From: Chrysophaeum taylorii
Taxonomy: Eukaryota; Sar; Pelagophyceae; Pelagomonadales; Pelagomonadaceae
Assembly (NCBI GenBank): GCA_029834535.1
Contig: JAQMWT010000594.1
Span: forward strand, 62,001-126,000
Length of the DNA: 64,000 nt
Direction of reading: 5' to 3'
In this document: positions 1 to 64,000 of the stretch, piece by piece
Layout of the letters: each line of letters starts with the position of its first letter
How positions within the stretch are numbered: the first letter of the stretch is position 1
Notes under the pieces: generated by a model
Database searches by the model: none
Told to the model about the DNA's origin: nothing
The model's input: only the letters and a program-made list of their open reading frames with translations
Made by a program: the position numbers and the translations under genes

Positions 1-950
1 ACAAAGGTGACCACGAGTTGGTCGTCGGGACGGCGCGCGAGCTCTGGATGCAACTTTGGCGCGTAAGAATAAGCACGGTCGCAGCACAACTCTGGTGGAA
101 TGCGAAAGATCGTTTCGGGTTCGGACCAAGTAGTTCCCGGGAGAGGTGGTCCTTCGAACGGTGCGGAGACTCGGATTTGGAGGTCGGGGGCGTCGAACGG
201 AATCGAGAGAACGGCCCACCGATCGCCGAGGCGAAACAACGATGTTTCGGGCGGCGCGTCGTCAAAGAGCGGGGCCAGGCTCGAGGCGGGGACGAGGGGT
301 CGCCAGCCATCGTGCGTGTAAAACTCGAGCGTCTCGTTCCACAGGGCCTCGTCGAAGGTCGGCGACGCGAGCGTCGCGAGAGGCAAGCGCGCGGCGACGG
401 CCTCGTCGAAGGTCGCCGCCGCCGGAAAGCGGAGTTGTTGCTCCGTGGTTCGACGACCGAGCATGTACACCCAGGAACCATCGCGTACGAGAGCCGTCGG
501 CCACGAGAGGCCCGACGCGAATCCCGGCAGGAGATTGGCCGAGAGAAGAGGCCAAACGAGAGGGTCGTCGGCCGAGGCGTTCAAGACGCTGAGCGTGATA
601 CCGACCTGGGTGCAGCCAACACCGCAGGGGTTGGTCATGACCTTGCTGAACAAATAGAGGAGCCCGTCGACCACGAGCCCCGTCTCCGTCCAGTACCAGC
701 GGCTCGGATCGAGCGGCGAGAGGAAGCCGGTACCTCCGCCGCCCGCGCAGTTTCCGCGGAGCGCGTGCTGCAGCTTCCTGGTATGATCCCAGATGGCGAC
801 AGAGTTGCGGGTCATGCACTCGCGCTCGCGCTTCCCTTGGCTCACGTTTCCGACGATCGTGTCTTGGAATATCCAGAGGTACCGATCATTGTCGAGTCGG
901 ATCGACGTCGCGCAGTCCGCGCCGAGCCAGGGGGGGTCTTCGTTGAACAT
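1..950 (-). CDS. DUF4185/DUF5005-like beta-propeller protein, 3' end cut by window edge
   Basis: An open frame runs on the minus strand from about 1138 through the window's first base with no stop, so the C-terminus lies outside. The first in-frame ATG is at 950 (MFNEDPPWLGADCATSIRL). The frame stays open upstream of it and encodes a hydrophobic stretch (SSLVIITSGVAGTILLCAAAADA) that looks like a signal sequence but has no ATG, so the true start is unresolved. The text has the DUF4185/DUF5005 look: WLGAD near the N-terminus, LWIFQDTIVGNV, then MTRNSVAIWD, and W/Y-rich blades such as RWYWTETGLVVDGLLYLF. Such proteins are thought to be five-bladed, glycosidase-like propellers, secreted or membrane-tethered. 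No catalytic residues can be assigned. It is divergent from the AlkB-SRA gene. Family assignment is from memory of motifs only. Confidence 0.6.
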   Translation of the reverse strand, partial: MFNEDPPWLGADCATSIRLDNDRYLWIFQDTIVGNVSQGKRERECMTRNSVAIWDHTRKLQHALRGNCAGGGGTGFLSPLDPSRWYWTETGLVVDGLLYLFSKVMTNPCGVGCTQVGITLSVLNASADDPLVWPLLSANLLPGFASGLSWPTALVRDGSWVYMLGRRTTEQQLRFPAAATFDEAVAARLPLATLASPTFDEALWNETLEFYTHDGWRPLVPASSLAPLFDDAPPETSLFRLGDRWAVLSIPFDAPDLQIRVSAPFEGPPLPGTTWSEPETIFRIPPELCCDRAYSYAPKLHPELARRPDDQLVVTF

Positions 951-1160
951 GGGTTGCAAGAGGCGATCGGGGCCCCCGCTCGCGTGCCAGATCAGCCGCG
1001 CGTCGGCGGCGGCGGCGCATAATAATATGGTGCCTGCGACTCCGGACGTGATAATAACAAGGGACGAGGGTATGAAAACCTGCTTTGTGTTTGAAGACGC
1101 AGAAGAAGAAGAAGAAGCAACAACAGGGACACCTTGGGGTTATTAGTATCCTTCTTGCGC

Positions 1161-1197
1161 GACCGACCGACCGACCGACCGACCGACCGACCGACCG
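1161..1197. repeat. (GACC)n microsatellite
   Basis: About nine tandem GACC units lie between two divergent genes, just upstream of the AlkB-SRA start codon, probably within its 5' UTR or the shared promoter. Confidence 0.9.
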
Positions 1198-1203
1198 CGA
1201 AGA

Positions 1204-3876
1204 ATGCCGCCGAGGCAAGGGGAGGCGTCGCCCAGTCGGACGAGCGTGCGGAAGCGGGTCTGGCGGGAGGGGTCGTGGAGTCCATGGATGTGGTGCGAGA
1301 TGGGGAGGAGTGGGGTCGTCGAGCTGAAACTCCAGCGCGGCGGCAAGATCACGGTGCACCGCGACTACTTTGAGGAGGGTCCGCGGACGCAGGTGCTGCG
1401 GGAGCTCGAGGCGTGTGGGCTGTTTCGGCAGTACAAGTTTGGCAACGTCCCCGAGCCGCGGTTGCACGTGCTGCTCGCGCCTTCTTCGAGGTCGGAGAAC
1501 TTGTCGTACCAGTATCACGGCGTGACGATGGCAGCGCGGCCGCTCGAGGCAGTCCCGTTGCTCGAGGCCCTCGCGGGGGTGACGTCGTCGCGGTTCGACG
1601 GGGCGGAGTGGAACGTAGGCGTCGACGTCGTGTGCTACCGCGACGGAAAGGACTCGTGCGGCTGGCACGCGGACGACACGCAGGGCGAGCGGCTGGTGGT
1701 GTGCGTGGTCCTCGAAAGCGACGGAGGGTTGCGCAAGGTGTGCGTCCGTCCCAAGCAGCCCACCACCGCGAAGAAAAAGGGGTGGAACGGGTCGTCGCCT
1801 TCGCGAAAAAAGAAGCGGCGCGCCTCGGCTCACGCCGGCGAGGCGCCTCTGGTCGACGGCGACGAAGAGCTCGAGATGTGGATTGGCTCGGGCGACGCGT
1901 ACGCCATGGACCGCGGCGTGCAACTCGGATACGAGCATGCGGTCCCGAAGCGAGCCCCCCGCGAAGCGGTCGAGGGCCGGAGGATGGTCGTGATCATGCG
2001 GTCGGGCGACGCGAGGATATCGCCCGAGTCGGCCGACTCGGGCGAGCCGGCGGCAACGCTCGCGCCGCCCAAGCGCCGCGACGCCGAGGACCCAATCATC
2101 GGCCACGTCGCGGGGATCCGCGAGGCCGTCACTGTCGATGGCGTCGACGCGGCCGCCGTCTACTCGCGCGAGGAGCTCGTAGCCAAGGGCGCTCACGCGT
2201 CGACGCAGCGAGGCGTCGGCGGCACGGCCGCGCGCGGCGCCGAGAGCATCGTCGTGAGCCGCCAGTCCCCCGATCTCCGCGAGGCCGACGGCCTCTGGTG
2301 GCTGCGCTACACCTCGACGCGCCGCCAGGGCGCCGGCGCGCTCTGGCGGAGCGCCGAGCGCTCGGAGCGCGTTCGCGTCTTCCGATCCTCCTCGCTCGCC
2401 TCGAAATGGGCGCCTCCCTGTCCCGCCTCGCCGAACGGCCACGCCTACGTCGCCGCCGCGTACCGCTACGATGGCCTCTACGAGGTCGCGGCGGCCTGGG
2501 ACGCCGCCGGGGCGCCGGCCGTCGTCGAGCCGCCCGCGCTGGACGACGACCTCGACGCCGCCTACACGTTCCGCCTCGTGCGCTGCGACGGCGCGCCCAA
2601 CGCCGCGTCCAACGCAGACTTCTCGAAGGCCCTCGCCGGTAACCTTTGCGTCCCGGCCGACGACGTCGACGTCTCGCTGCCGCCCATGCGCGCGGCGGCC
2701 TGCGGGGTGACGAAAGTCGACGACTCGCGCGACCTCGTCGACCGACGCGCCGCCGTCGCCAGGTCCCTCGCCGACCTCGTCGCGCTCGTGGTCGCCAACG
2801 AGAGCGGTTGGTTTTCCGCGACGCTCGCGCCCCAACTGCCGCCAAAGAAACGACGACGAAGAAGGCCCGCCGACGAGCTCACGATTATTCCCGAGAATCC
2901 CGAGATTGCCGAACTCGCGACGGCCTGCGCGTTCGCCCGATGGCACGCGCATCGCAAGCTGTACTGGAGGTTCGACAGGCTGACGCGCTCCTGCCCCGGC
3001 CCATCGCTGATCGAGGACTCCAAACAAAAACCAGCGCGTTGCCGCGTCGACTTGCTGTCGGACGTGCTCGACGCGACGTCGGACGACGCGCTGCGCGCGA
3101 TGGTCGCGGACGCCAAGTCGCGCTCGATCGAGCGCGCGATGGCCGAGGCCCTCGCAAAGCGCGAAAAGCCCGCCGACGAACTTGTCGATGCCGACGACCC
3201 GCGAGTTGCCGCGCGCGACCGACGCTGTGACCTGTGCGGCGGCGACGAACGCGAGGACGACATCCTCGCCTTTGGCAAGGGCTCCGTCGTCGCGTGCGTC
3301 CACCGCCAGTGCGCGGCGACCTCCTCCGAAGTCTACAGCAACGAGGCCGGCGACTATGTCAACGTCGTCGATGCCGTCAAGCGAGGCCGGCTCATCAAGT
3401 GCGCCCTCGACGACTGCGCGTGCCTCCCGAAGCGATCCGGAGCGACGGTCGGCTGCTGCAACAAGCGCTGTCGTCGAAGCTACCATTTCAAGTGCGCCAT
3501 CGCGACCAACTGGCACTTTGGCTGCAATCAAACCTTTTTTTGCGACGCCCACCGGGGGGGCTTGGACCACGACCCCGACGACCTCGAGTGGTGGCACTTT
3601 GACTGTCCGTGCGGCATCGTCCAACCAAACTACGACGACGGCGAGGACATGTGCCAATGCCCCAGGTGCTCGGCCTGGCAGCACGAGCGCTGTGCCCAGC
3701 GTTCATCTCCCCCCTCGGATCGTCCCTTCCAACACCTTTTAGAATCGGGTGACTACGCGTGCGCTCGCTGTCTCGCCGCCGCCGCCGATCCTGCCCCTGC
3801 CCCCGGGGATAATGTGGTGGTGGAACCGAACAAACAACACCCGCCGCTCGAATCCTCCGCCCTCCCTGGGCACTAG
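1204..3876 (+). CDS. AlkB-like 2OG-Fe(II) dioxygenase fused to SRA/YDG domain and two PHD-type zinc fingers
   Basis: This intronless 890-residue protein has at least four modules. Residues about 60-265 are an AlkB-like double-stranded beta-helix: H155 and D157 in GWHADD, H245 in YEHAVPK and R260 in GRRMVVIMR match the iron and 2-oxoglutarate ligands (HxD...H...R). Residues about 298-500 resemble SRA/SAD: IIGHVAGI, AESIVVS and the YDG signature in YRYDGLYEV (422-424). These domains bind hemimethylated or modified cytosine. Residues about 675-795 hold an extended PHD (CDLCGGDE...CVHRQC...CCNKRCRRSYHFKC...FFCDAHR). A final PHD sits at about 801-873 (CPCG...CPRCSAWQHERC...CARC). A plausible nuclear role is demethylation or oxidation of modified DNA bases at chromatin sites read by SRA and PHD. 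Domain calls are from motifs; substrate is inferred. The ATG at 1204 is the first in frame. Confidence 0.85.
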   Translation: MPPRQGEASPSRTSVRKRVWREGSWSPWMWCEMGRSGVVELKLQRGGKITVHRDYFEEGPRTQVLRELEACGLFRQYKFGNVPEPRLHVLLAPSSRSENLSYQYHGVTMAARPLEAVPLLEALAGVTSSRFDGAEWNVGVDVVCYRDGKDSCGWHADDTQGERLVVCVVLESDGGLRKVCVRPKQPTTAKKKGWNGSSPSRKKKRRASAHAGEAPLVDGDEELEMWIGSGDAYAMDRGVQLGYEHAVPKRAPREAVEGRRMVVIMRSGDARISPESADSGEPAATLAPPKRRDAEDPIIGHVAGIREAVTVDGVDAAAVYSREELVAKGAHASTQRGVGGTAARGAESIVVSRQSPDLREADGLWWLRYTSTRRQGAGALWRSAERSERVRVFRSSSLASKWAPPCPASPNGHAYVAAAYRYDGLYEVAAAWDAAGAPAVVEPPALDDDLDAAYTFRLVRCDGAPNAASNADFSKALAGNLCVPADDVDVSLPPMRAAACGVTKVDDSRDLVDRRAAVARSLADLVALVVANESGWFSATLAPQLPPKKRRRRRPADELTIIPENPEIAELATACAFARWHAHRKLYWRFDRLTRSCPGPSLIEDSKQKPARCRVDLLSDVLDATSDDALRAMVADAKSRSIERAMAEALAKREKPADELVDADDPRVAARDRRCDLCGGDEREDDILAFGKGSVVACVHRQCAATSSEVYSNEAGDYVNVVDAVKRGRLIKCALDDCACLPKRSGATVGCCNKRCRRSYHFKCAIATNWHFGCNQTFFCDAHRGGLDHDPDDLEWWHFDCPCGIVQPNYDDGEDMCQCPRCSAWQHERCAQRSSPPSDRPFQHLLESGDYACARCLAAAADPAPAPGDNVVVEPNKQHPPLESSALPGH

Positions 3877-4056
3877 TACCCTCTTCCTTAGGCTCCGCCG
3901 ACTCCCTTGTGCATATGCGCACACGACGCGCGCGCCTCTTAGTTTTTGTTTGGGTGCAGTTTTTTGGTCGGTTAGCCGTTTGTTGTTGTTGTTGGACGGG
4001 GTTTAAATTCAGCGTTGCGGAAAACAACTTTTGGGTGATGATGATGTGTGGTACCA

Positions 4057-5970
4057 ATGGTGGCAAAAAAAACGAGGAGCCCGGATGAACGAAAGATGAT
4101 CGATCGCAAGTTCGTCGACCGGCGAGTTTTCGAGCGGCGTCGGTGCAGCGGGGCGCAGGGGCACTGGGAAGAATCCCTTCGAGATTCGCGCGATCGCAGC
4201 GCGAGAATAGCAAAACAATTGAACGAGGTCGAGCGGCTGCTCGGGTCCATCGCGAGGGAGCGCAGGGGGTTCGAAGATGAGTGCCGATCGTTGGAAGAGG
4301 CGAAGGCCGCAGCCGAGAGGGTTCAAAAATTCGCGGCGGATAACCTTGGCCCGACGCGCGAGAGAAAGGATTCGCGCGGTAGCAGAGCGCGAGACCGAAT
4401 CAGCGGCTACGCGCGGCAGCTCGCCGAGGTGTCCCGGGAGCTCGAGGCAAACGAAAAAGAAAGCCGGGCGTTGGATGCGGAACACAAGATGCTTGAAGAA
4501 CAACTCGAGGTAGTCGAGAGGACGCAGAGAGTGGCAGAGGAGACGCTGATGAACTCGATGGAGTACGCTCGAAAGCGCCGCCGCGAAGAAGAGGACGGCA
4601 CGCCCTCCCCGCGGCGGGGGGGGGCAAGGCAAGACGAGAAACGTCCTCCGCTCCCGACGCAGGCCATCATACCGTCGTCGAGACGCGACGACGGTTCGCA
4701 AATTGTGCCGGGGTGCGACGACGACGACGGTCCTCCTCGGCGCGACGGCTGCCACCATTCCGCGACTCGGGCCGAGCCAATTCCCCGAGCCCAGGAGTGG
4801 TTCGCATCGCCTGGAGGAGTAGATCACAAGATCATCAGTCTCAAGATCGATCACAGAGCAGAGAAGATCCGCGATTTGAGCGTGCTGGGCGACGGGTCCC
4901 TGCTCGCGACGACGCTCGGCGGCAACGTGTGTCGGATCGCGCCGCGGTGGCGTCCGCGCGACGACGACAAAGACGACGACACGGAGGATGAGGACGCCAA
5001 GCCGATGCCCGTCGAGCGGCTCGCGGGCGGCGCCTTTGCGTCCACTTGCTGGATATCCTTTGGGAGTAGCCGCGCGGGCAACCCGGGGACGAGCCGTTAC
5101 AACGCGTCGTCGTGCGCGGTCGACTCGCGGGACGCCTTCCTTGCTATCGGTCGCGTCCCCAAGGACAAGGGCATGTTCCCCTTGGGTCTAGAAATCGTTG
5201 ACCTCAAGGCCAAACGTCGTTGGCCCCTCACGACGCGTAACCACGAAAAGGGTATCACGGCGGCGACGTGGACGAGCGCGGGCGTCGCGACCGGAGGCGA
5301 AAATCACGAGGTCGTGTGGTGGCCGCGCGCGCCGGTCGTTGATCGCGAGGGGCTTGGCGGCAACTGCGTCGAGACTACGCGCCTCGGCCATGGCGGAAGC
5401 AAACACACGGCAAAAGTTGCGTGCGTGCACGCGGTCGCTGAATCTCGTTTACTCTCGGGCGGCGCCGACGGTCGGGCGATCGCGTGGGACCTCGCGAGCC
5501 AGGGCGTTTGCGACGAGCTCGAGCTCAAACGCGAGAAAATCGTCGCGATGGCTTCCGCGGGTGCGAACGTTGTCGCGATCGCCTCGGTGGCCCCCAAAGG
5601 CGACGAGTGCCCTTATCGCGTCGGGCTTCACGACCTTCGCCGAGGCCTCGGCCACGTGGCCACCTCTCTCGGGATCTTCGAGTCGGCCAAGGAAGCCCAG
5701 TTCTCAGAGTTCTGTACGCCGACCTTGACGAAAGACGCCTTTGTCGTTGCCGCTGGCTCCATGGACGGCCACGTCCACCTCTGGGACTTGCGACGTTGCG
5801 GCTCGACGAAGAATCGCGCCGCACCCCCCACCAGCTCCATCGCTATTCATGGTCTTGGTGCAAGGATACATCGCGCCGTCTTTTTGGATGGCCCCCCTTC
5901 CTCCGAAACTCCCCTCATCGCCGCCTTCGCCAACTCTAGAATCGCCACCGCCTCCTTGCCGCAGCACTAA
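4057..5970 (+). CDS. Coiled-coil WD40-repeat protein
   Basis: The frame from the ATG at 4057 gives 637 residues. Residues about 30-165 are a highly charged heptad-like coiled coil (LNEVERLLGSIARERRG, ELEANEKESRALDAEHKML). A Pro/Arg/Asp-rich linker follows to about 255. The C-terminal half is a beta-propeller with recognisable WD blades: LLSGGADGRAIAWDLAS and AAGSMDGHVHLWDLRR, plus weaker blades beginning at KIRDLSVLGDGSLLATTLGG. Its partner and pathway are unknown; coiled coil plus WD40 usually means a scaffold (nuclear, centrosomal or ciliary). I do not recognise the specific orthologue. It is tandem with the upstream chromatin gene, about 180 bp apart, and no intron is needed. Confidence 0.75.
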   Translation: MVAKKTRSPDERKMIDRKFVDRRVFERRRCSGAQGHWEESLRDSRDRSARIAKQLNEVERLLGSIARERRGFEDECRSLEEAKAAAERVQKFAADNLGPTRERKDSRGSRARDRISGYARQLAEVSRELEANEKESRALDAEHKMLEEQLEVVERTQRVAEETLMNSMEYARKRRREEEDGTPSPRRGGARQDEKRPPLPTQAIIPSSRRDDGSQIVPGCDDDDGPPRRDGCHHSATRAEPIPRAQEWFASPGGVDHKIISLKIDHRAEKIRDLSVLGDGSLLATTLGGNVCRIAPRWRPRDDDKDDDTEDEDAKPMPVERLAGGAFASTCWISFGSSRAGNPGTSRYNASSCAVDSRDAFLAIGRVPKDKGMFPLGLEIVDLKAKRRWPLTTRNHEKGITAATWTSAGVATGGENHEVVWWPRAPVVDREGLGGNCVETTRLGHGGSKHTAKVACVHAVAESRLLSGGADGRAIAWDLASQGVCDELELKREKIVAMASAGANVVAIASVAPKGDECPYRVGLHDLRRGLGHVATSLGIFESAKEAQFSEFCTPTLTKDAFVVAAGSMDGHVHLWDLRRCGSTKNRAAPPTSSIAIHGLGARIHRAVFLDGPPSSETPLIAAFANSRIATASLPQH

Positions 5971-6298
5971 AAGTATCCCTGGCGGCGTCGTCATCGATCG
6001 ACGTTTTCTCTCTCACGTCACGTCGTCGCTACAGAGGGGAGAGAGAGCGCGTTGTGTTGTTGATTTTTGGCGTTTAGAGAGAAGAGGAGGGGGTAGACAA
6101 CAACAGACAGCAGTCGACATTTAAAGACAGACAGACAGACAGACCCGGGTTATTTATTTTTTTTTCCAACAACACACACACACACACCCTTTATTATTTT
6201 CTTTCCCAAATTGAGTTCCGTTTAAAAAAAGTGACAGTTAGCAAACGTGAAAAGAAGGTGGTGGGTTGCCGCGTGTGGTGGTGTTGACGTCTCGCAGG
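5971..6298. other. Intergenic interval with microsatellites
   Basis: This 328-bp gap holds (AGAC)n near 6123-6144, a T-run near 6155, and (AC)n near 6171-6187, then a purine-rich leader before the MAP65 start. I see no gene. Confidence 0.7.
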
Positions 6299-7920
6299 AT
6301 GAAGGCGGCGAGCAAGGAGGTGGAGCAGGTGCACGCGCTCAAGCTGACGAGCGAGACCGGCGGACTACTGTCGTCCGCGTCGAAACTGACTCTGTCGGCG
6401 TCCAAGCAGCGGTCCCGGAACACGTCGTTCGTGGGTGAGTGCGAGCTCGTGCGGGAAGCGCAGCTGCAGCTGATGGAGAAGATCGACATCGACATCAAGC
6501 ACGTGGTGAGATCGCTCGAGGCGATCTGGAACGAGGTCGGGTACTCGGACGAGGAGCGGGGCCTCCAGATGGACAAGCTGAGCGACGAGCTGACGCAGAC
6601 GTTGCGCGCCAAGCTCGCGCAGGAGGTCGAAGTGCGGGACGTGTTCAAGAAGGACATCGAGACCAAGGTGCGCGAATGCGAGCAGCTCGCGGGCGCGCTG
6701 GGGTACGACCTCGAGGCCCTCGAGGCGACGACAAAACAAGTACGCGAGTTCCGGCTCTCGCACGGCCTCATGCGGTTGGAGGAGGAGCAGGGCCGGTTGG
6801 AGGCGCTCAAGGCCGAGCGCGTCGCCAAGCTCGAGCCCCGGCGCTTGGCGATCGTCGAGCTCGCCGCGCGCCTCGAGCACCGTCTCGACCACAAGTTCTC
6901 GGTATTGGGCGATACGGACCTGGGCGACTCGCGCCTGCGCGCCCTCGACGCCAAGCTCAACGAGCTCCGCGGGATCGAGGCCCTGCGCACGGCCGAGGTT
7001 GCCGCCTACGACACCCAGAGCCGTGCGCTGGTGCGGGAGCTCGAGGACGACGAGGAGGACGCCGCCGCCTTTGAGGCGGACGCGACGCCCGGCGACGTGT
7101 CGCTCTCGGCCCTCGACGGCGCCAAGGCACGCCTCGCGGCCCTCCGGGACGAAAAGGCCGCGCGCCTGTGCCGCCTCAGCACCCTCGGCGACCAGATATC
7201 GCTCCTCTGGGAGCGCCTCGACGTCGACGCCGAGTCCCAGCGCCGGTTCCGGGCATTGTGCCGCGAGTCGACGATCAAAATGAGAACATTTCGTCTCGGC
7301 GAGGCCGAGCTCGCCAAGCTCAAGGCCGAGCTCAAGGACCGCGTCGGGGATCTCGTCGCCGCGCGCCGCCAGCGTATGACCGAACTCTGGGACGAGATGA
7401 ACGTCGCCGCCGACGAGCGATCGCGCTTCGCTCCGTTCTTTGCCGACGATTCCCTCGACGAGAACGCCCTCGCCGAGCACGAAGATATGCTGGCCAAGCT
7501 CGAGGCGCGACGAGAGGCCCTCCAACCCCTCCTGCGCCTCGTCGAGCGCCGCGAGGAACTCCTCGATGAACGCGAAAAAATCGAAAAGCTCCAGGCCGAC
7601 CCCACCCGCCTCACGAGGCGCGGTCCCGGCGCTCACGCCGAAAGAAAGTACGAGATGGAGGCCGAGCGCCGCCTCAAGCAACTCCCAAAAATCACAGAAA
7701 AACTCATCGCCCTCATTCGCGACTGGGAAGCCAAGGAAGGTCCATTCACATGGCGCGGTTCGAGCTACCTTGTTCGCATCACCGAGACAGACGCCGCCTG
7801 GAATTCCCACAAGCAACATCTCAAGGCCCTCGCCCAAGCCAAGAAAGAAAACATCCTCAACGGTCCGTCCTTTTGCTTCTTTCCCCCTTGACCCTTCTTC
7901 GCACAGGCATTCCTACCTAG
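6299..7920 (+). CDS. MAP65/Ase1/PRC1-family microtubule-associated protein (two exons)
   Basis: The protein is almost entirely helical and has the order expected of the MAP65/Ase1/PRC1 family. A dimerising coiled coil comes first (VEQVHALKLTSE...). Spectrin-like helices follow (IWNEVGYSDEERGLQMDKL, IKMRTFRLGEAELAKLK, LWDEMNVAADERSRF). The conserved C-terminal microtubule-binding segment comes last (RKYEMEAERRLKQLPKITEK, IRDWEAKEGPFTWRGSSYL). The family cross-links antiparallel microtubules in the spindle midzone or phragmoplast. The ATG at 6299 is the first in frame. The frame would otherwise run to 7891, but a GT..AG intron of 44 bp (7863-7906) restores a short terminal exon ending G-I-P-T-stop at 7920; this choice rests on splice consensus and on the intron size typical of the window. 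Confidence 0.85.
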
Positions 7921-8463
7921 CATCCTCCGCGCAACTATTGACTCGGGAGGGAGAGAGGGAGGGAGGGAGGGGCGGACTCCCCCTTGTCCCCGGAGACGGA
8001 AATCTCATCGCTCTGCCCCTCTGCTCAATCGGTTTTTAACTTCACTTTGTGTGATGAGCGCGATCTTCGCACGCGCTCATCCTTCCGCACACGCTCTATC
8101 CCCCGCGCATCCTTCAGCTGCGCTCCTGCCGCTCGACCTCCTCATACCCGCCTCTCGATTCCTCCTTGCTACTACGTATCATAAATGGGTGCTCCAATGT
8201 GTGGCCCACCAGAATTTTCCCTACGATGATTCTGGAGGTGGTGCCTCTGGTGGCGCCAGAGGCACTTGGCTGTCGCGACTCTCATCATTCTCCTCCGAAA
8301 CAAAGCAAACCAGTTGTTTCACGGTATGTACGGTAGTCAGTTGAAGATAAACACTTAAGGTAACACGTGACGCAACCACGCGATCTTCGAACGCGATGAA
8401 CGAACGAACGAGCGAACGAACGAACGAACGAACGAACCCCCGACTTCAATAAAATGAGTTGAG
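7921..8463. other. Intergenic interval with (GAAC)n repeat
   Basis: The 543-bp gap contains G-rich GGGA iterations near 7945-7975 and a tandem GAAC/GAGC array at about 8397-8437, just upstream of the LOV gene. A TTCAATAAAATGAG sequence lies at about 8444-8457, immediately before its ATG. I see no coding region. Confidence 0.65.
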
Positions 8464-11400
8464 ATGGCTGCGAGACTGCGAAAGTCGAGGGTAATACGCG
8501 GGGCCAAGACGAAAGAAAGGCTTGTCACTCGCGAGATCTGGCTCTCGGATTGCGAAAAATCGCTCCGCAAGCTGCTGGCGTCGAAGGGTCACTTCGTCGA
8601 GGCGTTCAAGGGCTTCCTCAAGGTCGAGCACGAAGACGAGGAGCTGATCTTTTATCTCGAGGCCCAGGCGATGACCAAGATAACGGACGAGGCGCGCGCC
8701 CTCGAGGCTGCGTCGCAACTTTACGAGACTTATCTCGCCGAATTGGGCGACGGCATCGGCCAGCAAGACCGCACTCGCGCGACGCAGCGCCTCTGGACCA
8801 AGGAGCGCAAGCGCTACGCGCTGAGCAATGACGACGCCGACCTTAAAAAGCGGCGACGTCTCGTGGTAAACGAGGCAGACGTGGCACTTAGGTCGCTAGC
8901 TTTCGACCAGTTTCCTCGATTTTTGCGGTCCAAGAAGTTCGGCGATGTCCACGATGATATGGTCGAGAAGAGCACTACTTCCGGCTCGTCGTTGTCGACG
9001 ACTGTCGAGGCCGTGGGATCGATGTTGCCGCGGACCGCCGACGAGTGGCTCGACGCCTTCGTTTGCCTCGCCGACACGTGGCCAGCGAGTATCGTCGTCT
9101 CGGACATGACCATCGCCGGGGCTCCGATGGTGTACGTCAACACTGAGTTCAGCGAAGTCACTGGGTACCCTCGAGACGAGTCTGTTGGGAGAAACTGCCG
9201 TTTCCTTCAGGGGCCCGACACCGAACCGGAGGCAATCGAAGTTATCCAGCGAACGCTGGCCGCGGGAAGGGATTGCCAGGTGTTGCTCACGAACTATCGC
9301 AAAAATGGCGACAAGTTTAGAAATCTGCTGTCCATGAGGCCAATTTTCGACGCCGAAGGTCTCTACAGATTCGTAATTGGCGTTCAACTCGAGGTAAACG
9401 ACCTCGATCCAGAACTCGGCTCGAAACTCGTTCGAGCCCAGAAACTGCTGCGGCTCGTGCCACCAAAGTTATTGGAACTCAAATCAAATCCTGAAGCAGT
9501 CAAGCGGGGGTGCCGCGCGCCACCTGTCGCGGCTGCTGCTGCTGCTGCTGCTGACGGTGGTCCCGCGGCGGAAGGTTTAAACCGGGCCACCGCCAGCCTC
9601 GAGCCGGCCGATCCTTCTTTCGAGAAAGCGAGCGTCGTCAAAGACGAAACCGAGTGGGCAGACACCGTCTTTGCGCTCACTCGCATTGCTTGGTTGAGGC
9701 GGGGACAAGCGCTCGTTAAGGACCTGCTTGGCTGCTGCTGTTGCTGCCAAGGCGCCCTCGACATCGTCATGGATTTCGCGAGGCGCAACTGCCATCCTTT
9801 TGTCGCCGCGTACGCCGCGTTTGTCGCCGAGGCTACGGACGCATTGCGAGACGAGAACCAACTGTTTCGAGTGCACCTCAGGATGCACAAAAACCCGTTC
9901 TATTATTGCACGAAGACCGACATCAAGGAGGGCGAGATCCACTCTCAGGACTGGACGAGGGTGCGCAAAGAAGTCGAGAGAGCCCTCGAGGTCGCGAGCC
10001 AATTCCTCGCCGAGCATTTGCTCCCTCGATTGTTGCGCTCGAAAGCCGGCCCCGCTCTTGTGCATTTCGTTCGAAAGTTGGAGCTCGAGAACGCCATTTC
10101 GAGCCAGTGCAACGCGCGGACGTGCGCCTACGGCGTTGCGCTCGCGGAGGAACCCGAACAACACTGGCTTCACATGTTCGCCTCGATCACCGCGGAATTT
10201 GACCACATCGGCGTCGTCGTCTCAGACATGCGCGTGCCCGGGATTCCTCTCGCGCACGTCAACGACGAGGGCTTCTGCCGCGTAACGGGCTTTGACGGAC
10301 CAGCTCAGATTGGAAAAAAATGTTCGAGCGTGCTCCAAGGCCCGGAGACCGAAGATTACCTGGTGGAGCAGATCTGTCATGCGCTGCGAGACGCTCAGCC
10401 GTTAGCGATAAAGATCACCAACTACAAGGAGAACCAGCAGAAATTTCAGTGCTTTCTTACGCTCCACCCTGTTTTTGGCGTGGACGGCGAGTACTTGTAT
10501 CAGGTCGGAACCCAAGTGGACATGTCTGCCCCGCGTTCCGAAGTGTACGACCAGTTGGTAGAGCTCGAACAACTCCTCCAACTCTTGCCATCGAGCATTT
10601 TGTGCACGAACGAGTCTGATCTCGAGCGTCAGATCATTCCGAGTGGGGTCGACGACGACGACGGTGGGTCGTTTGATGCGCATGTTCAGCGAACTATGAT
10701 CGACGAATCGTCGCTGCCGCCGTCATCTCGGAAGAATGAGGGCAAGACCCACACTGGTGTTGATTTACGTGCGATTGGAGAAGCTGTCTGGCTGGTCGAC
10801 GCCGAACAGTCGCTTCAAGTCATCCTTGATTCGGACATCGGGCGGCAGGCCTTTGAAGCGTTTTTAGACGCTGAAGACAACCAACGACCGGCGCTCGATT
10901 TTTACCTGGCGATCGAGAGGCTAGCCAACATTCCGTGCGGGCAAAGGGACCACCAAGCGGAACAGACGATGAAAGAATACAACATAAGCATAGCTTGGAC
11001 GAAGAAGTCTCGCATCGCCAAGGCAATGAACGGTTGCGATACCACCAATGCGACCGTGATAGCTCAGAACAACAGCACGGCGAGCACCGAGTCTGTTTGG
11101 CGCCAATACGCAGCCAGCGCGCTCCAGAACTACTGCGGGGTTACCTACGAGCAGGCAAAGAGCGAAGCAAGAGATACACTTCGAATGCTCGCTGTCGACG
11201 CTTTCCCCCGCTTCATGCGCACTAAAAACGCTGCTCGAGTCATGGATGCACTTGTAGAGAACGCGCGTCCATCGACAACGAGACTCATGACCAGCTTGGC
11301 AAGAAAAGCGAGCGCGGCGCTGCCACAAGACGCCAACGAGTGGCTGCGCGCGTTCGCCACAATTGCGGAAACATGGCCGGCGTGCATCGTCATTGCCGAC

Positions 11401-14400
11401 ATGTCCATCGCTGGAGCGCCGATGATATACGTCAATCCTGAATTTTGCAGGGTGACGGAGTACTCTTTCGAGGAGTGCGCGGGACGTAACTGCCGCTTCC
11501 TTCAAGGCCCCGAAACAGAACCAGAATCGGTGGCGGTCATCCAACGAGCTCTCTCTGGCGCTCAGAGCTGCCACGTTCTCATAACAAACTACCGCAAGAG
11601 CGGCGCCAAATTTAAGAATTTGCTCACGATGAAGCCGGTGTTCGACACCGAAGGTGAGATCGAATTCGTTGCGGTTCGTGCCATTTTTGGTTTGCCATGC
11701 GCAGGCACTTACCGCTTTGTTATTGGCGTTCAATTCGAGGTCAAGAGCGACATGGGTGTCTCGTCTCGTCTTAGCAACCTCGAAAAGCTTCTGCAACTGC
11801 TTCCTCGCGAGCTGCCAATGACCTCTTCCAACAACGACACTAAAGGTCGTGAACCGGCAAACTCCGAGATAGAATATGGTAAGGAGCTCCCTGTGGAATA
11901 TTTGCCGCAACGGTTTGCATTTACCAAGCTTAAGTGGCTTCTCACATCAGAAAAGACATTCAACGCGATTCTCGCAGACGATCTCGGCGTCACCGCTCTT
12001 ACACGGTGTATCGAGAGCGCGAACTCTCCCTTGGCACGCTGCGCACTGGACTTTTGCAAGACTGCTCAGGAGCTTCTCTCATTGGCCGGCACCAAACAAC
12101 AGCGGAAAGCGAAGATGCTCCACAAGCGCATGATAAACAACTCACTTTATTATTGCACAACGACGGAGATTCCGCTGGGTGAAATCGAGGCCGTCGACTG
12201 GTCCAAGGTCATTGATGCCATTAAATATTGGAGTATATTGTGGGCAACGATCTTACGTCGCTGTTATTTCAGACAGCTTTTGAACTCCACGCTCGGCGCG
12301 GACCTCTTTATCGCGCTGCGTGAACGCGAACGAGGTGGCGACGTTCGCGCTTTGGCGACGGTGTGCTGTAACTCAGACGCAATCGGCGAGGATCTGTGGC
12401 TAAATATGATCCAGGAAGTGAGCACGGTACTCGAAGACATTGGGCTTTGCGTCTCTGACGTTCGCATTCCCGGTGTTCCGTTGACGTTTATTGGAACGAG
12501 CTTTAAGGCAGTCACCGGCTACGGCATGGAGCAACTAAATCATTCGTGCAGATTCCTTCAGAGAGCCGAATCGGAGGCAGTCGTCGTCAAAGAAATCCGG
12601 GAGGCAATACGAGCGGCGAGGCCAATATTCGTGAAAATACGCAACTACAAGAAGGACGGAACTGCGTTTCAGAACCTGTTAACGCTCAATCCGGTTTTCA
12701 CGCGTGATGGAGCGTACTGCTTTCAGGTTGGGACACAGCTCAAAAATGGGGCGGAGACGTCGGAAGATTCGTCAGTCCATTTGGGCCGTCTTTTGCGCCT
12801 CGCTGACATCTGCCGCTTGCTCCCAAACCGGGTTGGCAGGCTCATGCCCATTATGGAACAGCGGGCCCATAACCCAAAGCGGCTGAATTCTCGGTCAACG
12901 CACGATGCGTTTAGCGATCAAGACACTTCCTCATCATCCATGAGACCTCATGGTGCCAGTAGTCCGCTGTTTGTCCATGCGGCAACAGCCCCTGCGACCA
13001 CGCCTGTTGCGCATGAAGTACCGCAACACAAGGGAACAGCCGCTCCCTCAGACTTCATGAGCAACATGAGTAGGCCACTGCTTCCCGAGAGCACGGCGTC
13101 GACTCGGATCACGACTGGCGATCGTAGCAACAAGCCCGTAGCAACCCACATTATGCCGCGGGTGAGCCATGACGAGCCTTTGTCGTCAGAGAGCCGTGGA
13201 TGTAAGACATTCACGCCGAATACTTGCGCGACGAACCATGCCCACCGGCGCAGTATGTGCCGAACCATGTCCACCCTCACCGAGTCTGAAGGGGACCCGC
13301 ACTTTGCTGATATCCGCGCGACGACACGAGAATCACAAACCGTCGGTCAAGATGGCAACGCGGGCGAGCCTTCATTTGAGCCACGACCGCCAGGCCCTGG
13401 CTGCTCACAGCGTCCGACAACAGCGCATCCTCGAAGAAGCGGAAGCAGTTTGGGTGACTCCCTTGTTTGCAAGCGGCCGAAGTCTGCGCTCTTGCCTAGA
13501 TCCCAGCTCATGACGGCAAAGTCATCGTGCGCTGTTGACGAGGATCAGCGTATCGCGAAGTTGATGGCGAAGCACGGTGGCGAAGAAATGAAACGCGTGC
13601 TGATCTCCGGAAAGTCGGCCGTAGTCAAGATGACGCGCGCCATAGGTTCAATGCTCGAAGACGAACTTAATTGCTTTCGTTCCGTTTTTGAAGGTGGAGG
13701 TAGTGTCGCCGGCATGTCTCGCAGCGGCGGCTCGCAAGTCGGAGATGCCGTGGCGATTCGAGGTGGAACCATGGACCTCAAGACTCTCAAGAACGAGCGC
13801 GCACTCTTTCAACGACTCGGCTTCGTTGAACACGTCTGCCAGCTCGACGAGCGGATAGACTGCATCGCAAAGAGGCGGCGAGGCGACCTGGCTCAAAAAA
13901 TCCGAGAGACCATGGACCGACGCCTGCGCTACTTGAAGGCACAACAACGAAGACGAATGCAAGCGCTCAAGCTCGAACTCGACCAGCAGCTCGAGTCGAC
14001 GCGCCGGCAACACGCGATAAATGTGGAAAAACTCGCCGAGACCCATCATCAACAACGAAAGGACTTTTTGAGTCGCACCCTTCGCGTTGCGACAGGCGAC
14101 GAGGTTGATTCGACACGATGTGGCTGCACCAATCCTTTCGCGTGTAAACACAACAGAACCGCCAGCTATCGGCTTCGCAAGACCAATCCGATGGTCGTCA
14201 AATATCGCGCCGCGGCGAAGCGACTTCAGGACAGCCGACGTATTGCTGACGCCATGGAGTATAGCGCCAAGGCCGACGAAATCGACAACATCGAGCGCCT
14301 GGAATGGACCAGACACGTCGAGATGAGCGCCACCACAGCACAGCTCCCCAGACTCATCGAAGCTCAAGAGCGAGCGAGCCAGAGCCTCCAGACGAAGCAT

Positions 14401-14976
14401 GACGCTATCATCAAGACGATGCAGCAGCGACGCGACGAAAGGCTCGCGGGATTGCAGAAAGTTCTGCACTGCGAACTCGAAAAGGTCACGCGACGCATGA
14501 AGCAACAGGTCGTCGACGCCGAGAATGGTAGAGCCGTCACTATTGCTACGAAAGAGGCCACCCCCCCGTCGATGAGCTCGGTGGTCTCCGGACGAAGTCC
14601 CCCCAACACTTGCGTGACCATGTCCGACAACATAGTCCGCGAGCTTGGATGGATAGGTGCGAATATCGACGAGCTCTTTTCCGAGTCGTTGTTCGTGGAT
14701 TCTCCTAACTTGCGAAACAGCGTTAGAGGTGAGACTTTCGATGGTCTTCCGAACGTGAGAAACAGCTTGGGTGAAGAAACTTTTGCCGATCCTCCTCCGA
14801 ACGTGAGGAGGAGAAGACATAGCGCGGGCGACGACGGCTTACGGGAAGTGGTCCTAAGACGAGATCTACCGACGAAAGAGCCGGAGGAGGCCCGGCGAGA
14901 CATCGCGAAATATCGCCCCTGGGAGCAGCCAGAGGTCAAAGGGCTCGACAATAGCAAACCGATCTTGCTGGTTTGA
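8464..14976 (+). CDS. Giant photoreceptor with four RGS-LOV pairs and a C-terminal coiled coil
   Basis: One open frame encodes about 2150 residues (2170 unspliced). Four RGS-like helical domains alternate with four LOV domains. In unspliced numbering, RGS-A is about 27-160, LOV1 200-312, RGS-B 396-546, LOV2 576-690, RGS-C 776-932, LOV3 970-1094, RGS-D 1153-1290 and LOV4 1320-1426. LOV1 and LOV3 carry the canonical photoactive motif GRNCRFLQG (Cys245, Cys1010) and FVIGVQ. LOV2 has GKKCSSVLQG (Cys620) and LOV4 has NHSCRFLQ (Cys1362). All four keep the Cys and the late Gln. LOV domains bind flavin and form a blue-light Cys adduct; RGS domains act on G-alpha or membranes. A Ser/Thr/Pro linker (about 1430-1690) leads to a long basic coiled coil (about 1690-2020) and a short C-terminal repeat (NVRNSLGEETF). 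A 51-bp in-frame intron interrupts LOV3. Confidence 0.9.
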   Translation: MAARLRKSRVIRGAKTKERLVTREIWLSDCEKSLRKLLASKGHFVEAFKGFLKVEHEDEELIFYLEAQAMTKITDEARALEAASQLYETYLAELGDGIGQQDRTRATQRLWTKERKRYALSNDDADLKKRRRLVVNEADVALRSLAFDQFPRFLRSKKFGDVHDDMVEKSTTSGSSLSTTVEAVGSMLPRTADEWLDAFVCLADTWPASIVVSDMTIAGAPMVYVNTEFSEVTGYPRDESVGRNCRFLQGPDTEPEAIEVIQRTLAAGRDCQVLLTNYRKNGDKFRNLLSMRPIFDAEGLYRFVIGVQLEVNDLDPELGSKLVRAQKLLRLVPPKLLELKSNPEAVKRGCRAPPVAAAAAAAADGGPAAEGLNRATASLEPADPSFEKASVVKDETEWADTVFALTRIAWLRRGQALVKDLLGCCCCCQGALDIVMDFARRNCHPFVAAYAAFVAEATDALRDENQLFRVHLRMHKNPFYYCTKTDIKEGEIHSQDWTRVRKEVERALEVASQFLAEHLLPRLLRSKAGPALVHFVRKLELENAISSQCNARTCAYGVALAEEPEQHWLHMFASITAEFDHIGVVVSDMRVPGIPLAHVNDEGFCRVTGFDGPAQIGKKCSSVLQGPETEDYLVEQICHALRDAQPLAIKITNYKENQQKFQCFLTLHPVFGVDGEYLYQVGTQVDMSAPRSEVYDQLVELEQLLQLLPSSILCTNESDLERQIIPSGVDDDDGGSFDAHVQRTMIDESSLPPSSRKNEGKTHTGVDLRAIGEAVWLVDAEQSLQVILDSDIGRQAFEAFLDAEDNQRPALDFYLAIERLANIPCGQRDHQAEQTMKEYNISIAWTKKSRIAKAMNGCDTTNATVIAQNNSTASTESVWRQYAASALQNYCGVTYEQAKSEARDTLRMLAVDAFPRFMRTKNAARVMDALVENARPSTTRLMTSLARKASAALPQDANEWLRAFATIAETWPACIVIADMSIAGAPMIYVNPEFCRVTEYSFEECAGRNCRFLQGPETEPESVAVIQRALSGAQSCHVLITNYRKSGAKFKNLLTMKPVFDTEGEIEFVAVRAIFGLPCAGTYRFVIGVQFEVKSDMGVSSRLSNLEKLLQLLPRELPMTSSNNDTKGREPANSEIEYGKELPVEYLPQRFAFTKLKWLLTSEKTFNAILADDLGVTALTRCIESANSPLARCALDFCKTAQELLSLAGTKQQRKAKMLHKRMINNSLYYCTTTEIPLGEIEAVDWSKVIDAIKYWSILWATILRRCYFRQLLNSTLGADLFIALRERERGGDVRALATVCCNSDAIGEDLWLNMIQEVSTVLEDIGLCVSDVRIPGVPLTFIGTSFKAVTGYGMEQLNHSCRFLQRAESEAVVVKEIREAIRAARPIFVKIRNYKKDGTAFQNLLTLNPVFTRDGAYCFQVGTQLKNGAETSEDSSVHLGRLLRLADICRLLPNRVGRLMPIMEQRAHNPKRLNSRSTHDAFSDQDTSSSSMRPHGASSPLFVHAATAPATTPVAHEVPQHKGTAAPSDFMSNMSRPLLPESTASTRITTGDRSNKPVATHIMPRVSHDEPLSSESRGCKTFTPNTCATNHAHRRSMCRTMSTLTESEGDPHFADIRATTRESQTVGQDGNAGEPSFEPRPPGPGCSQRPTTAHPRRSGSSLGDSLVCKRPKSALLPRSQLMTAKSSCAVDEDQRIAKLMAKHGGEEMKRVLISGKSAVVKMTRAIGSMLEDELNCFRSVFEGGGSVAGMSRSGGSQVGDAVAIRGGTMDLKTLKNERALFQRLGFVEHVCQLDERIDCIAKRRRGDLAQKIRETMDRRLRYLKAQQRRRMQALKLELDQQLESTRRQHAINVEKLAETHHQQRKDFLSRTLRVATGDEVDSTRCGCTNPFACKHNRTASYRLRKTNPMVVKYRAAAKRLQDSRRIADAMEYSAKADEIDNIERLEWTRHVEMSATTAQLPRLIEAQERASQSLQTKHDAIIKTMQQRRDERLAGLQKVLHCELEKVTRRMKQQVVDAENGRAVTIATKEATPPSMSSVVSGRSPPNTCVTMSDNIVRELGWIGANIDELFSESLFVDSPNLRNSVRGETFDGLPNVRNSLGEETFADPPPNVRRRRHSAGDDGLREVVLRRDLPTKEPEEARRDIAKYRPWEQPEVKGLDNSKPILLV
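11654..11704 (+). other. In-frame 51-bp intron inside LOV3
   Basis: The sequence begins GTGAGATCG and ends ATGCGCAG, has no stop, and is a multiple of three, so the frame reads through it. Removing it turns the LOV3 core from DTEG-(17 extra residues)-TYRFVIGVQ into DTEGTYRFVIGVQ, matching LOV1 (DAEGLYRFVIGVQ). Confidence 0.88.
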
Positions 14977-15051
14977 TGAATGAATCCTCTACAACTTTTT
15001 TGTTTTCCTGCGTGTCATTATTATTATTATTACTACTGCGCCGTATAAAAT

Positions 15052-15057
15052 AATAAA
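15052..15057 (+). terminator. Possible polyadenylation signal of the LOV gene
   Basis: AATAAA lies about 75 bp past the LOV-gene stop and just before the convergent EF-hand gene's stop codon. Supported by motif and position only. Confidence 0.35.
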
Positions 15058-15084
15058 GACCAAATCGGCCTTCCTCGAGGAACA

Positions 15085-17742
15085 CTAGGTGGCCCGAGGG
15101 GGTGCGGACACGGGCCGTTGTCGCTGCAGCTGCTCGGTAAAAGGGAACGGCATGAGGCGCCGCGGAAGGTCGACGCAGCGTCGACCTAGTCTCGCGGCCG
15201 GCCTTTTCGGCGACGAAGCGGCTCCAGCTTTGAGCGCGGATGCTGACTTACTCTCGCGTAGTTTCCCGAGGTCGAGCTCGGTCTGGTACGGCCCGATTCG
15301 AGACGTGGATTTGCTGGCTCCCAGCGTAATCCGGCACGCAGCGGGAGTATCACCCGCGGTAGTCGCCAGCCGCGAGTCTCGACTTTTTTTGACGCGACTG
15401 GGGGGCGAGTCCACCAACGCGAGCGCGTCGTCTTCTTGTGCTCGGCGCTTGGGAGTGGGAGCGCGGAAGTAGCCCGGCAGCTGCACGCGTTTCTCAGCGG
15501 TGGTCCAGACGCGTTTCACGTTTCTCGTCCTCCGCGGAGGAGGCCGCCCGTCGTCGCTCGAAGAAGATCGGCGGCGAAAGGCCCGGGGCGATAGATGGTT
15601 TTCCCGAGTCATCATCAGCGTCGGTGCCTCTCGAGGCTCCGAATCGAGAGCATCCATGATCATCAAGACGCGCGGCGAGTTAATGATCCCAGCAGGCACG
15701 CGCCGGACGTCGCGCGCCGACGGGATCGTCGTCTTCGTTTCGGTCCGCGGCACCGCGCGGCGGGCGGAATCGCTGCTGCGCGCGATGGTCACGAGACGAA
15801 GGGTTCAAACCACACCGAGGAAACTGCGAGCGGCAAGGGCTCACATTTGGAGGATTCGCCACAATATAATACGGAGCCATCGGGATTGCGTCGCGGAAGC
15901 CGCGCGTCGAGGCGGCAGGGACGCCGAAGAACGCTTCGACACCGCCCTCCTGCTCTGGATGTGACGAGATTCGAGGAGAGTACTCACAGCAACAAATCGA
16001 AATCGATCGAGCGCCGGTGAGAGACGCGCCGTTGAGATGAATCGAACAAAGTCGACGTCATCGAGGACGGTTGTCGGCGGGAGCAACCTCTTCTTGGGCT
16101 TTGGTTCCAACTCGCGCCCGCGGCCCGATACGTGCAGTTCATCTTCTTCGAGCGGACTCGAGGGAAGCGCATGACAGCTCACGTCTCTTGGCGGTTGGCG
16201 CTGTCGATCGACTGTAGTTCGCACAGGAGGAGGAGGAATAGACTCAAACGCGAGCGTCGCCTTTGAGACTGGCAGGCAAGCGTGAGTCGTTCGCCGCGGC
16301 GCTGACGATTCGAATCGGCGAGGTCTTGTTGCATTGGTGACCGTAGAGCGAGGTGCCGCTGCTGCGGTGCGACGTCGAGCTGGGGAAGCCAACACCGCCA
16401 CTGGTCTATTCTTCTTCTTCTTCTCCATCTTCTTATTCTTCTTTTTCTTGTTCGATACGAGGCCCGAAAGCGGCGGCGGCGGAGGCGGCTCTCCCGCTGC
16501 TTTCTGTTGCTCAAGTGCCACGCTGCCGCGGACAACGCCGTTCGAAGACCGCTCGATACCCCCGGTCATCCCGCCGCGCAAGCTGCGACGAGAGCCAGAC
16601 GACCGTCGGGGCACGAGCCTGGTCACGAGGTTTGCGCCGCGCATTAACGAGGACTGGAAGTGGCTCTCTCGTTTCTTCGAGCCCGTCGGCGGCACCGGTT
16701 CGAGGTTATCGGTCCATTTTTCCGGATCGATGCGCCATCGCAGGTCGACTCCCGATGAATCCTTGTTAAGTTGTGCGACACGATCGATGAGAAAGCACAA
16801 AAATTTCGCCCGCGCGTCCGCCACGCGGTCGACGGGCGTTCGGTGGTGGTGGTGGTGGTGCTCGGAAAGATTATTTTTTTTCGCAGTATCGTCGTTCTCC
16901 GCGCTCCAGGCATCGGCTAACTGGTACATGGACAAGCCAAAAAGCTGCCTGTCCAGGAAGTGCCTCCCGCGCGAGTCGACCTCCCACTCGCGTTCGACAA
17001 CTGGGAGCCAGTCGTTTCGATCTTTTGGTTGCTCGCCCTCGGTCCTTAGAGCGTCGTACATATTCCAGTGGAGGTTGAGATATTCGTCCTTTGTGATCAC
17101 GCCGTTGTCGTCAGCGTCGACGATGTGCCAAAAGGCCTCGAGATGGGCCATGACGATGGGATCGAACCGCGCCGAGTCGCGGCACAGCAACGCGACGTTG
17201 TTATGCGGGTCGGCGCTCGTCTCCCTGCGCACGACGCGCTCGAGGCCAGGGTCGGGTCGCTGGAACAGAAACTCGAAGAGTTCGTCGGAATCAACCGTAC
17301 CGCTCCGGTCCGCGTCGAGCTCCTCGACGAGCATCGTCACTTCGGCCTGGCGGAGCTGGACGCCGAGACGACGGATCGCGGCGTCGAGTTCGGTCGCGTC
17401 GACGTCCCCGCTCTCGTTGGTGTCGACCTCGCGCAGCAGCTGGTTCATGCCCCAGTCGCGCTCCCGCATGACACGAACCATCTCGTGTCGCGCGCGCTCG
17501 AGGCGGTACTCGGCATCGAAAAACGACCGGAGTTCGTGGAAGAGCGTCAGGGGCTGGCCATCTCGATCGTCAAACGACCAACGCCTTCGAATCCGGGCCT
17601 CGCCATAGGGTGCGAGATAGGGCTCCTTTGATGCTTGGGGAGACCCCCATTTTTTTTTTCCGTCGATCCACGCGTCCTCGCCGCGCGTAGTAGTAGTCCC
17701 TCTTGGGCTCAGGCCACTGTTGTTGTTGTTGTACACCACCAT
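15085..17742 (-). CDS. EF-hand calcium-binding protein with long basic low-complexity tail
   Basis: From the ATG at 17742 the protein has three canonical EF-hand loops: DTNESGDVDATE (about residues 107-118), DADRSGTVDSDE (143-154) and DADDNGVITKDE (209-220), each with acidic residues at positions 1, 3 and 12. The remaining part is basic, Ser/Pro/Lys-rich and probably disordered (for example KKKKNKKMEKKKK). The frame meets a stop at about 15841, but the same frame reopens. A GT..AG intron of 69 bp (15844-15776) would remove the stop and join the two parts into about 862 residues ending at 15085. A further 33-bp in-frame GT..AG segment (15987-15955) may also be spliced. Calcium-dependent regulation is inferred from the loops only. 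The 5' end is divergent from ARP1, 45 bp away. Confidence 0.72.
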
Positions 17743-17787
17743 GAGTGAGTAGTTCCTGAGGGTAAGGTAGGTGTCGCCCGCCCGCGG
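17743..17787. promoter_or_regulatory. 45-bp divergent start-codon interval (EF-hand / ARP1)
   Basis: Both start codons flank only 45 bp, so a shared bidirectional promoter with very short leaders, or promoters inside the neighbouring gene, must exist. No core element is evident. Confidence 0.5.
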
Positions 17788-19053
17788 ATGAACACGGCAA
17801 TTTTGAGCCAGCCCGTAGTCGTGGACAACGGGACGGGCGTGATCAAGGCCGGGATGGCCGGCGGGGACCGGCCGAGCGTGATCTTTCCCTCGACAGTGGG
17901 GCGACCCAAGCACGTGCGCATGATGCCCGGGGGCGCCCTCGAGGGCGCCGACGTTGTTGTCGGAAAGCGCGCGCTCCAGCACCGCGGCGCCCTCGTGCTG
18001 CGGCACCCGATGGCACGCGGAATGGTCGATGACTGGAGCGACATGGAGCGCGTGTGGGCTCACGCGTACGACGGGTTGAGCGTCTCGAGCGACGCGCACC
18101 CGCTGCTGCTGACCGAGGCGCCGCTGAACGCCGCGCGGCACCGCGAGCGGTGCGCCGAGGTGCTCTTCGAGCACTTTAACGTGCCGGCGTTGTTCCTGGC
18201 CCCCCAGGCGATCCTGAGCCTCTACGCCTCGGGCCGCACGACGGGCCTCGTCCTCGACGTCGGCGACGGCGTCTCTCACGCGGTCCCCGTCTACGAGGGT
18301 TTTGCCGTCAAGCACGCTGTCGCGCGCATGGATGTGGCCGGCCGCGACGTCACCGACCGCCTCGCACTTCTCATGCGCCGCGCGGGCTGCGCTTTTGCGA
18401 CGAGCGCTGAATACGACGTCTGCCGGGAGATTAAGGAGAAGCGGTGCTACGTCGCGCTCGAACCAAACAAGGACGAGCACGCCCTCGCCTCGTCCCTCGC
18501 GGCGCAGGCCCCCGCGCTCGACAAGCCCAACACTCCCGACGCGACGCCGCGGGCCCATGAGCTCCCCGACGGCTCGAGGGTGATCCTCGGCCCGGAGCGC
18601 TTCCGGGCGCCCGAGGTCCTCTTCGACCCTGCCATCGTCGGCTCGGAGGACGCCGGCGTCGCCGACGTGGTGGCCTTGGCGGCAAAAAAGTCTGACCTCG
18701 ATCTCCGCGCGGCCCTCTGCTCCCAGATCGTCCTCGCCGGAGGCTCGACCCTCTTTCCGGGCTTTGGTGACCGCCTCCTCAGACAACTCAAGCTCGCGCT
18801 CCCCCAGCACACCAAAATCAAAATCCACGTCCGTTGTCCTGGTTATTTATTGTGTGACCTATCCCGCCGTAGGCGCCGCCCGAGCGCATGCTGTCCACGT
18901 GGATTGGCGGCTCGATCCTCGCGTCCCTCGCGACCTTCAAGTCCATGTGGATCCTCAGAGCCGAGTGAGCGTCGCGACTTTGCTTCGTGCGCACGCCCCC
19001 GCAGGTACGAGGAGCACGGCGCGCGGATCTTTTCTTCCCGCGCCCTCGCGTAA
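17788..19053 (+). CDS. ARP1: ARP1 (centractin), actin-related subunit of dynactin
   Basis: Three exons (17788-18828, 18873-18964, 19005-19053) give a 393-residue actin fold, close to the family's usual length of about 375. It has the nucleotide loop [13 protein letters not shown], then [42 protein letters not shown], the second phosphate loop [32 protein letters not shown], and after splicing the actin C-terminus [30 protein letters not shown] and GDRLL favour ARP1 over conventional actin, where GDGVTH and PGIADRM would be expected. Dynactin ARP1 forms the short filament that couples dynein to cargo. The two introns are 44 bp (18829-18872, GTCCGT..GTAG) and 40 bp (18965-19004, GTGAGC..GCAG); both are needed to recover the conserved tail. 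The sequence is divergent, so another ARP is possible but less likely. Confidence 0.87.
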
Positions 19054-19084
19054 TTAATTAATTAATTAATTAGCGCTTTTATTA

Positions 19085-19412
19085 TTAGGTTGTTCTTAGA
19101 GGGGGCGACACGAGGATGATAATGTCTCCCCGGACGAAAAGCATCTCTATATTCCGTTTCGACGCCTGCGAGGACTTGAAGGAGGCGGGCGTCGTCGCAA
19201 AACTCGCTCACCCGAATGATCTCCTCTTGCGTCTCCTCGTCGACGTCCTGGATCGTGACCGTCTCCTCGACGTCCCCGAGGACCATGTTCAGGTGCTGGT
19301 CGAAGGCGTGGAGCTTGCCGCGCAGCTCGCGGTCTCCCTTACACTTTACCAAGACCCGCTCGTCGATCGAGAGTCGAATTAAGTCGAGCGGCTCGCGGCA
19401 TTCAGAGCTCAT
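19085..19412 (-). CDS. LSM3: U6 snRNA-associated Sm-like protein LSm3
   Basis: Two exons (19412-19212 and 19165-19085) separated by a 46-bp GT..AG intron encode 92 residues, the normal LSm3 size. Exon 1 carries the N-terminal helix and Sm1 motif ([40 protein letters not shown]). Exon 2 gives the Sm2 motif, [20 protein letters not shown], ending LRTT. Without splicing the frame reads into nonsense after EEIIR, so the intron is well supported. LSm3 is a subunit of the LSm2-8 ring (U6 snRNA, nucleus) and the LSm1-7 ring (mRNA decapping, cytoplasm). It is convergent with ARP1 (31 bp between stops) and divergent from the SNase gene (40 bp between starts). Confidence 0.93.
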
Positions 19413-19452
19413 CTTCTACTCCTACGCTAGCCCTTCTTCTCTTCGCGCAGGT
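19413..19452. promoter_or_regulatory. 40-bp divergent start-codon interval (LSm3 / SNase)
   Basis: Only 40 bp separate the start codons of two divergent genes. It includes a pyrimidine tract, and TTCGCGCAG precedes the SNase ATG. A bidirectional promoter here or within exon 1 of either gene is implied. Confidence 0.5.
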
Positions 19453-20196
19453 ATGTTTCTGGCACTAGCGGCGGCGGCGGTCTTGCAGCAGCAGCAGCAG
19501 CAGCCGACTCCTAGATGGCTAGGCAGGCGGCGCGCGCTCGGGGTGTTCTTGGCGGTGCCGCAGTGTGCGAGCGCGACCTCCGATGACGTGGTTGTCCGCG
19601 TCATCGACGCGAACACCGTCAAGCTCGAGAAGCTCGGGACGGTGCGGCTCGCGGGCGTGCGATTGCCCGAATACGGGGGGTACCCCGACTGCTTCGACCG
19701 CGCGCCCGACGCGCGCACGCGGCTGCTGCTCCCGCGGCGGACGCGATGCCGCGTCGCCATCGTCAAGGACGACAAGCGACCGACCGTCGAGATCTTCGCG
19801 TCGGGCAGCGCGTCGGTCAACGAGCAACTCGTGCGCGACGGCTACGCGCTCGCCGTCCGCGGCTCGAGCTTGAAAGAAGCCGAGGCTGCCGCTCGGGCCG
19901 ATCGCCGTGGTATTTGGGACGACTGCTCGCGACGAGAACAGTTGACGGCGGTTTTCGAGGAAATCGATCTTCCCCCGGAAGCCCCCAAGCCCAATCCCGG
20001 CGACGCGAAGAACTGTGCCGATTTCGAGACGTACGAGGACGCCAAGCGCTTCTTCGACGCTTACTTCGATCTCTACGGCGACGTCGCGAATCTCGACAGG
20101 GACGGCGACGGCATCCCGTGCCCGCGGCTCCCGCACACCTCGGATGCCGTGCGCTTTCAGTTCAAACGGCCCTCAAGACAAGACAAGGCAAGATAA
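19453..20196 (+). CDS. SNase-like (thermonuclease) protein with C-terminal Excalibur domain
   Basis: The 247-residue product begins at the ATG at 19453; the longer upstream frame is only LSm3 antisense. Its leader has a Gln run, then GRRRALGVFLAVPQCASA, a twin-arginine/hydrophobic/AxA pattern like secretory or thylakoid-lumen signals. The SNase OB fold spans about 45-160: VVRVIDANTVKL, GTVRLAGVRLPEYGG, NEQLVRDGYALAV, RADRRGIWDDC. The C-terminus (about 185-230) is an Excalibur module: NCADFETYEDAKRFFDAY then LDRDGDGIPC, a DxDxDGxxC calcium-binding signature. SNases are calcium-dependent nucleases. The usual first catalytic Arg appears as R in VRLAGVRLP, but I cannot verify the full active site. 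It is convergent with the next gene, with 9 bp between stops. Confidence 0.85.
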   Translation: MFLALAAAAVLQQQQQQPTPRWLGRRRALGVFLAVPQCASATSDDVVVRVIDANTVKLEKLGTVRLAGVRLPEYGGYPDCFDRAPDARTRLLLPRRTRCRVAIVKDDKRPTVEIFASGSASVNEQLVRDGYALAVRGSSLKEAEAAARADRRGIWDDCSRREQLTAVFEEIDLPPEAPKPNPGDAKNCADFETYEDAKRFFDAYFDLYGDVANLDRDGDGIPCPRLPHTSDAVRFQFKRPSRQDKAR

Positions 20197-20205
20197 TAAA
20201 ATACT

Positions 20206-21439
20206 CTAATTATTCTCGCGGAGCGCCGCGCGGACGGCCTCGACGACGGGGACGGGGCGCAAGCCGAGCTGCGGGGATGCGCGTTGGTGTGAGTAAAAGG
20301 AAAGAACGCACATGTCTCTCGAAGTTGGATGAGTCCATCGCCACGTCGAGGGGCGAGGGGTAGGGGAGAGCGGCGCCGGCGGCGGCGGCGCGCGAGACCG
20401 AGTTCAGGGTGGCGTTGTCCTGCTGCTGCTGCTGCTGCGAGGCACCGTCGCACCGTCATCGAATAGTTCGTTGCACAAAAAGAAAGATCAGCACACCCAC
20501 CTCGAGGATCTGGAGGACGAGGCGGCCGAGGTCGAGGCGCGAGAAAGGCGAGGGGCCGCCGGCGTTGAGGTGGAGAAAGACGGGCGGGTAGGCGCGGCGG
20601 GCTTCGCGGTCGCGAAAGGCCAACTCTGAGGGCTTCTTGGTGGCGGCGTCGAGGGCCTCGGCGCGCGCCTTGGTGTCCGCCGGTTCGTAACGCTTGGCGT
20701 GGAGCTCGATGACGCGGAGGATGCCGTCGACGACAGCACGAACGTCGACGAAGGACCGGATCTCGTCGCGCCAAAGGTCGACCGGCTCGCCCTTGGAGAG
20801 CTCGGACGAGAGCCATTGCACGAACTTTCCGTCTCCGGTGAAGGGGGCGCGCGGGCCGACCATGTTGGAGCAGCGGAGGATGGCGCAGCGCGGCCACGCG
20901 AGCAGGCATTTCTCGAAGGCCAGCTTCGAGCGTCCGTAGGCGTTCACCGGTCGCGCGGCGTCGATCGCGGTCGCGGCCGCCGCGACGCCCTGGCCGCCGT
21001 CGCCATAAGGCGCCTCGTCTCCGCCCAAGACGATGTCGGTCGACAGCTGCACGAAGAGTGCGTCGGGGACAACCGCGAACATCGTCTCGAGGAGCGCGAG
21101 CGGGCAGTTTGTCTTCGTCGCCGCCTCGGGATCCGCCTCGCACGCCTTGGGGGACGCCATCGCGGCCGTGTTGACCACCACGTCCGGCAGCGAGCGCCAC
21201 AACGCCTTGGCGACGCTCGTCTCGTCAGTGATGTCCATGTGAAGCGCGCCGGCGCCCTCGCAGGTCCACACCCCCTCGCGCCGATGCGTATACATCACGA
21301 CGGCCTCTTTCTTCTTCGTCAGCGCTGCGACGAGGTGCTGCGCGACGTAGCCAGACCCGGTCACCAGCACGCGCACCCGCCCGTCCGCCTGCGCCTTGTT
21401 GCGGCCCGACGGCGCCGCGAACACCTTGCGCGAGGTCAT
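20206..21439 (-). CDS. RmlD / MAT2B-like NAD(P)-dependent sugar-nucleotide reductase
   Basis: Three exons (21439-20501, 20431-20312, 20268-20206) give 373 residues, all introns phase 0 and 69 or 43 bp long. The N-terminal Rossmann motif is VRVLVTGSGYVAQHL. The extended-SDR core follows: DITDETSVAKAL, PDVVVNTAAM, LFVQLSTDIVLGG (Ser/Thr), then the catalytic YGRSK (YxxxK) in VNAYGRSKLAFEK, ILRCSNMVGP and SFVDVRAVVDGI. The last exon gives LGLRPVPVVEAVRAAL, the usual RmlD ending. Family members reduce dTDP-4-dehydrorhamnose or act as the methionine adenosyltransferase beta subunit (MAT2B); sequence inspection does not decide. The second exon's start lies in a CAG run, so its exact acceptor could shift by whole codons. 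Confidence 0.8.
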
Positions 21440-21523
21440 GTCATCATTACCCTCGTCGTCACCTTTCTCGCCGCAAATCAACAAAATTCCCGCATTAATT
21501 CTAATTCTCCGAACAACAAAACC

Positions 21524-22231
21524 ATGACGGCGTGGACGCCCCCTAGAAGGAGCAAAAAGGCGCTCGCGCTGAGCGAGATCATAGCGCAGGAGATGGAGGA
21601 CGCCGCCGACGAGGAGCTCCAGCGGGCGCTCAAGGCGTCGTCGGAAGAGTACACGCGAGGAGCCGCCGACATCTCGGGCATCGAGGCCGAGGTCCGCGCA
21701 ACGCTCGACGACGACGACGCGAGCCTCGCGCTCGCGCTGCAGCTGGAGGAAGAAGGCGCGGCAGCGGCGGCGCGGTCCGACGCGAGGCGGCGAGCCGCGG
21801 TGAGGAAGGCCGAGGCGCGGCACGAGCGCGTGCGCGTGCTCTCGCCCGCGGAGGCGCTGCTCGAGGGATCGCGGGAGGTCGCCGAGTCAGCCTACGTCGT
21901 TGGCGACGGCGATGGCATCAGCGACGTGATCGACGCCGAGGGTGTCGTCCTCGAGGCCAAGCTCGGGACGGGACTCATCGGTCGCCGCCTCGACGGCTCT
22001 CTCGTGTCCAAGCACGACGCGAGACTCGACGCGCGCCTCAAAGCCCAGTCCCTCCACGACACCTTCGAGGGCGCCGGAGACCTTGTCGAAGAGCGCGTTC
22101 CGGGTCGTGTGTATAACGACCTCCTTCGCAAGAAAGACCGGGCCCTTCACCACCTCCAGGAAGCTGCGGCGCAGCGCAAGCAGCGCGATCGCGGCGACGA
22201 CAAGCATCGCGGCGACGACAAGCGGCCATAA
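21524..22231 (+). CDS. UIM-containing protein resembling the RIOK3 N-terminal region, no kinase domain
   Basis: The 235-residue acidic/basic protein starts at the ATG at 21524. Two UIM-like helices are visible: DEELQRALKASSEE and DDASLALALQLEEEG. The second, followed by the block SLVSKHDARLDARLKAQ and GDLVEERVPGRVYNDLL, resembles the N-terminal region of RIO3 kinases (ALQLQ..., TKHDxxxxxRKNA, then a helix before the kinase domain). The kinase itself is absent: the stop comes directly after a Lys/Asp-rich tail. It may be a free-standing RIOK3-N-like ubiquitin-binding or ribosome-assembly factor, or simply an unrelated UIM protein. The divergent start to the RmlD-like gene is 84 bp away. Confidence 0.6.
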   Translation: MTAWTPPRRSKKALALSEIIAQEMEDAADEELQRALKASSEEYTRGAADISGIEAEVRATLDDDDASLALALQLEEEGAAAAARSDARRRAAVRKAEARHERVRVLSPAEALLEGSREVAESAYVVGDGDGISDVIDAEGVVLEAKLGTGLIGRRLDGSLVSKHDARLDARLKAQSLHDTFEGAGDLVEERVPGRVYNDLLRKKDRALHHLQEAAAQRKQRDRGDDKHRGDDKRP

Positions 22232-22407
22232 TAATATTAATAATTGAGGCGGCGGGACTCCTCCATCCCCAGGTGATGTTTCTTTGTTTTTTGAGAGATT
22301 GAGATAGAGACAGGATCGGATCGTATCGTCGTCGGCTCGGGAACAAGATTGCGGACTCGCCTTGTCGTCGTCGTCGTCGTCTGAGATTCTTCCAACACAC
22401 CATCCTC

Positions 22408-23476
22408 TCAGCGTTCGATGAGATGCGAGACCCAGACGGGCTGGCGGAAGGGATGAACGTAGACGCCGCGGTCGCGGAGCTCGAGGGCACGAGGCAACCT
22501 AAAAAATACAAATACGAGGTCTCCGGGATTGTGTGTCGAGACAAACGCACGTGGCCGTATCGTAGGCTTCAACCCAGACTTTGAGGGCGTCGGCCGCGGC
22601 GGCGTCGGCGACGGCGGCGACGGTCTGGCCCTTGTCGTCGGCGGGCGCCGCCTCGAACCATTCATCGATGGAGAAGGGCGTGGCGTTGAGGAGGACCGAG
22701 TCGTCGGGACGCGAGTCGTGGGTGACGAGCTTCGCGGTGGGCGCGGCGATGGTCTCCACGAGCGTGGCGACGAGGTGGGCGTCGCGCTTGTCGGCGGCGT
22801 CGGCATCCTCGAGGACGGCCTTGGCGATCGAGAACGGCTTGGTCGCGGCTTGGAGGATGGTGTTGACGGCCTTGACGTCCATGGCCGAAACGTCGAGGAT
22901 GACGAGGCTGGGCTTACCGAGGTCGGCGACGACGGACCGGAAGCCGCCGTCCTGGGAGTAGTACGCGGGCGCGGCCACGGTCGCGCCAATATTTTTGAGG
23001 AGGTCGACGGCCTCGTCGACATACGGGACGCTCGAGACGAGGGAAATGAGCGTGACATCTCGCGCGGCGGCGAGCTGCGCCAGGCACTGGCCGACGGCGC
23101 CCTCGGCCCCGCAGTGAAGCACGACGTCGCCGGGCGCGGTCGACGCGAGCAACCGGTACGCGGTGCAGGCTCGCGCGAAGAAGGCTCCGAGTTCGGCCGG
23201 CACGGCCGTCGGGATCTTGACTGCCCTTGAGGCATCCACCTTGGCGACGCTCTTGAGCCCCGAAAACTTGGGCGAGAAGGCGAGGTCGTCCTTCTTGAAC
23301 AACGAGGCCGCCCTGTCGCCGACGGCCTCCACGACGCCGACGCCCTCCTGCAACGTCGCCGTCACCGGCGACGCGAGCATGCGCACGGCGACCTCGGTCG
23401 GCTTGAGCGACGATATGTCGTCGGCACCGAGCGAGAGACCCCTCCTCGTGATACACCCAAACAAGGCACGACGCAT
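22408..23476 (-). CDS. Divergent MDR-superfamily reductase, MECR/Etr1-like (mitochondrial)
   Basis: Two exons (23476-22551 and 22498-22408) with a 52-bp GT..AG intron encode 338 residues. The N-terminus MRRALFGCITRRG is a good mitochondrial presequence. The MDR fold is seen in EVAVRMLASPVTATL, GVGVVEAVG, then ACTAYRLLASTAPGDVVLHC, which strongly recalls the CTAYRML motif of mitochondrial enoyl-ACP reductase, and the nucleotide-binding GAEGAVGQCLAQLAAA. The C-terminus ends ALELRDRGVYVHPFRQPVWV. MECR catalyses the last step of mitochondrial fatty acid synthesis (NADPH-dependent). The catalytic Tyr region is too divergent to confirm, so a quinone-reductase-like function remains possible. Start codons of this gene and the next are 55 bp apart, divergent. 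Confidence 0.7.
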
Positions 23477-23531
23477 GACGCGCAGCTCAACGGCAACAGT
23501 TTCAACCAACGGATCATCCATCCGTCCGATT

Positions 23532-24575
23532 ATGAGCCAGCCGACCCCCCCCCCTCCCGCGGCGGCGGCGGCGGCGGCGGCGGCGGGTCCCCCTGTGCCG
23601 TCCCCTCCCGCGGGGACTCCTTCTCCTCCGGCGCAGGCGCCCGCGCCCGCGTCCGCGCCCGCGTCCGAGCCCGCGGCGGCCGTACCAGCACCGGCCACCA
23701 GCAGAACCAACGGCGATGCCCCCACCGCCGCGGCGGAAAGCGGCACCGCCCCCCCCGCCGACAAAAAGGCCAAGGGGGACCCGCTCCTCATCCCCAAGGC
23801 GGCCGTAAAGCGCATCATGAAGCTCGACAGCGACGTAAACCAAGTCGCGAACGACGCCGTCATCCTCGTCGCGAAGGCTACGGAACTCTTCCTCGAAAAA
23901 TTCTCGAGAGACGCGCACGCGCACGCCCAGAGTCGGAATCGACGCTCGATAAAATATGAAGACGTCGCCGACGCGAGGATCCAGGATCCCGCCCTCGATT
24001 TCATGGCTGGCGTCGTACCGCCGGCCCGCGACCACTTGGCCGCGCCCGCGCCCGCCGGACCGCAGCTGCACCCAATGATCATTCCCCCATCGCAGCTGCC
24101 ACAGCAGCAAATGGCCCCCCTGCAACCAATGCCGCAACAGCAAATCAACCCCCCGCCGCAGCAGCCCCCGCAGCAGCAGCAGCAGCAGCAAATGGCCCCG
24201 ATGCCGCCGCCGCAGCAGCAGCAACAAATGGCCCCGATGCCACCGCCGCAGCAGCAGCAAATGGCCCCGATGCCGCCGCCGCAGCAGCAGCAACAAATGG
24301 CCCCGATGCCACCGCCGCAGCAGCAGCAAATGGCCCCGATGCCGCCGCCGCTCCAGCAGCAAATGGCCCCGATGCCGCCGCAGCACCAGCAGATTGTCAT
24401 GCCGCAGCCGGTGCAACCCCCGATGGTCATGCCACGACCACCACAGATGGTCCTCCCGCAACAGATGATGCCGCCGTCGCAGCCTATGCCCCTCGCCATG
24501 CCGCCGCCACCGCCGATCGTTCTCCTCCCTCCTTCCCCCGCGGCCGGCCCTTCGTCCACGGGGGCTGCGCCTTAG
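23532..24575 (+). CDS. Histone-fold protein of POLE4/CHRAC/NF-YC type with Gln-Met-Pro repeats
   Basis: The 347-residue protein has a Pro/Ala-rich N-terminus (1-75), a single histone-fold domain at about 82-165 (LLIPKAAVKRIMKLDSDVNQ, DAVILVAKATELFLEKF, RRSIKYEDVADARIQDPALD), and a long Gln/Met/Pro C-terminus. The wording is nearest to POLE4/Dpb3/CHRAC1, where IMKxxxDV...AKATELF...LKYxDLA is typical; NF-YC has IMKLDEDV...AKAAEIF. Either would make it half of a histone-fold dimer acting on DNA in polymerase epsilon, a remodeller or the CCAAT factor. The partner is not in this window. The Gln-rich tail is typical of NF-YC, which keeps that alternative open. Confidence 0.75.
   Translation: MSQPTPPPPAAAAAAAAAGPPVPSPPAGTPSPPAQAPAPASAPASEPAAAVPAPATSRTNGDAPTAAAESGTAPPADKKAKGDPLLIPKAAVKRIMKLDSDVNQVANDAVILVAKATELFLEKFSRDAHAHAQSRNRRSIKYEDVADARIQDPALDFMAGVVPPARDHLAAPAPAGPQLHPMIIPPSQLPQQQMAPLQPMPQQQINPPPQQPPQQQQQQQMAPMPPPQQQQQMAPMPPPQQQQMAPMPPPQQQQQMAPMPPPQQQQMAPMPPPLQQQMAPMPPQHQQIVMPQPVQPPMVMPRPPQMVLPQQMMPPSQPMPLAMPPPPPIVLLPPSPAAGPSSTGAAP
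24170..24372 (+). repeat. Coding minisatellite (QQQMAPMPPPQQ units)
   Basis: About six near-identical units of 30-36 bp, built on CAGCAGCAGCAAATGGCCCCGATGCC, encode QQMAPMPPP iterations in the C-terminal tail. Units differ by Gln-codon number, as expected for slippage. Confidence 0.85.
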
Positions 24576-24879
24576 GTCGTCGGAGCGAGCGACCCTTTTT
24601 TTTTATTTTTCCCGTTGTTGGCGCGGTTGGACTTTTCGTAACGAGCGAGGGGCGCAGCATGCAGCGGCCACGTCATCATGAATACCCTACGGGGTAGGTA
24701 CATATAGATATCACGACCCCCCTTCGGCTGCGCAGGATATCATCGGATATCAGGCTTTTTGTGCCCCATAATTTAATGAATTCAAGCATGGGGCAGTTCA
24801 AGAAGATCTTTCCTCTCTCATCTTTTGTCGCCACATATTAATTAATTAATTAATTTATTTATTTATTAATCCATTGGTT
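24576..24879. other. AT-richer intergenic interval with TTAA/TTTA repeats
   Basis: This 304-bp interval has T-runs near 24595-24610, GATATC-containing sequence near 24706-24750 and an (ATTA)/(TTTA) tract at about 24837-24868. I see no gene. Confidence 0.6.
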
Positions 24880-25690
24880 ATGACTGGACGAGATACGAAG
24901 CTTTTTTCTTTCGTGAAGCGCACTATCGCCGAGCTGCGGCAGTATGCGAGCTTTAAGAACGTTGATTTGAAGGGGAAGAGACTGAAGCGCGAGATCATCG
25001 AGGTGCTTGAATCGTCGGCAAAATTTGCCGACGGCGGAGCAGCTGCACCCCGAATGGTCTGGTGCCCGGAAGGAGCTGTACCGGCACATGCGAACTTTGT
25101 TTCCCGAGAAGGAGGACGAGCGTGTGGATCGGCGGACGGTCCAGAAGGCGTTGCTTCTGAAGAAGGCTACGCTGAGTAGGATCAATTTTGAGGCTCGATT
25201 CAACGGTCGGTGGCGGTCGAGCGTCGGTTACTCTCTCCGTTTCGTTCGCGAGGCCCTAGAGGCGGGCGTGGGACATTGGGAGACCCTCGCCGCCTTCGTC
25301 GAGGCCAAGCGGAAGAACGAGCCGCCGACGAGACAGCTGCTCGAAGAGAAGATGGAGAAGAAACGCGCGTCGTTGAAGAAGCGGAAGATCGACGTCGCGT
25401 TCGAACGAGCGGAAAAAGCCGCTCGACGATATTGATGAGTACGCCGACCTCCCGCACGCGACGATCCAAGTTCGAAGTCGGATCAAGGACCGCCGAATAG
25501 TTCTCTTGAAGAAAACGGACAGCTATACGAAAAGAAGGGCTTCGAGCGGCGCGCGGCCTACTGGTCGGCGGGCGATACCAGCGACGACTGCTATTTCAAC
25601 TCCTACGACCAGAATGTCGTCGACGCCTACGTGCAAGGCCACATAAGCCTCGTTTACAAGAACATGGCCGCCGCATACCTCGCGTCGTAG
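24880..25690 (+). CDS. Unrecognised spliced gene, charged helical protein
   Basis: I do not recognise this protein. An ATG at 24880 opens a frame (LFSFVKRTIAELRQYASFKN) that makes sense only if a 40-bp GT..AG intron (25003-25042) is removed, giving KREIIE-LHPEWSGARKELYRHM. The second exon is basic and helical (RVDRRTVQKALLLKKATL, RWRSSVGYSLRFVREALEAG) to about 25430. Two TGA codons at 25433-25438 interrupt it, but the same frame then continues to 25690 with protein-like sequence (YEKKGFERRAAYWSAGDTSD, NVVDAYVQGHISLVYKNMAA). A second intron of 3n length is likely, for example 25394-25477 or 25394-25522. The final exon is the least ordinary part and may mark a lineage-specific family. A decayed gene is the alternative. 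Confidence 0.5.
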
Positions 25691-25918
25691 ACTTCTTTTG
25701 ATGGTCGCGGCGGCGTGCGACGGCCACACTTCTAGTCTCCCTCGACCGCCGGAATTCCACCACCACCACCACCACCACCACATCACCCATGTGTGGTTTG
25801 TAGTAGTAGTATTTGCCTCGGGCGTCGTCGCCGCTGCTCGATGTTACTTGAAAGGTACGGGTCGTCTTTCTATACAAAGAAGAAGCGAGCGCGCGAACGC
25901 ACGAGAGTCACCACATCA
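25691..25918. other. Short intergenic interval with (CCA)n run
   Basis: A CACCACCACCACC tract lies near 25757-25783, between two convergent genes. No gene seen. Confidence 0.6.
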
Positions 25919-26371
25919 TCAAAAGCCGAGGGAGGTGAGCCACCGTCGGACGTTGGTGACGTGGTTCCCCTTGACCGAAACTGTCGTGATGGAGCCTCCC
26001 GCGTTGCAGGCGGGCGTCGAGTAGGTGATTGCCTCGAGCTGCGACATGAAGGCTTGGACGTCGCCGTAGACGTAGCGGACCTTGGTGTAGGGCATGTGTT
26101 GCCTGTAGCGCGTGTAGACCGGGAGCCAGCCGTTTTTTGAGCGGAGAATTGCGAAGGGATGTGTCGTGGGGACGTTGTCCGGGGGGGGGGTCCAGCCGTT
26201 GGCGAGTTCGTTGGGTGCGGGCGGAAGCACTGGCGGCTCGGGTTTGGGTTGAGGTTTGAGGAGGCCCGCCTTCCGCAGCCGCGGGACATTCATGCGCTTC
26301 ACCTGGCGCTTCGAGTGGACACCGCGGACACTGGCGCGCGCGAATTGCTTGGCGGCGGCGGCGGCAAACAT
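25919..26371 (-). CDS. MRPL49: Mitochondrial large-subunit ribosomal protein mL49 (Img2 family)
   Basis: The 150-residue protein starts at the ATG at 26371 with a mitochondrial presequence (MFAAAAAKQFARASVRGVHS). The Img2/mL49 domain is at the C-terminus: NGWTPPPDNVP, HPFAILRSKNGWLPVYTRYR, YTKVRYVYGDVQAFMSQLEA, TTVSVKGNHVTNVRRWLTSL and the terminal GF. This matches the family layout (PF.I.R...LPVY...GD...L...VKG...v..wL...GF). It is a structural component of the mitoribosomal large subunit. Confidence 0.87.
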   Translation of the reverse strand: MFAAAAAKQFARASVRGVHSKRQVKRMNVPRLRKAGLLKPQPKPEPPVLPPAPNELANGWTPPPDNVPTTHPFAILRSKNGWLPVYTRYRQHMPYTKVRYVYGDVQAFMSQLEAITYSTPACNAGGSITTVSVKGNHVTNVRRWLTSLGF

Positions 26372-26435
26372 CTCGTAAAAAAAAAATCCTAAACCCTAAT
26401 TCTTTCGCTCGAGCGTTGTGCGGTCGTCGTTGTCG

Positions 26436-29017
26436 ATGCGTCGCAGCCGGGGGAGCCTAGATGGCGAGGGCGATGATAAGTCGGTGCGGTCCGAACGGCG
26501 ACGCGAGACGAGCGGGCTGGCGGTGTTGCCTCTGGTGGCAGCCGTGTTTATGTTCGGGGTGCTCGTCGGCTCGACGATGGTGCGTGTGACGACAATTGGT
26601 GCGGACGACGCGCGGTGCAGGGTAATGATCCGCACGTCGCGCCGGTCGAGTCGCCGATGCGGCGGTCGCTTCGGGGAGACGCCGCTTCGTTGCGCCCGCG
26701 TCCGAGCTCGCCACAAGTCCAAGCGTTGGTCGAAACCAAAGGAGCGTTGGTCGAAACCAAAGGGCTCTGGGAGTCGAGCGCGGAGTTCGCGACGAGACGC
26801 GTGCAGTCGTTCGAGTCGAAGCTGGACGGCGCGACTTTCGCCGAGTCGACGGTCGCCGGCGCGCTCGACGCCGCCGACGTGACGGTCGCCGCCTGGGTGT
26901 ATCTCGACGGGCGCGACCGGTCGCCGACGATCAAGACGATCGCGTCGAACCGCGCGACGGGCTGCGACGCGAGTCTCGAGCGCGACGGGTACGCCCTGGC
27001 CATCAACGAGTGGGAGACGGCCGACGGCCAGCTCACGCTCGAGTGGGGCGACGGAGACACGGGCTGCCGCAAGCTGGGGTCTGGCGCGGCGAGGGTGCCG
27101 TACGACGCGTGGACGCACGTCGCGGCGACGCTGAGCGCGGGGGGCGCGGCGGCCTTGTACGTCGACGCGCGGCTCGCGGCGCGGACGGCGGGCGTCGCGA
27201 GGCGCTCTCCGCAGGCCGCCGCGTCGTTGCGCGTGGGCCAGTACGTCGACGGCCTCTACCCGTTTGTGGGGAACGTGTCGGCGCTCGCCGTCGTCGGCGC
27301 CGCGCTCGAGCCCGAGGCCGTGTCGCGGCTCGCGCGCCACACGGCGCCGGGTCAAGTGGACGTCGCGGCGCTCGCACGAGAAGTCGTCGCGGATTCGTTG
27401 CTCTTGGGGGTCTTCGAGCTCGAGACGACGACGACGTCGTCTCCTCCGTCTTCCACCACCGAGGTCGTCGTCCTGGCGGACGCGCGGGGCCGCGAGAGAA
27501 GCGTCGCGCTCGCGTACCACGCGCCGCCGCCGCCGCCACCACCGGGCCGCGGCTACGGGTTCTTCGCGCTGCCCGAGGCATCGTCGTCGTCGGACGCGAG
27601 CGAGGCCGAGGCTACGGCGCGAACGCGGGCCGCGGCCGTCAAGGCGGCGATGCAGCACGCGTGGGCCGGGTACAAGGCGTACGCGTGGGGCCGCGACGAG
27701 CTCAAGCCCGCGTCGAAACGCGGGCACGACAACTGGGGCGGCATGGGGGTAACGTTGGTGGACTCGCTGGACACGCTATGGCTGATGGGGATGCGGGCCG
27801 AGTTCGACGAGGCAAAGGAGTGGGTCCGGTCCTCGCTCGCCTTCGACCGCACGGGGGAGGTGTCGGTGTTCGAGACGACGATCCGCGAGCTCGGAGGACT
27901 CCTCGCGGCCTTCGACCTCTCGGGCGACCAGTTGTTCCTCGACAAGGCCGACGACCTCGGGCGTCGCCTCGCGGGCGCGTTCGATACGCCGTCGGGAGTG
28001 CCGCGCGGAAGCCTCGACCTCCGCGAGGGTCGGGGCCGCGATGTGGCGTGGACCTCGGGAAACGCGGTCCTCGCCGAGCTCGGGTCCCTCCAGATCGAAT
28101 TCCGGTACCTCGCCGCGAAGACGGGGAACCCCGAGTACGCGCGCAAGGCGAACCGCGTCTTTGAAGTGGCGGTTGACCTCCGGCCGCCCGACGGCCTCTA
28201 TCCCATCTACCTCTCGCCCACCTCCGGCCGCATCGCCGGCCGCAAGATCACCTTCGGCGCCCTTGGGGATTCGTTCTACGAGTATCTCCTCAAGACGTGG
28301 CTCCAGGGCGGTCGCGTCGAAACACGCCTTCGCGAGACTTACGACGCCGCGATCGACGGCATGGTCCGCAAGCTCCTGCAGCGCTCCGAACCCTCGGGAC
28401 TCGCCTACGTCGCCGACCTCGACGGCGGCCTCGTCAAGAAGATGGACCATCTCGTCTGCTTCTTGCCGGGCACGATGGCCCTCGGCGCCTACACCGACCC
28501 CCGGGGCTTGGATTCCCCGCGCGCGCGCCGCGACCTCGAAATCGCCAAGGCCCTCGCGCACACCTGCTTCGAGATGTACGACCGCATGCCATCCAAGCTC
28601 GCGCCCGAGTTCGTCTCCTTCCGCGCGGGCGCGGACTTCGTCCCGGCCGCGTCGGCCCCTTTCTACATATTGCGACCAGAAACGGCCGAGAGCCTCTTCG
28701 TCCTCCACCATCTCACGCGAGACCCCCTCTACCGCGACCGCTCCTGGAAAATATTCGAGGCCATCAACGCCCACTGCAAGACGGCCGCCGGATTCGGATC
28801 GATTCCGGACGTCCGCCAGACCCGCGGCCGACCGCCCGACGACCGCATGGAATCCTTTTTCCTTGCCGAGACCTTGAAGTACCTCTTCCTCATACAGCAG
28901 CCGGACAACGGCATCGACCTCCTCGACCTCGTCTTCAACACCGAAGCCCACCCCCTCAGAATCCTTGGAGACTCAGGAATCCATCTCTCCGACCGCCTCA
29001 AGAAGAAGAGTCGATGA
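26436..29017 (+). CDS. Class I alpha-1,2-mannosidase (GH47) with N-terminal LamG-like domain, type II membrane protein
   Basis: Exon 1 (26436-26579) encodes a short cytosolic tail and a signal anchor (GLAVLPLVAAVFMFGVLVGS). A 41-bp intron (26580-26620, GTGCGTG..GCAG) joins it to 26621-29017, giving about 846 residues. Next comes a LamG/ConA-like sandwich (about 115-265: DVTVAAWVYLDGRD, WTHVAATLSAGGAAALYVDA, SLRVGQYVDGLYPFVGNVSA). The C-terminal GH47 barrel has DNWGGMGVTLVDSLDTLWLM, FETTIRELGGLLAAF, GALGDSFYEYLLKTWLQ, HLVCFLPGTMALGA, LRPETAESLFVLHHLTRD, DDRMESFFLAETLKYLF and VFNTEAHPL. The acidic catalytic residues lie within the E-containing motifs. GH47 trims alpha-1,2-mannose from N-glycans in the ER or Golgi. 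The LamG-GH47 order is unusual; the lectin-like part may bind glycan. Confidence 0.9.
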
Positions 29018-29019
29018 GG

Positions 29020-29046
29020 ACTACTACTAGTAGTAGTAGTAGTAGA
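29020..29046. repeat. (TAG)n microsatellite
   Basis: Tandem CTA/TAG triplets follow the GH47 stop, between two co-oriented genes. Confidence 0.8.
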
Positions 29047-29147
29047 ACCCGAACCCTAGGAATTCGGCGGCGGACGACCAGTGTTCCGGGCGGTGGCGAC
29101 GTCGTCGTCGTCGTCGGTGGTCCTGACCGCCCGCCGCTGCGCGCGAG

Positions 29148-29810
29148 ATGCAGCAGCACGCCTGGCGGAGATGGGTCTCGACGCAGCAGCGCGTGGCGGT
29201 GTTCATGGCGGGGCTGCCGGGGAGCGGCAAAACAAGAATTATCCAGGGCCTCTACGGTGCGACCACCGGGACGACCATCCTAGACCTCGACCGCGAGATG
29301 CGGGCGCACCCCCTCTACGACCCCACGAGGCCGGCCAAGGTCTACGAGGCACGGGGGGCCTACGACTGGGCCAACGACCGCGTCGAGCGCAGGTTTCAGG
29401 CGGCGGTACGCGACGACGCGGTCAGCCGCATCGTCCTCGACGGGACCGGCACCAAAATCAATCGCCGGCTAAGACGCATCGCCACCGCGCGCGCGCACGG
29501 CCTCCGGACCATTATGCTCTATGTCCGCGTCTCTCTCGCGACGGCTCTCCGCCGCAACGCCAAGCGATGTCGCGTCGTTCCGGCGCGTAAACTCGAGGAG
29601 TACCAGATTCTCATCGACCGCGCGCTCTGCGTCGAGGAGGGCCAGGTCGACTGCTACGAAATCATCGACAACGACCAAGACATCCCCGACCGCGACAAGC
29701 ACATCCGTGACATTCGCTCCAGCAAGCCGCACCTCAAGTGCGTCCACGAATGCCCCGCCGCGGAAATCGTACCTCGCGACGTGTCCGTCGTCGTCGAAGT
29801 ATCATCCTAA
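29148..29810 (+). CDS. P-loop kinase of AAA_33/zeta-like fold
   Basis: The 220-residue product has a Walker A motif near the N-terminus (VAVFMAGLPGSGKTRIIQGL), then TTILDLDREMRAHPLYDP, a Walker-B-like strand (SRIVLDGTGTKINRRLRRIA), a helical lid with basic residues (LRRNAKRCRVVPARKLEEYQ) and a tail with EEGQVDCYEIIDNDQD. This layout fits small nucleotide or polynucleotide kinases and zeta-like P-loop kinases, which transfer phosphate from ATP to a small molecule or nucleic-acid end. The substrate cannot be read from sequence. It looks intact. It starts 130 bp after the GH47 gene on the same strand. Confidence 0.72.
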   Translation: MQQHAWRRWVSTQQRVAVFMAGLPGSGKTRIIQGLYGATTGTTILDLDREMRAHPLYDPTRPAKVYEARGAYDWANDRVERRFQAAVRDDAVSRIVLDGTGTKINRRLRRIATARAHGLRTIMLYVRVSLATALRRNAKRCRVVPARKLEEYQILIDRALCVEEGQVDCYEIIDNDQDIPDRDKHIRDIRSSKPHLKCVHECPAAEIVPRDVSVVVEVSS

Positions 29811-30141
29811 TTGTTTCTATCTCCCCCGTGATATTATACTCGCGCGACTACTATTCCGACGCCCCTTCGAGGCGACGCCCACCCGCGCGCCCTGTTGTTG
29901 TCAAAAAATCCATCTACATCTAGGCAGCTGTATCGATGTCGAACGCGGAACACATCTCATATCTCGCCGCCGGACTCTTTCTCACCTCCGCTGTGCGTGG
30001 CTGGTATTTGTTTGGCGCATGATTCGCAGTGTTGTTGGGTCGTATGGGAATGTGCCGGGGGAAAAGGCGGGGGTGTCCCGTTCACGGGCGACGACTAAAT
30101 TTAATATTTAAAAAATTAAAATTATTATTTTTGCGGTGACT
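29811..30141. other. Intergenic interval, no gene seen
   Basis: This 331-bp stretch becomes AT-rich from about 30100 (TAAATTTAATATTTAAAAAATTAAAATTATTATT) and ends where the repeated Helitron-derived segment begins. Confidence 0.6.
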
Positions 30142-31133
30142 TCCTAACTACTAATCGACAGATGTTTGTCTGTCTGTTTGTTTGTTTGTCTGTCTGTTTG
30201 TCCCTCGATTTAGGGTAAGGATCAGGTAGGCGCGAGAGTAAGGATCAGGTAGGTGCGAGAGCCAGACAGTGATCCTCCAAGCCGTCTACGGCGACCTCGC
30301 AGACTATTTCCACGAGCCGCGGCGGCTCTTTCAGCGCGCCATTCTCACGCCCCGTCGAAACGATGTTGTCGATGCTGACAACGCCGCGCGCATGACCGCG
30401 GCCTTTTTTTCCCGGAGACGAGGCGTCGGAGTTCTTTTCGGCCGACTAGGTTGGATCGGAAGACGACGCCTCGCTCTTTACAGTCGAGTTTTTAACTCCC
30501 TGACAAGCAACGGCATGCTGACTTTGATCGCGAGCTTAAAGTCTTCGCAACCTCGACCCGTCGCACGGCCACTGCAACGGTACCAGATACATGATCGATC
30601 GTGTCCTGTCACCGAGGCTCCTCCAACCTGTATCCCTCAAGCCCCACCGACGCCAAACGATCAACAAGAGCCAGAGGCAGACGCCCCGCAAGGTCGGCGT
30701 CCTTTTGCCCAAGCCTGTCTTCTGCCACGTCCAGCTCTACGTGGCTCTCTGTCGATCGGCAACCCCGAGGATATCCTCTTCTGAGTCGACGACTCCACCC
30801 TACCCCACACGTGCTGCGCAATACCGATAAGCACCCTCCCGGCGTCTACACGCGCACGGTAGGTGAACTTACTGGGACCAGGTGAACTTACTGGGACCAG
30901 GTGAACATACTGGGGTTTTCAGAATAAAGTTTTTAGAGTAAACTCAAAGGTTGGCGGCGCGTGCGGATCAAAGCAGCTTAGATTGGCGGAGGCGAGAGCG
31001 ACGAGCTCGAAGGAGTGGGTGTGAGCTAGGTGAACTTACTGACCAGGTGAACTTATATGAAACTTACTGGGATTAGGTGAACTTACTGGGGTTAGAGATT
31101 GGGACTAGGTGAACTTACTGGCCTGCACTTGTA
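30142..31133 (+). mobile_element. Helitron remnant, copy 1 (Pif1-like helicase C-terminus)
   Basis: This 992-bp segment recurs almost unchanged at 61753-62752. Translated in pieces it matches the C-terminal part of Helitron RepHel/Pif1 helicases: VYGDLADYFHEPRRLFQRAI, TPRRNDVVDADNAARM, EFLNSLTSNGM-like text, LRNLDPSHGHCNGTRYM (typical L.NL....G.CNGTR) and TINKSQ...VGVLLPKPVFCHVQLYVAL (typical TINKSQGQT...PVF.HGQLYVALSR). Several frame changes separate the pieces, so it is inactive. The 3' third is non-coding, with repeated AGGTGAACTTACTGG motifs. No Rep domain and no clear CTRR end are present, so it is a 3' fragment or a non-autonomous derivative. Confidence 0.78.
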
Positions 31134-31621
31134 TTATATAAAGTAAAGGCAGCAGCAGCCGGGGGGAGGGCGAGACCCGGCCGTCGTCTTAATTTTTTTT
31201 CCGCTAGATATCATGCGCGTAGATGATCAAGGCCGGGCCGGGGGACCAGACCGACCACCTGGGGTCTTGTCTTTTAAAGGTCGACTGCTGAGAGGGGGGG
31301 ATTGTTCCCCACCGACCGTGTTTCATTCAAGTTGCACGACCCTAGATGGGTCAGTGTCCGTAGAGCGCGGAGGATGACGACTTCGCATTCGAACATCTGA
31401 AAGTGGTGCGGGTATTGCGCGAGCCAAAGTTGAACGAGGTCCGGGATGTCTCGTTCGGGTCCTTTTGCGGGACCTCGACATCCGCACCAGAGGGTCATCT
31501 GGACTGGGCATATTCGGGCGAGTCGACGTATGGGGCCCCGCTGTCCTCTGAGCCATCGGCAGTGCGGCTTGCGTGGTTCGAGTGGGTGGTGAAGTAATGC
31601 GTATCGAAAGCGCTCCGTCAA
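31134..31621. other. Intergenic interval, no supported gene
   Basis: Short frames occur on both strands without recognisable protein features. The interval connects the Helitron remnant to the acetyltransferase remnant. Confidence 0.5.
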
Positions 31622-32133
31622 AATGAAGGTTCCGTGTACGCGCTCGTCGACGACGGTCGCGTCGTCGCCGCGACTACTGTTTTACGCGTGAGCGACAAGC
31701 CGATCTACGAGACGATTTTTTTTTGAAATCACAATTCTTATGCTCACTGTAGGGGCTCCCCCGAAAGGAGGCGGCAAACAAACCCGGGGCGATAGAACGA
31801 CTTGGAGCACTCGAAAAAGTCGTGCGCGGACTGCATCACCGGCATGCGCCCGGGCCGCACCTGTACGTCAGCACACTTGCCGTCGACCCTGCATGCCACG
31901 GCAAGGGCTACGGCGGTGTGTTGCTGCGCTTCTTAGGAACACTCGCCGACCAGGATGATGTCCCAGCCTATCTCGAGACGACGGGCGAGCGCAGCGTGGG
32001 ATTTTATAAGAAGAAGGGAGGCTTCGCGGTTGAGGAAAGAGCAGTAGTATCCCATGGTGACTCGACCTATGACGCGTTCGGCGGCATGACTGTAATGGTC
32101 CGTCTAGCCAAGGTCGGAACTAGTCGCGACTAG
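31622..32133 (+). pseudogene. GNAT-family acetyltransferase remnant
   Basis: The 3' part (about 31790-32133) reads cleanly as the core of a GNAT fold: HLYVSTLAVDPACHGKGYGG contains the acetyl-CoA loop (usually Q/RxxGxG/A), followed by LLRFLGTLADQD, TTGERSVGFYKKKGGFAVEE and MTVMVRLAKVGTSRD. Upstream, 31622-31720 encodes the preceding strands (SVYALVDDGRVVAATTVLRV, SDKPIYETIF) in another frame. The connecting segment contains stops and has no intron of the right phase that I can place. The N-terminal helix is absent. It is therefore probably a broken or truncated gene within the repeat island. A functional gene with an unseen first exon is the less likely alternative. Confidence 0.6.
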
Positions 32134-32907
32134 TTACAACTACTAAATCTCTCTTGTATTTGCTTGCTTGATGCTCCATAATGTTGGCAGCAAATCAAAC
32201 ATCGGGCGCGAAAAAAAAACTCAGCGACGGCCAATAATATGCTGATCAAAGCCAGCGTGGAGGGCCGCAGCCCCGTTATGCCCAACTCCCCCTGCGCCTT
32301 TGAACCTTGTGGATAAACTTGGAGGAGACGCGTACTGAGTGCGATGGTTCGGCTTAATTATCATACTAGGTGGCCGTCATGAGCGGGGTCACGGCTCTAC
32401 TTGCTGGGTGCTTTCGCTCTCGTTGGCCTGCGCAGCTCCTTTCAATCGTGGCTCGCGGGATTGTTGTTTCGTCGTTCTTGTTGTTGTTATCCTCGCGCGC
32501 TGTAGTGCACAATAAAAATCGATCTCGCTGACCGTCGCCCTTTTGGGCTTCGAGGACCACCCAAGCGCGCTGAAATTCAGGGGGGGGGTGGGCACCAGAT
32601 GGTATTCATGTGCGCAAAAACGACGCGCCTTCGGCCCATCTACGCGCAGCTAAATAGCGGAGATCCAATTCGACGGTGTGTAAAAGTCTTTCGTACTGCA
32701 CGACTAGAATCGCCCCGTCAGGCGTTAATTCATCATTGACTTATTAATTTAAAACTCTGCTTATTAATAGAGACTTCGAAGAACATCGAAGAGTCGTCTG
32801 CGAGGCTCCCATGCTACCGGCTGGCGGCAGCAACTCGGCCTCGAGATGACCGACGTGCTGAAGAAGATCCTCAAATTATTATTATTATAGGGTCGTCGCA
32901 ATTAGAG
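32134..32907. other. Intergenic interval, no gene seen
   Basis: Mixed composition, with AT-rich segments near 32725-32770 (TTATTAATTTAAAACTCTGC) and 32870-32892. Short open frames lack protein-like composition. Confidence 0.55.
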
Positions 32908-34446
32908 CAACGGCATTGACTTAAATGGGTTCATTTTAGCTTAATTTGATTCATATTGGCCTAATTCAGAAACTTAGTTAGATGTGGCTTAACTAGAGCA
33001 TCTTTTTTTGTAATAGATAGAACACTAATGACTTGGTTACATCGATTTTTTGTGCTTAGTTAGAACCATTTAGTTGGTGCATGATACTAACCCTTAAGTT
33101 GATTCTAACTTAGTTTTGCGTTGCATCAAATTAAGCTAAATAGGTCACAGTTAAGTCGTTGTTGTCTGGGTTCTCAGCGGGATGGCTGTGAGTACCATGT
33201 TCGTGACTTCGATCCCGGTCTTCTTCTTGCGGTTGCCGCCTGGCTGGCCCTCGATGGATGCTAGGACGGCGTCCTTGAGAATACTTTCAAGATGCCTGGC
33301 CGTATAGTTGGACTTGGCCTGGGTGGCCGTTGGCATGAAATCCCCAGAATTGCAGGTACGGCGGCCGTGCACGTGCCGGCGGGGCCGTCACACCCGCGTG
33401 GCACCTGGAAGACGCGTAAGAACTCGCAGCCTTTGACCTTGCAGACAAGGTCCATCCACCGCTTTGTGGACCTAGAGCTCTCGAGAAGGTGGCCGTCTTT
33501 CTCGGCTTCCTCCAGGACGTTTAACTGAAAGTCCCACTTTGATTTGAAGCCATTCCCCACGGTCACCTCGTGGGCGATCTCCCTCAGATGAGCCAATTTC
33601 CGCGGCTCGCGGCCTTCGAAGTGTCGGTGCAGTCGCGAGACTTGCCTGTCCTCCTAACGGGCCTTTTCCTCCGGTCTTCATTCACCGCCTTCTCGAACGC
33701 TAGCTGAATATCGTCTTCTTCGTTGTCCCGAACTCCATCGTAGACCCGAGAGACTCCCGCCGTGCCTCCATGGCGCTCCCACACTCCCCGACATGTCAGC
33801 CTCGCGAACAGGCTACCGTTGTCGCGTGTCGACCTCCTGCAACTTCTACTAATACAACATGTACTAGGTAGGAAGGAGTGTTGGTTATTTTTCCTTACAA
33901 TATGCTATGTACAATGCTTTGTACAACTACTGGTACTAGTAATAGTAGTTACAATAAGTTGAAGTAGTACTACTATACTACTAGTCTAGTAATAGTTTTG
34001 TTTGAAGAAAGTGCGGAGGTGCACACGGGTGTAATCCAGGGTTAGTGCGCGTGCCGCTCATCGTCGCGTCCGAGACTATGCGAAGGACACGACATTCTCG
34101 TTGTATCCCGCATGAATCGCGAGTCCATCGAATAAGCCCGCGCGCAGTACGGACATCTCCTGCGCGGGCGCCTCAAGAAAACGTCGGAGATCCCCTCGGA
34201 ACCGAACGGAGAGCCACCCGAAGACCTATAACAAGCGCGCGTGGGCGGCCTAGCGAGTTTAGTACATAACTTCTGCGACCGCGCCGTGCAGCTTTTGGGG
34301 CGGCACGGTTTCGCCGTGCCGTGCGGATGTGACGGGTGGCACGGCACGGAAACTGGCATGCGGGTTATTTTGGTGGACGTCCCAACGCTCCAGCTTAGTT
34401 TGAATCACTTGGGCTTAGTTTGATATCATTTGAATCAAACTAAGCC
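32908..34446. mobile_element. Decayed Mutator-like (MULE) DNA transposon with inverted repeats
   Basis: Minus-strand pieces at about 33150-33790 resemble the N-terminal part of MuDR/FAR1-type transposases: SKWDFQLNVLEEAEKDG and RWMDLVCKVKGCEFLRVFQV (the zinc-binding C...GC.w.v block), then RRTCNSGDFM and NYTARHLESILKDAVL (the region after HTC). Frame changes separate them, and no DDE core is seen. AT-rich flanks carry the inverted motif AGCTTAATTTGAT (about 32938) / ATCAAATTAAGCT (about 33125), and a related perfect hairpin lies at 34412-34446. Long, degenerate terminal inverted repeats are usual for MULEs. The outer boundaries are my inference. A separate MITE of about 250 bp at 32908-33161, next to a transposase fragment, is equally possible. 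Confidence 0.45.
34412..34446. repeat. Perfect 12-bp inverted repeat (hairpin)
   Basis: GGCTTAGTTTGA and TCAAACTAAGCC flank an 11-nt spacer. A partial copy of the same motif (AGCTTAGTTTGAATCA) precedes it at about 34392. The sequence resembles the inverted repeat near 32938 and 33125. Confidence 0.85.
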
Positions 34447-34933
34447 ATCGACCTTGCCCCAACAGAATAGTTGGATCTAACTAATCAGCCCTTGCCCTAA
34501 TTGCGATTTCCCCTAGTAGAAGTGCCAATGTCAATCCAATGATCTATGGCGGGTCGAGCTTTCTCAAAACATGAGCTTAGACATTCGCAGGCAGTGCACA
34601 TCTGTGGTCGTGCGCTTAAGCACGCGCGATGAGGTGCACGGCTCTGCCAAGACTGCCAGACACACGCCTCTCTTTTGAGTGTTCGCCGCTCGAATGAACT
34701 AATAACATTCATGGCGCTCGCTTGGTCGAGATCGGCGCCGCATTGTTTGAAGCAACAGAACAAAGCACAGCCTCTTTAGTGTTGCCCCGCGGCCGGCGTG
34801 ACGCAGCGAGGCGCTAATCTATATCTGGAGAAAACGTCTGCTAATAATAACAACTCCTCTTCTTCAACATTCCCAAGCCCTTTCTCCTACAATTCAACAT
34901 AATAAACTTCTTACCAAAATAAGACCACCAAGC
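34447..34933. other. Intergenic interval upstream of the hydrolase gene
   Basis: 487 bp with no coding region I can support; the last 120 bp are AT-rich and pyrimidine-rich, as expected of a promoter or leader. Confidence 0.55.
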
Positions 34934-36562
34934 ATGCGGTGGCTAGGTTTTTTTGTAGCGACGATGGCAACGCGGCGCGAGGAGATCCTCGAACTCCGGC
35001 GTCCCTCGGATTCGTCGCCACTGGTTCGGCTGTTCGCGGAGCAAAACAGTTGCGGCGTCCCAGCGAAAGGCATGAAACGGCTGGCAATCGTTAATAGCCG
35101 AGCGTTGGAAGATGGTCTGTCGGCGACTGGGTTGTACACCGTGCTGCGAGATACGGATGATCGGGTCGCGCTCAAGGCGGCGTGCGAGGCGACGCCAGCA
35201 CCTCTGGTTGTCGTCGCGGACGCCGAGCTGGGCGCGGCGATAAAGCGCAGGTTTGGCGCCGCGTTTGTCGAGGGCCTCGACGTCTGGGCGAGCGAGACAG
35301 AGGTCAGGACGCCGTTCGAGTGCGTCGCCGTCGGCAGCGAGGGCCCCGTGGGGGTGCTGTTGGCGCTCCACGAGGCGCACCTCCGCGAGCTCGAGGAGGA
35401 CGAGCGACTTCCGCGTTCTGATCCGGCCGTCGACGCTCTGGGGCCCGAGCGCGTCGGTCTGTTGGACGAGGCGGCCGTCCGGAGGTTCGCGCAGCGGCTC
35501 TACGAGCGCGACGACGGCGGCGATGCCGACCTCGACCGCAAGCGCGCAGCGGGCGTCGTGCTCGAGGTGCTGCCGCCGGGCACCGTGACGCCGCGATGGA
35601 CGAGGGGCGACGCGACGCGCGGCGCCTGCGAGGTCCACGTTCCGGAACGCGCGCCCGACGACGACGACGGAACGCGAATCCTCTTTCTCCACGGCGGGGC
35701 GAACGTGTGCTACTCGCCGCCGGCATACCGACCGATTGCGTCGCGGCTCGCAGCGCTGAGCGGTATGGTCGTCGTCGTTCCCGATTACCGGTTAGCTCCG
35801 GAACACGGGTACCCGTCGTTGCTCGACGACGCCGAGGCCGCGCTCGACTGGCTCGCCAAAAACAAGACCACGCGCCGCGTGCTTGTGGTCGGCGACTCGG
35901 CGGGCGGAGCGCTCGCCCTCTCGCTCGCCCTGTATCGAACGACGCCGAGTTTAAAACTCGTCGAGGGCATAGCGACGCTCTCCGCTTGGCTCGACATGCG
36001 CGCCAACGTGCGAAGCTACCAGACGCGATCTTGGGATGGCACGAACGGCGACCCCGTCTACAACAGCGGGGACCCCGAGCTCGAGCGACGGGACACCCGC
36101 AAGCTCCAGGCCATGTACTGGAACTCGGTCGATCCGTCGGACCCGACCGTCCACCCGTTTTACGCGCCGGCCCGAGCCCTCGCGACGCTCCCCGACCTCT
36201 ACATGATCGTCGGGGACGCCGAAGTCCTCCGCGACGACACCACCGTCTTCGCCAGAAGGGCCCGAGATGCCGGCGTCGACGTCAGCCTCGACATCTGGCC
36301 GAGGTTGTGGCACGTCTTCCAAATGTACAGCGAGGGCGGCGTAAGAAATCGCGACCGGCAACGACGGGATCCACCGCTCCTCGAGGCCTACGTCTCGCTT
36401 ACGCGCCTCGCCCGCTGGCTCCACAAACAGGCCGGTCGCCCGAGCCGCCTCGAAGACACCCTCCTCGACGCCGACGCCGACGCCGACGCCTCGCACCGTC
36501 TCTGGCCCTGCCGGCTCCTTCCGGACGACGAGCCGCGCCCACCAGATGACGCCTACTACTAG
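34934..36562 (+). CDS. HSL-family alpha/beta hydrolase (esterase/lipase) with ~200-residue N-terminal extension
   Basis: The 542-residue frame ends with a clear alpha/beta hydrolase fold-3 domain (about 235-510). The oxyanion motif is FLHGGANVCY (HGGG-like). VVPDYRLAPEHGYPS follows, then the nucleophile elbow VVGDSAGGALAL (Ser322), the acid in IVGDAEVLRDD (Asp428) and the base in PRLWHVFQMY (His460), so the triad looks complete. The first 200 residues (LVRLFAEQNSCGVPAKGMKR, CEATPAPLVVVADAEL) are not recognised. The family hydrolyses acyl or carboxyl esters. Starts at 34934 (MRWLGFFVATM) or 34964 (MATRREE) are both possible; the first would add a weak hydrophobic leader. It is convergent with the calpain-like gene (51 bp between stops). 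Confidence 0.85.
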   Translation: MRWLGFFVATMATRREEILELRRPSDSSPLVRLFAEQNSCGVPAKGMKRLAIVNSRALEDGLSATGLYTVLRDTDDRVALKAACEATPAPLVVVADAELGAAIKRRFGAAFVEGLDVWASETEVRTPFECVAVGSEGPVGVLLALHEAHLRELEEDERLPRSDPAVDALGPERVGLLDEAAVRRFAQRLYERDDGGDADLDRKRAAGVVLEVLPPGTVTPRWTRGDATRGACEVHVPERAPDDDDGTRILFLHGGANVCYSPPAYRPIASRLAALSGMVVVVPDYRLAPEHGYPSLLDDAEAALDWLAKNKTTRRVLVVGDSAGGALALSLALYRTTPSLKLVEGIATLSAWLDMRANVRSYQTRSWDGTNGDPVYNSGDPELERRDTRKLQAMYWNSVDPSDPTVHPFYAPARALATLPDLYMIVGDAEVLRDDTTVFARRARDAGVDVSLDIWPRLWHVFQMYSEGGVRNRDRQRRDPPLLEAYVSLTRLARWLHKQAGRPSRLEDTLLDADADADASHRLWPCRLLPDDEPRPPDDAYY

Positions 36563-36613
36563 CGTTTAGACGAACTACTTTTCGGGTCCGCATCAGGACC
36601 GTCCGCAGTAGTG

Positions 36614-39548
36614 TTAGCGAGGCATGCTCGCGTTGGCACCGGGCGTGAGCGTAAATTCGGCGTCGGCCGTCACCGACAAGTAGAAGATGCCCTTCTTCCC
36701 CGGTGCGTAAGTGGCCGGCATTATGCTGTAGACGCCGCCGCTCTCGCCGTGGGCTTCCAAAACGAAGTTTGGCGGCGTCGAGACACGGTGGAGTGGGACG
36801 AACGGTGACTCGTTCCATGGCCTCCCCTCGTGGAAGATGCCGGGACCTAGGCGCGAACGTCGACAAAACATCAACGCAGCAAAAAAAATGAACAAAACGC
36901 CGGAAAATCGTGCTGGGCTCGTTTTCGGGTTGCAGGATGGAGCGTTCTCTGGTGAGGTAAAAGCCCATCATGGCTCCGACCATGTCGGCATTCTTCCACG
37001 AGTGCTCGGGTCGCGCGAGGAGGATGTTGACCTTCTTGCAGCTCGGACCAGAGGAAAAGGCGAGTGTATATTTGGGATTGATCTTCCAGGATGGGTGGAG
37101 GTGGCTTCCCCCGGCATTGACATCGGTCCACTCGCCAACGACCGTCCTCGATTTTGTCTCCGGGCTCGCCTCGACCGAGAGTGGCGCGTCGCTGTGGACC
37201 TCGAGCACAAAGCTTCCTTCAACCTCGCTCTCGGTGAGGCTCGGCACGACGACGATGCCTCTACTAAGCCGTCTGCGCGGCACGGCGGCGAGGAAAAGAG
37301 TGGCCACCGCCGCGTCGTCAAACGAGCTCGTGGCGTGCCATTCGTTCTTGTCGAGCAACACCTTGCGGCTCGGGAAGCTCGTCGTGTTCTCGAGGGCCGA
37401 GTTCACAGAAGCCGCCCAGGTACTCCCGCCAATGGTGTCGAGGATACCTTGACTCTCGAGGAAGCGCGACGACTTCGTGGTCTTCTTTTTTAAGGTCGAC
37501 TCCTTGGTCGGCTTTGGCTCGCCGAGCGCGTTCGTCCGCGGCTCCTTGCCTTGCTTCTCGCACTCGGACGCCGCCTCCGCGTTGCACGACGCTACGAGGC
37601 CTATGCGAACAATCTTCTCCTGCCCTTGCTGCTGCTGCTGCTGCTGCTGCTGTTGCGATGACGACGACGACGACGACAACGACGACGTGGGAGCACGCTG
37701 CAGAGGTGCCGCCTCGCCTTTTACGCCGGCCTCGGAGTCATCGTTTCGACGCAAGACGAGCTTGACGTCGATTGGCACGCCACCGGTTCCGCCACCGGAG
37801 ATGGGCGTGTCGTCGTTGGGCTCGATGAGCTTGAGAAAATATTGTGGGTTGTGGCACCAGCGGGGCGCGAGCTTTAGGTTGCCTTTGGCATCGACGTTGA
37901 ACGGGGCACCGCCCGCCGTGTTGTGTTCGGGCGCTGATTTCCAAATACCACGAGCGTAGTGGCTGTGCGTCTCCGGCACCACCTGGACCGTGAGGTCCAA
38001 GGGTGAGAAGGTCCGGAATACGAAACTGCCCTCGCGCCCTCGCGTCGACGTGTGGACAACCACGCAGTAGTTCCAACCCGGCTCGAGCTTCACCTTGGCG
38101 AGCGAGACCTCGCGAACCGCCTTCGACGGCGCCGTCGCCGTGACGACCCCCTGGACGACCGAGAAGATGCGGACGTTGTCGGCCGAGCGTTTTGTTCGTA
38201 CGATCTCGAACCCAATTTCGGCGACGGCCTTGCGTCCGGTTGCCGTGCGCTGGCACGACTGCATCAACGACATATGGACCTCGATGGCCTGGGTCGTCGA
38301 CGCGCGAAACTGAGGATTGTTGAACCAACGTGGATTGTTGTCGTCGCACCGCACGTGCTTGCTGCTCTTAAGCGCGGTCGTGAGCCGGTGCTCCTGCTCC
38401 TCTGCTCGTGGTTCATCGTCTGTGTTCAGCGGGCCGCCGGCAGTTTTGCCGGTCCACCTGCCGCGCACCTTATATTGGCGGTACTTTTCGTCCGGGAACA
38501 AGCGGCAGACGTGAAGCACGTCGAAGCGAGCGCACCAGTCCTCGAGAGTCATGAAAAATGTCCCGGTGGTGGTTCGATCCCACCGGAGCTCTTCGTCCTC
38601 GAGGAGCTTGTTCAGAATCTCCGGAAAGTCGTCCCACTGCGTCGAGCCGTTGGACCACGGCCCTCGCCAGTCGCCGCGGCCGTACCACGGGTTTCTGACC
38701 AGAACAAACTTGTTCTCGCCAACCTCGCGGATCGCCACGACACAATAAGCGTGCTCCACGAGTAACCCAAGCGGGGTCTCGCGTTGCGACGGGATGTCGT
38801 CGTGTTCTCCGTCGACGACCGTGCAGCACACGACGTCGCGATTCGCGCGCAAGTGCTGTTCGAGCACGTCCCAGAGCGGTTGGTGGGAGGAACCCCTGAA
38901 CTCGCTCAGCGCTGTCTCCTCGGCCGTCCCCCCCGTCAAGTCCACCAACGCTTCCGTCAGAGATCCGCTCGCGAGCGCCTCGAAATTTCCCAAGGCCTTG
39001 GCGTAGGCCTTGGCCAGGAGAGCGACCCACAGCTCCCGACGATCCGAGCAGTGCCCGCTGATCGGCGTGTGGTGGCCGGCGTCCGCGACGCACGGAATCC
39101 GCGTGTCCGTCACGACGTCTTGCCATTCACCCTCGCGATAAAACCGGCACGTGTAGACGCCCCACGTCTTGAAGTCGTCGGGCTCGCTCCCAAACAAGTT
39201 CTCGACTAAGAATTCGGGGTGCCCAGAGATTGCCGCCATCGCGCCGAGGAGCCACGCGTCTCCCATCCGACCCTCCACCAGGCTGCTACACGTGGTCTCC
39301 TCGCCGACGAAGTACTCGGGTGATTCGCAGAGCTCCTGCGGCCGCACCCACACGATGGGGTTGCTCAAGGCGGCGTCGTAGGTTGGGATTTTCGATTCGT
39401 CCCAGTACACCGACGCCGTCATGCCCCCGAATTCCACGTCATAGTACATTTCGCCGTCGCCGTGCGATGATTCGCGCAGCCGGTGAATGATCTCATCCTC
39501 TTCGCACAGCAGCGTTTCTTCTTCTTCTCCTCCTCCTTGAGTCGCCAT
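36614..39548 (-). CDS. Calpain-like protein with catalytic Cys replaced by Ala (pseudoprotease) and repeated C2L/domain III modules
   Basis: Two exons (39548-36899 and 36846-36614; 52-bp intron, phase 1) give about 960 residues. Residues about 55-350 form a calpain protease core. The nucleophile motif, normally GxCWL, reads VEGRMGDAWLLGAM, placing Ala at residue 98. The other two triad residues are kept: His266 in VEHAYCVVAI and Asn286 in LVRNPWYGRGDWRGPWSN. Three or four domain-III/C2L beta-sandwiches follow, each with a GxW...AGG...NPQY-type signature (GRWTGKTAGGPLN, GIWKSAPEHNTAGGAPFN, GEWTDVNAGGSHLHPSWKIN). The last module is completed only after splicing (GIFHEGRPWNESPFVPLH, GKKGIFYLSVTADAEFTL). 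A Ser/Gln run lies near residue 630. Without the Cys it should not cleave peptides; a regulatory or scaffold role is inferred. Confidence 0.87.
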
Positions 39549-39560
39549 CACGGGCGGGCG

Positions 39561-41357
39561 TTAATATCGAATTCCGTTGAGCTCAGCAAGGGTTGTCAGC
39601 AGATGGTCGTTCCAGTCGTCGGGTGGCCCCGGCAGGCAGTAGTGGAGGCAGTCCGATTTGCTCACGTGCCTGTCTCGGCGACGATTGCTGATGTAGTAGG
39701 CGTCGATGTAGTGGAAAAGGTGCGGACCGAAGGATTCTAGGGCGACGTGGACGTTCTGGCCTTGGACGACGTCCCACTTATACCGATGGTGCGGCCGTGG
39801 CGTGTACACCTTCGGATTGACGTCGCTGGGGTGCTCACCGCAGTCGGCGTGTCCCGGCACCGTCGTGCGCCAGAACAGTAGTTGGCGGCCCTTGGCCCGC
39901 TTGGACTCGAGGATATACTTCGCAAATTCTCGGGTTTGGTCGACGAGTCGCAGCGTGTCGACGACGTGGATGCCGCGGTTAAAGACGAGGACGTCGTAGT
40001 TCTGAAGTTGATACTTGAACGGCCAGCAAAAGTCGCAGCCACGTAGGTCGGCGCTGCCTTCCATTTCGGTGAGGAGGTCGTTTCGGATGTAAGCGACCCG
40101 CGCGCCGCCGCACACGATCGCGGGCTTGGGACGCGCTTCTCGCTGCTGCATGCCAGTCTGGCCTTGAAAACCGGCTCGAAATGAGAGTGATTCCCATTGC
40201 TGGAAGCTCGTGCTATCTCCCACAAAGAGCACGGATCGATTGCGCAGCGCAGCACACACGTCAATGTCGCTCCGAGCAACGACGCACGCGGGGTCGTCGG
40301 GATGCCAGTTCCAGTCTACCCAAGCGCGCGCGGTATCATCTTCGCACATTGCCTTGGCCCCGGCCTGCTGTTTGCTGCCAAGGTGGTAGGGCTGCGACCG
40401 ATTTCCTCGGACAAAGGTCCCTTTTACGAGGCACAGATCTTCAAAGGCCTGGCGATGGTACACGTCCCAATCGCCAGCCTGGGACGTCGCGAGCGCATCC
40501 AAGTGCTCGTAGGCGAGGTCGGTCTGTCGCAGCCAGTGCACCTTGGCGCGATCTTCGACGAGATCTTCTCGAGGAGGAAGTAGATCGGCAGGAGGAGGAG
40601 GAGGAGCGCCCGCGCCTCCCGACGGCGCGAACCCCTTTTTTCTCGCGACGACGAAGCGGACGAGCGTCTTCAACGTATCCTCCAAGCGCGCCGCGTCGCC
40701 GATGTGGTCCATGACCTCGCGAAGGCGATCGAACACCGTGCCGCAGTCGCCGACAGAGGCCGACGGCGCGCAGGACCAGACATGGTAGAGGCTCGTGCAC
40801 TGCAGGTTAGGAGTTATCCACCGAACGAACGCGCGAAGCGTCGCCGAGTGCTCGTCGCCGCGACATTGCTCGCGCGTACACCCGCAGCACGAGTTGAAGA
40901 CACTGACCGCGTAATCAACGGGATTGCGCAGCAAGGTGAGCGCGTATGCCGGCACGCCGTGGTCGCGCAGCGCCTCGCGCGCGGCTCGAACGAGCGACGC
41001 GAGCTCGACGAAGCTCGCGTTGGTGATCTCCAACAACTGCTTGCCGCCGAGGTTATCGCCGAAGAGTTCGCGTCTCGTGGCAAGTCGCTCCAACGCCACG
41101 GCAGCCAACGACGGCTCTTTGACCTGAAGGACCCGAAAGCCCCGGCTCCTCAACTGTAAAGCCAACCACGAGCCGCCTACCTTTCCGATCAGAGTGAAAT
41201 GCAACAATTCAACACGCCTGTTTCGGGCAGGTGATAGAGGATGACGACCACTGGTGGCTCGAGGGCTGTGCCGTCGTCAAAGCCGCGAGCTGGGGCGGAG
41301 CAGCGAAAGAGAGTCGAGACAAAAGAACAGCGCCCGAAACAGCGCCCGAAGAAGCAT
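39561..41357 (-). CDS. Sulfotransferase-like domain fused to PC-esterase (TBL/DUF231-type) domain
   Basis: The main exon (41180 or 41176 to 39561) encodes about 540 residues. The N-terminal half is P-loop sulfotransferase-like: GGSWLALQLRSRGFRVLQVK and, later, LTLLRNPVDYAVSVFNSCCG. The C-terminal half is a PC-esterase/trichome-birefringence-like domain: the GDS motif in RNRSVLFVGDSTSFQQWESL, YDVLVFNRGIHVVDTLRL, and a DxxH in SDCLHYCLPGPPDDWN, which together form the Ser-Asp-His set. PC-esterases acetylate or deacetylate glycans; sulfotransferases use PAPS. The 5' end needs at least one short intron: VVVILYHLPETG joins GGSWL across 41 bp (GC..AG) or 35 bp (GT..AG). A further 31-bp intron would connect to an ATG at 41357 (MLLRALFRALFF, signal-anchor-like). 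The start is therefore provisional. It probably acts in the Golgi. Confidence 0.75.
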
Positions 41358-41386
41358 GCAGCCGTTGAAAGAATTGAAACGGAAGG

Positions 41387-42336
41387 ATGCGACGATGGTT
41401 GCCTGCGATGATGATGGTTGCCTCGGCCTATCGTTGCTCCAGTACTGTGGTCGCGACAAGGCGCATGCTGCTCGAGCGAGCGTTGGTCACCACGTTGATC
41501 CCAGTTGGAGGAGCTCAGGCTGTGGTGGAGGAGAGGAGCGTCACAGACGAGATCGAGACGGTGTTCTCCGGCGATGTCGGGCTTGAACTGAGCGTGACAG
41601 AATTCGCACGCGTGACGCTCGGAGGGTTGGCCTCAAAACGGATCGCGATCCGGCGCGTGCTACCCGGGTCGGCGGCCGAGAAGGCCGGACTGCGCGCGGG
41701 CTGGATCCTAGTCTCTGCGAACGGCGTCTCGCTCGAGGGCCGAACGATCGAGGACGTCGCGCGCACCATCGGCGCCGCCGCGAGGCCACTCCGGCTCGTG
41801 ACGCGCGACCCCGAGGCCTTCAATCGCCAGCTCTTACCCGGCGGCCGGATGGAGGCGGTCACGTCCGTGCTCGCCGACTACGACGGCGAGCGCCAGATTC
41901 TCGCCGTCGACCGCCTCAAGGTCCCCGAAATCTGCACCCAAGGGGCTGTGCTCGGCGATTTGCTCGAGGTTCGGTTCGAGGGACGCCTCGAAGATGGACG
42001 CCTCTTCGATGGCTCGGCGATCACCTTCCAGGGAGGTACCTCCGTCCCCGGTCGTGCCGGCGACTCGAGCCTCTATTTCGTGCTAGGGCAGCAGCCCCTC
42101 GGCCAGTTCCCGACTGCGTGGGAGTACGTATCTTGAGCTGTTCGCAGTCCTTTCACTCGTCTTCCCGCAGTCCCGCCTTGGCTGGCGCCTGCGTCGGCGA
42201 AGTTCGCCGAGTCAGAGTCCCGCCAGTTATTGGCTTCCAGGACAAGGGCTCGCCGCGCCGAGGCGTCCCGCCCTTCGCGACGCTCTACTATACTCTCGAG
42301 CTCCTCTCCATCAACGGCGTCGCACTCCCGCGCTAG
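41387..42336 (+). CDS. PDZ-FKBP peptidyl-prolyl isomerase with lumen-type leader
   Basis: Two exons (41387-42123 and 42171-42336; 47-bp intron, phase 2) encode about 300 residues. The leader ends in TRRMLLERALVTTLIPVGGA, a twin-Arg/hydrophobic/AQA pattern that suits a thylakoid-lumen or secretory signal. A PDZ domain (about 70-140) has the usual LPGSAAEKAGLRAGWILVSA. The FKBP domain begins at GAVLGDLLEVRFEGRLEDGR and FDGSAITF. After splicing it ends AWDPALAGACVGEVRRVRVP, DKGSP, PPFATLYYTLELLSIN, the FKBP signature. Expected activity is cis-trans isomerisation of Xaa-Pro bonds; several active-site aromatics are replaced, so activity is uncertain. Its start is about 29 bp from the putative start of the divergent esterase gene. 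Confidence 0.85.
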
Positions 42337-45300
42337 ATTTGTAATATAGCTCTCGCTTATTCCCCCGTACCTCGCCGGCTGCCTGCCTGGCTCTGGCTCG
42401 CCAGAGTCCGTCGTCGCCGGACGCCGCTCTGCAAAGCGCACCAGAAGGACCGGGCTCGAGCGAGAAGGTCCGCACGGGCCTGGTGACGAAGGCACGGGTG
42501 GCTCTATTGAATCCAGCACTCGCAGACTCGGCGCATGTATACTTACTACTACGTGTGCAAGCACTGCACTCCCCTTCTTAGGATTCGACTTTTGTTGTGA
42601 TCGTAAAAAGCTACCTCCCGAAAATTAGTTCCTATGGCCACGGTTCTCGACGGCAGCTGAGACACTCCGGCCTCGCGATCAAGCAGTCTCCGCTTCTCCG
42701 AAATCGCCTTGCCCTCGCGCGATCGCTTGCGGGTGCCGCTTGATCCGTTGTCCTTGTCCACAGACGGCTCGTTTTCGTCCTCGGTTTCCGAGCCGCGGCG
42801 TCCTCCAACGCGTCACGGGAGCCGCGGCATCGTCGCCGCGAGGTTTTTTTTGGCCGCGAGCATGCCTTGAGCCTGCATCATCTTGTTCTCCATCGAAGAG
42901 AGGCTTGCGGCGAACAACATCGGCTCACATATCCGCGGCCGCGAAACGAGACGAGAAGAATCCTTGATCTCGATCGGAAGGCTTTAGTGACCTCTTCCTG
43001 CCCCTTCCCTAGAAAAATTATCTACTCATAATACCATTAATATCAATAATGGTAGGAGGTTTCGAGAACCCGCAGGCATCGTGCAGGCATCGTGTTTTCG
43101 GGCCTTTTCTTGAACTCGACTAGTCGTTACTACTACTGGAGGGCTGAGCCTTTTTCTGCTGGCACGATGCGTGAGGCCGCGACCTTGGACGGCCCTTGGC
43201 GTTGCTCCCCAACGATCGCAACCGAGTCGCCCCAACATTGATCGCCGGGGACTAGGGCTTGGTCGAGCCCGCGATGGCAGGCACCGTGTAACGCGGCGTC
43301 GTCGAGATGAATCGTTGCCACGACGCTCCCTGCGTTCCCACTCCTCTTGGTGCGCACGACACTCAATGAGGTACGCCACGAGGCGTTGTCTTTGGTCCTT
43401 CGTCCAGCTATGCGAAGACTTGCTCGGCTGCGGTGCCAAGCGTCGCGGCGTCGTGAAGTTGAGTCGCGACGGTACGCGCGTCACTTTACCTTGCCAGCTT
43501 TGACGTCTTGACACCCACTCTCTTGGTGCCCGCAACTGCGTCGCGACGACGTGTTACTGCCTCTAGCCACGCCGAGCGAACTTGGGACCGTCACGGGGTG
43601 CTCTCGCTCGCCCGTGCAAAGGAGCTTCGAGGCAGCCAACGCCCTGAGTTTTGTTGGCCGACGCCCCGTACAATCTCGCTTTAGTGCGCCCCGGCGTCGC
43701 TGCGGGACGTATGTTGTTCACAGCCGTGTTCTCGCCGCGATGAGACGTAGACGCTGTTGATGGCCGTGACCAAACAGAGCATATTATTACCCTCGACGGT
43801 CCTCGCGCTCGACACCTACTCGACATTGTGCTCACCAGGCTCCAAAGGGATCGCGGCGACTTTTTTGACTACGGCCCGCTCCGAACGACTCGCTCGAGGT
43901 GCGCTCACCCAACGATGACCCCGCTGGAGCGCGCAGCCGCCAGTGGGCGGAGTCCATAACAGCGACGGCCTCGACACCCACGCAAAAATCTCTTTCGATA
44001 GACGACGCGTTGTCTCTTGTGAGAGGTCGCTTGACGCCGTCGGACGTGATTCGTTCGAGAATCGTTCAACGCATCGCGGCGTTGTGAGCTCGACTTGCGA
44101 CGATTCCTGTTTTCATACACCATACCTATGACGGCCTCACACGGAACCGAGGAGGAAGTCAAATGGGAATCAAGAACAACATGGACTGCCATCCACAAAA
44201 CGCGCGGACTCCCGAAGCTCGAGATGACTGCTGCCGAGTGAAACGAACCATCGAATGCCTCGACCAAAATTCAATGCGCAGCTCGGTGCACGCAAGGCCA
44301 CCATGACGACCCGCGATGGTTCTCGCTTACAGTTTGCACAGCCCACGACCAATACCACCGAAGACTCGCCGAGCGGCCGTACCTCCCATGTTACATGAGA
44401 ACTACAGCGCGCGGGGTCGTCACCTGGGTAACAATCTCCTCGTTCAATTACCTATGTCGCCTAAATTCCGGTGTTGCCACGGAAGTACCGAACAAATTAG
44501 GTGAAGGAATCCCGCGACGTCACTTCCGATTGTCCTCGGCTGGAGCTTTCCTGCGAGTGCCGCTATGGTGATGTCCCATACTGTCGACCCGCCTTCTGTG
44601 TCTTTTTATTTTGAGTGCGGAAGTGCGGAGTCTCGCATGGAAGGCTGGCGTCCGGGTGTTTGCCCCGAGGGGTCTCGGGGCCAGGCGGAGTCGCCGCCGA
44701 GTGGGATAGTACAGGTATTCGTGGCTGTTCTCTTCCTATGCTTTGTCGTTGTCCATAGAGCTGCTGCCCTGCCGGCTATTGTCCCGTTGCACCGCCGACA
44801 TCTTGACGGTGGGCGTGATTGCGGGGTCTGCGGTGAGTCCATGCGCCGAGGTCGACGTCGAAAACGCCAAGTTTCGAATCGAATTTCGAGACGAGAGCTA
44901 ACGCAACCCCCGTTTCGAACGGACGGAATATCTGCTCCAAACTCGTGGGCATAATAATATATCTTGAGATAATAAGTTGATTTCACAGTTTCTATTCTGA
45001 GTTCAGCCAAGTTCTGGGAAGATTTGTTTTTTGGTTTTTTTTTTTGCCTTTTTTTAGGGATATTATGGAATTACAATAATGTAATGTAAGGTGAGTGAAA
45101 CCAAAGGTGTAAAACCTGAAGGCGTGCGTGCGTCGGGAATGTTTGTCGGGAGTACGGAGGAGTACATTTTCGTTGAACTTCTTGTTGGACGACGGCATGT
45201 CGCGAGTCTCTCGACTCGGCTTGCTACTCGGCCGCGCGGGGCGTAATCGTGCGTTCCAGGCGTTCCTGAGCGAAGGAGTCGCTCTTTAGGACGTATTCTC

Positions 45301-45568
45301 GCAGCGCACGGCAGACCGCACCACACCCGAAGAGCGCGCACATCCCCCGGGTTTGGCAGTGGCCACTCGCGTGCGTCCGCTGGCCATATGTTCACGGCGG
45401 GCTTCGCGCCTGCGTGCGGACAGTGTCCCTACCGCGGCACATATTATCTTCTAGAATTCTAGGAACTAGGGCCATTAGCGTCAGTTTTGCTTTTTTGGTG
45501 ATTTAGGGCTTCTAGGATTAGTTTTGGATGACAGATTTATTAGAAAGACAAAGTAATTTGTTTCTGCG
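42337..45568. other. 3.2-kb interval without a supported gene
   Basis: I find only short frames. A minus-strand stretch at about 42550-42930 looks like decayed coding sequence (SSMENKMMQAQGMLAAKKNL, then ETEDENEPSVDKDN and RSREGKAISEKRRLLD), interrupted by stops. Frames at 43026-43535 (minus) and 44565-44954 (plus) are open but have no recognisable motif. From about 44950 to 45568 the sequence is AT-rich, with T-runs near 45030-45060, which may be promoter sequence for the giant gene. Confidence 0.55.
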
Positions 45569-48500
45569 ATGATTTATCTGCCCACAAAAATCTCAGCCAC
45601 GCAAGCAGCACGTTCTTGCGAGTGTAATCATGAGTGTTCTCAGAATCGTCCAGTACCATTCCAACCAATACTTTACGCTTTGCGAACTGGGCTTGCCCCC
45701 GACACGATGCGATACGCCTGGCGTCCTCTCGTGCTCGCGTTTGTGGGCTTGTTGTGGCGCTACGGCTCGCATTCGAATCCCGTTAGACCCTGTCGCGGAG
45801 GCGCGTGCGCGAGTGCGACAGTGAATATAAGTGAGGAGAGCAACAACCGAGGATCATCACCTTGGGGCTACCAGCAGGGATTCAACGAGGCGGAAGCTAC
45901 CTTGTTGGGTGACGGGGGCGCCGGCGGTGTGATCGACGTGATCTTGATGACTGACCGGATTGCGTCGTCTAGCGCAGTCTTGGCATCCGCGTGCGTCAAT
46001 ACTGGAGCGCCGTTGAGATTTCACCTCGTGGTGCCCGACTCGGAGGTCGCCGAGGCACGCGCCAAAATCATGCCGGCCAAGTGCGCGGGAGCGGAGTGGC
46101 GGCTCCTCGCGGAGAGCGCAGTCGTGCAGAGCATACGCGACTTCGGGCTCGCAATCACATGGGAGATCGAGGTGCCGCGGACCAAGTTAAGCGTCCACGT
46201 GCCGCCGTGGGACCATTCGACCAAGCACAACTCCGTCTTCAACTGCCTGCGGTTCTACTTGCCGCGGCTGCCCGAGTTCGCCGACCTCGAATCGATCATC
46301 TTTATGGACGATGACATCATCGTCCAGGGCGATCTTGCGCGACTCTGGGCATTCCCACTTGAAAAGCCTCTGACCGCAGGCTGCCTAAACTGGATATGGA
46401 ATTCGTGCGCGAGAATGGAGGCCTTCCTCGACCTGTCGTACGCCGAGGTTCCCTATCTGGGCTTCGGCGCGCTGCCGCGTGGCGAAGAGGGATCGGTCGC
46501 GAACCTCACGTGCGCGTCCGACGACCAGAGGGAGTGCGCACCCGCTGGCTTCTTCACGTCGCTCGCCGAGACGTCGGCGGCAATTCAGGGCTGTCGCCTC
46601 GATATCGAATGGCTGCGCAGCAAGCGCGCCTGGAACTTTGGGCTCAACAAGTTCAACCTGACCGCGTGGCGCGCCGCGAATGTGACCGAGCGCTACGTCG
46701 CCTGGATTATGGCCAACAAAGAATTTGGCTGGTTTCCGACGACGAGTCTTGGGTACGGCCTCGGCATTGCTTTTCTTACGCTCGCCGACGACGTCATCTG
46801 CACGGACGACGTCGGCATGTCTGTGCTGCACGGACTCGGTTTTGTTGAGCCCGACGATCTTAACCTCAGCGGTATCCCGCTCGACACGATCGGTGAATTC
46901 TATTCGTTGCACTGGAACGGGGATCGCAAGCCGTACTCGCCTACCGACGCGATTCCCGAATATACAGACTATTTCCTCGTGCACACGCCTACCATTAGGA
47001 AGAGCGGGGACGAGGCCCATCGCAGGTCGGCAACTGTCACCGGCAACTCGAGGTCGTTCGTTGTTTGGACCGCGCCCCGAAGTGGGTCGGAATGGTTCAT
47101 GAACATACTCGACCAGCATTCGAACGTTTGCGCATCCGGCGAAGTTCACAGCAGTGGACGCGGTTGGCCGCGCGAATCACTGCTCCCGTCAAACTTGTTG
47201 GGGGACGACCAGGTGGAGGTTTGCCATCCCAAGGCGGTGTGTCACTGGGCGGTTACTTCGCGCCTGCTCGAGAAACTCATTTTGGAAGCTGGGCACAACC
47301 GTACGATCCCGTCCGCGTGTGACGCGCTCCCCAGTCGGGGGCTTGGCAGATATGAAGACCATTACGGAAATCACCTCGGCTCGTTGTGCGCAATATTAGG
47401 GCAAGCCGTGCCGGCCGCGGCGGCCGCTGTCGATGCACGCGGCCGTGAGGAGTCGTGGCTCGCCCAGGTGATGCGGGAGTCCTTCCGTATCTTCGTCTCC
47501 CGTGCCCTTAGTGGTGCTGGTTCATCTCGTGTGTTCAGCTCGCAGCCACATCAACGTAACGCAAGTAGTAGTGGCTGGAGAGGCCGCACACTGTCTGGGG
47601 GTCGTCGACCAGAGCCTCTTTGGATGCCGTGCACCTGCCCACACAATACGACAACGACGGGCACCAAGGTCATGAACGTCTGGCTGGATACCACCCGCGG
47701 CGCGCGAGATGTTTCGCCCTCGAGAGAGAGATATGATTTCTATTTGTTGACCGGTATTCTTGAGGAGCTTGGCTCGAAGATCATCGTCCTCGATCGCGAG
47801 AATCTGTGCGTCTTGCCTTACCTCGCGTTGTCACGTCGTAACCTCAGGTTCGCGGCCTACGTGAGCCTACGCGTTGCCGAGTTGACGCAGAGTTTTCACT
47901 GCCGAGGAAATTCATGCCGCCACGAAGGACGTGTGCGCATCAACGTCAAGCAGCTCCTGGCGTTCGTTCGTAACAACTTGCGCCAACGCGAGAAACGGGA
48001 TGCTCTTCTGGCGACCACGAACTTTGAAGTGTTACGCGTCCAATACGAATCCTGCGTCGAAAACAAACCGGAATGCTTCCGAGACGTGCTCGCCTTCCTC
48101 GCTGTCGACAACAACGAACGTGTGCTAGACGAACTTTTTGCCAGTTCCTCGGACGTGGTCTCCCAAGATGTTCGAACCATGGTGGAGCGCGTGTTGAATT
48201 TTGATGTGGTCGCCAGGGCACTCGTCGACGCTGGTATGGGGTATTATTTGACGACCGACGAAATCAACAAAGTGGTGAATGCTACGTCGAACTTTGGTGA
48301 CGTCGAGGTCAGCAGGATGCCGCCGTCGTCCGAGGAGCTTGGTGATGTCCATGTTCTCATCATGTCTGATCGAGCGCCAGCCCTCGCAGCCACGTTGTCA
48401 TCGATGTGTTCCGCGGCGAAAAATATCGCGACTCTCGTGGTTCACCTGGTGGTGCCGAACAACTCGACTGATCCGGAAATTTGGGATGTCGGTTCTGCTG

Positions 48501-51500
48501 TCGAGGCGTGTGAGGGTGCTCGATTCCAAGTTCGCTCTATCGACAGCATTCAGCAAGAGCTGATGGAACGCCACGACATGCGGCCTGTCTGGATGTCGTG
48601 GCTTGACTCCGCGAAGAAATACGTCGACGAACCGAGGTACGCTCGCGACCGCTCGCCAAAACACTTGTCGCCCTTTAACCTTGCCCGCTTCTACGTCCCA
48701 CTCCTTCGAGAGTACGAGGATGTGCCTCGCCTCGTCCTCCTCGACGACGACGTCATCGTGCAAGGCACCATCACCTCTGCGTATAAGGCGGCTCTCGAGG
48801 AAAAAGATACAGTTGTTCTTTCGGGGTGCCAGAACTGGATCAGCACTCAGATAACGGAGGGTGGGGAGATACGAATGTCTCCAAACTACGTCCTCAAAGT
48901 GTTCGAGACGCCACATTTTGGCTTTCGCCGCATTAGACCTGGCGGGGACCTAAGCGACGCCTTGTGCGAGGACGACGGCGAGTTTGACTGCATGCCGTCA
49001 ACATTCGTGGAGAATCTGGCAGCTGCTTGGAAAGACGTGCGCTGCGAAACAACTAGTTCTCTGTGTCACGAGGATGGTGGTGAGCAGTACGATACAATTA
49101 TCCGCGGCCTTGCAGCGCAGCCTGCCTGGAATTTTGGCCTGACGTCAATCAATATTCCCGCGTGGCGTAGCAAAAACTTGACGTTGGCCTACCACTCCTG
49201 GACGCGTGTCGCTGCGAGTCGCGGACTCTTTCCAGCAGGCTCGCTTGCTCATGGCCTGGGCCTTGCGTATCTGGCTTTAGAGGATCAAGTCAAGTGCTGG
49301 GAATCCTTGGTGACGAATGAGAGACGCGTCGATGTCTTGCAGGGCCTTGGATACATCCTACCTCGGGATCTTAGAGCGGGGAACCTGTCGACTGCTGAGG
49401 CCTTCGCACTCCACTTCAATGGAGAAGTGAAACCTTGGCAAGCGAGGTCGCCCTATCACGGAATCTGGGAACAACAGGCACCTCTTGACGTCAAACTTCC
49501 TGAACGGTCTGATCTGCGTATCCTGGAGGAAGCGTATTCCACCTTTGCACCAACTCCAAAGCCAGTGGCAGTAACGCCTGCGCCGCTACTGGCACCCACA
49601 CCTTCGCCAATAGCGGTATTATCGCCAACACCTTCACCACTAGCAGCAGTGACGACACCTTCGCCGACACCGTCACCACTAGCAGCAGCGACGACACCTC
49701 CGCCGACACCTTCGCCAATAGCGGTATTATCGCCAACGCCTTCACCACTAGCAGCAGTGACGACACCTTCGCCGACACCGTCACCACTAGCAGCAGCGAC
49801 GACACCTCCGCCGACACCTTCGCCAGCTCTGGCGGGACCCACGCCATCGCCGACACCTTCGCCAGCTCTGGCGGGACCCACGCCATCGCCGACACCTGCG
49901 CCAGCTCTGGCGGGATCCACGCCATCGCCGACACCTGCGCCAGATCTGGCGGGACCCACGCCATCGCCGACACCTGCGCCAGATCTGGCGGGATCCACGC
50001 CATCGCCGACAACTGCGCCAGCTCTGGCGGGATCCACGCCATCGCCGACACCTGCGCCAGCTCTGGCGGGACCCACGCCGGGACCCACGCCATCGCCGAC
50101 ACCTGCGCCAGCTCTGGCGGGACCCACGCCGGGACCCACGCCATCGCCGACACCTGCGCCAGCTCTGGCGGGACCCACGCCATCGCCTTCAACACCTTCG
50201 CCAGCCTCGGCAGGACCCACACCCGCTCCCTCGGGACCTACACCATCACCAACGCCCGCTCCATCGGAACCCAAGCCATCGCCGACGCCCGCGCCTTCGG
50301 TACCCACGCCCTCTCCCTCGGGACCTACACCATCGCCGACGCCCGCGCCTTCGGGACCTACACCATCACCAACGCCCGCGCCTTCGGTACCCACGCCCTC
50401 TCCCTCGGGACCTACACCATCACCGACACTCGCTCCCTCAGGGCCAACGCCGTCGCCGACGCCCGCTCCCTCCGGACCTACACCATCACCAACGCCCGCG
50501 CCGTCGGTACCCACGCCCTCTCCCTCTGGACCCACGCCGTCGCCGACGCCCGCTCCCTCGGGACCTACACCATCGCCGACGCCCGCGCCTTCGGGACCTA
50601 CACCATCACCAACGCCCGCGCCTTCGGTACCCACGCCCTCTCCCTCGGGACCTACACCATCACCGACACTCGCTCCCTCTGGACCCACACCATCGCCGAC
50701 ACTCGCTCCCTCAGGGCCAACGCCATCACCGACGCCCGCGCCTTCGGGACCTACACCATCACCAACACCCGCTCCCTCAGGGCCAACGCCATCACCGACA
50801 CTCGCTCCCTCGGGACCCTCACCATCGCCGACACTCGCTCCCTCAGGGCCAACGCCATCACCGACACCCGCTCCCTCAGGGCCAACGCCATCACCGACAC
50901 TCGCTCCCTCGGGACCCTCACCGTCGCCGACACTCGCTCCCTCAGGGCCAACGCCATCACCGACACCCGCTCCCTCAGGGCCAACGCCATCACCGACACT
51001 CGCTCCCTCGGGACCCTCACCGTCGCCGACACTCGCTCCCTCAGGGCCAACGCCATCACCGACACCCGCTCCCTCAGGGCCAACGCCATCACCGACACTC
51101 GCTCCCTCGGGACCCTCACCGTCGCCGACACTCGCTCCCTCAGGGCCAACGCCATCACCGACACCCGCTCCCTCAGGGCCAACGCCATCACCGACACTCG
51201 CTCCCTCAGGACCCTCACCATCGCCGACACTCGCTCCCTCGGGACCCTCACCATCGCCGACACCCGCTCCCTCAGGGCCAACGCCATCACCGACACTCGC
51301 TCCCTCGGGACCCTCACCATCGCCGACACTCGCTCCCTCGGGACCCTCACCATCGCCGACACCCGCTCCCTCAGGGCCAACGCCATCACCGACACTCGCT
51401 CCATCGGGACCCTCACCATCGCCGACACTCGCTCCATCAGGACCCACGCCATCACCGACACTCGCTCCATCGGGACCCTCACCATCGCCGACACTCGCTC

Positions 51501-54500
51501 CATCGGGACCTACGCCCTCGCCTTCAACGCCGATGCCGCAACTGAGTCTGATGCCGACCCCAAGCACATCGTCCGTTCCAGAGTTTACGTTTTGTTCGAT
51601 GATATTGCGTGTGTGTGCGCTTGTGTGTATGTGTAAGCCCCACTCATGTTTGTGGAATCCCACCTGTCAGCGACTATTGGTGCAAAGCTCACATGCTGTT
51701 TTCACCGCAGGGAGTTGCCAGTTTCATTTGTGCCAACCCCTGTTGTGACTTTCACAGCGCAACCATCACCAATCCCGGGGCCAACAAGCTCACAGTTGCT
51801 GGCAGTGGAAGGGAGTTGCAAAATCATTGGCCTCAGTGACGAAGAAGCCTCAGAGCACTCAAACGTAATCCAGGAAGCGGTCGCACAGTCAGCTGGTGTT
51901 AGCGCCTCATCGGTTTCTCTCGATTTCACAGGTGGATCCGACCGCCGCCGACTCGAGGATGGTGAAGTAGCCGTCATTGGCTACGTTATTGTTTTGTCTG
52001 CGACCCTGGCGCAGGATGCGCTTCAAGCTCTCACAGATTTGACGCTGGAAATGTTTGATGAGGCACTCGAGACCGCTGCGGCGGCATTGGGCACCTCGAG
52101 CGTTTTTGCACAGGTGTCCACAACAGAATTCAGCGATCCTGTCATGACCTCATTCGAGCCCTCGTTGTCGCCCACTTTGATGCCCTCCACCGCGCTTCCA
52201 TCATCCGCGCCCACGACATTCCCTACGCATGTGCCTACTTCGGTGCCGACAAGTTCGCCGACGAACGTCCCAACGTTCACCCCGTGCGACAAGGTCACGG
52301 GAATTCCTTCGCCACCGAGGCTGTTCGCGGCTACGTTCACGTCAAGTGGGGCGCGTGCGCTGATCGATTTCAATGATCTGACAGATCAAGCAGGGTTGGT
52401 TGCGGGCGTTTCCTTCAATTGTAGCCAGCTTCTATCGTTTTCAGATGCTGCCAAAGCGGAATGCTCCTGGGTCAATAAGACGCAAATCGATGCTTTGGTT
52501 AGCAGCGCGGACAATTTTGTTCTTGGATCCAACGTGACGCTCGTTGCAAACACAACCAAAGCGGCGTGCGAGTCGCACATGCGCTGTGACTGTCATGCGT
52601 TCGCGAACGAATCCACCGTATTCGTGGATATTTCGGCTCCTGTCGTCCCGACGGTGGTTTTCCAAGGCCCTGCGGAGATATCTGTGTGTGACAACTTAGC
52701 TGTATCGGCAGAACAATCGACAGGAGGTGGTGGTCGCGATATGGAATTCAATTGGGAAATTCAAGCACCTGTCGTCAACGTTTCTGACAACTTGACCACC
52801 ACTTCAATCGTTCAGTTGATCTTAGATCGGGCTCAGGGTAGCGCCGTGTTGGAAGCAACGTCTTACCAGCTAGAAACGCTTCTGAAATACGGGAACATAT
52901 CGAACCTCCAGCTGATTCTCAACACCACCAACTTCTTCCGCCGGACTTCAACCGGCTTCCACGATGTGAAGCTCCGAACAGACAATGCGCCGCATCTTGA
53001 GATCGTTGGAGGTGAGAGTTTCTCAATGACTACTTCGGAACAACTTGACGTGATTGCGGAAGCATACGGCGTAGACTGCAAAAATCGCACTGCTGCTGAC
53101 CGTAGAGTCAACATGCATTGGACTTTGTACGACGCATCAGGTGGGGTACTCGCCGACTATGAATCCGAGTCTAACAATGCGCTGCATTACCGCCTCAGCC
53201 CGTACACTCTCGACCCAAACAGCAAGTACCGACTACGGGCGTTGGCGGTAGACCACGTTGCGAATATCAAGCTCAACACCACGGTGTTTGTCAGCATAAA
53301 TGTGGTGCTCGGAGGCGTAATTGCTCAGATTACCGGCGGTTCCGTTCGGAGCGCCTCTGTAGGCGAAAGGGTCGTTATTTCTGCTGTCGAATCGCGCGAC
53401 GATGATGTTCCAACAGGGGAAGACTCTGGACTTTCGTATGCATGGACTTGCACGCCGAACTGCAGCTCATTCAACGCCGAAACAGGAGAACAGCTCGTCG
53501 TCGAACCTTACGTCTTGGCCGTTGGTTCATACACTTTTGAAGTTAAAGTTACGGCGAGCGACGGAGTCCGAAGCGACAACGCATCAATGACGCTGCAGCT
53601 CGACGCCGAAACTCCCCCAAGTGTTGAGATCACGAGCTCTATCACTAAGGCGCAATCAGACGCAAAGCTAACGATCGAGGCGCGAGTGGTAATGGGGTCT
53701 TTGGTGGCGTTCGAAAGCGCAGACATCACGTCTGCGTGGTCTCTAACGAAGGGCGAGCTGACCGATGATCAGTTACTCGAAGACGTGGTGCGAACTCAGA
53801 CGCGGATCACGACGAGCCTGCGGTCGGGTACTTCCTACAGTTCGAGAAGCTACGCGCACGACCTCGTGCTGAGCGAAAACTCGCTCGTGGCTGGCGGTAG
53901 CTATGCATTTCAGCTGACAGCATCCACGCCAGGGTCAACCGAGGGTTTTGCTGTCGTCGAGCTGACTGTCCGTTTGCCCCCGAGTTCTGGCTGGCTGGAA
54001 ATCTCGCCGGAGAGTGGGATGGCGTTTTTCGAGCTGTTCGAACTTCGGGCGGTGAAGTGGGTCGGTGACGAGCCCCCCTTGAAGTATCGATTTGAGATCC
54101 GCATCGAGGGTGCGAACAACCTTATCCTCCGAACGGCGACCCTCGACAACGCGCTCAAAGACGTGCGGCTCCCGCCGGCAAACAACGAGCCCTTGCTGGA
54201 CGTATATGTCGTCGTCAGTGATGCCGTAGGAGCGTCGGCTACTGCCAGTGCACAAGTTGATGTGTTAGACGCTTCACTCGACGGTCTCGCGAAGTCCACT
54301 GCAGATGCGCTGGAGGTTGCGTTTGCAAACTACTCGCTCAATACGGTGTGTCAGATCGTAGCAGCTTCGGCAGGGAGTGCGGCGGGAAGAGATTCGGATC
54401 TTCTAGCTCATCTTGTGCCAAACCTGACGAAGTCTTTCGATATGTTCGGCGATAACGACCAAGATATTGCCGAACAAATTATCGCGGCTCTCCTGGCACC

Positions 54501-57500
54501 GACGGGGTTCCCGACTGCCTTACTTTTTGATACGGGTTTGGATGCCCTCGAGCTCACGAGAAGAGGGTTGGATATTTTAGTTGCCACCGGGCTGGGGTCT
54601 TTCGTAAGCATGGCGCCCTCTGTCACAGCCACCGTACTCTCGAACCTGCTGGAGAGCCAACTTTTCACAAACACCACCGCCTCGGAGAGCAGCCTCGTCG
54701 AAGCTGCGCAAACGCTGCTCGAAAGTATCGATGCACTTACGCTCGTGCAGCGTAACGAGCTCGTCGAAAACGAGGATGCCTACGAGTTTAGCTCCAAAAA
54801 TTTGTTCTCAGCCAGTCGGGTGTTTTCGTCGGCGTTGGGCGACCGGAATCACACCATCGCGAGCGGACTCATGAATGCGTCGGCGAATGTCACTGCCAAC
54901 GATGGTGTCGTGTACCAAGTTTCCGTCACAGAGTTCGAGGTCAACCCGCACGGCGAGCAGTCTGACTCGCAGGTGGTTCGGTTTCACGTGGACACCAACT
55001 CGACGACGACGACGACGACGACGAGCTCCGCGGACGACTCGGAAACGGCAATCGAATTACTTATTCCAGGGAGCGCATCGCTAGGCCGCGATTCAAATCA
55101 AAGCCAAAGTTTGAACGTGACGGCCAATTGCGAGTGCGGTTTCGTTGGGTTAAAGAATGTGACGTGTCCCGACGGCGTATCACACGAGCTCGCGTGCAAC
55201 GGGACGGAAGGCGTTCACTTGTTCGCTTGCAACACGTCTCGGCACGTTTGCGCGACCTGGGACGCTGTCGAGCGAAGTTGGATGGTACCTGACTATTGCA
55301 GGGCCGTAGAGCGCAAAGAGGGCTCCACTAGCTGCCAGTGCATTCTACCCGGCGCCCCCGAATTGTCTGACGCGAGAGACTACTCGACGCTCGCCGAAAT
55401 TACGGACGCGGTGGATAGATACGCGACGACGTTTCGAACCACGCCGAACGTCAAGGACTCGCTTCTGGTGCTCTTTGCGCTCGGCAGCCTTCTCGCTCTC
55501 GTGTTGTTCGCGCATGGTTTTGGGTACTTTCTCGATAAGTACGACGAGAAGAAAGTCGCTTCGGTGGAAATAGAAAGAAGCTCGTCGAGGACGCGGATGC
55601 AAATGAACGCACTGTGGAATTTTTTCCCAACGGAACAACTCCGCGAAGTGCCGATGCGCGTGGGCTCTCGCATCGCACGGGTCATGACGCGACGACATCC
55701 GATCGTCAACTACGCGCGAGAATACAACTCGGACGTGCCGAGGACCACGCGTGCTTGGAAGCTCGGGCTCGAAGTCGCCATGTTTTTTGCGGCATTGGGA
55801 CTTGAAACTGACTTGGAGTACCCGGATGTGAAATGCAAAAAGCACACGACTCGTCACGCGTGTCACCTCGGGAGGGGCTTGCTGCGAAAAAGGGTGTGCG
55901 AATGGGAAGAGTGCGGCGATCCGAAGTGCTTCGAATTGGAGCCCGGCAGCGATGCCGCGAATTCTCTCGCGCATTTTATCGTCCTGATGATTGTCATGGC
56001 TCTGATGCTCCCGGTCCTCGCGTTTGTCGACTTTGTGTTCGAGCAATATCTCATGGCTCCGTGCCCCCGTTCGCTTCGATGTTGGTTTGTTCGTAACGAT
56101 GCTTCCGGCGGTGATGATCATCAGGTTTCCTCTTCGCACTACGCGACGACTCTCGAAAACGAGCGAAGGCAACGGGCCGAGCGCGATGGCGACGAAGTCT
56201 ACCACGCATCCACGCTCGACGGAGACGAAGTCTACCGCGCGAACGCGGCGGCGCTCGACGAACCCTACGACGCGCGCGTCTTCATCGAGCAAAAAGACGA
56301 CATAGCCTACAACGCGAGCAAACTCGACGAGAGCACCGACGATCTGCGCGAGCAAATTCAAATCGGAATTTCGGCGTTGTCGGACGACGACGACTCGGAC
56401 GACGACTCGAGCGACGAGTGCGAGCCCGCGTTTCCCGACACCACCGCCGGCGAAACAATACAAGAAGGCAACAACATCGAAGACAAAGGCAGCAGCAGCA
56501 GCAGCAGCGGCAGGCGCAACAACAACGAAGATGTCAAAACTTCGGTGCCCCAAGATGAAGTCGAAGTTATGGTCAACCACCCCGATCGTCCGAGCCAATC
56601 TACCGACATCCTTCGCGTCGAACAGGCGTGGGCGATCTCGGGGACCGAGTCGGTGAATAGCTGGTTTTCGGCATCAGGATTGCCGGCCCTCATCGAGCTG
56701 TGCGTGGCGAAGTTGAGGGTCGACGAAGAAGACGTAGCCGAGTCCGTCGTCTCCGCCGATTCTCTGCGTGGGGCTCGGTCGGGCGACTTCTCGAGCGCCG
56801 GTAGTTCGCTCTCGGTTTTGATGCGATCCCTCGGCTCGACGCGTCGTTTGGTCGTCAGACAAGCTGCGCGCCCTCGCCGCTTCGTACCGTGTGCCGCCAA
56901 GGAGCCGCCTCATACCCGGAGCGTGCGCCGAAAGCAGATGAAGACGCTCGTGAAAAAGGTAGGGCAAGCGGTCCTCCTGCGACAGGCCGAACTCCAAATT
57001 TGCATGGCGGAAGCCCGGCGGCTCCCCGAGGGGACTTTGTCGGAGCGCGCTCTTTTCATACTCAAGCAACTGGAGGCGTCGTTGCTCTCGGATTGGTCCT
57101 GGGTGCCGTCCCAGAAGCTGTGGGACACGAACATCCGGGTGCGTGTCAAAGCCCACATGGACGAAGCGTTCCACCTCAAACAGGAGCTTGATAAGGTCGT
57201 CGGAATCGACGCCGACGACACGCGTCAACTCCGGATCGAGAAGTTACTCGAGGCCGAGAGGTGCTCGTTGCTGCCGCTTACCGAAAAGCAAATCTACCAG
57301 CGAGCAGTGTCGCGCGCACTCTGGCAAAAGTCTCTGCCCAAAGACCCACCGCCGGTAGAATATTATGTTGCCGCGTGGTTGGGCATCACGTGTCTCGTCG
57401 CGGCCATCGTATGGTACTGCATGCAGCTCGCCACGAGAATTGGCAAGGGCAAGTCAAAGCTCTGGTTGTTCGGGGTCGTGACGGCTCTCTTCCTCTTTTA

Positions 57501-58125
57501 CTTCGTCATCTTGCCCGTCGAAATTCTGTTGTTCGATTATTTCATTCCGAGCCTGCTGTTGGAACGGCTCAAGCAGTACCAAGACCCGACGAAATTGCAC
57601 AGGTTCCCATACAAGACCAAGTTGCCCGAGTCGCCCATGTTTTACCTCCTTCTCATGATGCCCCAAGACTACGCCGACACGCAAATTGGCATTTATGCGA
57701 TGCAACGTGCTCTAGGGTCGCCAGTCGACACGACGTCCACGGCATTCTACGAGGACGAGTTGGAGGCGATCTACCACGACCAAAACTGGCGCGCGCGCGC
57801 TGGGACTCGTCTTGGACTTGCTGCCTCTTCGTGGATCATGCGCGTGCCCGAAACGCTGCACGAACTCGCGTTTGAAGAAGTTCTTATCGCAGCCGTCTTG
57901 TTCAGTAAAATCATGGGCAGTCTCCCGAATAGTGTTGGCAATTCGGAAGGCGATCATGGTGAAGTGCTGGCCATGGCCGTTGTGGTTGTCGTCTTTGCTG
58001 GCATCGCTCTTCTCATCACCTCGATGATCGCGTTGTGCAATTGCTTTGAACAGCTCTTTCTCGAACGCGGGACGCGCGACGCCGCCGAGTCGCCGAGAGC
58101 GACGCCGCACGCCCTCCCTCCCTGA
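45569..58125 (+). CDS. Giant chimeric surface protein: GT8 / sulfotransferase-like / GT8 / Pro-rich stalk / REJ-like ectodomain / multi-pass membrane region
   Basis: Two long frames join through a short intron to about 4,140 residues. Residues about 125-470 are a GT8-like glycosyltransferase ([16 protein letters not shown], Asp247-249; [21 protein letters not shown]). About 495-850 is sulfotransferase-like ([20 protein letters not shown]). About 925-1290 is a second GT8 ([16 protein letters not shown], Asp1059-1061; [10 protein letters not shown]). About 1325-2006 is a Pro/Thr/Ser stalk. After the junction come a PSxxPSxxP linker, REJ/PKD-like beta modules ([12 protein letters not shown]), Cys-rich sequence before the first span (about 55,450-55,530), further spans near 55,970, 57,360, 57,460 and 57,970, and acidic/basic cytosolic loops. 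The junction is within 51589-51710: either 51589-51710 (122 bp) or 51633-51670 (38 bp) preserves frame. A signal anchor follows Met47 (45707), the likelier start. Two separate genes remain possible. Confidence 0.7.
49545..51588 (+). repeat. Coding minisatellite of Pro-rich stalk, with 99-bp higher-order unit
   Basis: Basic units of about 33 bp encode PSPTxAPSGPT-type undecapeptides. Up to about 50,220 the repeat is [13 protein letters not shown]-like; after that it is [14 protein letters not shown]-like. From about 50,780 to 51,400 three units ([33 protein letters not shown]) form a 99-bp higher-order repeat iterated about six times with almost no divergence, implying recent expansion or homogenisation. 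Confidence 0.9.
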
Positions 58126-59082
58126 CGAACGTAACGTGGCCCATGATTCTCAGGCCAACTGCTAATTATCTCTTGGACACGCGCAACCAGCGCTTATCAT
58201 CGCGCCACGTCTTCTCAATGCTTCATACGAACGACCGCGTGCGAATCTGCGTTGCGCGCGCGCGTGTCTCTCCAAGCATTCTGCAAAGTTGCCCCAATCT
58301 TGTTATTCGCGCGCGCCGTATGCCACCGCACCATTATGAAGCGAATTTACGCCTCGGCCAGCACAACTGAGCTCCCTCACCGTGCCACCTTCCGTTGTGA
58401 CCCTTTTCTTTTCCCGGGCGTAGTATCCCAAAACAAATCAAAGCACGCACCTGTATGCCTTCATGCCACAACTCCCATCCTCCGTGGCCATCATAAGTCG
58501 CGAATTGCCTCATTGTCGTTGTTATTCCTCGTTGACGTCCTCTCGAAAAAAAGCTTGCCTGTAGCTTGGAGGATAGAGAGAGCACCACTTATTCACAATC
58601 TACAGGGTGGCCGGCTGGCAACGTCGAACCACCAAACCTGGAGTGAGTGCGCCGGGTGTCAACGAGGCGAAAAAGAAGAAGAAGAAGAAGAAGGCTCTTC
58701 CTTCACGCCGTGGGCCGCATCCTCCTGTTGTCGCAGTACGTATGCGGTCCTGGATCCATCCACGGAAATACGGTTCATAATATGTCAATGAAACGTAAAT
58801 TTGTGGCGAAATTCATTCGAGCTCAGGCGGCCCCTAGGCGGGCGCGTCGTTCCCAACAACAAGGAGAAACTGAAGTAAGAGTAGGACGCGCGGGCAGTAA
58901 TAGAGGGAGGCACGCGCGAGGAACGACGCCGCGTATACGCAAATAAGAAATAAATACGCGAGGGACGCTGCAGGCGCTATTACGGAGACGCTGATACCTT
59001 CGCACCAGAGCTGGCCTTGTCCGAGATATGGAAGAAACGGGGACAAGCCGGCGGCGGGTTGTCTCTTCCATTCCCTCAGTGT
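58126..59082. other. 957-bp intergenic interval, no gene seen
   Basis: Contains a (GAAGAA)n tract near 58670-58692 and GCGCGC-rich patches near 58255 and 58305. Open frames are short and have shadow-like composition. It separates two convergent genes. Confidence 0.55.
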
Positions 59083-60125
59083 CTAGGGGGTTGGACGACG
59101 GGGGGTGAAGACCCCGAGTTTGGGCGAGAGCCATTTGGCAGCTCGCTGGAGGGGCGCGGGCGCGACGGCGGGAATGTCGCGAACGTAAGAGACCTTGCCG
59201 GCGTCGTCGAGCTCGTAGAAGGAGATGCCCTCGGGCCCGTCTCGACCATTTACTTTGACGCGCCACGTGAAGCAACAGGCGGCATCGCCTCCCGAAATCT
59301 CGAGCGGGACGAAGTCAATCCCGGGGATGTCGAAGGCCTCGACAAATTCCTTGACCTGAGGCTTGCCGACGAAGGGTGCGTCGTAGTTGAAGTCCTGGGG
59401 CCCACAACTCGCAGCGAAGGACCAGACGTCATACCTCGTAGACGACGTCCGCGGCGAAGAGGTCGAGCGCGACGTCGGGCTTGGCACCGTTCGGATAAGC
59501 TTCGCGCCAGAGATACTCCACTAGGTCCTGCGCGGTGGTCGGGGTTCTCGCAGTGTAGGTTGGCGGCGTGGTGTCGCGGTCGACGTTGGCGGTCGCGGCC
59601 TTGAGCACGGCCTCGGTAATCGGTCCGGCCTTGAATAGCGGCTCGGAACCCTCGCGGACGTACGCGATGTTATTGTCTTCGTCCAGACGGACGTAGGTCG
59701 TCCCGCGCAAGCCGTACCTGCGGCAAGGTCCGGTTGACGCAAGACCCCCCCTACACTGTCGCGTCGCCGACGGCCTCTCGGCGCCACGTGAAGCCGCCCG
59801 TCGTCGCGTTTCCGGCCACGCGCTCGACGGCGAGCCGAGAGCACCGCGGAAACTTCGCGTTCAACATCTCCGCGACCGCCGCGCGACCTTGGTACGTCCG
59901 ACTCGCGATGTCCTCCCAGACGACGGCCTCGGAGCACGCGGCAGCGATGGCGCCGGAGTCAATGCCCTCGGCGTCACCGAGCAGCGATGCGATCAACTCG
60001 CCCGCGCTCGGTGTTGCCGTGTTGCCGGACCTCGGCGACGAGAACGGCATCTTCAACATCGGCCGCAGAAGCGCACCACCAGGTGCGGCGACGACGACGA
60101 CAAGGACGAGCACGCGGTGCATCAT
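59083..60125 (-). CDS. Protein with two SnoaL/NTF2-like domains, plastid or secretory leader
   Basis: Three exons (60125-59755, 59717-59435, 59394-59083) with 37- and 40-bp GT..AG introns encode about 321 residues. The start MMHRVLVLVVVVAAPGGALL is a signal-like leader. The first alpha+beta-barrel spans about 38-170: LIASLLGDAEGIDSGAIAAA, VVWEDIASRTYQGRAAVAEM, and after splicing GLRGTTYVRLDEDNNIAYVR. The second is at about 195-320: VEYLWREAYPNGAKPDVALD, then DVVYEDFNYDAPFVGKPQVK, CCFTWRVKVNGRDGPEGISF and YELDDAGKVSYVRDIP. SnoaL-like folds act as small-molecule isomerases, hydrolases or binding proteins; the ligand is unknown. Both introns are needed to complete the domains. Its start is 58 bp from the divergent ALB3 start, which could mean co-expression with plastid biogenesis genes. 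Confidence 0.8.
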
Positions 60126-60183
60126 CGGAAGAAGGAAGGAAGAACTGTGACACGTACCCGCCAGAGAGCGAAGAAAAGTGGCG
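60126..60183. promoter_or_regulatory. 58-bp divergent start-codon interval (SnoaL-like / ALB3)
   Basis: Two divergent start codons are 58 bp apart. The interval is purine-rich (GGAAGAAGGAAGGAAGAA) on the plus strand. A shared bidirectional promoter is inferred; no defined element is visible. Confidence 0.5.
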
Positions 60184-61536
60184 ATGGGTGCAGTCACGGT
60201 GGTGGCGGCGGCCCTGGTTGGGTGCGCGGCGGCGTTCCTGCCGCGACCGGCGCCGCACGTCGTGGCGCGACGCGACGTGGCGCGCATGATGCTGCCGGTG
60301 GAGCCCTCCGTGACGAGTTTGATGAGGCAGACGATGCTCCTCGCCGACGAGCAGCTGACCCCTCCGCCGCTCGAGGTGCCGAGCGATGTCGTGGAGACGG
60401 TCGTGGGTGCCGCGACTACGGGGGATGTCGCGGAGACGGTCGCGGCCGCCGCGCCCGTGGTCGCCGAGGAGGCAAAGAAAGGGTGGTTCGACGGGTTCGT
60501 GTGGCTCGTCGAGCAAGGGATCGAGGGACTTCACGGCGCGCTGGGCGACGGGAGCTACGGCGTCTCGATCATCGTCTTCACGCTCGTCATCAAGTCCATC
60601 ACCTTCCCGCTCAACTACGCCCAAATCGAGAGTACCACCAAGATGCAGGGCCTGCAGCCCGCGATCAAGTCGATCCAAGCGCGGTACGCGAACGATCCCC
60701 AGCAGATGAACGTGATGATGGCTCAACTCTACGAGGAGAACAACCTCAATCCGCTCGCGGGGTGCCTGCCCGCGCTCGCCCAGATCCCTATCTTCATTGC
60801 CCTCTACCGCGCGCTCCTTTCGCTCGCCAAGGAGGACTTGCTCCGGGAGAGCTTCCTCTGGCTCCCGAGTCTCGAGGGCCCGGTATTCGGCGCGACCAAC
60901 GCCGACTGGCTCTTCAAGTTCGACTCGTGGGTCGACGGCGCACCCCCCCTCGGCTGGAGCGACACTCTCGCCTATCTCTCGCTCCCCGCGATTCTGATCG
61001 TCGCGCAGTCCATCTCCGCCGCGCTCCTCCAACCCCCGCAGCAAGATCCTAAGAACGAGCAACAGCAGACCTCCAACGCCGTCCTCAAGTTTTTGCCTTT
61101 GATGGTCGGGTTCTTCTCGCTCAACGTGCCGTCGGGTCTCTGCATATACTGGATTGTCAACAACGTCTTCACCACCGCCTCTACCCTTTTTATCCGCCAA
61201 AACGTCCTCGAGTCCTCGCCCCCCGTCACGATGGGCGGCGCGGCCATCGACGCCCCCAAGCCCCCCAAGACCGCCGCGCCGACCAAGACAAGGGGACCCA
61301 AGTCCTTCGAGGACATGATCGCCTCGCCGCCAAAACCTACGATCGACGTTTCTCCCGTCGAGGACGTCCCTCCGACCGTCGCCGACGAGGAACCGATGAC
61401 TTTTGCCGAGGCCCACGGCGCCGCTGCGGCCGAGGAAGGCACGACAACACCCCCGGACCTCTCCAAGTCAGCCGCCAAGAAACTCCAAAAGGCCGCCAAA
61501 TCCCGGCAGACCAAGAAGTCGCGCCGTCGCCGTTAA
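60184..61536 (+). CDS. ALB3: Plastid YidC/Oxa1/Alb3-family thylakoid membrane insertase
   Basis: The 450-residue protein starts at the ATG at 60184. The leader MGAVTVVAAALVGCAAAFLP is a signal peptide ending at an AAA-F-LP site, the bipartite plastid-targeting signature of red-derived secondary plastids, followed by a basic transit region (PRPAPHVVARRDVAR). The insertase core (about 105-340) has the conserved order YGVSIIVFTLVIKSITFPLN, MQGLQPAIKSIQARYANDPQ, YEENNLNPLAGCLPALAQIP, ALYRALLSLAKEDLLRESF, LPLMVGFFSLNVPSGLCIYW and WIVNNVFTTASTLFI. A long Pro/Lys tail follows, as in Alb3 proteins that bind cpSRP43. Its role is insertion of light-harvesting and other thylakoid proteins. Confidence 0.93.
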   Translation: MGAVTVVAAALVGCAAAFLPRPAPHVVARRDVARMMLPVEPSVTSLMRQTMLLADEQLTPPPLEVPSDVVETVVGAATTGDVAETVAAAAPVVAEEAKKGWFDGFVWLVEQGIEGLHGALGDGSYGVSIIVFTLVIKSITFPLNYAQIESTTKMQGLQPAIKSIQARYANDPQQMNVMMAQLYEENNLNPLAGCLPALAQIPIFIALYRALLSLAKEDLLRESFLWLPSLEGPVFGATNADWLFKFDSWVDGAPPLGWSDTLAYLSLPAILIVAQSISAALLQPPQQDPKNEQQQTSNAVLKFLPLMVGFFSLNVPSGLCIYWIVNNVFTTASTLFIRQNVLESSPPVTMGGAAIDAPKPPKTAAPTKTRGPKSFEDMIASPPKPTIDVSPVEDVPPTVADEEPMTFAEAHGAAAAEEGTTTPPDLSKSAAKKLQKAAKSRQTKKSRRRR

Positions 61537-61679
61537 ATAAACGGCCAGTTCAATTCGAACAACCCCGGCTCGTCGTATCATCTTACACGCCGACGCTCGG
61601 CGCACCACCGCCCGGGGCGGTATGTCTTGCTGCATGCATCGTGTGGTGTCTCTCTGCGCGCTCGACGACTCCTCCCCGC

Positions 61680-61710
<31 letters not shown>

Positions 61711-61752
61711 GAGTGACAGTTCTGAATGAAAGAATGAATGAGATTTCTGGTG
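61537..61752. other. Intergenic interval with (TC)n microsatellite
   Basis: A CT dinucleotide run occupies about 61684-61711. No gene seen; the Helitron-derived repeat begins directly after. Confidence 0.7.
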
Positions 61753-62752
61753 TCCTAACTACTAATCGACAGATGTTTGTCTGTCTGTTTGTCTGTTTGT
61801 TTGTTTGTCCCTCGATTTAGGGTAAGGATGAGGTAGGCGCGAGAGTAAGGATCAGGTAGGCGCGAGAGCCAGACAGTGATCCTCCAAGCCGTCTACGGCG
61901 ACCTCGCAGACTATTTCCACGACCCGCGGCGGCTCTTTCAGCGCGCCATTCTCACGCCCCGTCGAAACGATGTTGTCGATGCTGACAACGCCGCGCGCAT
62001 GACCGCGGCCTTTTTTTCCCGGAGACGAGGCGTCGGAGTTCTTTTCGGCTGACTAGGCTGGGTCGGAAGACGACGCCTCGCTCTTTACAGTAGAGTTTTC
62101 AACTCCCTGACAACCAACGGCATGCTGACTTTGAGCGCGCGCTTAATGTCTTCGCAACCTCGACCCGTCGCACGGCCACTGCAACGGTACCAGATACATG
62201 ATCGATCGTGTCGTTGTCACCGATGCTCCTCCAACCTGTATCCCTTAAGGCCCGCCTACGCCAAACGATCAACAAGAGCCAGGGCCAGACGCCCCGCGAG
62301 GTCGGCGTCCTCTTTCCCAAGCCCGTCTTCTGCCACGTCCAGCTCTACGTGGCTCTCTGTCGATCGGCATCCCCGACGACTCCACCCTACCCCACACGTG
62401 CTGCGCAATACCGATAAGCCCCCTCCCGGAGTCTACACGCGCACTTTAAGTGAACTTACTGGGACCACTTTGAGATTGGGACTAGGTGAACTGAGTGACC
62501 AGGTGAAACTGGGACCAGGTGAACATACTGGGGTTTTTAGAGTAAAGGGTTTTAGAGTAAACTCAAAGGTTGGCGGCGCGTGCGGATCAAAGCAGCTTAG
62601 ATTGGCGGAGGCGAGAGCGACGAGCTCAAAGGAGTTGGTGTGAGCTAGGTGAACTTACTGACCAGGTGAACTTATACGAAACTTACTGGGACCAGGTGAG
62701 CTTACTGGGGTTAGAGATTGGGAGTAGGTGAACTTACTGGCCTGCACTTGTA
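61753..62752 (+). mobile_element. Helitron remnant, copy 2 (Pif1-like helicase C-terminus)
   Basis: This 1,000-bp segment matches 30142-31133 over its whole length in the same orientation, with scattered substitutions and small indels, most of them in the non-coding AGGTGAACTTACTGG-rich 3' part. The helicase motifs are the same: VYGDLADYFHD-like, CNGTRYMIDRV, TINKSQGQTPREVGV and PKPVFCHVQLYVAL. In this copy TINKSQGQT is better preserved than in copy 1. It is not a complete transposase and carries several frame breaks. Its right end is 12 bp before the TPMT-family start codon. Confidence 0.78.
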
Positions 62753-62764
62753 GGGACCTAAGGC

Positions 62765-63682
62765 ATGGCTGGCGTCAAGCCGACCTTGGAGAGCCGCGGC
62801 GGCGAACGGCTCGCGCCCTGGGAAGAACGGTGGAAGGAAGGGCGCACCACGTTCCACCTCGAGAAACCGCACCCATCGCTCGTCGCGTTCGTTGATGAGT
62901 TGCAGCTGACGTCGTCGTCGCGCGTTCTCCTGCCGTTGTGCGGCAAAAGCGTCGATCTCGCGTACTTTGCCGCCGACAAGAAGGTCGCTGTCGTCGGCGT
63001 GGACGGCGTGCGGCGCGCTCTGGACGAGTTCCTCGCCGAGCACGAGGGGCGGATCCTCGCGTCGGAGGACACGCCGTGCGGCGCTATGCACTCGATCGCG
63101 ATCCGCGGCGACGCGCGACTCGAGTACATCGTCGGCGACTTCATGCACCTCACGCCCGCCCTCTTCGGGCCGTCGATCGTGGGCGAACAGTTCACGGCCG
63201 CCTTCGACAGAGGCGCGCTCGTTGCGGTTGCCCCCGAGGATCGCTCCAGCTACGTCGCGGCTCTCGCCAAGAACGTCGCCACCGACGGCCGCGTCCTCTT
63301 GGTGGCTACCGAACACACGCCCTTTGCCGACGGTAAACTCGGCCCCCCCTATAGCCTCCCCGAGGACCTCGTCCGCCACCTCGCTGAGCCCGCCTTCGAG
63401 GTGCGCCTTCTCGAGCGCGAAGACCGCCTCGCCGTCGACCCCGTCTGGAAGGACCGAGGCTGCGACTCGTTCTTCGAAGCGACGTACCTTCTCACTCGCA
63501 ACAACGAAATCATCTGGCCCCCAACTCTCGAGGAAATGGCCCAAGCCGCGTACCGGGAACTTGCGATCGACAAGCCGGACGTCGACCCGGGTGCCCACCG
63601 AGTATGGGACCTCGACCGTCCGCCAACGCAACAGTCCCCCGCCTGGCTCGCGGAAGAGGTGGAGGAGGAGGCAACATCGTAA
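62765..63682 (+). CDS. Thiopurine S-methyltransferase-family SAM-dependent methyltransferase
   Basis: The 305-residue protein has the TPMT layout. An N-terminal APWEERWKEGRTTFHLEKPH precedes motif I in VLLPLCGKSVDLAYFA, the hallmark PLCGKSxD. VVGVDGVRRALDEF, then EYIVGDFMHLTPALF and AFDRGALVAVAPEDRSSYVA follow (family: DRxALvAlxPxxRxxY), with VLLVATEHTP and GPPYSLPEDLVRHL at the end. Members methylate thiols, tellurite/selenite, or halides and bisulfide in plant and algal homologues (HOL/HTMT type). The substrate is not readable here; in algae volatile halide or sulfide methylation is a reasonable guess. The start ATG at 62765 lies 12 bp after the Helitron remnant. Confidence 0.87.
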   Translation: MAGVKPTLESRGGERLAPWEERWKEGRTTFHLEKPHPSLVAFVDELQLTSSSRVLLPLCGKSVDLAYFAADKKVAVVGVDGVRRALDEFLAEHEGRILASEDTPCGAMHSIAIRGDARLEYIVGDFMHLTPALFGPSIVGEQFTAAFDRGALVAVAPEDRSSYVAALAKNVATDGRVLLVATEHTPFADGKLGPPYSLPEDLVRHLAEPAFEVRLLEREDRLAVDPVWKDRGCDSFFEATYLLTRNNEIIWPPTLEEMAQAAYRELAIDKPDVDPGAHRVWDLDRPPTQQSPAWLAEEVEEEATS

Positions 63683-63750
63683 TAATAACAACAACTCTTC
63701 GATGATGATCGTAAACAGTATAACTAACTTACTTAACCCCCCGTGGTCCA

Positions 63751-64000
63751 ATGCCCAACTTTCGATTTGATGCCCTCGCGCGCGCCGTCGAGGGCGTCCA
63801 GGAGCGCACGATCAGCGGGGCGATCGTGACCTTGGGCTCGGTCGCCATCATCGCCGTGCTGTTGGTTCTCGAGGTCAAGTCGTTCCTCACATCGACAACG
63901 CACCATCACATTGGTGTCGACGACGGCGACTCCCCGCTCGGGATCGAGCGATGGACCGTCCCCGATAGGCTGCCCGTACGGATATACATGACGTTCGCGC
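63751..64000 (+). CDS. ERGIC2/3 (Erv41/Erv46)-like cargo receptor, N-terminal fragment cut by window edge
   Basis: Eighty-three residues are visible and the frame is open at the window end. FDALARAVEGVQERTISGAI matches the family's D..PK..E....T..G pattern. A transmembrane helix follows (TLGSVAIIAVLLVLEVKSFL), then the luminal start HHIGVDDGDSPLGIERWTVP. Erv41/46 proteins cycle between ER and Golgi in COPII/COPI vesicles. It starts 68 bp after the TPMT-family gene on the same strand. Confidence 0.75.
   Translation, partial: MPNFRFDALARAVEGVQERTISGAIVTLGSVAIIAVLLVLEVKSFLTSTTHHHIGVDDGDSPLGIERWTVPDRLPVRIYMTFA

Follow-up and report, generated by a model that had tools for sequence, protein, structure and literature searches.

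The window, a 64,000-nucleotide stretch of the Chrysophaeum taylorii genome, contains an open frame of 2170 aa (Table 1); at this base composition, 2170 open codons have a log10 probability of about −36.7 per start of arising by chance. Pfam matched PAS_9 in four stretches of the frame (E = 3.1e-46) and RGS in two (E = 1.7e-15), and nine NCBIfam families, by name all of PAS/LOV or sensor-kinase types, matched over the LOV stretches. The four alternating RGS-LOV pairs on a single chain that the first-pass annotation had described were borne out by the single stop-free frame, the four PAS_9 matches and the recognition of RGS-A and RGS-C by sequence. The range given there, 8464 to 12760, spans all four pairs and misses the last 735 aa, the gene ending at 14976. 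The profile search with PAS_9 and RGS that had been advised recovered all four LOV domains, RGS-A and RGS-C, and left RGS-B and RGS-D unmatched.

Table 1. Positions of the RGS-LOV frame and its parts in the window.
Feature	Position	Strand	Residues	Description and basis
Whole open frame	8464..14976	+	2170 aa	Four RGS-LOV pairs and C-terminal tail, helmchrome-type; ATG at 8464, stop codon ends at 14976
RGS-A	8527..8967	+	22–168	Pfam RGS, 39.7 bits (cut-off 23.9); PDB RGS16, phmmer E = 2.5e-5
LOV1	9064..9399	+	201–312	GRNCRFLQ; Pfam; PDB LOV matches down to E = 9.6e-26
RGS-B	9661..10143	+	400–560	Cryptic RGS-like helical domain; homology to RGS-D, nine helices in model
LOV2	10159..10527	+	566–688	Non-canonical, CSSVLQ motif, Cys at Asn492 position; Pfam
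RGS-C	10756..11238	+	765–925	Pfam RGS, 31.9 bits (cut-off 23.9); 28% identity to RGS-A
LOV3	11347..11743	+		GRNCRFLQ; contains probable intron; Pfam
Probable in-frame intron	11654..11704	+		51 nt, GTGAG...GCAG, inside LOV3; paralog LOV spacing
RGS-D	11902..12363	+	1147–1300	Cryptic RGS-like domain; AlphaFold pLDDT 82 and Foldseek
LOV4	12385..12750	+	1308–1429	SCRFLQ; Pfam
Linker	12769..13767	+	~330 aa	Pro/Gly/Ser-rich; composition
Conserved C-terminal tail	13768..14658	+		Two charged helix-like stretches flanking a CxC...CxHN motif

LOV and RGS classes within the chain

The LOV domains were also identified by PDB matches, both in sequence and in fold, with phototropin LOVs among the sequence matches, and all four carry the reactive Cys. 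In the Arg467 and Asn492 numbering of the flavin-contact positions, LOV1 and LOV3 keep these residues except at the Arg467 position, which is Gln in LOV1, and the contacts of LOV4 are canonical except for the Ser preceding the reactive Cys. In LOV2 the Arg that follows the reactive Cys is absent, Cys replaces the second flavin Asn, and the motif contains a one-residue insertion; since several flavin-contact residues are missing from this domain, the four flavin sites proposed earlier are doubtful. The stretch within LOV3 listed in Table 1 is a probable intron, because its omission restores the LOV spacing of the paralogs, and comparable GT-AG interruptions are found in the paralogs at C5 and C484. 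LOV1 and LOV3 share 59% identity and LOV2 and LOV4 41%, compared with 31–37% for odd-even pairs, in agreement with the pairwise likeness already noticed in the first-pass annotation.

The RGS domains show a similar division, with 28% identity between RGS-A and RGS-C, 23% between RGS-B and RGS-D and 11–18% across the two classes. The Pfam match of RGS-C stops about halfway along the RGS profile (positions 2–58 of 117). Pfam RGS did not match RGS-B or RGS-D, either singly or in any of 10 B/D-type family members, and a PDB search with a B/D-type profile gave a single match (E = 1.1). The predicted structure of RGS-D (AlphaFold, nine helices, pLDDT 82, pTM 0.75) resembles RGS folds: in a Foldseek search of the PDB, ranks 1 to 32 were all RGS or RGS-homology-domain proteins, including RGS16, RGS8, RGS17, RGS9, SNX25, Axin and GRK2, with a target-normalised TM of up to 0.70 and weak E-values (0.09–0.58, no match at E ≤ 0.001). 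RGS-B, which has nine helices within a model of aa 20–735, was assigned to the RGS type through its 23% identity to RGS-D. The earlier view that the helical regions between the LOV domains are RGS folds is therefore supported in part, for RGS-D by predicted fold and for RGS-B by homology to it, with no sequence match for either. At the position of RGS4 Asn88, where RGS proteins normally have an Asn in contact with the switch regions of Gα, RGS-A has Glu and RGS-C has Ala; with this residue replaced in both, GAP activity is not assured.

Behind the last pair, where a long coiled coil had been expected, we found a linker of about 330 aa followed by a Cys-rich motif with a charged, helix-like stretch on either side, as judged from composition and alignment. 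No Pfam family scored above its cut-off in 12769–14973, and a PDB search with the tail gave one match (E = 0.69). Searching the genome with the tail returned three matches, namely itself, C524 (45% identity) and C5 (25%), all of them RGS-LOV genes.

Paralogs and duplication history

The RGS-LOV family occupies six loci in the genome, with paralogs that have two, three (C484), four or eight recognisable LOVs. The paralog at C524 (positions 544125–555863) comprises eight RGS-LOV pairs in one 3913-aa frame, with the tail solely behind pair eight; no eight-pair form was found in the literature searched, in which two papers name helmchrome. When its two four-pair units were compared in 150-base steps (the final three-base step excluded), they showed 45–90% DNA identity outside one block, which argues against a doubled contig piece, and we rejected the eight-pair frame as an assembly artefact on this ground. 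The exception is a block of about 1.05 kb in which RGS-3/LOV3 and RGS-7/LOV7 are 97–100% identical; this block reads as a recent gene conversion, a local assembly error being a possible alternative. Between the halves of C524, dN/dS was about 0.01 for LOV1 versus LOV5, 0.14 for both RGS1 versus RGS5 and RGS2 versus RGS6, 0.17 for RGS4 versus RGS8 and 0.04–0.08 for the even LOVs, where dS is at or near saturation, and 0.28 for a linker stretch lying partly within the converted block. Decay of the even LOVs and of the B/D-type RGS domains was thereby ruled out for the repeats of C524, and of C524 only.

In the LOV tree, which was midpoint-rooted and in which 10 of 22 inner branches have support below 80, the even LOVs form one group, and the odd LOVs stood together on one side of a branch in none of 200 bootstrap trees. 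By the starred branches, the LOVs of the aureochromes and of C122, which group together with support of 100/99, nest among the odd LOVs, after C166 and C493; long branches meet near this placement. Separate origins of odd and even LOVs are possible. The grouping of the even LOVs and the existence of two-LOV paralogs support the suggestion that a two-pair unit was duplicated whole. Among viral contigs, 35 pattern matches included no relative; in prokaryote genomes, at least 581 of at least 593 pattern-matching stretches encode a relative (tblastn), and the relatives among the 80 matches listed align within query residues 141–710, mostly over LOV1 through LOV2 and so across RGS-B as well.

Relation to known LOV proteins

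Helmchromes carry four LOV domains in addition to RGS domains. With them the frame shares the RGS-LOV composition in a stramenopile and the number of LOVs, a likeness of domain composition only; RGS and LOV lie here on one polypeptide, with RGS-A and RGS-C recognised by sequence and RGS-D by predicted fold. The eight pairs of C524 exceed the number known for helmchrome. Helmchromes of stramenopiles, brown algae included (published sequence CBJ26132.1), were reportedly treated by Fu et al. in Protist in 2014, and no photochemistry or G-protein assay of a helmchrome is known to have been published. Phototropins likewise have tandem LOVs on one chain but differ in having two LOVs and a Ser/Thr kinase and no RGS, whereas aureochromes, also ochrophyte LOV proteins, combine a single LOV with a DNA-binding bZIP. 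Since stramenopile RGS-LOV proteins are already named helmchromes (PMC10967245, whose accessible text cites Fu et al. 2015, Protoplasma) and a helmchrome has been put forward as a putative photosensor in the posterior flagellum of brown algae (PMC5795050, accessible text), the four-pair protein is not of a kind new to science, contrary to the initial statement that no such proteins were known. In one review of algal photoreceptors (PMC12558739), a term search of the text did not find helmchrome named. The fungal BcLOV4 likewise places RGS before LOV and a hydrophobic stretch behind it, but has one RGS and one LOV, without the alternation of canonical and altered LOVs (PMC8993538, accessible text).

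Candidate function

The reading that we favour, and hold to be fairly probable, is that of a helmchrome-type multi-LOV, multi-RGS blue-light receptor, probably flagellar, acting through G-protein signalling. Blue light would drive adduct formation between flavin and cysteine in LOV1, LOV3 and probably LOV4, the canonical domains; the adduct would loosen the helix-like stretch behind each LOV so that the neighbouring RGS domains are presented differently, and these may bind or release Gα, or otherwise tune G-protein signalling, and thereby alter the flagellar beat; the conserved tail probably serves in anchoring or oligomerisation. That the LOVs bind flavin and are photochemically active, that LOV and RGS are coupled, and that the protein sits in the flagellum and acts in phototaxis is all inferred here. 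The genome contains Gα genes (two matched at full length and a third piecewise over exons; one of 14 control genomes gave a match, below the cut-off) and IFT46 (E = 1.5e-83), which is the only sign here that the organism can build flagella. Frames of bZIP-LOV type at C590, C126 and C38, whose basic region was judged by eye, were read as aureochromes, a sign of a photosynthetic stramenopile; aureochromes have also been reported from a raphidophyte transcriptome (PMC6685483, accessible text).

Helmchrome is a candidate light sensor steering the swimmers of brown algae and other stramenopiles (PMC5795050, accessible text), and the two-, four- and eight-pair versions in one genome offer a natural series on the effect of repeat number. 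That canonical and altered LOVs are both constrained in C524 suggests two roles within one chain. In an extension that we consider unlikely, successive doublings took the helmchrome of this lineage from two pairs through four to eight, the canonical LOVs alternating with a second class (reactive Cys kept, mostly Cys for the second flavin Asn) of different photochemistry, and the product might be a multi-photon sensor whose G-protein output is set by the number of excited LOVs. As a fungal RGS-LOV protein is already in use as an optogenetic tool (PMC8993538, accessible text), multi-pair versions could serve there too.

A somewhat unlikely alternative is a membrane-recruitment receptor of the BcLOV4 type, in which the RGS domains are dark-state caps and not GAPs, and light frees amphipathic post-LOV helices for anionic lipids. 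In BcLOV4 lipid is thought to be bound by a post-LOV linker that is polybasic and amphipathic, and the RGS domain seems to inhibit this binding (PMC8993538, accessible text); here, of the 12 LOVs in the window protein and in C524, 10 are followed by a hydrophobic stretch with LLP, LVP or MLP at its end, and the Gα-contacting Asn is missing. However, the 45 residues behind the LOVs of the window show no consistent basic character (net charges of +3, −6, −1 and +2), and Gα genes are present. An RGS-LOV scaffold outside the flagellum, for instance in growth, chloroplast movement or clock input, appears improbable: six family loci leave room for several roles, but IFT46 is in the genome and helmchrome has been linked in print with the posterior flagellum (PMC5795050, accessible text). 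That the single frame is really several genes, or one gene in decay, is highly improbable. The insertion in LOV2 and the probable intron in LOV3 speak for it; against it are the absence of any stop in the frame and paralog C524, where the same alternation ends in the same tail, only after pair eight, and the repeats are constrained.

Domain architecture of the RGS-LOV gene

A single open frame of the window encodes a protein of 2170 aa, and the log10 probability of so long a run of open codons arising by chance is about -36.7 (the genome carrying it comprises 697 contigs, 70.8 Mb). Pfam placed PAS_9 in four stretches and RGS in two, and the order from N to C terminus is RGS-A, LOV1, RGS-B, LOV2, RGS-C, LOV3, RGS-D, LOV4, a linker and a conserved tail. 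The proposal of the first-pass annotation that four RGS-LOV pairs alternate in one polypeptide is upheld by this frame, together with Pfam and, for RGS-D and RGS-B, predicted fold or homology. LOV3 contains 17 additional codons (11654-11704, starting with GTGAG and ending with GCAG), removal of which gives a spacing equal to that of the remaining odd LOVs; reading by eye, GT-AG interruptions of similar length were seen within LOVs of the paralogs on contigs C5 and C484.

Frames in the window and the eight-pair paralog
Feature	Position	Strand	Remark
2OG-Fe(II) oxygenase, SRA and PHD-like zinc domain, one frame	1204-3876	+	PHD-like domain just below cut-off
MAP65/ASE1 microtubule-associated protein	6266-7891	+	upstream of RGS-LOV gene
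Four RGS-LOV pairs and tail	8464-14976	+	window gene
EF-hand frame	15841-18828	-	overlaps actin-family frame on opposite strand; EF-hand part outside overlap
Actin-family frame	17788-19053	+	overlaps EF-hand frame
Very long frame	45569-51748	+	103-base overlap with next
Very long frame	51646-58125	+
Eight RGS-LOV pairs and tail, one frame	G000:C524:544125-555863	-	loci L009, L010, L011, L052, L053

Flavin pockets and RGS folds

Phmmer against PDB returned histidine-kinase LOV, EL222, aureochrome and phototropin chains (E down to 9.6e-26, among the best 60 of 154 sequences), and LOV structures ranked at the top of the best 50 Foldseek matches to a model of aa 20-735 (pLDDT 74, pTM 0.49, 7-row alignment). 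The motif GRNCRFLQ is present in LOV1 and LOV3. Across the family the pocket was scored in AsLOV2 numbering, with what we take to be the roles of Arg467, Asn492 and Gln513. Odd-position LOVs (n=10) have the reactive Cys and the following Arg in 9/10 each, and both flavin Asn and the Gln513 equivalent in all ten; the Arg467 equivalent is Gln in seven, Arg in two and Ser in one. Among 11 even-position LOVs, ten keep the reactive Cys and two the following Arg, and the position of the second flavin Asn, Asn492, holds Cys (8), Asn (2) or Leu (1). The window LOV2 is of this altered type, a one-residue insertion giving CSSVLQ; in LOV4 Ser precedes the Cys and the remaining contacts are canonical. Where four flavin sites had been proposed on one chain, three are therefore likely and the fourth, in the altered LOV2, is uncertain. 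The reactive Cys is replaced by Phe in the first even LOV of C484 (L043) and by Leu in the odd LOV of C166 (L045), so parts of the family may have lost light sensing.

RGS-A and RGS-C passed the Pfam cut-off, the RGS-C match spanning half of the profile, and 8/10 domains of this type in the family have a Pfam RGS match at E up to 1. Domains of the B/D type gave no Pfam RGS match (0/10), and their profile found a single PDB match, not an RGS (E 1.1). A model of RGS-D built from a 10-row alignment has nine helices, and Foldseek ranks 1-32 of its search are filled by RGS or RGS-homology proteins, with E-values of 0.09-0.58, a target-normalised TM reaching 0.70 and an rmsd that is mostly 5-7. The RGS identity assigned earlier stands by Pfam for A and C and is supported in part for D, by predicted fold in place of a sequence match; we take RGS-D to be a divergent RGS fold, and RGS-B likewise from its homology to RGS-D and the nine helices that it has in the aa 20-735 model. 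In alignments to RGS10 and RGS2, a non-Asn residue occupies the position at which RGS proteins contact Galpha, so GAP activity is uncertain; a later PRFL/PRFM segment is retained in RGS-A and RGS-C. Nine of the 15 RGS matches in the genome lie outside RGS-LOV genes (C570, C1, C379, C421, C675, C129, C96, C418, C314).

Paralogs and history of the pairs

A LOV search of the genome gave 30 matches, and six loci are RGS-LOV: the window gene (C594, four pairs), C524 (eight pairs), C484 (interrupted frames in which three LOVs are seen), C5 (two LOVs and tail), and C493 and C166, each with two LOVs, a weak A-type domain (E 3e-5 and 1e-6, respectively, with a custom profile) and no domain detected ahead of the second LOV. 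RGS-D-type domains (at least eight matches: C594 2, C524 4, C484 2) and the tail (at least three: C594, C524, C5) were matched in no gene outside this family. By eye, the C-terminal part of the C493 frame (L044, 2930-7639) has a CxC...CxHN motif resembling the window tail; it is absent from the tail-search matches.

The C524 frame (3923 codons; 3913 aa from the first ATG) contains eight LOV motifs, four Pfam RGS matches and four RGS-D-type matches. The tail (45% identical to the window tail) occurs only behind pair eight, so a single gene is a better reading of the frame than two neighbours. In 150-base steps, identity between the two four-pair units is 45-90%, except in a block of about 1.05 kb where it is 97-100% and for which gene conversion is likely; the close placement of LOV1/5 and of LOV3/7 in the tree fits gene conversion. 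Comparison of the halves gave dN and dS of 0.008 and 0.89 for LOV1 v 5, 0.125 and 0.88 for RGS1 v 5, 0.26 and 1.8 for RGS2 v 6, 0.16 and 3.7 for LOV2 v 6, 0.29 and 1.7 for RGS4 v 8, 0.17 and 2.2 for LOV4 v 8, and 0.20 and 0.71 for a linker stretch partly inside the block, the high dS figures being rough and RGS3 v 7 and LOV3 v 7, which sit in the block, uninformative. The altered LOVs and cryptic RGS domains of C524 are constrained.

In a 26-row LOV tree (two pieces of one C5 LOV joined; C356, C81 and C574 matches omitted) the even LOVs form a single group (support 99/96), and the window LOV2 joins C524 LOV2/6 at 91/88, below the support mark of the tool. Read most simply, a two-pair ancestor doubled to four pairs before the window gene and the C524 gene diverged, and a further doubling in C524 gave eight, in agreement with the earlier suggestion that a two-pair unit was duplicated whole. 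The odd LOVs formed one side of a branch in 0/200 bootstrap trees, and since aureochrome LOVs, grouped with those of C122 (100/99), nest among them, odd and even LOVs may have separate origins.

Possible output and neighbouring genes

Frames for bZIP-LOV proteins on C590, C126 and C38 (basic region by eye) mark the organism, on sequence grounds, as an ochrophyte. Helmchrome has four LOVs, and the window protein is best filed as helmchrome-type by its domain composition. The first-pass view that such proteins were unknown is not supported, as a 2024 commentary counts RGS-LOV proteins, under the name helmchromes, among the light sensors of stramenopiles (PMC10967245). LOV receptors, RGS-LOV included, are described in a further paper as having elements packed on the sheet that light loosens (PMC6798134). 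In the window protein and in C524, 10/12 LOVs are followed by a hydrophobic stretch that has LLP, LVP or MLP at its end and might relay to the next RGS. An IFT46 gene was found, and flagella are therefore likely; full-length Galpha matches lie on C244 and C350, with exon pieces of a third gene on C244. We favour G-protein signalling in the flagellum as the output. The main rival is membrane recruitment, for which BcLOV4, a fungal RGS-LOV protein, offers a precedent: its lipid binding seems to be restrained by the RGS domain (PMC8993538).

The product combining oxygenase and SRA domains may both read and erase modifications of DNA. One of the two very long frames contains three glycosyltransferase-8 stretches and one a REJ domain, and local GC skew is strong at 50001-52000 (-0.353, against a magnitude of at most 0.140 in every other 2-kb step).
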